From the IMG/VR virus record IMGVR_UViG_3300030099_006264, positions 1-42,641 of that record: a DNA stretch of 42,641 nt; one strand, 5' to 3'. The notes beneath the pieces are model-generated. The model was not told where the DNA came from. It saw only the letters and a program-made list of their open reading frames with translations, and searched no databases. The position numbers were made by a program, and so were the translations under genes. Every line of letters starts with the position of its first letter. Within the stretch, counting starts at the first letter, position 1. Shown here piece by piece: positions 1 through 42,641 of the stretch. The stretch is from a virus.

Positions 1-2
1 TA

Positions 3-257
3 AGTATATACGACGCTAAAGAGTGTAAAGATTATGTAAATGATACACCATGTACTTACGCCGTGCAGTTTACAATAGTACATGGTAGACTAGACATGTG
101 TGTAACAATGCGTAGCAATGATTTATGGTTTGGTTTTTGTAATGACCAATATTGTTTTTCTAAGCTGCAAAAGATGGTCTCTAATGAATTAAATATTGAA
201 CCGGGTGTATATTATCATTTCGCACATAATATGCATCTATATAATGATAAAATATGA
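3..257 (+). CDS. Thymidylate synthase-family enzyme, C-terminal part (possible dCMP hydroxymethylase)
   Basis: The frame is open to the left window edge, so only the last 84 codons are visible. A Pro-Cys pair (Cys codon 51-53) followed by a QF strand matches the catalytic cysteine region of thymidylate synthases. Next come an RSND segment (111-122), matching the dUMP-phosphate-binding RSxD, and HLY near the end, matching the ligand-binding His and Tyr. Aligned without gaps to E. coli ThyA from R166, the residue at the N177 position is Asp (codon 144-146). Asn at that site selects dUMP, while the T4 dCMP hydroxymethylase has Asp, so a dCMP-using enzyme is inferred. The protein stops four residues after HLY, about 50 residues earlier than E. 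coli ThyA, so the C-terminal folate-closing tail is missing. It overlaps the next gene by 4 bp (ATGA). Family membership is fairly sure; substrate is less so. Confidence 0.75.
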   Translation, partial: SIYDAKECKDYVNDTPCTYAVQFTIVHGRLDMCVTMRSNDLWFGFCNDQYCFSKLQKMVSNELNIEPGVYYHFAHNMHLYNDKI

Positions 258-1051
258 AACAGTATTGTATATACCACGTGCCAGGTATAAAAATAGGCGT
301 AACAAACGACGTATATAACCGTGTTGAAAAACAACAAGGCTACAGAGACCACGAGTATGAAATACTTGAGTTTTCTGATGATATAGATTATATATCAAAA
401 AAAGAAAGAGAGTTGCAAATAAAGTATGGTTATAAAGTCGATGAGAAACTATATAGTAATTTAAAATGTAATCAAATGAAAATTAATGTAACAGAAATGA
501 CCACGACTTTTCCATGTCCGGTCAATAAACTAAAAGGTAGACTTATGGATAATATAGGTATGCAATGGAAAACAGATTTTGGAGAATGTACAATAACAAA
601 AAAATCAATAGACTGGATTATGCAAAACGTAACAGTATCACAATACACTAATGATAGATGTTATATATATAACAGAGCTTTTTCTAGGTGGTTTGATAAT
701 AACGATGCTTATCCTAGAACAGGTGGTATTTTAAATGACAATAAAAAAAGTCGTGATATAATGTGTAGGTTTGATAAAATTAGATTATGGGCTAACGAAA
801 GAGGTTTATATAGTGCTGGTGATACTAAAACACAAACATTAAAACTTATGGAAGAAGCTGGTGAAATATGTAGAGCTGTGTTAAAAGATAATCATAGTGA
901 TATTGAAGATGGTATTGGTGATTGTGTTGTTGTACTTACTAATTTAGCTGAATTACAAGGCACAAGTATTGAAGCTTGTATTGATAGAGCTTACAATGAA
1001 ATAAAAGATAGAACAGGTAAAATGAGTAACGGAACATTTAAAAAAGATTAA
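254..1051 (+). CDS. Fusion of GIY-YIG-like domain with MazG-type NTP pyrophosphohydrolase
   Basis: The 265-aa protein has three parts. Residues 1-70 resemble a divergent GIY-YIG nuclease: an IYHVPG strand, KIGVT in place of YIG, a nearby Arg and a later KERE segment. Residues about 75-165 are not recognised. Residues about 170-262 look like a MazG-type all-alpha pyrophosphohydrolase, with EEAGE at 200-204 and a second acidic cluster around E218 to D223, the usual metal-binding pattern. MazG enzymes hydrolyse non-canonical or surplus (d)NTPs to NMP and pyrophosphate. It overlaps the upstream thymidylate-synthase-family gene by 4 bp and lies 1 bp before a second MazG-like gene, consistent with control of the dNTP pool. 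The missing canonical GIY and YIG tyrosines make nuclease activity doubtful. Confidence 0.7.
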   Translation: MKQYCIYHVPGIKIGVTNDVYNRVEKQQGYRDHEYEILEFSDDIDYISKKERELQIKYGYKVDEKLYSNLKCNQMKINVTEMTTTFPCPVNKLKGRLMDNIGMQWKTDFGECTITKKSIDWIMQNVTVSQYTNDRCYIYNRAFSRWFDNNDAYPRTGGILNDNKKSRDIMCRFDKIRLWANERGLYSAGDTKTQTLKLMEEAGEICRAVLKDNHSDIEDGIGDCVVVLTNLAELQGTSIEACIDRAYNEIKDRTGKMSNGTFKKD

Positions 1052-1052
1052 T

Positions 1053-1364
1053 ATGAGCGATAGAGAAATTATGGATGCTAAAAACGGTATTATGTGTAGA
1101 AAGTCTTATGGTTTTCGTGACCCTGTAGTTAAAAACGTTGTTGATAAGTTTGTTAAAAGGTCTGATGTTGGTTATGCTAAATATGGCACGACGTTAGATG
1201 ATGAACGTAAGTTTAAAATGAAAGGTCTTACAAAGTATTTAAACGATATACAAGAAGAGCTTATGGACGCTGTGCTATACATACAAGCAGCGCGCGAAGA
1301 GCTTCAAGATTTATCTGAAGAAGCTTTAATTGATAAAATCAAATACGATGAAGAAGAAATTTAA
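1053..1364 (+). CDS. MazG-like nucleotide pyrophosphohydrolase (small phage type)
   Basis: A 103-aa helical protein. Its order, a KRSDVGYAKYGTTLDDE segment (about residues 35-51) followed by a helix with QEELMDAVLYI (E68, E69, D72), is that of the short MazG-like proteins common in phages. The acidic EExxD set is the expected metal site. The role would be removal of unwanted dNTPs, alongside the MazG domain in the gene just upstream. Its last 17 bp overlap the start of the endonuclease gene in another frame, so the two are probably translationally linked. Substrate cannot be told from sequence. Confidence 0.7.
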   Translation: MSDREIMDAKNGIMCRKSYGFRDPVVKNVVDKFVKRSDVGYAKYGTTLDDERKFKMKGLTKYLNDIQEELMDAVLYIQAAREELQDLSEEALIDKIKYDEEEI

Positions 1365-1794
1365 ACGTAAACGTGGTCCTGTTAGAAGTAAAAAAGTTAC
1401 TTTTGACGGGATTACATTTGCAAGTGGTTTAGAGCGTTATATGTATCAAGCATTAAAAAAAGCTAAAATACACGCCGATTATGAAGGCTGTACGTTTACT
1501 TTACAAGAAAGTTTTATGTTTGATAATGAAAGTTTTGAAAGACAAAGTAATGGTAAAGGTGATATGGTTAATAGAGGTTGTAAAAAAATATTATCAATAA
1601 AATATACGCCAGACTTTATAGGTCATAACTTTATTATTGAGTGTAAAGGTAGAGCTAACGAGAGCTTCCCAATACGTTGGAAAATGTTTAAAAAATATGT
1701 AAATCACAAGATGAAACATGTAACTCTATATAAACCTCAGAACCAAAAAGAATGTGATAAAGTAATAGAATTAATAAATGAAAGAAATAAATAA
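1348..1794 (+). CDS. T7 endonuclease I-like Holliday junction resolvase
   Basis: With the ATG at 1348 the product is 148 aa, the size of T7 gp3 endonuclease I. A TTG at 1330 would add six residues but lies deeper in the previous gene. The PD-(D/E)XK site is visible: E29 in a GLERYMY helix, D89 in YTPDF, then E98 and K100 in an ECKGR strand, the same order as E20, D55, E65 and K67 of T7 gp3. A basic KKKFKRKRG N-terminus fits DNA binding. The enzyme would cut branched replication and recombination intermediates before packaging, and may help degrade host DNA. The 3' end overlaps the ribonucleotide reductase gene by 17 bp. Confidence 0.82.
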   Translation: MKKKFKRKRGPVRSKKVTFDGITFASGLERYMYQALKKAKIHADYEGCTFTLQESFMFDNESFERQSNGKGDMVNRGCKKILSIKYTPDFIGHNFIIECKGRANESFPIRWKMFKKYVNHKMKHVTLYKPQNQKECDKVIELINERNK

Positions 1795-3649
1795 CAATAT
1801 ACTCTCGGATATAACAGTACACATGAAGTACGCTAAATATATACCAGAGTTACAACGTAGAGAAACTTGGACAGAACTAGTTGATAGAAATAAAGCTATG
1901 CACATACGTAAGTACCCAAGTTTAAAAAATGATATAGAAACTTATTATAAATATGTATATGAAAAGAAAGTATTACCAAGTATGCGAAGCCTTCAGTTCG
2001 GTGGTAAACCGATTGAGATATCTCCCAATAGGTTATATAATTGCGCTTACTTACCTATCGATCATATTGATAGCTTTAGCGAATGCATGTTTCTTTTATT
2101 ATCTGGTTGCGGGGTAGGTTATTCAGTGCAGTTGCATAATATAAAAAAATTACCAGAAATAATTAAGCCACATGCTGTTAGAAAACGTAGGTTTGTTATT
2201 GGTGATAGTATTGAAGGCTGGTCTGATGCTATTAAAGTGCTAATTAAATCTTATATGGGTAGTAAAAGATCTTCAAAAATAAAATTTGATTATTCAGATA
2301 TAAGACCTAAAGGCTCTTTATTAGTAACGTCAGGTGGTAAAGCGCCAGGCCCACAACCATTAAAAGAGTGTATTTTAAAAATCAAAGGTATATTAGATGC
2401 AAAACAAGACGGTGAAAAACTTAAAAGTATTGAAGTGCACGATATTGTTTGTCATATTGCTGATGCTGTATTAGCTGGCGGTATACGTAGAGCAGCACTT
2501 ATATCTTTATTTTCAGCTTATGATGAAGAAATGATTTCGTGTAAATCAGGTAATTGGTGGGAAACAGATCCACAAAGAGGTAGAGCTAATAATTCAGCTG
2601 TACTTATGAGGCATAAAATAACTAAAGAGTTTTTTATGGACTTATGGAAACGTATAGAGTTATCTGGTTCTGGTGAACCTGGTATATATTTTAATAACGA
2701 TAAAGACTGGGGAACAAACCCTTGTTGCGAAATAGCATTAAGACCTTTTCAGTTTTGTAATTTATGTGAAGTTAACGTGTCTGATGTAGATACACAGCAA
2801 GAATTAAACGATAGGGTTACAGCTGCTGCTTTTATAGGTACGTTACAAGCTGGTTACACAGAGTTTCATTACCTTAGAGAAGTTTGGCAAGAAACTACAG
2901 AGCGTGATGCTTTACTAGGTGTGTCAATGACTGGTATTGGTAGTGGCAAAGTTATGAAGCTTGATTTAAAAGAAGCTGCTAGTCAAGTTAAAATGATGAA
3001 CAGAATAGTGGCTAAAACTATTGGTATTAATCCAGCTGCACGTACAACATGTGTTAAACCTGCAGGGACGACATCTCTGGTGCTTGGAACATCATCGGGT
3101 ATTCACGCGTGGCATAATAAATATTATATCCGTAGGATGCGTGTAGGTAAAAACGAAGCTATATATAATTATTTAAAAATTAATAATCCAGAACTTGTAC
3201 AAGATGAATATTTTAGGCCTCATGATACTGCTGTTATAGAAATACCACAAGCAGCGCCAAAAGGCTCTATTATAAGAACAGAGTCTGCTTTTGATTTATT
3301 AGAACGTGTTAAAAAAGTAGCTACAGAGTGGGTTGCAACAGGACACAAGTCTGGTAGTAACACACATAATGTATCAGCTACAATAAGTTTAAAAGAAAAA
3401 GACTGGAGTGAAGCAGGTGAGTGGATGTGGAATAATAGAGATAAATATAATGGTTTATCAGTTTTACCTTACGATGGTGGTACATATACTCAAGCACCGT
3501 TTGAAGATATTACAAAAGCTAAATATGATGAAATGACAAAGCTGCTTCAAGATATAGACTTAACTAAAGTAGTAGAGTTAAATGATAATACAGATCTATC
3601 AGGTGAACTGGCTTGTGCTGGTGGGTCTTGCGAAGTAACAAGCCTATAA
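1778..3649 (+). CDS. nrdJ: Class II (adenosylcobalamin-dependent) ribonucleotide reductase, monomeric type
   Basis: A 623-aa single-chain reductase that makes deoxyribonucleotides. The key residues are present: C89 in NCAYLP (one of the active-site redox pair), the catalytic N314, C316 and E318 in NPCCEI (thiyl-radical Cys with its Asn and Glu), a PAGTTS loop, and a C-terminal C613-x4-C618 pair that would re-reduce the active site. A radical-generating subunit is absent from the window and the layout resembles the B12-dependent Lactobacillus leichmannii enzyme, so the radical should come from adenosylcobalamin taken from the host. It is shorter than the roughly 740-aa L. leichmannii enzyme. 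The ATG at 1778 overlaps the resolvase; an ATG at 1823 is an alternative. With the MazG and thymidylate-synthase-family genes it forms a dNTP supply operon. Confidence 0.9.
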   Translation: MKEINNNILSDITVHMKYAKYIPELQRRETWTELVDRNKAMHIRKYPSLKNDIETYYKYVYEKKVLPSMRSLQFGGKPIEISPNRLYNCAYLPIDHIDSFSECMFLLLSGCGVGYSVQLHNIKKLPEIIKPHAVRKRRFVIGDSIEGWSDAIKVLIKSYMGSKRSSKIKFDYSDIRPKGSLLVTSGGKAPGPQPLKECILKIKGILDAKQDGEKLKSIEVHDIVCHIADAVLAGGIRRAALISLFSAYDEEMISCKSGNWWETDPQRGRANNSAVLMRHKITKEFFMDLWKRIELSGSGEPGIYFNNDKDWGTNPCCEIALRPFQFCNLCEVNVSDVDTQQELNDRVTAAAFIGTLQAGYTEFHYLREVWQETTERDALLGVSMTGIGSGKVMKLDLKEAASQVKMMNRIVAKTIGINPAARTTCVKPAGTTSLVLGTSSGIHAWHNKYYIRRMRVGKNEAIYNYLKINNPELVQDEYFRPHDTAVIEIPQAAPKGSIIRTESAFDLLERVKKVATEWVATGHKSGSNTHNVSATISLKEKDWSEAGEWMWNNRDKYNGLSVLPYDGGTYTQAPFEDITKAKYDEMTKLLQDIDLTKVVELNDNTDLSGELACAGGSCEVTSL

Positions 3650-3663
3650 TTAAATTTAATAAT

Positions 3664-3864
3664 ATGTATTCAGAAAACAATGTAATTAAAACAATGATGG
3701 CAATGGAAAGAGTGTTTGAAAGTTGTGCAAAAGATGCAGAAAAATTTGTTGAAGGTAATAATTCAGCTGGTACTAGAGTTAGAAAAGCTATGCAACAAAT
3801 AAAGAATATGGCTCAAGATGTAAGGGTCGAAGTGCAACGGCAAAAAAATTCTGTTACTGTATAA
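3664..3864 (+). CDS. Hc1-type histone H1-like DNA-binding protein
   Basis: A 66-aa, helical, Lys/Arg-rich protein. The stretch from a KDAEKFVEGNNSAGTRVRKA segment through QQIKNMAQDVR closely follows the histone H1-like Hc1 family, which is widespread in Bacteroidetes and first known from Chlamydia, where such proteins condense DNA. The ATG at 3664, just after the reductase stop, gives a full Hc1-like N-terminus; earlier in-frame codons lie inside the reductase gene. It is the last gene of the plus-strand operon, ending 5 bp before the terminator hairpin. It could reorganise phage or host DNA, or act as a decoy of the host protein. Family assignment is from the conserved core; role is inference. 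Confidence 0.72.
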   Translation: MYSENNVIKTMMAMERVFESCAKDAEKFVEGNNSAGTRVRKAMQQIKNMAQDVRVEVQRQKNSVTV

Positions 3865-3866
3865 AT

Positions 3867-3891
3867 AAAGGGGCTTACGCCCCTTTTTTTT
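3867..3891. terminator. Bidirectional intrinsic terminator between convergent operons
   Basis: A perfect GGGGC/GCCCC stem (3870-3874 and 3879-3883) with a TTAC loop, extended by AAA/TTT pairs. A run of eight T follows on the plus strand, and an A-rich left flank gives a U-rich tail on the minus strand. It sits exactly where the plus-strand early module and the minus-strand late operon meet, and the stop codon of the last minus-strand gene lies in its T run. Confidence 0.92.
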
Positions 3892-4228
3892 ATAATCCTA
3901 TTAAAACATCTACTGTATCACCAGAACTAACTTCTATAATTAAAGCGTGTTCTGTGTTGTCAAAATTTAACAAACCAAACTCATTATTTATATCAAAAGC
4001 GGTTTTTTCTTCAAGCACGTGTTGAAATAATATATAATAAGTTTCTTCATCACTTGTGTCTGATGATGGTTTATATAAATATAAATTGATTGTAGCGTCG
4101 TCAGTTGTGTGTATATTAGTTAATCGTATACTTTTTAAAACTTCATTATTAACGTTATCACCAACTCCTATTAATTCTTTTTCTCTAGTTCCGCTACCAA
4201 CTATATTGTGATACCTAACAAGTGCCAT
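3890..4228 (-). CDS. Small predicted virion protein, 112 aa
   Basis: The last gene of the late operon. The sequence is acidic and strand-rich with no cysteine, Lys-rich tail or membrane segment, as expected of a small beta-sandwich capsid or tail surface protein. It ends in alternating hydrophobics (ALIIEVSSGDTVDVLIGL). It starts 1 bp after the stop of a member of a three-gene paralogous family of similar size, but its sequence is clearly different from theirs. No family was recognised; the structural role is inferred from position and composition. Confidence 0.6.
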   Translation of the reverse strand: MALVRYHNIVGSGTREKELIGVGDNVNNEVLKSIRLTNIHTTDDATINLYLYKPSSDTSDEETYYILFQHVLEEKTAFDINNEFGLLNFDNTEHALIIEVSSGDTVDVLIGL

Positions 4229-4229
4229 T

Positions 4230-4646
4230 TTATTCCTCGAATACTATATATTCTAATGTCATAACTTCAGCAGAGCTTGGTGCTACAGTTATATTAACAT
4301 CAGCTAACCAAGGTATTAACATCCACTCTCCGCCATATAGTTTACCTATAGTTACAGCGGCGGTATCACTAGCGGCTGCAGAAGCATTTTTAGCTACATA
4401 AAAAAACTTAGTAGAATCACTACCAGTATTTCTTATATAAACCTTAGAAGCTTTACCGCTTGTAAAATCAGAAGCAGCTATAATAGATACAGCAGAATCT
4501 GATTCAAACTTTTTAGTACGTAAACCAGTTGTTTCTTCTAAACCAGCTGTACTTTGAAGTTTTTTCATCTCCATAGTTTTGTTAATAGCAATTGGATAAT
4601 CCATTATATCACTATTTATAGTAAGTGTTGCTTTTGTTGTTGCCAT
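4230..4646 (-). CDS. Small virion-type protein, paralog 1 of 3
   Basis: 138 aa, starting MATT with a strand-rich Thr/Ser/Ala body. The C-terminal half, from a KVYIRNTGS strand through GGEWMLIPW to a final LEYIVFEE, aligns with the two genes transcribed just before it (4672-5097 and 5123-5515), so the three arose by tandem duplication. Such repeated small beta proteins at the edge of a late operon are usually capsid decoration or fibre proteins; that role is inference. The start is preceded by an AT-only leader without a Shine-Dalgarno sequence. Confidence 0.65.
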   Translation of the reverse strand: MATTKATLTINSDIMDYPIAINKTMEMKKLQSTAGLEETTGLRTKKFESDSAVSIIAASDFTSGKASKVYIRNTGSDSTKFFYVAKNASAAASDTAAVTIGKLYGGEWMLIPWLADVNITVAPSSAEVMTLEYIVFEE

Positions 4647-4671
4647 ATTATTTTTTTTTATAAGTTAATTA

Positions 4672-5097
4672 TTAGGTTTTAGCAGGTAATGTATAAGTTG
4701 ACTTGAATATAGCGTACTCATAAGTAATAGTACCACTAGTTTCAGCCTCAATATTTATTTCATTATCAGCCGTACCCATATTCCAAGGCATCCACATAAA
4801 TTCACCAGCACCTAAGTTGCCGATAACAGTATCGTGTATACCTACTACAATGTATTGTTCTTCATTAGTTGAAGTGTTGCATAAGTATACCCAGTTAGAT
4901 GTATCTGCTGTTCCTAAAGCTTCATGTAAAGCGTCTGCACCAGAAGCTTGTGTTAACTTACCAGCGCCTAAATCTACTAATTCCATACCTATAGTTGTTC
5001 CAGTTTGGTTTATGTTTGTAGTTGCGCTAATAGATAAACTTTGCCCAGGCTGCAAATCATCACTAGTAATACTTATTGCCGCTGTTGTTGTTGCCAT
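4672..5097 (-). CDS. Small virion-type protein, paralog 2 of 3
   Basis: 141 aa beginning MATTTAAISITSDD. It shares with its neighbours a WVYLCNT strand, the LGAGEFMWMPW turn and a C-terminal SGTITYEYAIF strand, and carries an extra TYTLPAKT tail. The body is rich in Gly, Ala and Thr, acidic, and has no membrane segment. It is separated from its neighbours by about 25 bp AT-rich gaps, each giving a leader of A and T bases before the ATG. Likely a particle-surface protein; no family was recognised. Confidence 0.65.
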   Translation of the reverse strand: MATTTAAISITSDDLQPGQSLSISATTNINQTGTTIGMELVDLGAGKLTQASGADALHEALGTADTSNWVYLCNTSTNEEQYIVVGIHDTVIGNLGAGEFMWMPWNMGTADNEINIEAETSGTITYEYAIFKSTYTLPAKT

Positions 5098-5122
5098 AAT
5101 TTATTTATTTATTTAGTTATTA

Positions 5123-5515
5123 TTATCCTTTTGTCCAAAAAGCGTATTCTGCTATTATAGTGCCAGAAGTAGCTTCTAGTTGTACAGCTACAGAACCACT
5201 ATTTTGTCCTATAGGTACAAATAAAAACTCGCCAGCTGCTAGCTCAGCAAAAGACTTACCATTTTCTATTTCAACTTGTAACGTTTGTGAAGTAGCAGAG
5301 TCACTAGCATCAAAACCAGTGTGTTTTAAATATAAATATCTAATACTACTATGAGAAGCTAATATAATAGTCTCGTTACCTGTAGTAGTAGCAGCTACTT
5401 TACTTAAACCTATTTGTGGATCTGTTACTGTTAAAGTATCAGTTACAGAAAAATTTACTTCGTTTGAAGTAGCATCTGTACTTACTAAAGTTATTGTTGG
5501 TGTTAATGTTGCCAT
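5123..5515 (-). CDS. Small virion-type protein, paralog 3 of 3
   Basis: 130 aa and the first transcribed of the three paralogs. The shared landmarks are a RYLYLKHTG strand, LAAGEFLFVPIG and a terminal EATSGTIIAEYAFW strand. It diverges most in the middle (a DASDSATSQTLQVEIENG stretch), so the three copies are old or under diversifying pressure. The gene begins 6 bp after the broken M15 peptidase remnant. A capsid-decoration or head-fibre role is inferred from size, composition and repetition. Confidence 0.65.
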   Translation of the reverse strand: MATLTPTITLVSTDATSNEVNFSVTDTLTVTDPQIGLSKVAATTTGNETIILASHSSIRYLYLKHTGFDASDSATSQTLQVEIENGKSFAELAAGEFLFVPIGQNSGSVAVQLEATSGTIIAEYAFWTKG

Positions 5516-5521
5516 ATTATT

Positions 5522-5943
5522 TTATTTATGTGCTTCGTGAATATATTTAGTTCTACCATTTACTTTTTTAGCAATGGTTAATTTTTTTCTATTAGGTCTA
5601 TGTGAAACCCAACTAATATGTAGCCAATTAGGATTTTTATCTGTACCAAACTCCCATATCATTTGGTCAAAATCTAAATTATCTTTTATATAATGATACA
5701 TCTCTGCATGTGTTGTGATCTAGTACTACCACCAATAGCTGTATTAACAGGTTCGCCTCTAAAAAAGCTATTAATTTTTATTGGTCCACCAACCCATTCG
5801 CGTAACGGCTCAAATAAATTTTCAGCAACTTCTTTCATACATTTAAGTTGCTCTTTATTTGGTGTGTTATCTAAATCTCTTCTTTCAGCTGTTCTACTAT
5901 AAGTACCTTCATGATAACTTATATGCTTACTTATCTTTTCCAT
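5522..5943 (-). pseudogene. M15-type peptidase (endolysin-like), disrupted by a small deletion and frameshift
   Basis: The first frame (5943-5686) gives 85 residues that match the N-terminal part of phage M15 peptidases: GGPIKINSFFRG, then GGSTRSQHM carrying the first zinc His, followed by a premature stop. A second frame (from about 5701 down to 5522) gives 59 residues that match the C-terminal part: YIKDNLDFDQMIWEFG, then NWLHIS carrying the last zinc His, ending at a TAA. In intact relatives about 15-20 residues lie between these pieces, including the HxxGxAxD metal Asp. That segment is absent here and the frames do not join, so the enzyme as written lacks a zinc ligand. It may be a real deletion between short repeats, or an assembly error. 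M15 enzymes cut peptidoglycan peptides, so a lysis role is expected if intact. Confidence 0.8.
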
Positions 5944-6388
5944 GTTGTTTTTTTAATTGTAATTTTGCTTGCTTAGCAAGTCTTGCTTGCATCATCTTAC
6001 CCATTACTTTAGCTCTTTGTTCAAGAACTGTTAGTATTTGTATTTTTCTAGCATAAGGTTTATTTATTTTTATCACTTTAGCTATAGTTTTTCTAGCATC
6101 AGCAACAGTAGCAAACTTTATACTAACTGTATCAGTAGGGTCTTCGTCTGTATATAATCTTCTATCACTGCCTTTAGGTTTTTTACCAGTACCTACTACA
6201 GGATCTTTACGTTTTTTGTTTGGTGATGGTCTGTTTGTTTGCATATTTATAAACCAATTACAAAGCTGTTTATCTCTAGGCGTAGCACCAGGTCTAGCTT
6301 TTAATTTTTTACACTTTTCTATAGTTACATCACCGCCATATATTTTAGCTATACGAGCTTTTAAAACACCTCTATAAGCTTTACTCAT
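5927..6388 (-). CDS. Small basic protein with a GTGKKPKGS-RRLYTDE motif, 153 aa
   Basis: Very rich in Lys and Arg. A central linker (NKKRKDPVVGTGKKPKGSDRR) leads into LYTDEDPTDTVSIKF and a helical tail with ARKTIAKVIK and PYARKIQ. The GKKPKGS-RRLYTDE block is a recognisable motif of uncharacterised proteins seen in large DNA viruses and marine phages; the family has no known function that I can name. Its 3' end overlaps the M15 remnant by 17 bp. The charge suggests nucleic-acid binding or packaging with DNA, as for the neighbouring small basic genes. Confidence 0.6.
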   Translation of the reverse strand: MSKAYRGVLKARIAKIYGGDVTIEKCKKLKARPGATPRDKQLCNWFINMQTNRPSPNKKRKDPVVGTGKKPKGSDRRLYTDEDPTDTVSIKFATVADARKTIAKVIKINKPYARKIQILTVLEQRAKVMGKMMQARLAKQAKLQLKKQHGKDK

Positions 6389-6402
6389 AATGATGTTTAA
6401 TT

Positions 6403-6582
6403 TTAGATTTCAAAACCTAAATTAAACAACATTAATCTAAATCTAGAACACGAAGTTTTTTTGTTTTCACATACTTCACAAGGACAAAACATTATTTCTA
6501 ATAATGTTAATGTACCTATTCTAATATTTATTTCGTATTTTTCTTTTTTGTTAGCTGCTTTCCAGCTGTTAATCCAATTCAT
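6403..6582 (-). CDS. Small cysteine-rich protein, 59 aa
   Basis: An ATG at 6582 opens a 59-codon frame to a TAA at 6405-6403. It fills the only sizable gap between two tightly packed genes and leaves 5 bp to the gene before it and 14 bp to the gene after it. The product starts MNWINSWKAANKKEKYEI and has a CPCEVC knuckle with a further Cys six residues later (C33, C35, C38, C45), a plausible zinc site. No family was recognised. Codon use and spacing match the neighbours. Confidence 0.65.
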   Translation of the reverse strand: MNWINSWKAANKKEKYEINIRIGTLTLLEIMFCPCEVCENKKTSCSRFRLMLFNLGFEI

Positions 6583-6587
6583 ATTAT

Positions 6588-6875
6588 TTATTTTTTTGTT
6601 TTACCTAATCTTTTTCTAACTATATTCATTACTGTTTTCATTTTACGAGCATAGCTAGGATTTTTACCTCTGTTAAATACATACTGTTGGTTTAAACTAC
6701 TAATAATTTTTGATAAATTACCTTTACGTGTTTTAATTAACCAACTAGCTAATGCAGACGGAGATAAATCTTTAAATTTACCTTTAGCATCAGGCGCATC
6801 AGAGTCATTCCACTCAATAGACTTTGAAGTCTTTTTCTTTTTTATTGGTGATGTAAAATTATTATATATACCCAT
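6588..6875 (-). CDS. Small basic protein with N-terminal TSPIK motif, 95 aa
   Basis: The ATG at 6875 overlaps the upstream stop as TAATG, which decides this start over a GTG at 6890. The N-terminus MGIYNNFTSPIKKKK resembles short (N/T)SPxK leaders of other proteins in this operon. The body has a SALASWLIKTRKGNLSKI helix and ends in a Lys/Arg-rich helix with YARKMK and RKRLGK. It is probably packaged in the particle or bound to nucleic acid; no function is known. Confidence 0.6.
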   Translation of the reverse strand: MGIYNNFTSPIKKKKTSKSIEWNDSDAPDAKGKFKDLSPSALASWLIKTRKGNLSKIISSLNQQYVFNRGKNPSYARKMKTVMNIVRKRLGKTKK

Positions 6876-7153
6876 TATTTTTCTCCACACTTTTTTTCTG
6901 GATTAGCTACTTGCCTCCAGTCTTGTTTAACCCAATGTTTCAAATCTCTACTTCTAGTACTACCATCTGTAATGTTACTTTTAGAACTTCTAACTTGTTT
7001 ACCAGCATCAGCAGCAGCTTTTTTAGCATTTATTACTTTTTGCTTTTCAGCTTCACTCATACGTGCTATTTTAGCTTTAGGTAAACAAACTTTACGTGTA
7101 GCTTTCATAGGTGAGTTAACAAAACCACTCCAACCTGGCATAACAAAACCCAT
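6875..7153 (-). CDS. Small basic protein with N-terminal GWSGxxNSPxK motif, 92 aa
   Basis: The start is placed at the ATG at 7153 (TAATG overlap with the upstream stop); a GTG at 7159 is the longer alternative. The N-terminus MGFVMPGWSGFVNSPMK matches that of the 82-aa gene at 9395-9643. A Lys/Ala-rich helical region follows (SEAEKQKVINAKKAAADAGK), then DLKHWVKQDWRQV near the end, a Trp-spaced motif recurrent in uncharacterised viral proteins. It is coupled at both ends to similar small genes. Function unknown. Confidence 0.6.
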   Translation of the reverse strand: MGFVMPGWSGFVNSPMKATRKVCLPKAKIARMSEAEKQKVINAKKAAADAGKQVRSSKSNITDGSTRSRDLKHWVKQDWRQVANPEKKCGEK

Positions 7154-7404
7154 TAGCACTTACCTTTTTTCTGTTGCTTAGAAGCATACATATTAGCATA
7201 AGCACTAGGATATACTTTAAACTTTCTTTTGGCCATTGCTATGCAACTTGCTGAAAGTTTTTTAGTGAGAGGTGAACCACCAGCAAAAGCTTTTAATGGT
7301 GCATTTCTCATTTTAAGCATATTATCTATTTTTTCTGCTTGACCAGCATGTAATTTACTAGCTTTTTTAAGTTCACCAGATATTTTTTTAAGTTGTCTTC
7401 TCAT
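7153..7404 (-). CDS. Small basic protein with KRKFKVYPSAYAN motif, 83 aa
   Basis: A Lys-rich helical N-terminal half is followed by AMAKRKFKVYPSAYANMYASK and a KKGKC end. The RKFKVYPSAYAN block is a conserved signature of small uncharacterised proteins that I associate with marine phages. The ATG at 7404 overlaps the stop of the phosphatase gene (ATGA). One of a run of basic proteins from 5.9 to 8.35 kb that may bind DNA or be packaged; no activity can be named. Confidence 0.62.
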   Translation of the reverse strand: MRRQLKKISGELKKASKLHAGQAEKIDNMLKMRNAPLKAFAGGSPLTKKLSASCIAMAKRKFKVYPSAYANMYASKQQKKGKC

Positions 7405-7922
7405 ATTTTATCTTTTATATGGTTATACATATCTTTACCTATTTGTTCTCCAAACAACGAGTCAGATTTATAGTGTGCGTGAGCTACTCTTCTACTATAA
7501 GATATATCACGCGCAGCCTTCATTAACTTATCTTTTTTTTGTGGGTGTTTATCACTTAGTGTTAATGCTATTAAATAAGCTTGTAATGAATGACCAGAGG
7601 GGTATGAAGGTGTTTTCATAGTTTTTAACTCTATATCTTTCATCTTTATACCCATTTTTTTAGCTAATACTTTTGGCCTTGGTCTATTATGATGTTTTTT
7701 TATTTTCATTAAAGGCTTGTCTGACTCTTTAATTAATTTATTTACTAATTTTTTTTCATCAACTATTTTACCAAACACAACTCTAGAGTCGTCCATTTCT
7801 TTAACAAACTTTTCTCTTATAGGTATTTTAGTTAATTCTAATATCTCTTGTTTAGTAGTATTTGAATTATCGCTTGGTGGTTTTTTATCTAAATATTTTT
7901 GTATATCAAAATCATCAAACAT
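7401..7922 (-). CDS. PAP2-superfamily (acid phosphatase-like) phosphatase
   Basis: 173 aa with all three active-site motifs of the PAP2/vanadium-haloperoxidase superfamily: K73-x6-R80-P81 in KIKKHHNRPRP, PSGH at 108-111, and S143-R144-x5-H150-x3-D154. His150 would be the phosphate-accepting nucleophile and His111 the acid. No signal peptide and only weakly hydrophobic helices are seen, so it looks like a soluble acid-phosphatase type rather than a membrane lipid phosphatase. It lies inside the late operon between small basic proteins. It could dephosphorylate nucleotides or lipid headgroups, or be a virion component; the substrate is not predictable. Confidence 0.82.
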   Translation of the reverse strand: MFDDFDIQKYLDKKPPSDNSNTTKQEILELTKIPIREKFVKEMDDSRVVFGKIVDEKKLVNKLIKESDKPLMKIKKHHNRPRPKVLAKKMGIKMKDIELKTMKTPSYPSGHSLQAYLIALTLSDKHPQKKDKLMKAARDISYSRRVAHAHYKSDSLFGEQIGKDMYNHIKDKI

Positions 7923-7923
7923 A

Positions 7924-8349
7924 TCAGTACTTTCCTTTTACACCTTTTGGGCTTGATTTAGTAGAACCACCTTTACCAGCCCACAAAGTTCTACATGCCC
8001 AGTATTGTGCTTTTAATTTACTTTTCTTTTCACCACATTTATGTCTAGCTCTAAAACTTTTTCTAGCAGCATCAGAATAGTTATGACCATAACCTTTTTC
8101 ACCAAAATGAACAATACGTTCTTTACCACCTTCACAACCTTTTACCATCATTTTTTTATTAGCTTTAGTAGATCTTCTAGGTTTATTGCAAGGCATACTA
8201 TCTTTATCAACTCTTTTATCAAAAGGGCTTTGTTCTGTACGATCATTACCTGGCGAATTAACTTGCCTACGCACGTTGTTGTTCATAAACGATCTACGTC
8301 TACCACAACTAGTAACAGGAAAAGGATTATTATGTTGTATGTAAGCCAT
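7924..8349 (-). CDS. Small basic protein with SFxARHxCG and YWACRTLW motifs, 141 aa
   Basis: A Lys/Arg-rich protein. The C-terminal half holds a RIVHFGEKGYGHNY segment, SFRARHKCG and AQYWACRTLW. The block from FGE.G through SF.ARH to YW is a recurring signature of small uncharacterised phage proteins, often near structural genes. Cysteines at CGRRR, CNKP, KGCEGG, HKCG and WACR could bind metal. It starts at an ATG overlapping the barrel-like protein stop (TAATG) and ends 2 bp before the phosphatase gene. Probably virion-associated; function unknown. Confidence 0.62.
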   Translation of the reverse strand: MAYIQHNNPFPVTSCGRRRSFMNNNVRRQVNSPGNDRTEQSPFDKRVDKDSMPCNKPRRSTKANKKMMVKGCEGGKERIVHFGEKGYGHNYSDAARKSFRARHKCGEKKSKLKAQYWACRTLWAGKGGSTKSSPKGVKGKY

Positions 8350-9398
8350 TATCTTATTATATAATTAATACCTGTTTTAAAATCGTACCACTCTCTATTC
8401 CAATATTTGTTATATTTACCCTCAACAAATATACCTAATTGTTTATTTATTTTTTGCCCAAATATTAAACCACCAGAATAATCATACCATTGACCATCTA
8501 CATAGTTATGATAGTTAAACTCACCTCCATCGTTATAGTGATAAGGCATTAAGTTAGCCCAACTATGTACCCAAAAGCTTTTATTATAATAGTAATAATC
8601 AAAGCCTAAAACTAAAGAGTGTTGTATAATTCTGTCTAGTTCGTTTCTTTTTTTATCTGTGTAATTAGCTAATACTTGTGGTATAACTACTTCTTTCCAA
8701 ACTTCAGAGCTATTAGCTACGGTTGCTCCGCTTGGATCTTTATACTCACTATTATAAACGTCGACAGTGTAACCTTCTTGTATTGCTAAGTAAGTGTAAT
8801 GTAAATTACCATTATCCAAGATCCATTCTTCTAGCGGATCGTAACCGTATGGTTCTGACAAACGTTGAGCGGCGCCAACATTAAAACTAAATTTACCTAT
8901 AGTATATCTATACCTTTGTGAAGTTTCAAAATACTCTACATCGGCAAAACCATCTTTTAAATACTCGGCTTTAGCTAACCAAGCGCTATCAACATATCTT
9001 ATGAAATGATGTTGATCTAAATACTTAACACCTTCTTGTCTTCTGTAATCTACTTGAAACAAAAACTCTACACCGTCTCTTTTACCTATAGTGGCACCAT
9101 CACTATAATTAGACTCAGTACCATCGTAAAATGTATTAGCTCTGTTTTCATAACCAAATCTAGCTATTTTACGTACACCTAAAGTTAAATTATAATCATA
9201 AGGTGTTTTTACAGTTTGTACACTTAAACCATCTGTAACACTATAAGTTTCTACATCTGATATAGATGTTCCACCATTAACAGCTGTATAAAACGTAGAA
9301 AACTTAAATATATCTTTTATATTATCTTGTCCACAACATTTTTTAGGTGCTGCACAAGAAAATAAAACAACTATTATTATTAATAATATTTTTTTCAT
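8349..9398 (-). CDS. Exported beta-barrel-like (outer-membrane-type) protein
   Basis: 349 aa. The first 24 residues form an export signal: MKK, a hydrophobic core (ILLIIIVVLF), then SC at 14-15, which could be a lipobox, or cleavage after the following CCGQ. The mature chain has many alternating aromatic strands (for example FFYYYNKSFWVHSW-like runs and KLGIFVEGKYNKY-type segments) and ends in DFKTGINYIIR, all typical of outer-membrane barrels. In a phage it could act at the host outer membrane (receptor masking, superinfection exclusion), or the signal could be vestigial on a tail protein. It is coupled by ATGA to the gene before it and by TAATG to the gene after it. A true lipoprotein would argue against a barrel, so topology is open. 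Confidence 0.6.
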   Translation of the reverse strand: MKKILLIIIVVLFSCAAPKKCCGQDNIKDIFKFSTFYTAVNGGTSISDVETYSVTDGLSVQTVKTPYDYNLTLGVRKIARFGYENRANTFYDGTESNYSDGATIGKRDGVEFLFQVDYRRQEGVKYLDQHHFIRYVDSAWLAKAEYLKDGFADVEYFETSQRYRYTIGKFSFNVGAAQRLSEPYGYDPLEEWILDNGNLHYTYLAIQEGYTVDVYNSEYKDPSGATVANSSEVWKEVVIPQVLANYTDKKRNELDRIIQHSLVLGFDYYYYNKSFWVHSWANLMPYHYNDGGEFNYHNYVDGQWYDYSGGLIFGQKINKQLGIFVEGKYNKYWNREWYDFKTGINYIIR

Positions 9399-9643
9399 GC
9401 TACTGGATTTTTTGTAATAGGCAGTTTTGGTTCTCTTGGACCTTCAAATCTTGGTGGTTTTATATAAAACACGTCTTTAGTTTTTTTATGATCTCTAGCT
9501 CTGTTACCATACTCATCAAAATATTCTTTACCTAAATTACTATCATCAAGCATTATTTGTTTACCACTGCCTTCATATACTTTTATATCTTTTTTTATAG
9601 GTGAATTTTGATAACCACTCCAACCATTCATTTTAAAACTCAT
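9395..9643 (-). CDS. Small protein with N-terminal GWSGxxNSPxK motif, 82 aa
   Basis: Starts MSFKMNGWSGYQNSPIKK, near-identical in layout to the N-terminus of the 92-aa protein at 6875-7153. The rest is charged and Pro-containing (KPPRFEGPREPKLP) with no recognised domain and no signal peptide, although both neighbours are exported. Both ends overlap neighbouring genes as ATGA, so it is translated together with the exported block. The shared leader may be a virion-targeting or protein-interaction tag; this is inference. Confidence 0.6.
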   Translation of the reverse strand: MSFKMNGWSGYQNSPIKKDIKVYEGSGKQIMLDDSNLGKEYFDEYGNRARDHKKTKDVFYIKPPRFEGPREPKLPITKNPVA

Positions 9644-11556
9644 TTTATAAATTTCTTTTGTTTTGTACCGTCGCTATATATAAATATCAATAGTTTGTTT
9701 TTAGTTATTTTAGCAGGTCTACCCAGTAAATCTGTTACAGCTACTAAGTCTGCCATACGTTTTGGTAGTGGACCAACCCAATTTCCTTGGCAATGATCAT
9801 AAGTTGCTTGACATATATTATCCCACTCATTTTCACAACAATATTCATCTACATCTATAACCCAAGCGTAACACTCATCGTTTAAAAAGAAAGGGTTACC
9901 AGATCCATTTATACACCAAGTAGCCGCGTATAAACAACCTAAAGAATCATGACCATGATTTATATTAGCTAATGGGTTATAATTCCACGCATTTGGGTCC
10001 ATACAGCCTTGAACCACAGCAATACACGAACCATTGTCAGTATTAGCCAAAGAATTATAGTTAAGAGCAGTGCTATCCATACAACCATAAACATAAGCAA
10101 TACAACTAAAATCTTCTGTGTTTGCTTGTGAGTTGTAATTAAACATGCTAGGATCAGTGCAGCCGTAAATATAAGGTATGCAAGTGTCATTAGTATTTGC
10201 TAAAGGATTAAAATTAAACATAGAAGTGTCCATGCAGCCATAAACAAAAGGCTGGCAACTACCGTCATCAGTATTAGCTAAACTATCATAATTAAACATT
10301 GTGCTATCAGTACACCCGTAAACGTATGCTATACACGTGTCGGGCGTATTAGCAAGTGGATTAAAATTCAACGCGAGGCTTTCCATGCATCCAGTAATAA
10401 CTGGTATACAAGATCCCTGTATTTCAATATTAGCATCAGGATTATAATTAAAAGCAGTTGAATCCATACAACCAAGTACTACTAACGTAGCGCAACTTCC
10501 GTCATCAAAATCAGCAAGCGTGTCGTATTCTAAATAAATAGGATTCATACACCCAGGGTTATAATAACAAGTACTATCATCTGTATTTGCTAACGTGTCA
10601 TAATTAATAGCCAAGCTATCAGTACAACCAAATATCTTTTCTATACAAGTATTACCACAATAAGGTTGTCCTGTCACAGGAAAAAACGGTGGTATAGGAT
10701 TTACAAAACCACCCTCAATGTCTATAGCTACATAATCTTCTGAATACAAACTGTAACCACACTGAACAGCTGTAAAGTCAGACTGTTGTGTTATTTCAAA
10801 AATAGCTCTAACAGGATAACCTGCTACTAAATTTATAAAAAACGTTGTGTCAAAACCATCTATTAAAGTATATGTTCCTATATCTTGATAGTTAAACGGT
10901 GGTACTAAACTTGTTGCTTGTGATAATTTTAAACTAGAACCAGCCCAACCATTACCGGCTAAATCTGTTAACTCTAGCTCGTGTAAACAACTGTCTATAT
11001 CTATATCTGTATTAGCGCTATCTAAGTAGTTGTAAGCTAATGAGTCAGTACAACCATATATTTTAAGCGTTAAACACATACCTGTATCTACTGTAGCTGC
11101 TGGATTAAACTCTACATAGTTAATATCCATACAGCCAAATACAGGTGGTGGAGGTGGACAACCAGAAGTATAAATTGTGTCGTATATTTGATAACCAAAA
11201 TCAGCAACAGGCAACTCCCATATAGTGTCACCACACTGTTCGATATATACAGAACCATCGTTACCACCCCACAAACTACCTGCTACACCATCTCCATATA
11301 AATCGTTTATAACAATGTAAAAGCTATCTATGGGTGCGCAAGCACTAGCATATTGTGGTTCATAATCTATTATGTTAGTATAAGGTCCACCGTGCACAAG
11401 TGTGTCACCAAAAAAATCCATTATATACCAAGATGTTTCTTCTGGATATTGATCTGGATTTATAGTAACGTTTAAACTCCAAGTGCCAGGTGGGCATTGT
11501 GAATATACCGTGTTAATTGAAAATAAAAATATAAATATATAAAGTAGTTTTTTCAT
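9640..11556 (-). CDS. Secreted repeat protein with a T9SS-like C-terminal signal
   Basis: 638 aa. Residues 1-20 are a signal peptide ending VYSQ, the usual Bacteroidetes style. Residues 20-110 hold a beta domain with YPEETSW and NDLYGDGVAG, common in secreted flavobacterial proteins. Eleven 25-28 aa Cys repeats of the form GCTDS..NYN..ANTDDGSC follow (two before and nine after a second beta domain with ELTDLAGNGWAG). The last 40 residues, TDLLGRPAKITKNKLLIFIY then SDGTKQKKF, resemble C-terminal sorting sequences of type IX secretion substrates. The expected route is Sec export, then T9SS to the surface. Asp/Asn-rich repeats suggest calcium binding and each Cys pair a disulfide. It may be an adhesin or surface coat; role and T9SS use are inferred. 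Confidence 0.72.
   Translation of the reverse strand: MKKLLYIFIFLFSINTVYSQCPPGTWSLNVTINPDQYPEETSWYIMDFFGDTLVHGGPYTNIIDYEPQYASACAPIDSFYIVINDLYGDGVAGSLWGGNDGSVYIEQCGDTIWELPVADFGYQIYDTIYTSGCPPPPPVFGCMDINYVEFNPAATVDTGMCLTLKIYGCTDSLAYNYLDSANTDIDIDSCLHELELTDLAGNGWAGSSLKLSQATSLVPPFNYQDIGTYTLIDGFDTTFFINLVAGYPVRAIFEITQQSDFTAVQCGYSLYSEDYVAIDIEGGFVNPIPPFFPVTGQPYCGNTCIEKIFGCTDSLAINYDTLANTDDSTCYYNPGCMNPIYLEYDTLADFDDGSCATLVVLGCMDSTAFNYNPDANIEIQGSCIPVITGCMESLALNFNPLANTPDTCIAYVYGCTDSTMFNYDSLANTDDGSCQPFVYGCMDTSMFNFNPLANTNDTCIPYIYGCTDPSMFNYNSQANTEDFSCIAYVYGCMDSTALNYNSLANTDNGSCIAVVQGCMDPNAWNYNPLANINHGHDSLGCLYAATWCINGSGNPFFLNDECYAWVIDVDEYCCENEWDNICQATYDHCQGNWVGPLPKRMADLVAVTDLLGRPAKITKNKLLIFIYSDGTKQKKFIK
9928..11140 (-). 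repeat. Cys-repeat array coding for 11 NYN..AN..DGSC units
   Basis: Nine units are in tandem (about 9928-10634) and two lie further upstream in the gene (about 10980-11140). Units are roughly 75-84 bp, so the array is protein-coding and not a CRISPR. Alternating units differ in length: those ending in TPDTC or TNDTC lack the Gly-Ser of DDGSC, giving a pairwise higher-order pattern that suggests duplication of two-unit blocks. Confidence 0.85.
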
Positions 11557-11557
11557 T

Positions 11558-11929
11558 TTAAAAATCGCTCATTATAATTTCATCAATAGTATTTTGTACT
11601 TCTTTTCTTGTGGCCGCTATAGTAAAACTAAGATCTGCTTGATAACGTTTTACTTCTTCACCATTAAAAACTATAATTGTAGGCACTACAACTATATTGT
11701 ATTTTTTAGCCCAATCACCTTTATCTATATTTATTCTTTTTACACCACAATCATTAAGTTTGTTTAACCAGTCAATACTATTAGCCTTGTTCCATTCAGC
11801 ATTAAATTCTACTACACATATATCAGTTTTACAAATGTTTTGACAAGACGCTAGTTGAGCCGTCAACATAAAAACTATTATTAATGTATAGACAATATAC
11901 TGAGGCCATTTAATATCTTGTTCTTTCAT
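11558..11929 (-). CDS. Thioredoxin-fold lipoprotein without the CxxC active site
   Basis: 123 aa. A hydrophobic N-terminal segment ends in a good lipobox, L26-A-S-C29, so it should be a lipoprotein outside the inner membrane. The rest follows a thioredoxin fold: VVEFNAEW strand, a helix, INIDKGDWAKKYNI, then VVVPTIIVFNGEEV with the cis-proline. At the active site the usual EWCGPC is EWNKAN, so both redox Cys are gone. It cannot act as a standard disulfide reductase and may be a binding or chaperone-like module. Cys33, Cys38 and a Cys in NDCGV could still pair. It lies 1 bp upstream of the Cys-rich repeat protein, suggesting the two act together outside the cell membrane. Confidence 0.75.
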   Translation of the reverse strand: MKEQDIKWPQYIVYTLIIVFMLTAQLASCQNICKTDICVVEFNAEWNKANSIDWLNKLNDCGVKRINIDKGDWAKKYNIVVVPTIIVFNGEEVKRYQADLSFTIAATRKEVQNTIDEIIMSDF

Positions 11930-12207
11930 TATTCGTAAAGTTTTTCTTCTATTTTTTCAATAGACTTTTTAATTTCTTGAACGTCTTCTTGTGTAGTCAT
12001 AATAGTTTGTCGTATCATTTGATCTTTCATATCAAACTCCATACGTGTAACATCTGGTGGTAATGGTTCTGGTAATTCTTTTGCTTCTGCAATATCGGCT
12101 TGCAAAGTAAACCACATACCTACTAAAGTAGCTATTAAAGCAGCTATACCACCTAAAGTTTTTATGCTTATTTTAAAGCTAGTATCTTCATTTAATTGTT
12201 TGGCCAT
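11929..12207 (-). CDS. Single-pass membrane protein with coiled coil (holin/spanin-like)
   Basis: 92 aa: a short polar N-terminus, one membrane helix (about residues 16-36, GGIAALIATLVGMWFTLQ), a Pro-rich ELPEPLPPD linker, then a charged coiled coil ending IEKIEEKLYE. The layout, small with one membrane span and a periplasm- or cytoplasm-facing coiled coil, suits a lysis accessory protein or an anchor for ejection proteins. It starts 47 bp after the giant-protein gene, in the largest gap of this part of the operon, which is plain AT-rich sequence without a recognisable promoter. It overlaps the next gene by 1 bp. Confidence 0.65.
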   Translation of the reverse strand: MAKQLNEDTSFKISIKTLGGIAALIATLVGMWFTLQADIAEAKELPEPLPPDVTRMEFDMKDQMIRQTIMTTQEDVQEIKKSIEKIEEKLYE

Positions 12208-12254
12208 TTTTTATTTACTTATATTAATATAGAATCACTTGTTTTTTAACTTAT

Positions 12255-15200
12255 TTAATCATGGTAGTAGCAATAACCGCTTTTAGAAGTAGTCATCATT
12301 TTACATCTTTGACCATTAGTTCTCCTACCTTTACATTGTTTTTGTTCACCAGATTCACTTTGTTCAACCTCATCATGTATTGTACAAAAATTATTACCTG
12401 ATAAAGCTTTGTTTCTACATCTGTTACCACTTCTACTTATAGCTGCACAAATACCATCTTCTTCACGTAGTTTAATATTTTCTTTTATTTCGTCACTATT
12501 TTTAAACTTAGGTGATTTTACTATTTGTTTAGCTTTTTCTACATCCTTGTTCTCAATACCAACATCCCATCTACTCCAACCTAAACCAACAGCTACTCTT
12601 TGCCACCATGCATTTTCACTATCAAAAGCAGCTTTTAAATTTTGTACTTTTCTATAAAGTCTGTTAACAGGCAAGTTGGTAAGACCTTCAACACCACTAC
12701 TCACGGCGTCCCACAGTGGATTATCTATATCCCACTTGCTCATATATTTCATGACATCTTTATTCCACTTCTCTGTATTCTCACTACTAGTTAGTTTTCT
12801 AACCTTTATACCTATAGGTGGAGCTATTTGTAATAACTCTGGCCAAGCAGGTGTTTTAAACCAAGAGTCACTTTTAGCGTTTTCAACACGTTTTCTAGTA
12901 TAGTTCATTAATGTAGAAAGCACAGCTCCAGGTAAACCAGAACCCCTTAATAAACTGTCTAAAGTACCATATAAAACTCTATCTTTTTTTGTTTTAAAAA
13001 ACCTTTCATTTTTCTTATCTTCTTCATCATCGTCTTCAAACATCATTGCAAATAAAGCCTGTTGTAAACCATAAAATATAATACTTTGAACAGCACCATA
13101 ATATATTATCCTAGATATATTAGCGGTGTCACTAGCCCCTTGATCTTTATATCCTTTTGATATTCTTCTATTTGTTAAGTCAAGATAAGATTTTTTAACT
13201 ATTCTAGCGTACTGAGATGTTACATTTTGAAAAGCAAATATCCATCTACCAAGTATAGAACGTTGTAACTGCGAAACCATATCTGGTCTAGCAGACTGCT
13301 GTGTTTCTTCTGCTATAGTTTGAAAATCTAAAAATGCTTTTGATTCTGCTTCTTTTTGGCTTAAACCATCTTTTATATACGAATTAACTCTGTTTCTATA
13401 AAAACTAGCACCACCAATTGCTATAGCAAAACTATCACCAAGCTGTGTAGGTAAAAAACCTAAATCTAATAAATGTTTTAATGCAGCCCTAACTTTACCA
13501 GACATTGTTTTAGGTTTAGCGACTTCTGTAGCTATTTCGTTAGCATTAACATCAAAAGCAGCACCAGAACGTCTTTGTTTTAAAAAGTTAGAGTTAAACA
13601 ACTTAGAAAAATCACTCCAAAACTGTCCTTGATCTGCAAATCTGGCCGAAGCTTTAAATATATTGTTATCACCAAAGTTTAAAAAGTTAACAAAAGATAA
13701 TTGCTGTAGTATAGCTGACCTTGCATTAAAGAACATTGTTGCAGCTACAGAACCATTAACCCAGTCTAACCATCTATTAACAGCTTTGTTTTGACTAATA
13801 GGCCTATTATTACCCGTTATAGTAGCTTCTAATACATCTTCTAATGCTAACCTAAAATCTCTACCGTATATAGCTTCTATTTTATTTAAATTATCTCTTG
13901 AAAATATAATGTTAGAGTTTTCTATAAACTCATTAAAAAACTTTTTTCTACCAACTCTATTTGTAGCGTCTAATAAATCAAGTCTTATACTACCAACCTG
14001 CCAGTTTTCTGTAGGTTTTACATAACCTTGTTTAACAGTAGATATTTTACCTATCATATCAGCATACTGTTTTAAACTAGCTTGAGAATTTACAATATTT
14101 ATAAGTGCAACTTGTTGATTGTTGTCTAACCCAGGTATTTTAAAACCAGCTTTGTTAAACAAATAAACTCTTACGGCATCTTCAAAAGTAAAACTACTAT
14201 TAGGTAAGTTTTTATTTAATATACTTACCGTATCAGGCATCCTTTTTCTTAGTGCTTTATAATTAACTGATATAGACTGTCTATGATTATTTAAACGTCT
14301 ATAAGCTTCGTTTAAAGGTTTTAACAGTGTTGTTTCAAAAAACCTCATGTGTCTATTACCTCTTTCACCTTTGCCCATAAAGTTATATAATAAACCTCTA
14401 AAATCTTCATGGTTAGGCGGTATAAAAAATCTAAACTGACCTTTAGTCTCACCTTTTTTAGCTGCTTCTGCAGCACTAAATATTTTTAAACGATCAACAC
14501 CAGAAACATCTCTTAATATAGCGTTAAAGTAATTACTCATTTTACTTTTACTAAAATCAACTCTAGCTTGTTGTACTTTTGATTTAACGTCAAATTGATT
14601 TAACATGTTCTGTACAGCTTCTACATTTTGTATCGCATCATCGGCAAAATAAAAGTCATTATAACCTTCTTTAGCTTTGTTTAAAACCCAAGATGCTTTA
14701 GCATCAGCTGTTGAATTACCAAGGCCTGTTATATTTTTTAAGGGTATATCTAAACCGTTTTCTTTTAAAAATCTTTTTATTGCAGGAGCAGATGCTTGTG
14801 GTCTAGCTGTTAATATAAACATATCTTTAGTGCCAAACTTACCAGCAAGCTTTTTAGCCTTGTTTAATAAAGGGGCTGGTTTACCATCAACAACTTTATT
14901 AAACTCAGAAAAATCAAACTTGTAACCAAGTCCTAGTAAACTTTCATAAGTACTAGCGTATTGCTCTGGTGTTAAAGTACCAGTAGTACCATCTGGTTTT
15001 GTATATCTAACTAAAGATTTTGTTGTAGCTAAAGTATCATCAAAGTCTAGTATAGTGATACCTTTGTTTGGATTATTAACAGACTTTGAAAATAAATGAG
15101 CTTCTTCTAAATTTTGATTATTAAAAGCAGTAAATAAATTTTCAGGTAAAGACTCTATAACCCCTTTCTCGTATTGTTCAGCAAAAAAGTTAACAACATC

Positions 15201-18200
15201 AGCGTTGTAAGTATATCTTGTACGGCCACCTTTAAACTTTAAACCAGCTTTATTTAAAATAACATCTATTTCTTTAGGTAACACATGTACATAAGCTGAC
15301 TCAATATATTGATTTAGTTCAGCTTGACTTGATTTACCTTTAATAGTATTTTGTATTTGATTAACCATATCAGACACAGTTATCTCATGTTCTAATACTA
15401 AGTCTTTTGATGTTAAGTTAGAGTCTTTGTTAATTTTTACACCTAACTTGTACATTTTTCTTATAGTACCTCTTTGATCAAGAGACATTAAATCTACTAT
15501 AGCTAGTTTTTCAGCCGTACTTAAATTAGAGTCTAATATATTTTGTAAATATGTTCTAGCGTCATTAGCTTGCTCGTTTACTAAATTAGCTAAATCCTGA
15601 TTATCTCTAACATTGTTTTTAATATTCTCTATGTTTTCATACATAGGTACTGGTACAAAGTTACCATCTTGATTATAAACAATTATCTCACCATCTTTAA
15701 CTTCTTGTAATTGATAGTTTTCATTAACAAACTTGTCACCAAATAAAGGTTTTAATACTCTTTCTATAAATATTCTGTTAGTAGTAAGACCATCAATCAT
15801 ACCACTTCTAGTTGATCTACCTATATTTTTTAAGTATTCATTTATTATTCTAACTTTTTCAGCGTCATTTGTATTTTCAGTTAACTGTTGTAAATATTTT
15901 TTAGAAACTTCAAAACCTATTTTTCTAACTTGAGGCATTGTTGTGTTCTTAATAAATCTAACAAAGTTTTCTAAACTACTAAAGTCTGCTGTAAGCGACT
16001 CTCTTGTAGGTGGTAGCTTTCGTATTATAATATCATAAACGACTTTTGGTGGTAAGTTATTTTCAAAAGCAGCTTGCATCTCTTGTAATATACCATTGTT
16101 ATACATGTACAACTCTGACTCTTCAACGTCTTCATTGTTTTGTATACGTTTTTCTATTTCTTGTATTTTACCCTGTAAAGCAGCTAAAGGTTTTTTACGA
16201 TATTGCAACTCTGTTAATTGAAGTTGAGAGTTATAATAGCTTTTAGAAAACTGTACATCAATATCTCTATTTATTTTAGATGACAAATCAACTATATCAA
16301 GCTCTGCCTCAAACTCTTCAGTTAATAACTTTTTAACTTCTGGCTCTTGTCTAACCTCTAACAAAGCATCAAATACTAAACCTTTTGATATGTACTTTGA
16401 TATACCATCTTTTCTTGTGCCTTTTAAACCAGATCTAACCTCAAAAGTTTCACCTGTTTTTTCGTTTGTTCTTTGTATTTTTAAAGGTTGATCAAAAAAA
16501 CTAATAAACTGCTCAGGTGTAGTTTCTTTTTTAACATATAAATTAACACTTTGGCCCTTGTCTATTTTCTTTAATTCGTCTTTTGGTAGTAAGTTATCTC
16601 TAACAGCATCTTCTACTTGCTTTTTAGATGTTAGTTTTTGTTTAAACTCAACAAAAACTTTTTCATTATCAGCAACTTTTCTTTCTAACTTAACAAGATC
16701 AGAAGTAAAAACAGTTTCTAATATAGCTTCTTTGTTTTCTCTTAATGTTTTAAAATAAACTTTATCAGTACCTAAAGTATCTTTTACTATTTTAAAAAGT
16801 TCAGTATATCTACCAGATGTAAAACCTTTTTCACCAGCATATTCATTAGATAAAATCTCTATTATTTTTGTAGCTCTTTGTTCTTTATTATCTATACCTC
16901 TTGTTTTTTGATAAGCCATTATTAAGCTTTGTCTAACAGAGTCTTTTACTTTATTGTAAACATCACTATCATCTTTAATACCTAGTGATTGTCTAAGTTT
17001 ACTTTTTCTTACTTTTTGTTTTTTGTTTTTATCAGCTTCTCTTTTTCGTTGAGCCTCAAGAGACATGTTCATATTTTCAAAGTCTTCTAAGGCAGAATCT
17101 TTTTCTGCGGCTACTTGTACTTTTATATCACCCTCTTTTGTTGTTTGTCCAACTTCAACTGTAGGCGCTGTTATCTGGCCTTCTGTTAAAGAATTAAAAG
17201 CTTGTTTAGCTTTATTACCTATTTGTGGATTTATCCAACCAAAAAGCCCGTCTGGATTTTTTCTTTCTGGCTTATAGTTTTTTATGTGTGGTAGTAATTC
17301 TGCGTAAGTTGTATCTAAAAAAGTTTTATCATCAATACCTTCATGTGGTTTTGCTAATATAAGACCGTCTAATAAACCTTGTTTTTGTATTACCTCAGCA
17401 ACGTCTTTACCGTACACTTGCCAATAAGCATTACCACCTAAGTCCTCAAAGTTTATAGTATCACCACCTGTCTTTTGACTATCAGTAAACTCTTTACCAT
17501 ACTTATTTACTAAATCTTGTTTTTGAGCATCAGTTAAATCTCTAGTCTTAGATAATTGTACTTCACCTGGTTCAGCTAAACCAACATCTATCATATCAAC
17601 AAACTGGTTTCTAAGCTTACCTTTTTTTCTATCAGAAACATATTCTTTTAAAAAGTTCCTAACATCATCACCAGTTTTAAAATTTAAATTTTTATACCCA
17701 GTGTTTTTACCGTTTATTAATCTTTGAAAAAAGTTTTTAAGCTTAGTAATAATACCGTCTTGCAAGTTACCTTTTAATTGAGCATCACCGTAAGCAGTTA
17801 TATATTCTTCAGCATATTCTACAAAAGCTTTTTCACTACCATCTTCGTTGTACCTATAGTTATTGTCTATTCTTTCTTGTACAACACTTAACTCTTTATC
17901 AGTTAAACTGTCTTTAAAATCTCGTAATATCTGCTCGCCTTCCTTTGTCAATGTAGTTTCTACAGTACCGCCCGTAATTTTGTCTGTAACAGTTCTTGCA
18001 GTTCCACTTCTAAGCGAAGATCTAACAATAGCATGTAAAACCTCATGCGATCCAACCGTTACAGCATTGTTTCTAGCAGCAACAGTTTCATTTATTAAAA
18101 CATCTTTACCTAGTATTAAACCATCTACGTTTTGGAGCTGCTCTGCTGTGTATTGTTTTTTACCTAACGCTTCTAATCTTTGGTTAACTTGTGTTAAAAA

Positions 18201-19700
18201 ATCTGACTCTTGAGAAACAACATTTATTTTTAAACCGTTAGTTCTACTAAGTGGCTCAACAAAAGTTCTAACATCATCGTTAAGCATTTTTTTATTAGCT
18301 TCATTTTTAATAAAATTAACTTTTTCGTTTTCTAATTTTATATTTTCGTTTAAACGTTGCGTAGCGTAGCTATATTGTTTTTCAGTTATTATTTTTTTAT
18401 CTAACTGGCTTTTCAAGCCCTCTATTTGTGATACATAAGATTTTTTATTTTCATAAGCTTGAATTATGTCATTACCTTCTTGTTCTGTTATATATGTAGA
18501 TTTTTTCCTAACACTTTTAACGTAATCTTTAAACTCTTTTTCTTGCTTTTTTATTTCTTCGTCAATAAAACTTTTAGTTTCTGGAGTGTGTGCTTTTAAC
18601 TTTTCTTGCTGTAAATCACCTATATTGTTTATATATTCATTTATTCTTATATTATCATTGTCATCTCTAAAAGCTAAGTTTGTTTCTCTACCAATACCAG
18701 ACACAGTAGTACCACCAATAAAACCTTGTACAAAACTTTCAGCAGCATCCATAGACCACAAAGATTTTACACTTTCTTCTACAGCGGTTTGGTAGTCATT
18801 TCCTTGTGCTAATGATTTGTTTAAGTTTTCTATACCATACTGAAAAAATTCTGTAGCACCTTCTCTATTACCAGTCCTTAAATATTGTACAAACCTTTTA
18901 GCTCCAGCGGTACGAGCTCGGTTCATTATTGAATTAGTTATACCTTTAACACCTACATATTCTAAAGCGGTAGCACCAACACCTAAAACAGTTGGTATTG
19001 TCATATTGTCTTCACCGTTTTCATAAAGCTTACGCATTTGAGTTTCAAAATCATCATCAGGATATAACGATTTAGCTTTTTCTGCATTAAACTCAGTGTA
19101 CATTGGCGCTATTATTTGAGCTGGTAAACTAGCTCCTCTAGTAAAATAAGCTGGAACAACAGTGGTTAAAGTGCTTACTACAGCGTTACCAACACCAGAA
19201 GCAATGTCTACAACATCACCGTCTCTAAAGCCACCAATAACACCTTCACCAGTGTATAAATTAGATGATTTTTCCCTTAAATTATATAACTCATTTTGTT
19301 TTTCTATCAAAAAATCATCGTAAACATCACCAATATCATTATCATCAGCAAGTTCATTAACATCACCTCCACTAGCTATAAAGTCCATTACTTTACCACC
19401 AGTAGGATCTACTTTGTTTATTAAATCTCCTAAATAAACTTGTGTACTTTTAAAAGCTACTGGCAAACCAATTTCAACATTTTTCTCAAAAACATTACTT
19501 AACTGTACACCAAACCTTTCTAGCGGATTAAGCTTTTCTAGCTCTTGCTTGTATATTTTATTATATTCTTCTTGATACTCTACCTTAGCCTTGTGTTGTA
19601 CTTTTTGATATTCTTTTTGAAAAATATTTTCAAGTTCATCTCTGTCGTACTCGCCAGACTCTATGTAGGGTCGCATTATTTCTAGTAATTCTTCCTCCAT
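12255..19700 (-). CDS. Giant polyvalent virion protein (HExxH peptidase-like, HAD-like and zinc-knuckle motifs)
   Basis: 2481 aa, by far the largest gene here. Hydrophobic helices near residues 165-190 lie in an N-terminal region with EFFQYGIENLN typical of phage internal proteins. H552-EVLH-556 is a zinc-metallopeptidase motif. An HAD phosphatase signature follows: DFDDTLA (D1552, D1554), T1631 in FILTARP, and D1687-D1688 in FADDA. Around 1985-2175 (NARSAILQQLS to the FAFQNVTSQYAR region) it resembles domains of large polyvalent phage proteins. A membrane-like helix lies near 2190-2215, next to an acidic run. The last 64 residues hold two zinc knuckles. Such proteins are usually carried in the capsid and injected with DNA; that is inference. 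No RNA-polymerase DxDxD motif was seen, so this is not the crAss-type virion polymerase. Confidence 0.8.
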   Translation of the reverse strand: MEEELLEIMRPYIESGEYDRDELENIFQKEYQKVQHKAKVEYQEEYNKIYKQELEKLNPLERFGVQLSNVFEKNVEIGLPVAFKSTQVYLGDLINKVDPTGGKVMDFIASGGDVNELADDNDIGDVYDDFLIEKQNELYNLREKSSNLYTGEGVIGGFRDGDVVDIASGVGNAVVSTLTTVVPAYFTRGASLPAQIIAPMYTEFNAEKAKSLYPDDDFETQMRKLYENGEDNMTIPTVLGVGATALEYVGVKGITNSIMNRARTAGAKRFVQYLRTGNREGATEFFQYGIENLNKSLAQGNDYQTAVEESVKSLWSMDAAESFVQGFIGGTTVSGIGRETNLAFRDDNDNIRINEYINNIGDLQQEKLKAHTPETKSFIDEEIKKQEKEFKDYVKSVRKKSTYITEQEGNDIIQAYENKKSYVSQIEGLKSQLDKKIITEKQYSYATQRLNENIKLENEKVNFIKNEANKKMLNDDVRTFVEPLSRTNGLKINVVSQESDFLTQVNQRLEALGKKQYTAEQLQNVDGLILGKDVLINETVAARNNAVTVGSHEVLHAIVRSSLRSGTARTVTDKITGGTVETTLTKEGEQILRDFKDSLTDKELSVVQERIDNNYRYNEDGSEKAFVEYAEEYITAYGDAQLKGNLQDGIITKLKNFFQRLINGKNTGYKNLNFKTGDDVRNFLKEYVSDRKKGKLRNQFVDMIDVGLAEPGEVQLSKTRDLTDAQKQDLVNKYGKEFTDSQKTGGDTINFEDLGGNAYWQVYGKDVAEVIQKQGLLDGLILAKPHEGIDDKTFLDTTYAELLPHIKNYKPERKNPDGLFGWINPQIGNKAKQAFNSLTEGQITAPTVEVGQTTKEGDIKVQVAAEKDSALEDFENMNMSLEAQRKREADKNKKQKVRKSKLRQSLGIKDDSDVYNKVKDSVRQSLIMAYQKTRGIDNKEQRATKIIEILSNEYAGEKGFTSGRYTELFKIVKDTLGTDKVYFKTLRENKEAILETVFTSDLVKLERKVADNEKVFVEFKQKLTSKKQVEDAVRDNLLPKDELKKIDKGQSVNLYVKKETTPEQFISFFDQPLKIQRTNEKTGETFEVRSGLKGTRKDGISKYISKGLVFDALLEVRQEPEVKKLLTEEFEAELDIVDLSSKINRDIDVQFSKSYYNSQLQLTELQYRKKPLAALQGKIQEIEKRIQNNEDVEESELYMYNNGILQEMQAAFENNLPPKVVYDIIIRKLPPTRESLTADFSSLENFVRFIKNTTMPQVRKIGFEVSKKYLQQLTENTNDAEKVRIINEYLKNIGRSTRSGMIDGLTTNRIFIERVLKPLFGDKFVNENYQLQEVKDGEIIVYNQDGNFVPVPMYENIENIKNNVRDNQDLANLVNEQANDARTYLQNILDSNLSTAEKLAIVDLMSLDQRGTIRKMYKLGVKINKDSNLTSKDLVLEHEITVSDMVNQIQNTIKGKSSQAELNQYIESAYVHVLPKEIDVILNKAGLKFKGGRTRYTYNADVVNFFAEQYEKGVIESLPENLFTAFNNQNLEEAHLFSKSVNNPNKGITILDFDDTLATTKSLVRYTKPDGTTGTLTPEQYASTYESLLGLGYKFDFSEFNKVVDGKPAPLLNKAKKLAGKFGTKDMFILTARPQASAPAIKRFLKENGLDIPLKNITGLGNSTADAKASWVLNKAKEGYNDFYFADDAIQNVEAVQNMLNQFDVKSKVQQARVDFSKSKMSNYFNAILRDVSGVDRLKIFSAAEAAKKGETKGQFRFFIPPNHEDFRGLLYNFMGKGERGNRHMRFFETTLLKPLNEAYRRLNNHRQSISVNYKALRKRMPDTVSILNKNLPNSSFTFEDAVRVYLFNKAGFKIPGLDNNQQVALINIVNSQASLKQYADMIGKISTVKQGYVKPTENWQVGSIRLDLLDATNRVGRKKFFNEFIENSNIIFSRDNLNKIEAIYGRDFRLALEDVLEATITGNNRPISQNKAVNRWLDWVNGSVAATMFFNARSAILQQLSFVNFLNFGDNNIFKASARFADQGQFWSDFSKLFNSNFLKQRRSGAAFDVNANEIATEVAKPKTMSGKVRAALKHLLDLGFLPTQLGDSFAIAIGGASFYRNRVNSYIKDGLSQKEAESKAFLDFQTIAEETQQSARPDMVSQLQRSILGRWIFAFQNVTSQYARIVKKSYLDLTNRRISKGYKDQGASDTANISRIIYYGAVQSIIFYGLQQALFAMMFEDDDEEDKKNERFFKTKKDRVLYGTLDSLLRGSGLPGAVLSTLMNYTRKRVENAKSDSWFKTPAWPELLQIAPPIGIKVRKLTSSENTEKWNKDVMKYMSKWDIDNPLWDAVSSGVEGLTNLPVNRLYRKVQNLKAAFDSENAWWQRVAVGLGWSRWDVGIENKDVEKAKQIVKSPKFKNSDEIKENIKLREEDGICAAISRSGNRCRNKALSGNNFCTIHDEVEQSESGEQKQCKGRRTNGQRCKMMTTSKSGYCYYHD

Positions 19701-19703
19701 ATT

Positions 19704-20702
19704 TTAAGCGTTTTGGCTTTTGTTTATTTGGTTTTGTATTAAATCATCAACTATTTGTTTTGCGTTTCTATTAACGGGTGGCTTAACGTCACTAGTAGCT
19801 TGGCTAAGCTCTTCTATTGGCTCATTATTTTTCTTTGCTTTAGCAACTAAGTTTTCGTGATCAATATTTTCTTTAACAGTAGGTTTTCTAGCTTTTAATT
19901 CTTCGTCTTGCGTTAGCTCATCAATAGACTTGTAGTTTGGATCAAAAGATTTTTTTATTCTATTAGCAAAATACTTATGTAATCTTGTATCTGTGTTTGG
20001 ATCAAAAGAGTCTGGGTGTAACATGTTTTGAGGTATTTCACCGCTCATTATTTTATCTTTATTTTCAATTAAATAATCTTGTAAAAAATATCTACCCCCT
20101 ATTTTATCAGATACAAATATTTTCCAACCAGCCTCATTTTGTAATAAATTATCAACAACAAAATCAACGTCAAAATCTAATGGCCTACCAACTTCATTTC
20201 TTTGTTTTATAGCATCTTGCTGATACCTCATATACTCAGCTTCTTGAGTTCCTTTTACCACCCAGTCTTCTGTAATATCTTGTATTCTTTTTACTATTTG
20301 TTTTTTTGGATCATTAGCATCTGGAACTGATAATCGCATCTCTAAAGATTCGTCAAAACTTATTAAACCACCTTCTAACCAAAAAGGTATATCAAACTCT
20401 TTTAAATTAGTGTAATTAGAAAATAATTTTTTACCACCAGTACCACCACCGTAATAAGTAGCAAATTCTTTTTTTAACTCTCTTAGCTGATCTAAATCAA
20501 AAGCTATTTTTTTAATTGCTTTGTTGTATCTTGATGCACCAGCTTTATCACCTAACATCATAGCTTGATCATACTCACTAACTAAACCTTCAACCATGTC
20601 GTTTATTATTTTTTGATTAGCACGACCATGTATTTCTGATGACTTCGCGTCGTCACCATAAGGCATGTTTTCAAAATATTTTAAGGCTCTTTTATCTTCC
20701 AT
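19704..20702 (-). CDS. Predicted internal virion protein, 332 aa
   Basis: A mostly helical, charged, soluble protein without signal or membrane segments. It has a Gly-rich YYGGGTGGKK loop near residue 85, a FWLEGGLISFDESLEMRLS segment and a Lys/Glu-rich C-terminal helix with Asn-rich end. It lies 3 bp upstream of the giant polyvalent gene and 13 bp downstream of an Ala/Gln-rich core-type protein. This is the position where ejection or core proteins lie in podovirus operons. No family was recognised; it may help package the giant protein. Confidence 0.6.
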   Translation of the reverse strand: MEDKRALKYFENMPYGDDAKSSEIHGRANQKIINDMVEGLVSEYDQAMMLGDKAGASRYNKAIKKIAFDLDQLRELKKEFATYYGGGTGGKKLFSNYTNLKEFDIPFWLEGGLISFDESLEMRLSVPDANDPKKQIVKRIQDITEDWVVKGTQEAEYMRYQQDAIKQRNEVGRPLDFDVDFVVDNLLQNEAGWKIFVSDKIGGRYFLQDYLIENKDKIMSGEIPQNMLHPDSFDPNTDTRLHKYFANRIKKSFDPNYKSIDELTQDEELKARKPTVKENIDHENLVAKAKKNNEPIEELSQATSDVKPPVNRNAKQIVDDLIQNQINKSQNA

Positions 20703-20715
20703 AATTTATATTTTA

Positions 20716-21381
20716 TTATTGTGTTGCGTTACCTAAAGAAGAAAGACCACCACTAGCTATACCAAGCCCAGCTTGTAGTGCCCCTGTAAACATTGCGTCT
20801 ATAGCTTGATTTTGCTGGTCAACAGCCTGGTTAGCAGAGTCAGCCCTTGCCATTGCTAAAGCTCTCAACTCATCTTGTTTTGCAAACTCTGCTTGTTCAA
20901 CCATCTTTCTACCTTCTCTTTCAAGCATATCTCTTTGTTGTTCGCCTTTAACTTTCATGTCAGCTAATCTAGATTGTTCAGCTAAAGCTCTAGTTTGATT
21001 AGCTTGTTCTTGAGCAGCGATACTAACAGAAGCTTGCTGTGCTTGCCTAACACCTTGATTAGCTAACACCTGTGCTAAACCAGCAACACCACTACCACCA
21101 GCCGCTCCTTGCATACTTTGCATTATATTAGCCATAGCTTGTTGAGACTGTTCTTTTTCAAACTGAGCTTGTTTTAAATTAACAGTTTGATCTTCATAAA
21201 CATTTTCCATATTCTCATACGGATTTTTAACACCCGCATAAGGATTAGTCATTTTTCTATCTTCAAATTGTTCTATTTGAGCTTGTAAATCTCTGTTAGC
21301 TTCTCTTCTCTCTCTTCTAAGTTGTTTTCCACCAAATAAAGCTGTAATAAACTTAGCCGGTGAATTATTGTAATTTGCCAT
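20716..21381 (-). CDS. Ala/Gln-rich internal virion (ejection core) protein, 221 aa
   Basis: The N-terminus MANYNNSPAKF carries the NSPxK leader found in other small proteins of this operon. A basic KQLRRERREANRDLQ helix and a long Ala/Gln/Glu coiled coil (residues about 70-190) follow, then a Gly/Ala-rich, weakly hydrophobic tail (TGALQAGLGIASGGLSSLG). This resembles in character the internal core proteins that T7-like phages inject (gp14 type), which have similar size, Ala/Gln content and a terminal hydrophobic stretch. Similarity is compositional and positional, not by a shared motif. Confidence 0.6.
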   Translation of the reverse strand: MANYNNSPAKFITALFGGKQLRRERREANRDLQAQIEQFEDRKMTNPYAGVKNPYENMENVYEDQTVNLKQAQFEKEQSQQAMANIMQSMQGAAGGSGVAGLAQVLANQGVRQAQQASVSIAAQEQANQTRALAEQSRLADMKVKGEQQRDMLEREGRKMVEQAEFAKQDELRALAMARADSANQAVDQQNQAIDAMFTGALQAGLGIASGGLSSLGNATQ

Positions 21382-21419
21382 AATTATATTGTTTTATTTA
21401 TTATTACAGTTTTTAGTAA

Positions 21420-21806
21420 TTATTTACTACTAGCTGTTACTTCAGCACCTACAGAATATATCTCTGCTTTTTCTCTAGAGTTATTTCTTAATTCAACTTG
21501 GCTGTAGTAGCCAACTAAACCTGATAAGTTTATTTCACTAGCTTTAGCAAACATTAAAAAATCATCTTCACCAGGAGTTGTGCCGTTAACAAAGCTTTCT
21601 TCACACTCTATAGTAGTTTCATCAGTAGCATCGTCATACTCTATACCAACAATAGTACCTATTATTTGAGGTGTTGTGTTTTGTCCTAATTGAAAAGAGG
21701 CTGTAAAACCATTTAACAACGATGTCTTTACATAATAAGCCATATCACCTAGTTTTAATGAATCATTAACCTCGGTTAAATCGCCTTGAAGTCTTACTAA
21801 TATCAT
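21420..21806 (-). CDS. Small structural protein, 128 aa
   Basis: An acidic, strand-rich protein. It has an IVGIEYDDATDETTIECEE segment, then an NLSGLVGYYSQVELRNNSREKAEIYSVG stretch and an EVTASSK end. The GYY.....NNS..KAE pattern near the C-terminus is one I associate with small uncharacterised virion proteins of marine phages. It starts 1 bp after the stop of the 439-aa protein and is followed by a 38 bp AT-rich gap. It probably belongs to the tail or connector; no function can be named. Confidence 0.58.
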   Translation of the reverse strand: MILVRLQGDLTEVNDSLKLGDMAYYVKTSLLNGFTASFQLGQNTTPQIIGTIVGIEYDDATDETTIECEESFVNGTTPGEDDFLMFAKASEINLSGLVGYYSQVELRNNSREKAEIYSVGAEVTASSK

Positions 21807-21807
21807 A

Positions 21808-23127
21808 TTATGATCCTGTTCCTTTTGTTAATAATCTATCCATATCTAAAAATATATCTTTTTGTGTTGGTGCAAAACTAATAACACCAATAAAACCTGA
21901 TATAAAAATTTTGTTACTACAATTATCAATATAAACTGTTGTGTTTACTTGTATTGGTCTAGCTGAAGTACCTACTAAATCTGCATTTGCTATTGTAATT
22001 GCACCTTGAGTTAAGCCATCTGTGTTATCTACAGAAGCTATTGTAGTTTCGCTTGTATTTATACTTTTATTTAAACCTCTTATTCTAACTTTAGCACCAA
22101 CACCTATACCTGTCATACCATTTACATTTATAGTACCACCTGCTGAAATAGTACTTGTAGAAGCTGTTCTAATAGTAGTTTCAATTGGCTCTAGTTTAAG
22201 CAAAGTATCTTTAGCAAAAACATTAACACCACAAGAGCTAAATATTAAACCAGGACCGTAAGCTCTAAACGTCATAGTAGCACCATGCTCAAAAGGTGAG
22301 TTAGTTGAAAAAGTAATAGTTTTAGTATTAAAATCTATATCTCTTATTGTAGTTGAGCTAGCAGGTTCTGTTGTTGTTTTGTGGTATTTTAATTCCATAC
22401 CAACTACTAAGTTAGTTGTATCAGCAACAGTAATAACGTTACCACTAGCGCCATCTCCAGCTGCATTACTTACAACGTTTTCAGTAGTTTCAAAAAACAA
22501 ACTTTTAGCTCCCCACTTGCCTATACTTGGATCACGTGTTGATGCGTTTTTTATAAAATAACCAAAATCTGTAATACCAGAAGTTACTGTTATTTGTTTG
22601 TCTTTTAAATTTAAACCTTCACTAAAATCTTTATTAGATTTAGTTTTGTTATCTTTAGTTAAAGTACCAAGTGAAGTATTTGTTATACCTGTACCAACTG
22701 CAAAAAACCTAATAGAAGTGTCTGGTTGTTGTGTAATAGTTAGCTTTTTGTAAAGCTTATCATCAGCAAAAAATGTGTTATTATGAGCATCAGCATGTAT
22801 ATTAAAAACATAAGTATCACCACTACTAGCTGGTATTTCGTAACTATATGAACCCATAGTTAAATTTTTAGCTCTAGACTTAGCTGTTATTGCAGCTTCA
22901 AACCCGTTTGTTTCAAAATTATAATTACGATTATCAGATGTTCTAGTTATAGTTAAACTAAAAGTAGCATCTTTACTTCCTTTAACATTTAATAAAATAC
23001 TTTGTGCTTTAGCTGTTAAACTTGTTTTATTAAAAATAAATTCTTGTATTATATTTTTACCACTTTTTCGTTCTTGACTAGCAATGTATGTAGGTGTATT
23101 TACGCTTGACGTTGTATGATATGACAT
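21808..23127 (-). CDS. Beta-rich tail/structural protein, 439 aa
   Basis: Rich in Thr, Ser, Asn and Gly with repeated short strands, as in tail or baseplate beta proteins. Two internal modules (about 225-290 and 320-390) share the layout ITVAD-TNLVVGM, a TTI turn and a TITFS strand. The same layout appears in the 485-aa protein at 29144-30601. The ATG at 23127 lies 1 bp after the stop of the 2002-aa tail protein, so the two are probably assembled together. The function is inferred from composition and position only. Confidence 0.62.
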   Translation of the reverse strand: MSYHTTSSVNTPTYIASQERKSGKNIIQEFIFNKTSLTAKAQSILLNVKGSKDATFSLTITRTSDNRNYNFETNGFEAAITAKSRAKNLTMGSYSYEIPASSGDTYVFNIHADAHNNTFFADDKLYKKLTITQQPDTSIRFFAVGTGITNTSLGTLTKDNKTKSNKDFSEGLNLKDKQITVTSGITDFGYFIKNASTRDPSIGKWGAKSLFFETTENVVSNAAGDGASGNVITVADTTNLVVGMELKYHKTTTEPASSTTIRDIDFNTKTITFSTNSPFEHGATMTFRAYGPGLIFSSCGVNVFAKDTLLKLEPIETTIRTASTSTISAGGTINVNGMTGIGVGAKVRIRGLNKSINTSETTIASVDNTDGLTQGAITIANADLVGTSARPIQVNTTVYIDNCSNKIFISGFIGVISFAPTQKDIFLDMDRLLTKGTGS

Positions 23128-23128
23128 A

Positions 23129-26100
23129 TTAAATTATTTCTGCTTCTATTATTGTTCCTAATCCTTGAAAGTTAAAAGCGCCTGAGTCTACGTGTAGCTC
23201 CTTACCTTTTATATAATTAAACCATTTACCTTCTTTTTCAATAAACTCGTTTATTTTACCTTCTTGTTTGTTTGTACGTACATCAAATACATACCAACCT
23301 TTCTTTTGTTGAATATTGTAATATTCATTGTCGTTATAAGTTTCACCACTATAACCACCTATATTGCTTAAAAGTGGCTCGTTTATAATAGTATCACCTA
23401 AAGCATCTATTTTAGCTTGTGATCCTTCGTAGTTTATAGCGTTAAAGTTTTTAACTAGTTCAGGGTTTGAGTTTAAAACAGGTGTTATTGAAGACTCGCC
23501 AAACACATTATAAAAAGTATTTCTATCTTCATTAGTATGATGTTTATATATAAAACCATCTTTAAATGTATAATATTGCTTTACAGAACTTACAGCGTTT
23601 TCAGGCATATAAGATTTAAAACTAACCCAACCTTTTGATTTTTCATTATAAGTAACGGTATAACCTGTTAAATTTTCATCTATAACGTCTGGCGTTGATT
23701 CAACACCATCATTATCATCATCATAATTAATGTTACCGTTGTCATTGTTATTTCCTCCATCTAACACTATATTATTAAACATTGACACATTATAATCACC
23801 ATTATAAGAATCATAACTACCATACAGTGTGTTGTATTGAGGTAGATTATCTCTAAACCAATCACTCATACCAGCTTCGGATATTGGTGTTAAACCATCT
23901 AAAGAAAGCCTAAGAACAGCTCCTCTTTGTTTATCCGTAAAATAAGCTCTAAATGACTCTGCGGCAAAAGACTCAGGATTTTTTGATATACCAAATTTAC
24001 CTCTAAAAGGTTGAACAGTTCCTAAAAATCTATTACTTGCTAATAAGTTTGTGTTACCATCAGCATTAAATAATAAATCTCTATCAACAAATATTTGTAG
24101 TATTTTATCTTCACATAGAGTAACCAAGTCTTTAGTTCTTGAATAAAGTTTTTGAATACTACCAAAAGTTGGGTTTATGTCTTTAGTAATTTTTTCTGCT
24201 TGTATAAATTGATTTAAATTGTTAACACCACTAGTAGAGTTGTATAAACCAGAATATATTAAACCATATTTTCTTCTATCTTCTGCGTATTGCTCTTCTA
24301 AAACTGTAGATGCTTTAACACCATTTAATATAAAACTTTCGTTAAAATCATCTCTAATTCTATTAGACTCAACACCGTTACCAAAACTAAAACAATTATA
24401 CCAAGACAAACCTACATATTTATTAAAAACTTTTGTATCTACTTTAATTTTAGTTATGTAATTATCAGTTATTTCTTCTATACCTATTATTTTTGCAGTA
24501 GTATAACTTAAATCATTTCTATAAAACCTAATAGGTTTGTTTAAAAAAGTACCTAACTGATCACCTATAGTATTTGGCTCACCCCAGTCTCTTATACCTG
24601 GATTATTTATTTCTACAACGTTACCTTCCCAACCAACTACTCTTGGATAAAAATCAAACTCTGGATATGTTTCGTTTTGTATATCTAACACATTATCACT
24701 ATTACCGTCTGTTTGAACTTTACAGCCAACAGGCGCAAATATATGGCCGTTAATACTATTAGCGTCTTCTTCTATGTTTAAAGGTATAACATCACTAGCT
24801 TCGAAATATATATTTAAATCAACATCTTCTTTTGCTTCTGTTTCAAACACAGCTGGAGAAGTAGGTATTGTGTTTTCATCTAAATCTTCAGCATCGTCAA
24901 CAAATCTAATATTTGTAAAACTACTATTTAAACCAATTGTATTACCAGGAGAAGTATCTTCTGGGTTTATAGTACCATTAACAGGATCTCCATCTAGTTG
25001 AAGTATATAAACAACTCTTCTATTATTTGCTTTACCAAAGTTAACTACAGTTTGTTTTAATTTTTCATAAGCATAACCTATATTTGTAGACATGTTTGGA
25101 CCATTTGCAGGGTCACCACCAACAAATAAATCATCTGCTAAACCTACTGTATTAGAGTAACCATCACCGTTATATGCTCTCAACAATGATAAAAACTTAG
25201 TTAATCTACCTGCAACACTATAGTGATGAGCACCGTCTTGAGTATCAGCAGCTGATTTTGTCATATAAGCCGCGCTATCATAACCGTAAAAAGGCGCACC
25301 AGTACTACCACCTTCTGAAGTTTCTGTAGGATCATGTAAAGGTACTGGGTTCCAAGAAGTGTGATTATACGCATTTATTTTATGACAACTTAGTATATTG
25401 TAAATATTAACGTCATCACCTTCAAATTGGAATCTTTGAAAACTTAATAAATTATTTTCTATAGCTTGAGCAGCAGGCCCACCAACACCAAAACCAACAT
25501 CAAAAGCCGCTTCTTGTTGAAGCGCTGGTTGATTAGTTAGCGGATTTGGCGTAACATTTTTTCTTATCCACTCACCGGTATGAGCTCCATAACTAGGAGA
25601 ACTACTTAAGTAGTTTGAACCTAAACTACCAGATGATAAATTAATAAAACAACCTTCTTCAGCAAGTATATCGGTTGCATATATTCTGTCTAAACCAAAC
25701 TCAAAAAATCTTGCTATTGGGTTGTTGCTAGTATTAGAAATACCTGGGCTAAAAGTACCGTTAATAATTCTTTGGTCTAAATCACTAAAATCACCATCGT
25801 GTAGATCTACACCAGGGCAAACATAAGATAAATGCATGTATGTACCACCATTACCAGAAGGGTCAGGCGTATAAGGGCCATTAACCCAAGGTAATCCGTT
25901 TGCTTGGTACTTTAGTTCTTCACCTAGAACAGTTGCTGGAGTATTGTTTGAATCAAAGTATCTACATCTAGTAGAAAACAATCTTCTTGCACCACCAGGT
26001 GAATATGCACTAGAACCTGGTGACTGATCAGGTGTTACTATACCTTCAAAAGAATTTATATGTTGTGTGTTAGGACCAGAACCTCCAGTAAAATTAGGGG

Positions 26101-29100
26101 AAATTGATTGACCAAAACCTGGTGGTTGATAACCATTAAAACCAAAAGATTTACCAAAAGTCATTCTTCCTGACACAGAGGCGTTATAAGGCGTGTTAGC
26201 ATCAGCAGGGGAAAGACATCTAAAATGAGTTCTATCTATAATCCAACCTCTTTGATTTGTGATTACAGGATTAACACCATCGTCAAGTTCTTGCACTTGC
26301 AACTCCCACTCCTCACTAGTATCTGTAATGCCATTACCAACTGGTGTAGCAGCAGCGATACCTGCTAACGTAGTAGTTGGCGTAGAAGTTGATAGCGTTC
26401 CGTTTGCACCAAGAAGGCCTTGGCCTAATATACCTACAAAGTCATTAGCAAGATTACTAGGCTGAGAATAATAAGTACCTGCTAAATCAGCTAAAAACCA
26501 AGCTTTTGCAACCGCTTTTACTTCATATATATATTGATCACTTATAGACCCAATTAAATAATTTTGTGTTATAGCGTTTGAAAGTACTTTAACAAAAAAC
26601 CTTCCAGCAAACTCAGCAGCATCTCTTTCTTTTACTAAAAAAAACTCTATTGTCATCTCTTGAGCAGTATTAATAGCGTTACCGTCTAATATAAAACCGT
26701 CTTTTTCTAAAATAGCTTCTTCAAGTGTAATTACGTATGTAGATTGATTTGCCGCGGCTAAAGGGTTTACACTATATGCAGACACTAAATATCTTCTTGA
26801 TTTTTGTATAATACTATTATTTATTATTTCAAATCTAACAGCTATTTTGTCAGATGGTGTAAAAGCTGCATCTTCTCCAGTTAAAATAGGTATTCCGCTT
26901 TGTGTTGCTATCGATTTTCTAACGGTAAAATTTTTGCTACCTGGTTTAGGTCCATTACCGTTACCATTAGCTAATAAATCTGGAAATACAGTTGTAAGCC
27001 CTTGGTTAGTACCTGAAGGTGATATATGATCAGCTGAGTTTATTTTACCTAAAGAAACAAAAGTGTTTTTAATACCATTTGGTGCTTCATTTTTTATATC
27101 AATTATTTTTATTTTATTTTGCTGTGGCACAGAAACTTCTATGTCTACTTGTTTCTTTATAGTAAAATAATCACCTTCTTGTACTTTATTACGATCTGAA
27201 GATGGAAAAGAAAGCCAAAAAGCCTCATCTTCTTTTGATTTATAAACTCTATCTAATACTAAGTTGTAATACTCACCAGTTGTTTGTTTTATATAATACT
27301 TGAGATATGTGGCCCAATCAGGCGTGTTATTATTAGGTAAAAATTTTGTTCTAGCTTTTAATCTTAAAGATTTATCAGAGTTTGTGTCTACAAGCGCAGT
27401 GTCATCGTTGTCATAAGGTATATATATAGAAGCATCTTTACTTGTAAAAACAGGTGTTTCTCTACCATATTTGTCGCCAAAAACTACACCTAAATAATAT
27501 GTTCTAAAAGACTTTATAGATCTTTTACCTAAAGAATTTGGAAAACTAATTATGTCGTCTGCAAATGATCTATTTTCTTTTACAACTTCTATACTAGGAG
27601 TAACAATTCCATCAGGATTAATTGAACTTTGTTCGTCTTTGCTGCTTATATTATAATTTTGTAAGTAATTACCATAAACTAATCTATTACCAGTTATTTC
27701 TTGAGCTAATGCTTTTCTAGGTATATTGTCATAAGGTCTAAGTATTTGGTTGGCTGGTAAAGCGGCGTATATATTTTCTGTTGTTATCTCGTAAGCGCCA
27801 GTGTAATCATAAGAAAATTGTTCATGTTCATTAGTAGTATTATCTGAAGCACCACCACTAAGAAATCCGTAATCAGTACTTAAAATTGTAGAGTTGTTAT
27901 AAGAGTTTTCAAACCAATAATTAGGTGTGTCGTTAGGTTTTATACTGTCTATGGAATAAACAGTAGTAGATCTTTCTTTTTTAAATAATATATCTATTTG
28001 GACAACGTCTTTAGGTATATCCATTGGAACTAAATCTTGTAACCTTACATTTATAGCTCTGTTTTCCATACCTAAGTTATAAGGATCTTTTGTTGGATGA
28101 AAACCAAAAGAACCAGCTAAAAACACCGGTTGTGTAAAAGGTGAAAATGCAGAATACTCCCCGTCTTGGTACTTATACCTTAAAGCAAATCTAACAAATT
28201 CTTTTTCAAATATAGGTGTATAATCATTTTTTCTTAAAGAATTAAAATCTCTCGTTATATTATCGCCAAACACATTGTTAAATGTAGATGGTGGCGTAGA
28301 TAATATTTCCATAGTATATTCATAACCAACATTTGCGGTTGTAACAGTAATTACTTCAACTTTAACTTGATGGTTTTGAGGTAAAGTACCTGTTAATCCA
28401 ACTTCGCTTAAAAATAAAATATCTCCAACAGAATAAGGTGAAACTGGAGCGTCTGTTATTAATACAGGATTATTACCAGCATTATCCACTACTGTATCTC
28501 CAATTATTTTTTCATAAAAATTTAAATCTTCAAACAACAAAACTTCTTCTATAGCTGTTTCAGAAAAAACTACTGTAGGGGCTTTGTTTGGTTTCTTTTT
28601 TATAACAGTTATATGCTCTTCTTTAATATCACCTTGTTGCTGCCCGTTTATTACTAATTGAGTTTGTGTTCCAGTTCCAGTAGTACCTTCTTTACAAGTG
28701 TCTATGTTTATTTTTTTTGGCTCATTTATATTGTCTGTCCAAAATAATAAATTGTCTATTATGTTTACACCAGTTATTATATTGTCTGGTTGAAACTTTA
28801 ACGTGTCTTTATTTTTATCTACAAAAACTAAAGTCTCTACGCCATCATTAGAATATTCTAAAATATAATCTGTGTTATCACTATATAAAAAATAATAAAG
28901 CACATCGTTTTTTTCGTCAGAAATACTAGCAACGCACTTTAAGTTACTACCAAAGCCTGTTTTATTCATACCAACTTCAGTGTTACCTAAAATATTTTGA
29001 GCAGTACCTACGTCCGAGTCTTCAGAAGTAGAAACCTCTATATTCATTGCATCTCTATATTGTCCGTTAGGTATTAATCTTTCATCATCATCTTTGTTCA

Positions 29101-29137
29101 TTATACCTCGACGGAAAACGTTTTTAATCTCTGGCAT
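23129..29137 (-). CDS. Very large tail protein (nozzle/hub or 'stabilization'-type), 2002 aa
   Basis: The N-terminus, with DERLIPNGQYRDAMNIEVST, DVGTAQNILGN and a LYYFLYS strand, recalls the propeller-forming start of podovirus tail-nozzle proteins (T7 gp12 type) and large tail proteins annotated as stabilization or muzzle proteins in crAss-like phages. The rest is a long chain of Asn/Gly/Asp-rich beta segments without cysteine clusters or membrane helices. An Asp/Asn-rich loop, NYDDDNDGVEST, lies near residue 1815 and could bind calcium. At 2002 aa it is far longer than gp12 (about 790 aa). It sits between the connector proteins and the internal proteins, the expected tail position. Confident as a tail protein, less so on type. 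Confidence 0.68.
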   Translation of the reverse strand: MPEIKNVFRRGIMNKDDDERLIPNGQYRDAMNIEVSTSEDSDVGTAQNILGNTEVGMNKTGFGSNLKCVASISDEKNDVLYYFLYSDNTDYILEYSNDGVETLVFVDKNKDTLKFQPDNIITGVNIIDNLLFWTDNINEPKKINIDTCKEGTTGTGTQTQLVINGQQQGDIKEEHITVIKKKPNKAPTVVFSETAIEEVLLFEDLNFYEKIIGDTVVDNAGNNPVLITDAPVSPYSVGDILFLSEVGLTGTLPQNHQVKVEVITVTTANVGYEYTMEILSTPPSTFNNVFGDNITRDFNSLRKNDYTPIFEKEFVRFALRYKYQDGEYSAFSPFTQPVFLAGSFGFHPTKDPYNLGMENRAINVRLQDLVPMDIPKDVVQIDILFKKERSTTVYSIDSIKPNDTPNYWFENSYNNSTILSTDYGFLSGGASDNTTNEHEQFSYDYTGAYEITTENIYAALPANQILRPYDNIPRKALAQEITGNRLVYGNYLQNYNISSKDEQSSINPDGIVTPSIEVVKENRSFADDIISFPNSLGKRSIKSFRTYYLGVVFGDKYGRETPVFTSKDASIYIPYDNDDTALVDTNSDKSLRLKARTKFLPNNNTPDWATYLKYYIKQTTGEYYNLVLDRVYKSKEDEAFWLSFPSSDRNKVQEGDYFTIKKQVDIEVSVPQQNKIKIIDIKNEAPNGIKNTFVSLGKINSADHISPSGTNQGLTTVFPDLLANGNGNGPKPGSKNFTVRKSIATQSGIPILTGEDAAFTPSDKIAVRFEIINNSIIQKSRRYLVSAYSVNPLAAANQSTYVITLEEAILEKDGFILDGNAINTAQEMTIEFFLVKERDAAEFAGRFFVKVLSNAITQNYLIGSISDQYIYEVKAVAKAWFLADLAGTYYSQPSNLANDFVGILGQGLLGANGTLSTSTPTTTLAGIAAATPVGNGITDTSEEWELQVQELDDGVNPVITNQRGWIIDRTHFRCLSPADANTPYNASVSGRMTFGKSFGFNGYQPPGFGQSISPNFTGGSGPNTQHINSFEGIVTPDQSPGSSAYSPGGARRLFSTRCRYFDSNNTPATVLGEELKYQANGLPWVNGPYTPDPSGNGGTYMHLSYVCPGVDLHDGDFSDLDQRIINGTFSPGISNTSNNPIARFFEFGLDRIYATDILAEEGCFINLSSGSLGSNYLSSSPSYGAHTGEWIRKNVTPNPLTNQPALQQEAAFDVGFGVGGPAAQAIENNLLSFQRFQFEGDDVNIYNILSCHKINAYNHTSWNPVPLHDPTETSEGGSTGAPFYGYDSAAYMTKSAADTQDGAHHYSVAGRLTKFLSLLRAYNGDGYSNTVGLADDLFVGGDPANGPNMSTNIGYAYEKLKQTVVNFGKANNRRVVYILQLDGDPVNGTINPEDTSPGNTIGLNSSFTNIRFVDDAEDLDENTIPTSPAVFETEAKEDVDLNIYFEASDVIPLNIEEDANSINGHIFAPVGCKVQTDGNSDNVLDIQNETYPEFDFYPRVVGWEGNVVEINNPGIRDWGEPNTIGDQLGTFLNKPIRFYRNDLSYTTAKIIGIEEITDNYITKIKVDTKVFNKYVGLSWYNCFSFGNGVESNRIRDDFNESFILNGVKASTVLEEQYAEDRRKYGLIYSGLYNSTSGVNNLNQFIQAEKITKDINPTFGSIQKLYSRTKDLVTLCEDKILQIFVDRDLLFNADGNTNLLASNRFLGTVQPFRGKFGISKNPESFAAESFRAYFTDKQRGAVLRLSLDGLTPISEAGMSDWFRDNLPQYNTLYGSYDSYNGDYNVSMFNNIVLDGGNNNDNGNINYDDDNDGVESTPDVIDENLTGYTVTYNEKSKGWVSFKSYMPENAVSSVKQYYTFKDGFIYKHHTNEDRNTFYNVFGESSITPVLNSNPELVKNFNAINYEGSQAKIDALGDTIINEPLLSNIGGYSGETYNDNEYYNIQQKKGWYVFDVRTNKQEGKINEFIEKEGKWFNYIKGKELHVDSGAFNFQGLGTIIEAEII

Positions 29138-29143
29138 ATTATT

Positions 29144-30601
29144 TTATTTTATCCATTTAGACTTACCTCTTAAAACCTGAATTAACTCGTGTGTTTTAAT
29201 ATTTGATAACCTTATTTTAGCAGTTCTTATAGCTGCAAATTTTTCTCTTTTAAATCTAGGCACTAAAGCTTGACCATCTATTCTAGTAGACAATATTGCA
29301 TAAGCTATAGATTTGTACATAGCTTCTTCCGCAAACTTATGTACTATCATTTCAGCGTTAGTACCAAGCCCATCGCTTATATATTTTAATATTACATTTT
29401 TACCCCCAACATTGGAGCTAAAATGTATTTTTCCTTTTAACTCGTCTATATAATAACTACCGTTACCTTGAGCAGTCTCTGGGTGAACACCATATCTTCT
29501 ACCGATGTTTAAGTCATATATATCAGTATCATGGTTGTAACCATTGGCATCACCAGTGCTACTTTTAGTATCGTTAGTGTAATTATTCCAAGTTTGAGAG
29601 TCTGAAGGTATTGTAATAAAAGTAATTTGATTAGTAGAACCAAAAGTACTTTCTGTAGAGTCTTCAAGCATAATATTATCAACAGTTATTATAGTGCCAT
29701 TTACAGCTACTACTTTAGTGCCAGGCGTTGCGTGGCTATGCGAAACATACATACCTATAGAAACTTGACTAGCGTCATTAGCTGAAGCAGCTGTTATTTT
29801 ATCTTCGTTAATACTATAAGTAACACCATCTAACACAACGCCATCTCCTGTTTCTATAACAAGGTTTTCGTTTATAGCTGTGTTACCACCGTTACTAGCA
29901 AAAGGCTCTGGAAACATACGAAACGTTAAAGTTTCGTCACCACTAAAATTAGGTGTAACTCCTGCGCTGTCAACAATATCATTAACATCAGCAATAGAAG
30001 GAAAGATACCGCCAAGATAATCTACTAAACTTATAGTTGTTATACCTGCATTGTGTACAACGCTTCCAACAATAGTACCTAAAGGTATGTTAGGAAGTGG
30101 ATTTAGGTTGTTATTAAAATTAGTACCATCTACTTGCATACCTACTAAAATGTTTTTATACTCTTTGTCTAACGCAACAATATTAGTAGAATTTGACAGT
30201 GTTCCTACTGCTGTTAAGTTATAATCACCTTGCTCATTTTGTAATATTGGAGTTGGATTTGAAGTGTGTTTAGTTGGATATAAAGGACGTTCAATACCGT
30301 TGTCGTCTACCCAACATATCTTCGTGTAATTTACATAGTCTTGAGGAAGCACCATAGTGTTTGATGGTGGTAATGTAATTTCTTGTGATTTGATACATTT
30401 GAAAGTATCAAATGATAATTCTTGTATTGCTCTTTGAGCATGAAAAGCTATATCAGTTCTTTTTGCCTTTGATATTATTTTATGTTCACCAACGTAAGCT
30501 ATTGTAAAGTTAGTTATAATATCGTTTAGTGATATAAATTGATAACCACCAAAATCATTGCCATCGTAATAATCTTGTTGCGTTTGATTTAGTAATGCCA
30601 T
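29144..30601 (-). CDS. Head-tail connector / tail ring-type protein, 485 aa
   Basis: The N-terminal 130 residues hold a FHAQRAIQELSFDTF helix and a VLPQDYVNYTKICWVD strand, a pattern common to marine-phage and crAss-like tail-adaptor proteins. The middle (about 235-345) is an inserted beta module with SIGMYVSHSH and TIITVDNIML, like modules of the 439-aa protein. The C-terminus returns to helices (HKFAEEAMYKSIAYAIL) and a basic FKREKF end. It starts 3 bp after the gene before it and ends 6 bp before the large tail gene. It probably forms a ring between portal and tail; exact place inferred. Confidence 0.65.
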   Translation of the reverse strand: MALLNQTQQDYYDGNDFGGYQFISLNDIITNFTIAYVGEHKIISKAKRTDIAFHAQRAIQELSFDTFKCIKSQEITLPPSNTMVLPQDYVNYTKICWVDDNGIERPLYPTKHTSNPTPILQNEQGDYNLTAVGTLSNSTNIVALDKEYKNILVGMQVDGTNFNNNLNPLPNIPLGTIVGSVVHNAGITTISLVDYLGGIFPSIADVNDIVDSAGVTPNFSGDETLTFRMFPEPFASNGGNTAINENLVIETGDGVVLDGVTYSINEDKITAASANDASQVSIGMYVSHSHATPGTKVVAVNGTIITVDNIMLEDSTESTFGSTNQITFITIPSDSQTWNNYTNDTKSSTGDANGYNHDTDIYDLNIGRRYGVHPETAQGNGSYYIDELKGKIHFSSNVGGKNVILKYISDGLGTNAEMIVHKFAEEAMYKSIAYAILSTRIDGQALVPRFKREKFAAIRTAKIRLSNIKTHELIQVLRGKSKWIK

Positions 30602-30604
30602 TTA

Positions 30605-31315
30605 TTATTGTTTTTCTTGTTGAACACTCTTTGCGTCTTCGGTTGCTGCCGCTTGATATAAACCTGGATCTTTTAATGTAAACCCTGCTAATGATAATAT
30701 TTTCATAACTAACTCTGTTTCTTCTGAAGGATGTAAATCAAAATCTTGTCTATCGTTAGCGTTAGCGTTAAAAAGCGCTTTACCACCAACTACAACATAA
30801 GGCCAATTTACTTGTCTAGGAGATTGAACGTAGTCTATATCTGCCTGTGTTAAAGTATTATCACCAGCTATTTGAATAGTATTATTTACTGTGTCAACCA
30901 TATAAATAGGTCTATCAGCGGTTGGCGCTGCTAATGGACTATTTGGAAACATTCTAAAGTCTTTTCTACTAACACTCTCTATTATGGTATTACCTGATCT
31001 AACGTTTGATAATCTATAAAATCTTTGTATTGTATTTAAATTACCAGTAGGACCATTTGCTTGAAGAGTTAAGTTTAAAACAGCAGTTACTTCAAATACA
31101 CTTATTTTTTCTTCTAGTATATCTACCATATCAGCGTGAACAGTATCATTACCGCTAGTTCTTCTAAATTGATTTAAATCGTAGAAATACTGTTCAAATA
31201 TATCCATTTGTGCGTGATTAGCAAGCAAGTTAAATTCTTGAGGCGTTATATATCCTCTTTGTTCTTTATTTGCAAGAGTTAATACTCTTTGATATATTCT
31301 ATCTACGTTTATCAT
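30605..31315 (-). CDS. Connector/adaptor-type virion protein, 236 aa
   Basis: The N-terminus, VLTLANKEQRGYITPQEFN then LANHAQMDIFEQYFYDLNQF, is a helical start that I associate with proteins in the head-to-tail connector region of crAss-like and marine podoviruses. A beta middle follows (FYRLSNV, RPIYMVDT, IDYVQSPRQVNWPYVV), then an acidic helix (HPSEETELVMKILSLAG) and a charged tail. It comes after a strong RNA hairpin and before another connector protein. Assignment rests on position and N-terminal character. Confidence 0.65.
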   Translation of the reverse strand: MINVDRIYQRVLTLANKEQRGYITPQEFNLLANHAQMDIFEQYFYDLNQFRRTSGNDTVHADMVDILEEKISVFEVTAVLNLTLQANGPTGNLNTIQRFYRLSNVRSGNTIIESVSRKDFRMFPNSPLAAPTADRPIYMVDTVNNTIQIAGDNTLTQADIDYVQSPRQVNWPYVVVGGKALFNANANDRQDFDLHPSEETELVMKILSLAGFTLKDPGLYQAAATEDAKSVQQEKQ

Positions 31316-31334
31316 AATATTTTTATTGTAGTTA

Positions 31335-31356
31335 CGATCGCCCCGTAGGGCGACCG
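31335..31356 (-). promoter_or_regulatory. Intercistronic hairpin with UACG tetraloop
   Basis: On the transcribed strand a 9-bp stem (CGGTCGCCC with GGGCGATCG, one G-U pair) closes a C(UACG)G loop of the very stable UNCG class. It lies in the 54 bp between the 286-aa gene and the connector gene. The bases after it are not a clean U run, so an mRNA-stability, processing or weak-attenuation role is likelier than full termination. Confidence 0.7.
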
Positions 31357-31369
31357 CTCTACAGTTTGA

Positions 31370-32230
31370 TTAGTTGTTAAATCTTTTTTCTATATTTTTA
31401 TATACTTCCATACCTTCATCAGTTTTAAACCAATGAGCTAAAGCTGTATATGGATGCTCATCAAATGGTATAGTCATTAACTTTCTACCATTACTACCCC
31501 ATAAAAAGTTTCTTTGGTCAGTTGATAATCTAAGGTAACCAGCTTCAACAGCTTTTATACCAAAGTTTCTTAATGCTACATTTTCATCATCTGCTAACTC
31601 TAAGAATAGTTTAGGGTTATTACGAGCAAATACTAATAAATCTCTTCTAAGTTCCTTAGAACTCAGCTTAGATACCTCAGAACCAACCTCTACACGCATA
31701 ATAGCTTCTGCCATATCAATATCAACATTTCTAGCAGCTGTTAACGCATCTACCTGCATGTTTAATACATCTATTTCTTCTTCTGCTAATTTAGCTGGTT
31801 TATACTCGTAATACAAAGTATCTTTATGTGGGTGATATAATGATAAAAGCTTTTGTAAAACAGTTTTTTCTTTTGCAACAAATAACGCTCCGTTTCTAAA
31901 TATAATGTGTGATAATCTTTGATCACCAACCATTTCGTCTACAAAAGATGTTTTTTGATTTTGACAATACTTTAATTCTCTTTCGTAACCTTTGTCTTTG
32001 TCAAAATAATAAATATCTGATGCTTTTATTGACCTTGAAACAGGTTTTTTATTGCCTTTTAAATAATAAACTCTATCTTTTATTTCCCACTCATTTTTAG
32101 GTTTTAGTCTTTCAATACTAGGTTGATCTTCAACTAAAACATCTTTTACATAATCTTTATAGTTTTCTTCTGTAATAACAGTTTTTTGTGTTTGAGGTTC
32201 TTCAACCTCTACTTTTTTCTTTTTTGCCAT
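31370..32230 (-). CDS. Virion-module protein of unknown role, 286 aa
   Basis: Starts MAKKKKVEVEE, the same Lys-rich opening as the scaffold-like protein at 33810-35039. A KDRVYYLKGNKKPVS segment, an LYYEYKPAKLAEEEIDVLNMQ helix and a C-terminal part rich in helices (FARNNPKLFLELADD, then HPYTALAHWFKTD) follow. It is flanked by RNA hairpins on both sides, so its transcript level may be set apart from the capsid gene before it and the connector genes after it. No family was recognised. Confidence 0.6.
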   Translation of the reverse strand: MAKKKKVEVEEPQTQKTVITEENYKDYVKDVLVEDQPSIERLKPKNEWEIKDRVYYLKGNKKPVSRSIKASDIYYFDKDKGYERELKYCQNQKTSFVDEMVGDQRLSHIIFRNGALFVAKEKTVLQKLLSLYHPHKDTLYYEYKPAKLAEEEIDVLNMQVDALTAARNVDIDMAEAIMRVEVGSEVSKLSSKELRRDLLVFARNNPKLFLELADDENVALRNFGIKAVEAGYLRLSTDQRNFLWGSNGRKLMTIPFDEHPYTALAHWFKTDEGMEVYKNIEKRFNN

Positions 32231-32260
32231 AATATAATATATAATAAAATTAATAAAATA

Positions 32261-32288
32261 AAAGGCCGAGGCCGAAGCCCCGGTCTTT
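32261..32288 (-). terminator. Intrinsic terminator after the major capsid gene
   Basis: On the transcribed strand a GC-rich stem (AAAG/CTTT, CCG/CGG and GGC/GCC blocks with one G-U pair and one mismatch) closes a C(UUCG)G tetraloop, followed by UUUUAUUUUAUUAAUUUU. It begins 12 bp after the capsid stop codon. It should end most transcripts there, so the capsid gene can be expressed far above the genes behind it. Confidence 0.85.
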
Positions 32289-32299
32289 TAATAAATAGT

Positions 32300-33787
32300 T
32301 TACTTCATTAACATAAAGTTGTTAGCACCTTGTACTACTAAACATCTTTCTGATAACATGTGTATTTGCATCGCATCTAAAGAAGATGTAGCAGCACCTA
32401 CAGAACCAGTAACCCAAGTTTTCATTCTTCGGTCATCAGTTTGTGAAGCTCTAAATCTTACATGTAAGAAAGGACGCTTAAGGTTCATACCTAACATTTG
32501 GTCATAAACAGTTGAAGTACCAGCAGGAATTACGACACCTCTGATTGCGTTAGCACCAGCAATATCATTAATACCACCTCTAGTAGCTTTGTCGTTTAAG
32601 TATCTGAAGTCAGACTTATAGAAGTCATAAGAACCTCTTCTGAAACCAGAGAAACCTAAGTTAAGTGCCATATCCTCAGAGTTGTTAAATACTCCGTAAG
32701 AAGTACCACCAGCTCCGTAAGAGTTCATTGAAGCTAACATATCGTCCATTGCTAGAGAAGTAGATCTGTTAACAAATAACATATTTTCTTCAATAGCGCC
32801 TTGCTTGTCAAACTCAGCAAGTATTGCATCGAACTCAGCTAAGTCAGTAGCAGAGTTAACACCAGTAACACCAGAAGTAATATTACCTCTTGACTCGATA
32901 GCAGCGAATAAACCTTCAGTACCAAAAGCGTTACCATTACCATTAATCTCAACGTCAGCGTTAGAAGAACCAGGAGTCCCGCTAATACCTTCAATCATTG
33001 CCATTTCTAAGTAATCAGTAAATCTAGCTCTTGTGTCAGCTTCTGCTTTTAAGTACCATAAGTAACCTGCAGCACCCATTTCAGAAGTAACTTCAACCCA
33101 ACCAATTCTAGCAGCATCAGAACCTGATACTTCGTAGTAATCTTTTAATATAATTGGTTTGTTAGTGAAAGACTTAAAGTCTGGCTCGTTAGCAGTTCTT
33201 GCATCAGTTTCACCAGCAGTAGCGTTACCGTAAGTTTTACCTTTACCAAACTCAGTACCATAAACTAATATTCTACAGTCTTTATCTGCGTTTGTTCCAG
33301 TAGCGTTAGTAATAGTAGTACTACCGTAAGGAGCAACAGTAAGTGTATCAGTAGAGATACTTACAACTAAAGCTTTAACAACCTCAACAGAGTTTGCTAT
33401 AATAATAGTATCGTTAACTCTAACACCGTGACCACCACCCGTAGCAGATGAGATACCAGCAGTATCAAATAAAGCTTCGTCAATATCACCTTGTAATAAG
33501 ACAGTAGTAGTACCAGTTGTTTTACCTACATAAGATAAATGTAAACGACCTTGCTCAGACCAAATAACTTGATCAGCAGACATCGCTTCTTCTGCTCCAA
33601 CTTGAGATAAGAAACCTGAAATAGTTCTAGGTCCGAAAACCTCAGCTTCTTTTTCCATTAAGTCAGGCAGGTATTGTTGCGCCCAGCCTTGTCCAGCTGT
33701 AGACGTAAAATCGAAATAATTTGAGCTTAGCGCTTGCTTTTGTGAAGCAGGCACACTATTCAAATTAGGTCCAGGATTAATTGCCAT
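32300..33787 (-). CDS. Major capsid protein (HK97 fold predicted)
   Basis: 495 aa, soluble, Ala/Gly-rich and one of the most evenly composed genes of the window. The N-terminal part has LPDLMEKEAEVFGPRTISGF and MSADQVIWSEQGRLH, a pattern I associate with large HK97-fold capsid proteins of crAss-like and marine phages. The C-terminal part has RFRASQTDDRRMKTWVTG. The length matches crAss-like capsid proteins (about 490 aa). It lies directly downstream of the scaffold-like gene and is followed by a strong terminator, the usual set-up for a very highly expressed capsid gene. Its codon use looks richer in G/C than the neighbours, consistent with high expression. Confidence 0.85.
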   Translation of the reverse strand: MAINPGPNLNSVPASQKQALSSNYFDFTSTAGQGWAQQYLPDLMEKEAEVFGPRTISGFLSQVGAEEAMSADQVIWSEQGRLHLSYVGKTTGTTTVLLQGDIDEALFDTAGISSATGGGHGVRVNDTIIIANSVEVVKALVVSISTDTLTVAPYGSTTITNATGTNADKDCRILVYGTEFGKGKTYGNATAGETDARTANEPDFKSFTNKPIILKDYYEVSGSDAARIGWVEVTSEMGAAGYLWYLKAEADTRARFTDYLEMAMIEGISGTPGSSNADVEINGNGNAFGTEGLFAAIESRGNITSGVTGVNSATDLAEFDAILAEFDKQGAIEENMLFVNRSTSLAMDDMLASMNSYGAGGTSYGVFNNSEDMALNLGFSGFRRGSYDFYKSDFRYLNDKATRGGINDIAGANAIRGVVIPAGTSTVYDQMLGMNLKRPFLHVRFRASQTDDRRMKTWVTGSVGAATSSLDAMQIHMLSERCLVVQGANNFMLMK

Positions 33788-33809
33788 AATTTTTAATTTT
33801 TAATTGTTG

Positions 33810-35039
33810 TTAATTTTTAGGTTTAATTTTGAACTTAAAATCACGAGTATCATCACTAAGTGCCCTTACTTTAAATCCACTAGTATTCACGTTTGGTTCG
33901 TGAGACTGTCTTGGATCCATACTAACATTTTTTGATTTAGCAATGCTTTCTCTTAACGCATCAGCCTTGCCTTGCTCATAAAAATGACTAGCAACTTGAT
34001 CTGGATTCATAGCAGTAAAAAGCCCTTTGTGGTAGCCCGCGGCATCGTTCATACTATTATCTTCATTAAGAAACTTTCCAATAAAGTTATTAATATCACT
34101 TTGCGTTGTTTTAACTTTGTCAACATCTTTAACATTAAATCTAAAAGTTTTTTCACCAACATTATATTCAAAACCTTTGAACTTGTCGTTTAAAACACTA
34201 TCAGTTTTTTCTTGAAAAATTTGTTGCATTTTCTTGCTTGACTCTGATTGTTCGTTGTATCTGTTGAAAAAATCTACAGCTTTCTGTTGTTCTTCAGTTA
34301 GTTTACTTCCAGCCTTGATGTCTTCATAATATTTGGATTTTACACTTTCCAAGTGTTGCTTTGCAGAAGCAACTTGCTCCTTCATAGCTAATTTTTTTCT
34401 TTTTATTTCTTTTTCTGTATTTTCTTCTTCATCATAAGCAAAAGTATCTTCCATAATAAAATCTATTTCATCATTTGAAAGATGTGGTTTAGTTTGTTTG
34501 TAATACTCTTGCAATAAAGTTTGATTATCCATACTAGAATAATCTTGGTTTAATTTTACATAGTCGTTAATATCACCACCTGTTTCTTCCATAAAGTTTA
34601 CAAGCTTTTGAATATTTTCAGGTAAATCTTGACCAGTAGCTTCTGATTCTTCAATAGCTTCAACAACAGCTTCTTCTACTTTTTCAACTTCTTGTTTTAC
34701 TTCTTCTTTTATTACTTCTTCTACAACAGGCGTTTCTTGTGCTTCAGCTTCCGGCTGTACTTCTTCTTGTTTTTGTACGGGCTCGGCATCTTTAGTGACT
34801 TCAACAACTCCTGTGTCGTCAGTGTTATCAACTGTAACCTCTTCTTTGGTTTCATTAGTTTCTTCTGGTTTTTGTCTTAAATCAACTTTAGTTACGTTGT
34901 CATCTATAACCTCGGCTGATTGTTTCATTTTTTCTTGAACTTTAGTAACATCACCTTTTGTTTCTTTATTTTTAGGTTCGTTTACTTTTGTTTCTTCAGT
35001 AGCTTTTTCAGCTACTTCTTGTTTTTTCTTTTTTGCCAT
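33810..35039 (-). CDS. Capsid scaffold-like protein, 409 aa
   Basis: A highly acidic, Glu/Lys/Val/Gln-rich N-terminal third (about residues 1-140) of low complexity follows a MAKKKKQEVAEKA start. Long helices come next (KRKKLAMKEQVASAKQHLE, KSKYYEDIKAG), then a compact FEYNVGEKTFRFNVKDV segment and a basic C-terminal end (DFKFKIKPKN). Acidic coiled-coil build, basic C-terminal capsid-binding end and position between portal and capsid genes are those of phage scaffolding proteins. No protease gene was seen nearby. Confidence 0.7.
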   Translation of the reverse strand: MAKKKKQEVAEKATEETKVNEPKNKETKGDVTKVQEKMKQSAEVIDDNVTKVDLRQKPEETNETKEEVTVDNTDDTGVVEVTKDAEPVQKQEEVQPEAEAQETPVVEEVIKEEVKQEVEKVEEAVVEAIEESEATGQDLPENIQKLVNFMEETGGDINDYVKLNQDYSSMDNQTLLQEYYKQTKPHLSNDEIDFIMEDTFAYDEEENTEKEIKRKKLAMKEQVASAKQHLESVKSKYYEDIKAGSKLTEEQQKAVDFFNRYNEQSESSKKMQQIFQEKTDSVLNDKFKGFEYNVGEKTFRFNVKDVDKVKTTQSDINNFIGKFLNEDNSMNDAAGYHKGLFTAMNPDQVASHFYEQGKADALRESIAKSKNVSMDPRQSHEPNVNTSGFKVRALSDDTRDFKFKIKPKN

Positions 35040-35066
35040 AATATAATATAATAATAGTTAATAATT

Positions 35067-37472
35067 TTATCTTGGGCCAAACTGTGACATATCACCAATA
35101 GCCTCTCCACCTAATATATCATTACCTGCAGACTCAAAGTTTTTAGGTGGTTTATTGTTTTTTCTTTGGTCTATCAACTGACTTTGTTGAGTTGCTTGTA
35201 TTTTAGTTCTTTTATCTTTACGATCTTCTTTTTGTTGTATTGATTTAGACTTCTTTTCTTTTTCAATACCTTGTATTTGCATGTTATACTGAAACTCTTG
35301 TTCCATTAACATTTTCTTTATTTGAGCTTCTTCGTAAAGTTTCTTTATTTCAAGATTATTTTTAGCTTGTTCTAGTTGAACTTGTGTTTGTAATAAAGCT
35401 TGTTGTTTTTGTACTTCTGCTTGAGCAGCTACTTGTTGAGCTTGTGCATTTGCCTGGGCTTGAGCTTGCATGTTTTCTTGTTGTATTTTTTGATCACGAG
35501 CTATTTTCTTTCTTCTTTTTATTTTTAACAATTGATTTGCAAGTTTTATATTTTTAATATCTCTTAAATCAATAGCATCTTCTAAATCAATAGCACCCTG
35601 TGATAACGAAGCTTGTATATTGTTTTCTAATATTGCTTTTTCTTCATCATCTGGACTTAATTCTATAAATATTCCAAAGTCATATAAATGTAGTTGTGTC
35701 ATTTCAAACAAAGTAGCAACACTATGGCTACCTATTTTTTGTATAAAAGCTTCTTTAGTAGGTGAGTACTCTATAATATCAGATATTCTTAATGATAATT
35801 GCTCTGCTGTTTCTTGAGTTAAAAATAAACCACCTTTTAATATATGTCTAGTAGCTGTATTAGAATTAGCTGCTGCCATTTTTTGCACGCCAACTAAGGC
35901 TTTTGGATCTGGATTAGCAGCATCTCTAGCTTCGTTTAAACCTGTAGTATCTCTAATCATTTGTAAATAATAATTATAGTTATTTACAAGAGCTTGTATT
36001 TTGTTACCACCACTACCGCTTGTTATTTCTTGTATAGGTACTTTACCAGGATTCATATCACCTTCACTAGTAAAACTTCTACCTATAACACTACCAGTTT
36101 GAAAAAACATATTTAAAGCTTCTTGTGGATTATAGCTAGTACCATTACCTAAATCTACTTCAGCTAAACCATCTGCGTCTAAATAAACACCATCTGGCAC
36201 CATACGTGACATTACTTGTTGTAGTTTTAAATGTGTCAACTGTATCATATCAGCAAAACCAGTAATTCTACTTACAAGTGATTCAATACGTCCTTCATAC
36301 ATACGAGGAGCACATATAGCGTAATTCATTTTAACTTTACTATAATCGCTTTTTGGCCTCATCATGTTTTTAGCCATACCCCAGCTTAAAAGTTTTTTAG
36401 TACCTAAAACCAAAGCGCCTTCATATAAAACTTCTATTTTTCTAGTTTCCATAGTAAAATTTTCACTTTTACCAGGATTAAACGTATCGTCTTTAGCTAT
36501 AGCTTTATCAGCACCAGTTGCTGTTTGTTTTATTTTATAAACTTCACCCATGTAAGACTTATAATTAAAGTATAATATTTTTACTTTATTATTATCGTCT
36601 CTTTCTTCTCTATATTGTTTTTCGTTATACTTACCGTAATTTTTATTATTATATTCTGTTATTTCTTTTAAATCTTTTTCTTCTAAATGTGGAAATTGTT
36701 TTACAAGTTCATTAACAGGTATAGTTTTTACTTCGCCACAATAGTATATATCTTCAAAGTAAGGTGATTCAGTGTGTGAATATACTAGATTTTCTGGATC
36801 TACATATTCTATCTTAACACCTTCTGAAGTATTAAAAGTTGTTTTAACAGCTCCAATACCTAAAACAGCTAAGTCATAATAAAATCTTTTTGAAACAAGA
36901 TCATATCTATTTCCTTCCATTAAAGTTTTTATAGCTTGTTCTTCAGCTATTTCAACAGACTGTTTATAATTTAATTGCATGTGAATATCTAACTCTTCTT
37001 GAGAATCAGGTAATAAATCTGGACTTTTATTAAATAAATCCATACCAAAATTATCTTTAACAAAAAGTTTTAAATCTCTAGTTCTCATGTCTTCCATGAT
37101 TTTATTCATGTACTGAGTTCTTTTACTTACACCAAAAGGATCTTGAGAATAAACCTTAACATCATAAACTCTTTCAGATATACCATTAACAACTATATCT
37201 ACAAACTTTGGTATTATAGGTACAGGTTTCCAGTCTAAGTTTAAATAGCTTAAGTCACCATTTATAGATAATTCATTTTTATATTTTTCTATTGGTTGTT
37301 CTCCTCTAGCATATAATCTTAAATTTCTAAAATTATTTCTATTATAAATATATCTATTTGAGTAGTTGTCTTTATCAAACCACTCGCCCTCTATAGCCTT
37401 AGCTATCTTAAGCCCATACTCATAGCTTAATTTTTCTGCATCACTAACTACTTGACTTGGAAATTGCCTCAT
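35067..37472 (-). CDS. Portal protein (P22/crAss-like size class)
   Basis: 801 aa. The N-terminal 110 residues have a NFRNLRLYARGEQPIEKYKN segment and YLNLDWKPVPIIPKFVDIVV, a signature I associate with crAss-like and marine podovirus portals. A DNRNN-type loop, the LKLQQVMSRMVPDG helix near the channel and a long Gln/Ala/Glu coiled coil (about 660-760, QAQANAQAQQVAAQAEVQ) follow, probably a barrel or crown. It starts 1 bp after the stop of the large terminase gene. The portal forms the dodecameric ring at one capsid vertex through which DNA enters and leaves. Confidence 0.83.
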   Translation of the reverse strand: MRQFPSQVVSDAEKLSYEYGLKIAKAIEGEWFDKDNYSNRYIYNRNNFRNLRLYARGEQPIEKYKNELSINGDLSYLNLDWKPVPIIPKFVDIVVNGISERVYDVKVYSQDPFGVSKRTQYMNKIMEDMRTRDLKLFVKDNFGMDLFNKSPDLLPDSQEELDIHMQLNYKQSVEIAEEQAIKTLMEGNRYDLVSKRFYYDLAVLGIGAVKTTFNTSEGVKIEYVDPENLVYSHTESPYFEDIYYCGEVKTIPVNELVKQFPHLEEKDLKEITEYNNKNYGKYNEKQYREERDDNNKVKILYFNYKSYMGEVYKIKQTATGADKAIAKDDTFNPGKSENFTMETRKIEVLYEGALVLGTKKLLSWGMAKNMMRPKSDYSKVKMNYAICAPRMYEGRIESLVSRITGFADMIQLTHLKLQQVMSRMVPDGVYLDADGLAEVDLGNGTSYNPQEALNMFFQTGSVIGRSFTSEGDMNPGKVPIQEITSGSGGNKIQALVNNYNYYLQMIRDTTGLNEARDAANPDPKALVGVQKMAAANSNTATRHILKGGLFLTQETAEQLSLRISDIIEYSPTKEAFIQKIGSHSVATLFEMTQLHLYDFGIFIELSPDDEEKAILENNIQASLSQGAIDLEDAIDLRDIKNIKLANQLLKIKRRKKIARDQKIQQENMQAQAQANAQAQQVAAQAEVQKQQALLQTQVQLEQAKNNLEIKKLYEEAQIKKMLMEQEFQYNMQIQGIEKEKKSKSIQQKEDRKDKRTKIQATQQSQLIDQRKNNKPPKNFESAGNDILGGEAIGDMSQFGPR

Positions 37473-37473
37473 A

Positions 37474-39690
37474 TTAATTCTTTATTATTCTTGAAATACC
37501 GCCTGAATTATTATACTTAGCGATATTTATGTTTAATTTAGGTTTTTCTATTTTTACGTTTGGTCTATATAAGTGTCTATTGCAAGCCATAATAGCAAGC
37601 CCACTACTTATAGTAGCATCAAATTTTGTTCTTTTGGTTATATCAAATTTAGCCCAGTCGTTCAAAGTTCTATTAAAATATATATTACCATAAACACCAT
37701 CTTCTAAATGACCAACATGCTGTTGTATATACATTTCTATAGCAGCGGCATGAGCTTGTTTTATATCTTCACTAGAGTTTGGTATACCACCTATTTCTTT
37801 TTCTGTTACAGAAAGTTTATTCCAAATTTTATCTGGCCTATTCATACTGTAACCTCTGTAGCCTCTACGTCTTAAATGATATAATAATCTAGGTTTGTTA
37901 TTTTCTGCAAGCAACGGCATACCATAAAATATTAATGCCATTAACACATCTTCAAAAAATATCTCTGCTGTTTGTGGTCTAGATATATATTCTAAAAACA
38001 TGTGGTTAGGTGGCGCGTCTTCCATACTAAACTTTGTTAGCCCGTGTAAAGAACCGTTAGAACCTCTACCATCTACAGTTCCTGATATATCGTAACTATC
38101 ACAACCAAAAGCCCCCATGTGCTCGTTACCAGGATATTTTATACCGTTTTTAATTACAACTCTATTTTGTAAATGTGTAGGTGGAAACCAACTAATGTTA
38201 AATCTACCTTTTGGATCTGGATAAAATATTACTTGTGTGTCTTTTACGCCATTTAACCATTGAAAGTTACCAACGTTAATATTTCCTTGAGCACCAACAC
38301 CATCGTTGTAATCTACTTGTTCATATATTTTAACTAAGTTAAATATACTGTTTTTAGCTTCATCTCTAAACGCATGCTCTTCAGTTCTTGGAAACTGTCT
38401 GTAAAACTCGTTTAATGCGTCTTGATCATTTTTTAAACCTTCAGCTTCGTTATTCCAGTGATCAATTATACCGTAATCTATTAGTTCACCATCGGGTCCG
38501 TATACATCATTATCTGGGTTATTAAATACTGGTTGTCCGTATTGATCAATAAATCCTTCATAGTTCCATTCCATTGGTATAAAAAAAGAATATAAACCAG
38601 ACTTTGTTTGTCCATTACGATTTCTTTTTGTAACGTCTGAATCATAGTATAGCTTTTTAAAATTACTACCACCTTTATCCAAAGAGTTAGATGTACTACC
38701 CATCATACACTTGCCTACAACTCTAGCACCTAACCTTAAACAAGTTTTTGTAACTCGCCAGTTGTTTAATATATTATCTGGTCTTTCCCACTTACCGCTT
38801 TCATCGTGAACTAATAAGTTAAGCTTTTCACCGTCATAGCTATTGTCACCTGTGTTTTTCCAATCAATAGTAGTATCAAGTCCAACCAGGTCTTCCTGCT
38901 TTTCGTTTGCAACAATTTTTTTACGCGTAAACTTACTCGCAGGAACACGATAAGCAAGTTCAGACTTAGGTCTGTCCATACCGTCTTGTATCGGTTTAAA
39001 AAAGAAAGGATAATTAACCGATATTGGAACAACTTTGTCTGTAAACATTTTTTTAGCATCCGCACCACTTTTTGATAATATACCATATCTACTATCACTT
39101 GATATTGTAGCTAAGTTAACTGTTTCTGCCGAAGACATAAAACTAAATCCACTACGTCTGTTTTTAAGATAACACATACCGTAGCATCTTTTGTCTGCTT
39201 TACAAGCTTCCCAGAATATATAAAACAACCTATTAGCTTCTCTAAAATCAGGTGCACCTACATCTATTTTACTCCATTGTAAATACATATAATGAGCGCC
39301 TGTTATGTATGTTGGTTTTTTATTATTTATAAACCAAAATCCTTCTTCTCTACGTTTAAACTCTTCATCTATATAATCATACCACTTTTCTTTTTGTTCT
39401 TCAGGATATGATCTCCAATCAAATATATTTTTAAGTTTACTTAACTCTTTAGGATAATCTATTTTTTTCCACTTATTTTCTTGCAATCCATGTACTTGCA
39501 TAGGCACAGGTGGTAGAGCAATGTGAACATTTTGCATTTCAAGTATTTCACCGATTTTACCAGTTTTTGATATAACAATAATACCATGTTCTTTATTATA
39601 TCCATATTTCCATTTTTTACCACGGTTTAAACGTGTGATTGTTGTTTTTTTTATAGGCGTTACAACCTTAACTAAACTTTGATTATACAT
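37474..39690 (-). CDS. Terminase large subunit (packaging ATPase-nuclease)
   Basis: 738 aa. The ATPase half has a Walker A-like loop at 174-184 (YLKNRRSGFSF, with K176 and R178-R179 in place of GxGKS) and a Walker B strand ending in acidic residues near 290-297 (LNLLVHDESG). A coupling-type LGARVVGKCMMGSTSN follows. The nuclease half begins near residue 525 with GAFGCDSYD, whose Asp is the likely first metal ligand, and later segments include FDATISSGLAIMA near the end. The atypical P-loop is shared with crAss-like terminases as I recall them. It drives ATP-powered packaging through the portal and cuts concatemers. The stop and start with the portal gene are 1 bp apart. Confidence 0.87.
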   Translation of the reverse strand: MYNQSLVKVVTPIKKTTITRLNRGKKWKYGYNKEHGIIVISKTGKIGEILEMQNVHIALPPVPMQVHGLQENKWKKIDYPKELSKLKNIFDWRSYPEEQKEKWYDYIDEEFKRREEGFWFINNKKPTYITGAHYMYLQWSKIDVGAPDFREANRLFYIFWEACKADKRCYGMCYLKNRRSGFSFMSSAETVNLATISSDSRYGILSKSGADAKKMFTDKVVPISVNYPFFFKPIQDGMDRPKSELAYRVPASKFTRKKIVANEKQEDLVGLDTTIDWKNTGDNSYDGEKLNLLVHDESGKWERPDNILNNWRVTKTCLRLGARVVGKCMMGSTSNSLDKGGSNFKKLYYDSDVTKRNRNGQTKSGLYSFFIPMEWNYEGFIDQYGQPVFNNPDNDVYGPDGELIDYGIIDHWNNEAEGLKNDQDALNEFYRQFPRTEEHAFRDEAKNSIFNLVKIYEQVDYNDGVGAQGNINVGNFQWLNGVKDTQVIFYPDPKGRFNISWFPPTHLQNRVVIKNGIKYPGNEHMGAFGCDSYDISGTVDGRGSNGSLHGLTKFSMEDAPPNHMFLEYISRPQTAEIFFEDVLMALIFYGMPLLAENNKPRLLYHLRRRGYRGYSMNRPDKIWNKLSVTEKEIGGIPNSSEDIKQAHAAAIEMYIQQHVGHLEDGVYGNIYFNRTLNDWAKFDITKRTKFDATISSGLAIMACNRHLYRPNVKIEKPKLNINIAKYNNSGGISRIIKN

Positions 39691-39968
39691 TATTTAGACC
39701 TTCCTTCTGCAAATCCTTTGAATACAGATTTTTTAATTTCTTCTGGTGCTTTACCATTTATTAAGTTTTCTTCTTCTTGGATTCTATTTAATATTTCAAA
39801 CGCATCAAATATAGCTAGCTTTTTTGTAGCTGCTGCGTTTTTTAATCTATCAGCTGAAACATCATCATCCGTGTTAGTAATTATTTTTTCTTTAGCAACA
39901 TTAATTAATTCTTCAACTGCTTTGTGCCCAGCTTGGATTATAAGCTTCTTCGTCTCCTTGATATTCAT
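39690..39968 (-). CDS. Small helical protein upstream of terminase (possible small terminase)
   Basis: 92 aa, nearly all helical: a KKLIIQAGHKAVEELINVAKE helix, a DDDVSADRLKNAAATKKL segment and an FDAFEILNRIQEEENLI helix. Its stop overlaps the large-terminase start by 1 bp, the classical place for a small terminase, and the size is within the range for short versions. Its first 56 bp overlap the GroES-like gene in another frame, a long overlap for this operon, so a start further inside (no good Met nearby) cannot be excluded. DNA-binding motifs are not evident. Confidence 0.55.
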   Translation of the reverse strand: MNIKETKKLIIQAGHKAVEELINVAKEKIITNTDDDVSADRLKNAAATKKLAIFDAFEILNRIQEEENLINGKAPEEIKKSVFKGFAEGRSK

Positions 39969-40503
39969 ATTTAATTGTAATAAATTTATTTAAAACTCTA
40001 TATAACCTTTGGCCATCAACTACAAACTCATAGGTTGAAAACGGTGTAAAACCTACAAGCTCACCGATTTTATTAACGCCATCTGTGTATGTAACAATAC
40101 CCATACACTCCTCTTCTTTATCTTGTCTTAACCTGTCTCTTTGTTTTATTGGTTGAACAAAGCAGTAACCATCTACAGCCTTCCACTTTTTATTTCTTTT
40201 GTATAAAAATATTTGATCAGGTTTTACAAGGTATGTGTTTTCGTCAAAATAACTTCTACTGTTTTTTTCATCACCTCTTATATCTAACCAACGTCTAAAT
40301 ATATTGTGATGAACTATAACAGTATCTCTAGGCTTTATTTTAGTATCATAAGCTGTAGGTATAGATTTAACAATAGCTTCTCTATTTACAAATTGATGAT
40401 TAAAGTTTTCTGTATTTACTATTAAGTTTTTATCACCAACTTTTTTAACGTTGTTATATCTATTACCTTTTGGCTCTATAACAAAGTCAAAAGGCGCTTT
40501 CAT
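39913..40503 (-). CDS. GroES-like (Cpn10-fold) protein, possible phage co-chaperonin
   Basis: 196 aa that seem to hold two Cpn10-like halves. The first (about 30-105) has IKPRDTVIVHHNIFRRW and a DENTYLVKPDQIFLYK strand. The second (about 108-185) has GYCFVQPIKQRDR, GIVTYTD, ELVGFTPFSTYEFVVDG and LYRVLNKFITI, matching the layout of a Cpn10 barrel: P..DR, G.V, a closing YEF.vDG loop, then the final I strand. If right, it could dock on the host GroEL to fold the capsid protein, like T4 gp31. It is placed among the packaging and capsid genes. The assignment is by pattern only and should be treated as a hypothesis. Confidence 0.5.
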   Translation of the reverse strand: MKAPFDFVIEPKGNRYNNVKKVGDKNLIVNTENFNHQFVNREAIVKSIPTAYDTKIKPRDTVIVHHNIFRRWLDIRGDEKNSRSYFDENTYLVKPDQIFLYKRNKKWKAVDGYCFVQPIKQRDRLRQDKEEECMGIVTYTDGVNKIGELVGFTPFSTYEFVVDGQRLYRVLNKFITIKYEYQGDEEAYNPSWAQSS

Positions 40504-40724
40504 TAATACTCTAGATTATACTCTACAGATATAGCCATGTTTTTGTTAAAGTCTTTCCAAGGTAGCACGTCTTTATTCTTTTTTATATATATAGAATACT
40601 TATCTTTTTCTTCAATAATATCAGATATAGTATGCCCACCGTAAACATCTTGGCCTACAGCATAGTGCATAGCGTTTTCCTTATAGTCTTTACCTATAGT
40701 AATTTTTCTAATTAGCTTGTCCAT
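40503..40724 (-). CDS. Small protein of unknown function, 73 aa
   Basis: A compact strand-rich protein with YAVGQDVYGGHTISDII, KYSIYIKKN and a final AISVEYNLEY strand, suggestive of a small beta barrel (SH3-like), which is inference. Its last base is the first base of the GroES-like gene start region (1 bp overlap), and its first 17 bp overlap the coiled-coil gene before it. No family was recognised. Confidence 0.58.
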   Translation of the reverse strand: MDKLIRKITIGKDYKENAMHYAVGQDVYGGHTISDIIEEKDKYSIYIKKNKDVLPWKDFNKNMAISVEYNLEY

Positions 40725-40971
40725 CTCTGTTTATTTCACCAGTATGTATGTTGATATTATCAGTTCCATACTCTTTTTTCAACTCTTCTTGTATTTTTGC
40801 AAGCTCGCCTTGTATATTTACAACTTGGTCTAATAAAGCGTGTTTTCTAGTTTCTATATGCCCTATTTCCATTTGAAACCTATTCAAGTTATTTATAATG
40901 TTTTGCATTTTATTTAAATGCTCATTACTAATTTTTGTAGGCTTTTTTGCCTTTTTTGTTTTGTTTTTCAT
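40708..40971 (-). CDS. Small coiled-coil protein, 87 aa
   Basis: A Lys-rich start (MKNKTKKAKKPTKIS) followed by a long amphipathic helix with regular heptads (NKMQNIINNLNRFQMEI, then LLDQVVNIQGELAKIQEEL). It ends in a KEYGTDNINIHTGEI tail. It resembles prefoldin-like or structural coiled coils in build only. It lies in the run of small genes before the terminase, next to the GroES-like gene, so a chaperone or assembly role is possible but unproven. Confidence 0.58.
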   Translation of the reverse strand: MKNKTKKAKKPTKISNEHLNKMQNIINNLNRFQMEIGHIETRKHALLDQVVNIQGELAKIQEELKKEYGTDNINIHTGEINRDGQAN

Positions 40972-40989
40972 TTTTATTTAATTTAATTA

Positions 40990-41925
40990 TTATATATCTT
41001 CAAAAGAACAGTTCCCTTGAAGATCTAAATTAGCAGCTGCACCAGCCCCAGAAAGTTCTTGCGCGTCTTGACATGGCCAATAAAGTCCTAGATTTGCAGC
41101 TTGACTGTGTGTTCTAACGTCAAATAAATTTCCAGAATTATACAAAGCTGCTACCTCACTAGCGCTAAGCTCAGCATTAAAATAAGCTATATCTCTATAA
41201 CCCATCTTAAAATGATCTTGATTAGCAAAAGACTTTCCTAACCAAAACTCATCTACGTTACCTTCGTCAAATCCTAAACTTCCAGAATCTGCATCTATCA
41301 TGCTGCCTAGAGCTTGACCGTTCCAATAAATATTCCAATTACCTGAAGATCTAGTAAAAGCTAAATGCACGAAATCATCACTGTTTGTGTTTCCTTTATT
41401 ACCATTGTGCCACCAACCAGATGATACACCACTGTTTGTTAACCCAGACCCTAAACCAGTTATAGAGTTGTTAGCATCGTGTAAGAACGTTTCGTCTCTT
41501 TCTTGGTTATTACTAGCGTCCATAGCTTGTATCATTATTCTATTTCTATCAGAACCAGTACTTGTGTCTATAATGTAAACAACCCTAATTCTATCTTTTT
41601 CAGTTGTAGTATTACCAAAAACTGGCAAAGCAACGTTATTGTTTTTATTACCGCTACCACCAAGACCAGGATTACTTTCTACGTGTTGATTAGTACCAAC
41701 ATTACCCATTACCCACAAAGGTTTTACCCAAAAAGAAAGCGTTATAGTATCTGCAATATCATCAGTGCCCGCACCAGATATTCTACCTAAAAAATTACTA
41801 AAATTTTGAACTCTAGCAAAATCTCCATTTCCACCTGGTAAATTTAAAAATTTAGTTCCAGCCCAAACTAAGCCACTTTCTTCTGTTACGTTACTATGTA
41901 CTAAACTACTACCTAATCCTAACAT
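40990..41925 (-). CDS. LamG/concanavalin A-like lectin-domain protein (adhesin)
   Basis: 311 aa. Residues about 25-260 follow a jelly-roll lectin fold: LSFWVKPLW strand, then DDFVHLAFTRSSGNWNIYWN and GQALGS, then FWLGKSFANQDHFKMGYRDIAYF ending in ELSASEVAALYNSG, the standard closing helix of LamG-like (concanavalin-type) domains. No signal peptide, so it is probably a particle protein that binds host glycans, such as a tail fibre or head fibre. Its ATG overlaps the stop of the small surface protein before it (TAATG). Fold assignment is strong; ligand unknown. Confidence 0.78.
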   Translation of the reverse strand: MLGLGSSLVHSNVTEESGLVWAGTKFLNLPGGNGDFARVQNFSNFLGRISGAGTDDIADTITLSFWVKPLWVMGNVGTNQHVESNPGLGGSGNKNNNVALPVFGNTTTEKDRIRVVYIIDTSTGSDRNRIMIQAMDASNNQERDETFLHDANNSITGLGSGLTNSGVSSGWWHNGNKGNTNSDDFVHLAFTRSSGNWNIYWNGQALGSMIDADSGSLGFDEGNVDEFWLGKSFANQDHFKMGYRDIAYFNAELSASEVAALYNSGNLFDVRTHSQAANLGLYWPCQDAQELSGAGAAANLDLQGNCSFEDI

Positions 41926-42335
41926 TAGTCTCCTATATATGCTACTACAGCTCCAGAGTGAACATCTATTTCAGTCCATCTACCATAAATAGTAACTCCT
42001 TTTGGAAAAGTAACAGCATCTGCTTCTGAGCTACCACCAATAATAAGACCACCTGTACCTTCATCTGTAGTTGCTGTTGCTAAATCGTTAGCTGGTTGCT
42101 CAGTACCGATATATGTGTCACCTGTTTTAGTAGATGGGTCTGACGTTGTTGATCCAGACACAACCACTCTTTCAGCTACTAAACCTCCAGCGTCATCAAA
42201 AATAGTATCAGATAACATTGTTATAGCCACAAATACTTTGTTTGTTGGTGGTGTTATTGCGTCGCTACTAGCTGTAGTATATGCGCTACCTAATTGTCCA
42301 AATCCGTAGCTTACTTCTGTTGAATTTATTCCCAT
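41925..42335 (-). CDS. Small surface-type structural protein, 136 aa
   Basis: Gly/Thr/Ser-rich and strand-rich, starting MGINSTEVSYGFGQLGSAYT. It has the layout of a small beta-sandwich (VFVAITMLSDTIF, then GVTIYGRWTEIDVHSGAVVAYIG). It is tightly coupled on both sides (TAATG) between the holin and the LamG protein, so it could be part of the same fibre or a decoration protein. No named family was recognised. Confidence 0.6.
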   Translation of the reverse strand: MGINSTEVSYGFGQLGSAYTTASSDAITPPTNKVFVAITMLSDTIFDDAGGLVAERVVVSGSTTSDPSTKTGDTYIGTEQPANDLATATTDEGTGGLIIGGSSEADAVTFPKGVTIYGRWTEIDVHSGAVVAYIGD

Positions 42336-42641
42336 TATTTTTTTACTTTTTCTAGTGATCTACCGCCAAAATAAGCACCGATCACTGTTATTAATACTAA
42401 TTGCAATAAGTCTACCCAAGTGTCTTTTACTTCAAAAGCAATAACACCAGCGTCAATAAATATCATTAATACTGTTGATACTACTAGAAATATAAGAACT
42501 AAAGGTCTTATGTTTTTTGATAACCAAGAATCAGAAGCCATATCAACTTTCCATCTTTCAGTCACTTGCTTTTGCATCTCAGCTTCGTAACCCATTATCA
42601 TATCTTTTATTTGTTTTTCTGCTTCAAGCTTTTCTTCTTTT
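42335..42641 (-). CDS. Holin-like membrane protein, 5' end beyond the window
   Basis: The frame stays open past the ATG at 42601 to the right edge (upstream residues KEEKLEAEKQIKD), so the gene starts outside the window or at an upstream codon. A charged helix with EAEMQKQVTERWKVD leads to DSWLSKNIRPL and two membrane helices (LVLIFLVVSTVLMIFI and LLQLVLITVIGAYFGG), ending in a short basic tail. The DSWLSKNIRPL segment before the helices is typical of phage holins of the three-helix type. A holin would permeabilise the inner membrane at lysis. It is the first visible gene of the late operon, so its promoter lies further right. Confidence 0.75.
   Translation of the reverse strand, partial: KEEKLEAEKQIKDMIMGYEAEMQKQVTERWKVDMASDSWLSKNIRPLVLIFLVVSTVLMIFIDAGVIAFEVKDTWVDLLQLVLITVIGAYFGGRSLEKVKK

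Follow-up and report, generated by a model that had tools for sequence, protein, structure and literature searches.

What does a single 2481-aa protein that combines a metallopeptidase motif with a phosphatase domain do for an uncultured phage, and is it carried in the virion? We addressed this question for IMG/VR record IMGVR_UViG_3300030099_006264, the whole 42,641 nt (42.6 kb) of which is referred to here as the window. An earlier note on this DNA had placed the reading frame at 12255-19700 and had picked out H552EVLH and the HAD positions D1552/D1554, T1631 and D1687/D1688. The frame is there, on the minus strand, and opens with an ATG at 19700. All of the residues named in the note are found at the stated positions, and the observation as a whole is confirmed and is stronger than originally put. 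Scans of the entire protein against Pfam and PHROG gave almost no matches, and domain detection needed segment-wise scans together with relatives of the giant protein. The explanation towards which we lean is that this is a virion-delivered polyvalent protein whose HAD domain probably heals nucleic-acid ends. The features on which the argument draws are collected in Table 1.

Table 1. Positions of the features discussed, in window coordinates unless another locus is named.
Feature	Position	Strand	Basis
Gene for the giant polyvalent-type protein (2481 aa), closing the virion module	12255..19700	-	synteny with MS/MS-proven giant virion genes
Variable N-terminal region (residues 1-440) with a coiled coil and a hydrophobic, Gly-rich helix	18381..19700	-	blastp, weak profile matches
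Zincin-like metallopeptidase domain, residues ~486-705	17586..18245	-	AF2 model and domain alignment
H552-E-V-L-H556, candidate zinc-binding motif	18033..18047	-	residue check, alignments
E632, candidate third zinc ligand	17805..17807	-	invariant 75/75 and 52/52 in alignments
HAD phosphatase domain, residues ~1545-1715	14556..15068	-	catalytic residues 81/81, phrog_415, dN/dS 0.008-0.13
HAD motif I, D1552-F-D1554-D-T	15033..15047	-	invariance
Flap turn, residues 1569-1572, site of the nested kinase in relatives	14985..14996	-	comparison with at least 44 kinase-bearing relatives
HAD motif II, T1631-A-R1633	14802..14810	-	invariance
HAD motif III, K1668	14697..14699	-	invariance
HAD motif IV, D1687-D1688	14637..14642	-	invariance
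Constant all-helical C-terminal region, residues 1736-2400	12501..14495	-	in 69/70 relatives; BFVD PolyVal/LPD matches; Gundel_1 gp074 profile match
Two C-X9-C-X10-C-X2-H zinc-binding-type motifs, residues 2418-2480, accessory tail	12261..12449	-	motif check, DUF5763
221-aa virion-module gene	20716..21381	-	counterpart of phi18:3 gp120, phi40:1 gp099, elemo gp20, Gundel gp072
128-aa gene	21420..21806	-	counterpart of phi18:3 gp115 (MS/MS virion protein), prob 97.3
Portal protein, lineage marker	35067..37472	-	phrog_6547, 1.3e-149
Terminase large subunit, lineage marker	37474..39690	-	phrog_6681, 3e-172
Stand-alone HAD, example	L110:10025-10528	n/a	marine Bacteroidetes single-cell genome

The HAD marks an abundant marine phage lineage

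The window's portal and virion proteins match PHROG head and packaging families, and its terminase is 64% identical to that of Manatee Spring podovirus MW202828 and at most 45% identical to those of Flavobacterium elemo, Cellulophaga and Tenacibaculum phages. The sister isolates belong to Pachyviridae, Pervagoviridae and Elemovirus, and PMC8776804 describes two isolates, Gundel and Calle, as podoviruses. The best explanation for the window's origin is an abundant uncultured lineage of marine short-tailed phages, kin to the Cellulophaga, Flavobacterium and Tenacibaculum phages.

Scanning IMG/VR with the HAD segment confirmed at least 465 relatives, from which 80 loci were kept for comparison. 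The HAD lies within a giant ORF in all 80, and the complete ORFs among them (n=71) span 2068-3448 aa with a median of 2865. A terminase of the window type, 73-99% identical, was present in 40 of the 40 HAD-bearing contigs tested. To avoid circularity, contigs were also fetched by their portal and capsid gene and not by the HAD. Eighteen of these extended as far as the giant gene, and all 18 encode the HAD; the ORFs that contain it measure 1810-4520 aa, one of them clipped by the contig end. The domain was absent from all five sister isolates, and a scan of INPHARED with the HAD segment returned one weak relative in total. Since the HAD occurs in 18/18 contigs chosen without bias and in 0/5 sister isolates, it marks one abundant uncultured lineage, and across that whole marine lineage it forms the protein's constant core; it is no quirk of one phage.

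The HAD domain is under strong constraint

The motif set of the HAD superfamily is complete (DxD motif I, Thr motif II, Lys motif III and acidic motif IV), and the signature proposed earlier holds across the relatives, with D1552, D1554, T1631, R1633, K1668, D1687 and D1688 invariant in 81/81 sequences. The HAD is also the most constrained segment of the protein: its dN/dS is 0.008 against the nearest relative (L001), 0.13 against L004 and 0.10 against L002, where the whole protein gives 0.13, 0.22 and 0.41. An invariant catalytic set combined with low dN/dS makes a dead or purely structural HAD unlikely, and we consider the domain very likely to be catalytically active.

We assign this putative phosphatase to the HADs on the full motif set, on phrog_415 and on matches of its stand-alone relatives to HAD-clan Pfam models. 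The phrog_415 (polynucleotide kinase) family is matched by the HAD segment at 1.4e-5, by the record at 2.5e-7 and by relatives at up to 5e-8, and the stand-alone relatives match PF00702 (2.4e-5) and PF12689 (1.9e-4). An AF2 model of the HAD with the C terminus (pLDDT 71.9, pTM 0.63) is of moderate confidence over the HAD part, at pLDDT ~50-85 per block, and has a predicted strand order that fits the Rossmann-like HAD fold. Foldseek against BFVD matched the HAD alone to small phage proteins over 161-163 columns with an rmsd of ~3 Å, Foldseek of the combined model against the PDB found no match, and PDB sequence searches with the HAD found nothing significant.

Stand-alone HADs 36-38% identical to that of the window occur in marine Bacteroidetes single-cell genomes, and in four of these (L103, L104, L109 and L110) a 167-aa HAD lies directly downstream of a DUF2779 gene. 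These cellular proteins suggest a possible origin for the phage domain, and their position beside DUF2779 is compatible with nucleic-acid processing.

A kinase nested in the HAD and the likely substrate

In four of the 18 unbiased contigs, a 189-aa P-loop kinase with the motifs GGAGSGK (Walker A) and VVVDGT interrupts the HAD about 20 residues past the nucleophile, at the flap turn of the model, where HADs usually accept C1-cap insertions. A scan for kinase-bearing HADs yielded 44 loci; at least 44 contigs of the lineage carry the nested kinase (loci L278, L279, L281, L286 and L291-L334). In 41 of the 44 loci from the scan the checked HAD motifs are complete on either side of the kinase, and the other three are accounted for by a contig end, a reading gap or a variant motif I (DADDT). 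The window protein itself has no kinase at the flap turn and no large HAD cap, so that the combination of HAD and P-loop kinase in one chain, as in Pnkp, is found in at least 41 relatives and not in the window protein. On a tree of the C-terminal region, at least seven gains or losses of the kinase fall on well-supported branches.

In independent searches, the two domains each hit the proper half of one Pnkp1 structure, 4xrp, the kinase at E 0.28 and the HAD with its stand-alone relatives at E 0.13, matches that are weak and not significant alone. Because both domains agree on 4xrp and the HAD also matches phrog_415, a polynucleotide end-healing role is the leading guess, and we would tentatively name nucleic-acid ends as the substrate of the HAD. 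HAD phosphatases fused to polynucleotide kinases in jumbo phages have been assigned to RNA repair (PMC7824862). An RNA ligase domain (PF09414, 2e-9) was found in one kinase-bearing contig of the lineage (G060, which holds L299, at 66137-66613) and in none of the other 31 of 32 lineage contigs searched, a distribution that weakens the case for a complete T4-type tRNA repair route.

Alternatively, the protein may be delivered in the virion but its HAD, with or without the kinase, may target a small molecule such as a nucleotide, a sugar nucleotide or a signalling nucleotide; a zeta-toxin-like UDP-GlcNAc kinase would be an example, and the effect would be blocked defence signals or a changed host metabolism. 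Many members of the HAD superfamily are nucleotidases, and one BFVD relative is named UDP-N-acetylglucosamine kinase. Moreover, Zeta_toxin scores above its cut-off in 18/18 kinase-bearing records, so the kinase substrate could be a nucleotide sugar. However, AAA_33, a polynucleotide-kinase-type P-loop model, is likewise above cut-off in all 18 and gives the lower E-value for 16 of them, and the matches of the HAD to phrog_415 and, weakly, to Pnkp1 point the same way. The lack of a large cap in the window HAD, usually, we infer, a trait of enzymes with large substrates, and the proximity of the cellular HADs to DUF2779 also argue against a small-molecule target, which on balance we think unlikely.

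A zincin-type site in the first third of the chain

In a shuffled copy of the protein, HExxH would occur with a probability of 0.0035. It is present exactly once in 66/71 complete related ORFs, against a chance expectation of 0.64. In the zincin domain alignment (A4), the sole invariant columns are H113, E114, H117 and E193; rows were picked by HExxH, and the later Glu, E632 in the window protein, played no part in that selection. The model places this Glu downstream of HExxH on a C-terminal helix, and H552EVLH together with the invariant E632 thus fits a zincin-like metallopeptidase, which makes the metallopeptidase motif of the earlier note a real, zincin-type site. The AF2 model of the domain (pLDDT 81.5, pTM 0.76) has the order beta-alpha-beta-beta-alpha(HExxH)...alpha(E), the same strand and helix order as is given for polyvalent zincins in the text of PMC5512222. 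The zincin model found no match in the PDB by Foldseek, and a PDB sequence search with the domain gave nothing significant. Structure prediction in segments, the check that had been proposed for this protein, therefore gave models for both the zincin and the HAD with the C terminus, but neither matches the PDB. From its conserved site, we regard the zincin domain as likely to be active. Four relatives (L030, L044, L047 and L059) have HHDxxH instead of HExxH, with Asp replacing the catalytic Glu.

Variable ends around a constant core

The block of residues 1551-2350 aligns in 69/70 relatives, the zincin in about 41 and most other parts in 1-18. The N-terminal region (residues 1-440) was aligned by blastp in just 1-16 of the 70. 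Among relatives, N-terminal domains include a phage lysozyme (L045, 6.5e-15), an SLT domain (L060, 2.1e-7) and GH108 (4.4e-7), all of which would fit passage of the protein through the cell envelope. Several alternative short N-terminal segments, for example of YTxExLxxxAxxxGxDFDxY-, EEIVxRMIDAGES- and NEEYLxxLHxxL-type, are apparently swapped among related giants (L013-L092). That these mini-domains serve as packaging tags on other virion proteins was considered and dropped, with one weak match in its favour.

After the HAD comes an all-helical block of about 650 aa that is constant across relatives. Compared with BFVD, this helical C terminus resembles phage proteins named PolyVal ART, MuF or LPD (E 6e-7 to 3e-3), with one weak structure match to a protein named LPD38, in line with the polyvalent-type C-terminal region claimed for it. 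The Pfam model MPTase-PolyVal (PF18818) matched 0/46 records, and LPD38 (PF18857) also matched 0/46, yet the latter model is silent in control genomes as well. In three relatives (L041, L058 and L082), an insertion of ~190-460 aa interrupts this otherwise length-constant region.

The zinc knuckles described in the earlier note have to be recast. The only six cysteines of the protein all lie in C-terminal motifs (2418-2442 and 2456-2480) that read C-X9-C-X10-C-X2-H twice and not the CCHC pattern C-X2-C-X4-H-X4-C. The tail scanned alone matches DUF5763 above the cut-off (33.8 vs 26.3 bits), and it aligns in just 15-18 or so of the 70 relatives. The reading as a multi-enzyme polyvalent protein gains from the constrained zincin-type and HAD sites, the wall-degrading N termini of relatives and the position of a giant virion gene; several disparate enzymatic domains are indeed combined in one giant polypeptide.

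Position and remote homology link the protein to virions

The giant gene sits among late virion genes, as polyvalent genes do, and shares its position with the giant virion genes of sister phages, of which those for phi18:3 gp123 and phi40:1 gp101, at the end of their modules, are annotated as virion proteins from MS/MS. Two genes before the giant lies a 221-aa gene whose best matches among 17 candidates are exactly the four positional counterparts (prob 80-50). In profile comparisons the C terminus matched Gundel_1 gp074 (prob 92, E 6e-7; shuffled and reversed controls <1%), which is annotated as a structural protein and is itself homologous to phi18:3 gp123 and phi40:1 gp101, but in a different region. 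Weaker profile matches tie the N terminus to the giant of the Manatee Spring phage (prob 89.5) and the N-terminal region to phi18:3/phi40:1/elemo (prob 85.7). Searches of the whole giant against the isolate giants by tblastn and phmmer found no direct homology, and only profile methods and synteny connect them. Together, position and remote homology support virion presence well, and we think it likely that the giant protein is virion cargo, a view built on shared gene order and on partial homology to the sister giants, none of which has a HAD.

A protein in the virion could be mainly mechanical, an ejection or internal core protein of the kind seen in T7 (gp16) or in N4-type phages (the large ejection protein), with the HAD acting in virion assembly or on proteins and not as an injected effector. 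The all-helical C terminus, the podovirus kin, a virion module in which several small genes precede the giant gene at its end, and lysozyme or transglycosylase N termini as in T7 gp16 would all accord with this role, and ejection proteins can be giant (PMC10925440). Yet it would leave unexplained both why a fully conserved HAD active site is found in one lineage only and why a kinase has come or gone inside it so repeatedly, and we judge it improbable. HAD or Pnkp activities normally belong to cytoplasmic proteins, but that this is a non-virion cytoplasmic multidomain enzyme encoded beside structural genes by happenstance seems to us very improbable in view of the exact synteny with MS/MS-proven virion giants, the homology to Gundel gp074 and the wall-degrading N termini of relatives.

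A model for the giant protein

In the model that we favour, delivery in the virion with a HAD that heals nucleic-acid ends, the giant protein would be carried in the particle as a polyvalent ejection or cargo protein. The HAD and the helical C-terminal block would anchor and deliver it, while the variable N-terminal part would bear effector domains, among them ones that breach the cell wall. Cleavage of the chain may fall to the zincin-like domain, which would cut it into working pieces, either during assembly or after entry, and an active HAD phosphatase would enter the host along with the DNA. Its likeliest job would be Pnkp-like removal of 3'-phosphates from nucleic-acid ends, with nicks in phage DNA or cleaved RNA as the substrates in view, and in the kinase-bearing relatives the polynucleotide-kinase-like domain within the HAD would add the corresponding 5'-kinase activity.

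The nucleic-acid repair enzymes known from phages, T4 Pnkp among them, are synthesised once infection has begun. If the model is true, a particle-delivered repair phosphatase would work before phage gene expression, against nucleases that fire at once. More speculatively, an abundant marine lineage might carry an end-healing enzyme in its virions, built into a giant polyvalent protein as its constant core, some members with a nested Pnkp that pre-emptively undoes nuclease-based defence from the start of infection. The HAD and helical C terminus also give hundreds of uncultured marine phage contigs a defined protein core, and a kinase nested in the cap site of a HAD and repeatedly gained or lost is an unusual enzyme architecture.

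Comparison with known systems

The window protein shares with the phage polyvalent proteins of Iyer et al. 2017 (PMC5512222), as far as the text of that paper describes them, its giant multidomain form, its place in a virion module and a zincin-like HExxH...E site, to which may be added the lysozyme and transglycosylase domains of relatives and a C-terminal fold resembling PolyVal/LPD proteins. It differs in that neither haloacid nor phosphatase occurs as a word in the main text of PMC5512222, and in the failure of the two Pfam models above to match; among the papers searched, none combined polyvalent proteins with haloacid dehalogenase. The giant protein thus remains within the polyvalent class, as a variant with a lineage-defining HAD and, in some members, a nested kinase.

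The closest positional equivalents, phi18:3 gp123, phi40:1 gp101, elemo gp18 and Gundel_1 gp074 (Pachyviridae/Pervagoviridae/Elemovirus), have the same gene position, neighbour and giant size, with weak homology to the window giant in N- or C-terminal regions. The elemo and Gundel giants carry HExxH, phi18:3 gp123 and phi40:1 gp101 do not, and none of the four has a HAD, unlike the window giant. T4 Pnkp, bacterial Pnkp1 and phrog_415 share with the window protein a HAD phosphatase bearing DxD, T, K and DD. At least 44 relatives also have a P-loop kinase in one chain with the HAD, and both domains give weak profile matches to Pnkp1. However, the kinase of this lineage is nested inside the HAD flap and not in tandem, both domains are buried in a giant ORF, and the window protein has no kinase. 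The giant virion RNA polymerase of N4-type phages and the cargo proteins of PhicrAss001 are large, mainly helical proteins of short-tailed virions that leave the particle before the DNA or together with it (PMC10925440, PMC10172136). The window giant is likewise large and mainly helical, and presumably carried in virions, but no RNA polymerase domain was detected in it, and the activities predicted for it are those of a peptidase and of a phosphatase.

Other features of the window

A 56-bp DNA similarity at 22599-22654 was judged to be chance. A strand switch occurs near 3.8 kb, and a ribonucleotide reductase gene (1778-3649, phrog_367) lies on the strand opposite to the virion module. Two genes downstream of the giant, a 123-aa ORF (11558-11929) is thioredoxin-like by a weak Pfam match. 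Near the terminase, at 39913-40503, is a gene for a GroES-type co-chaperonin (phrog_13932), and the sister isolates have one too.
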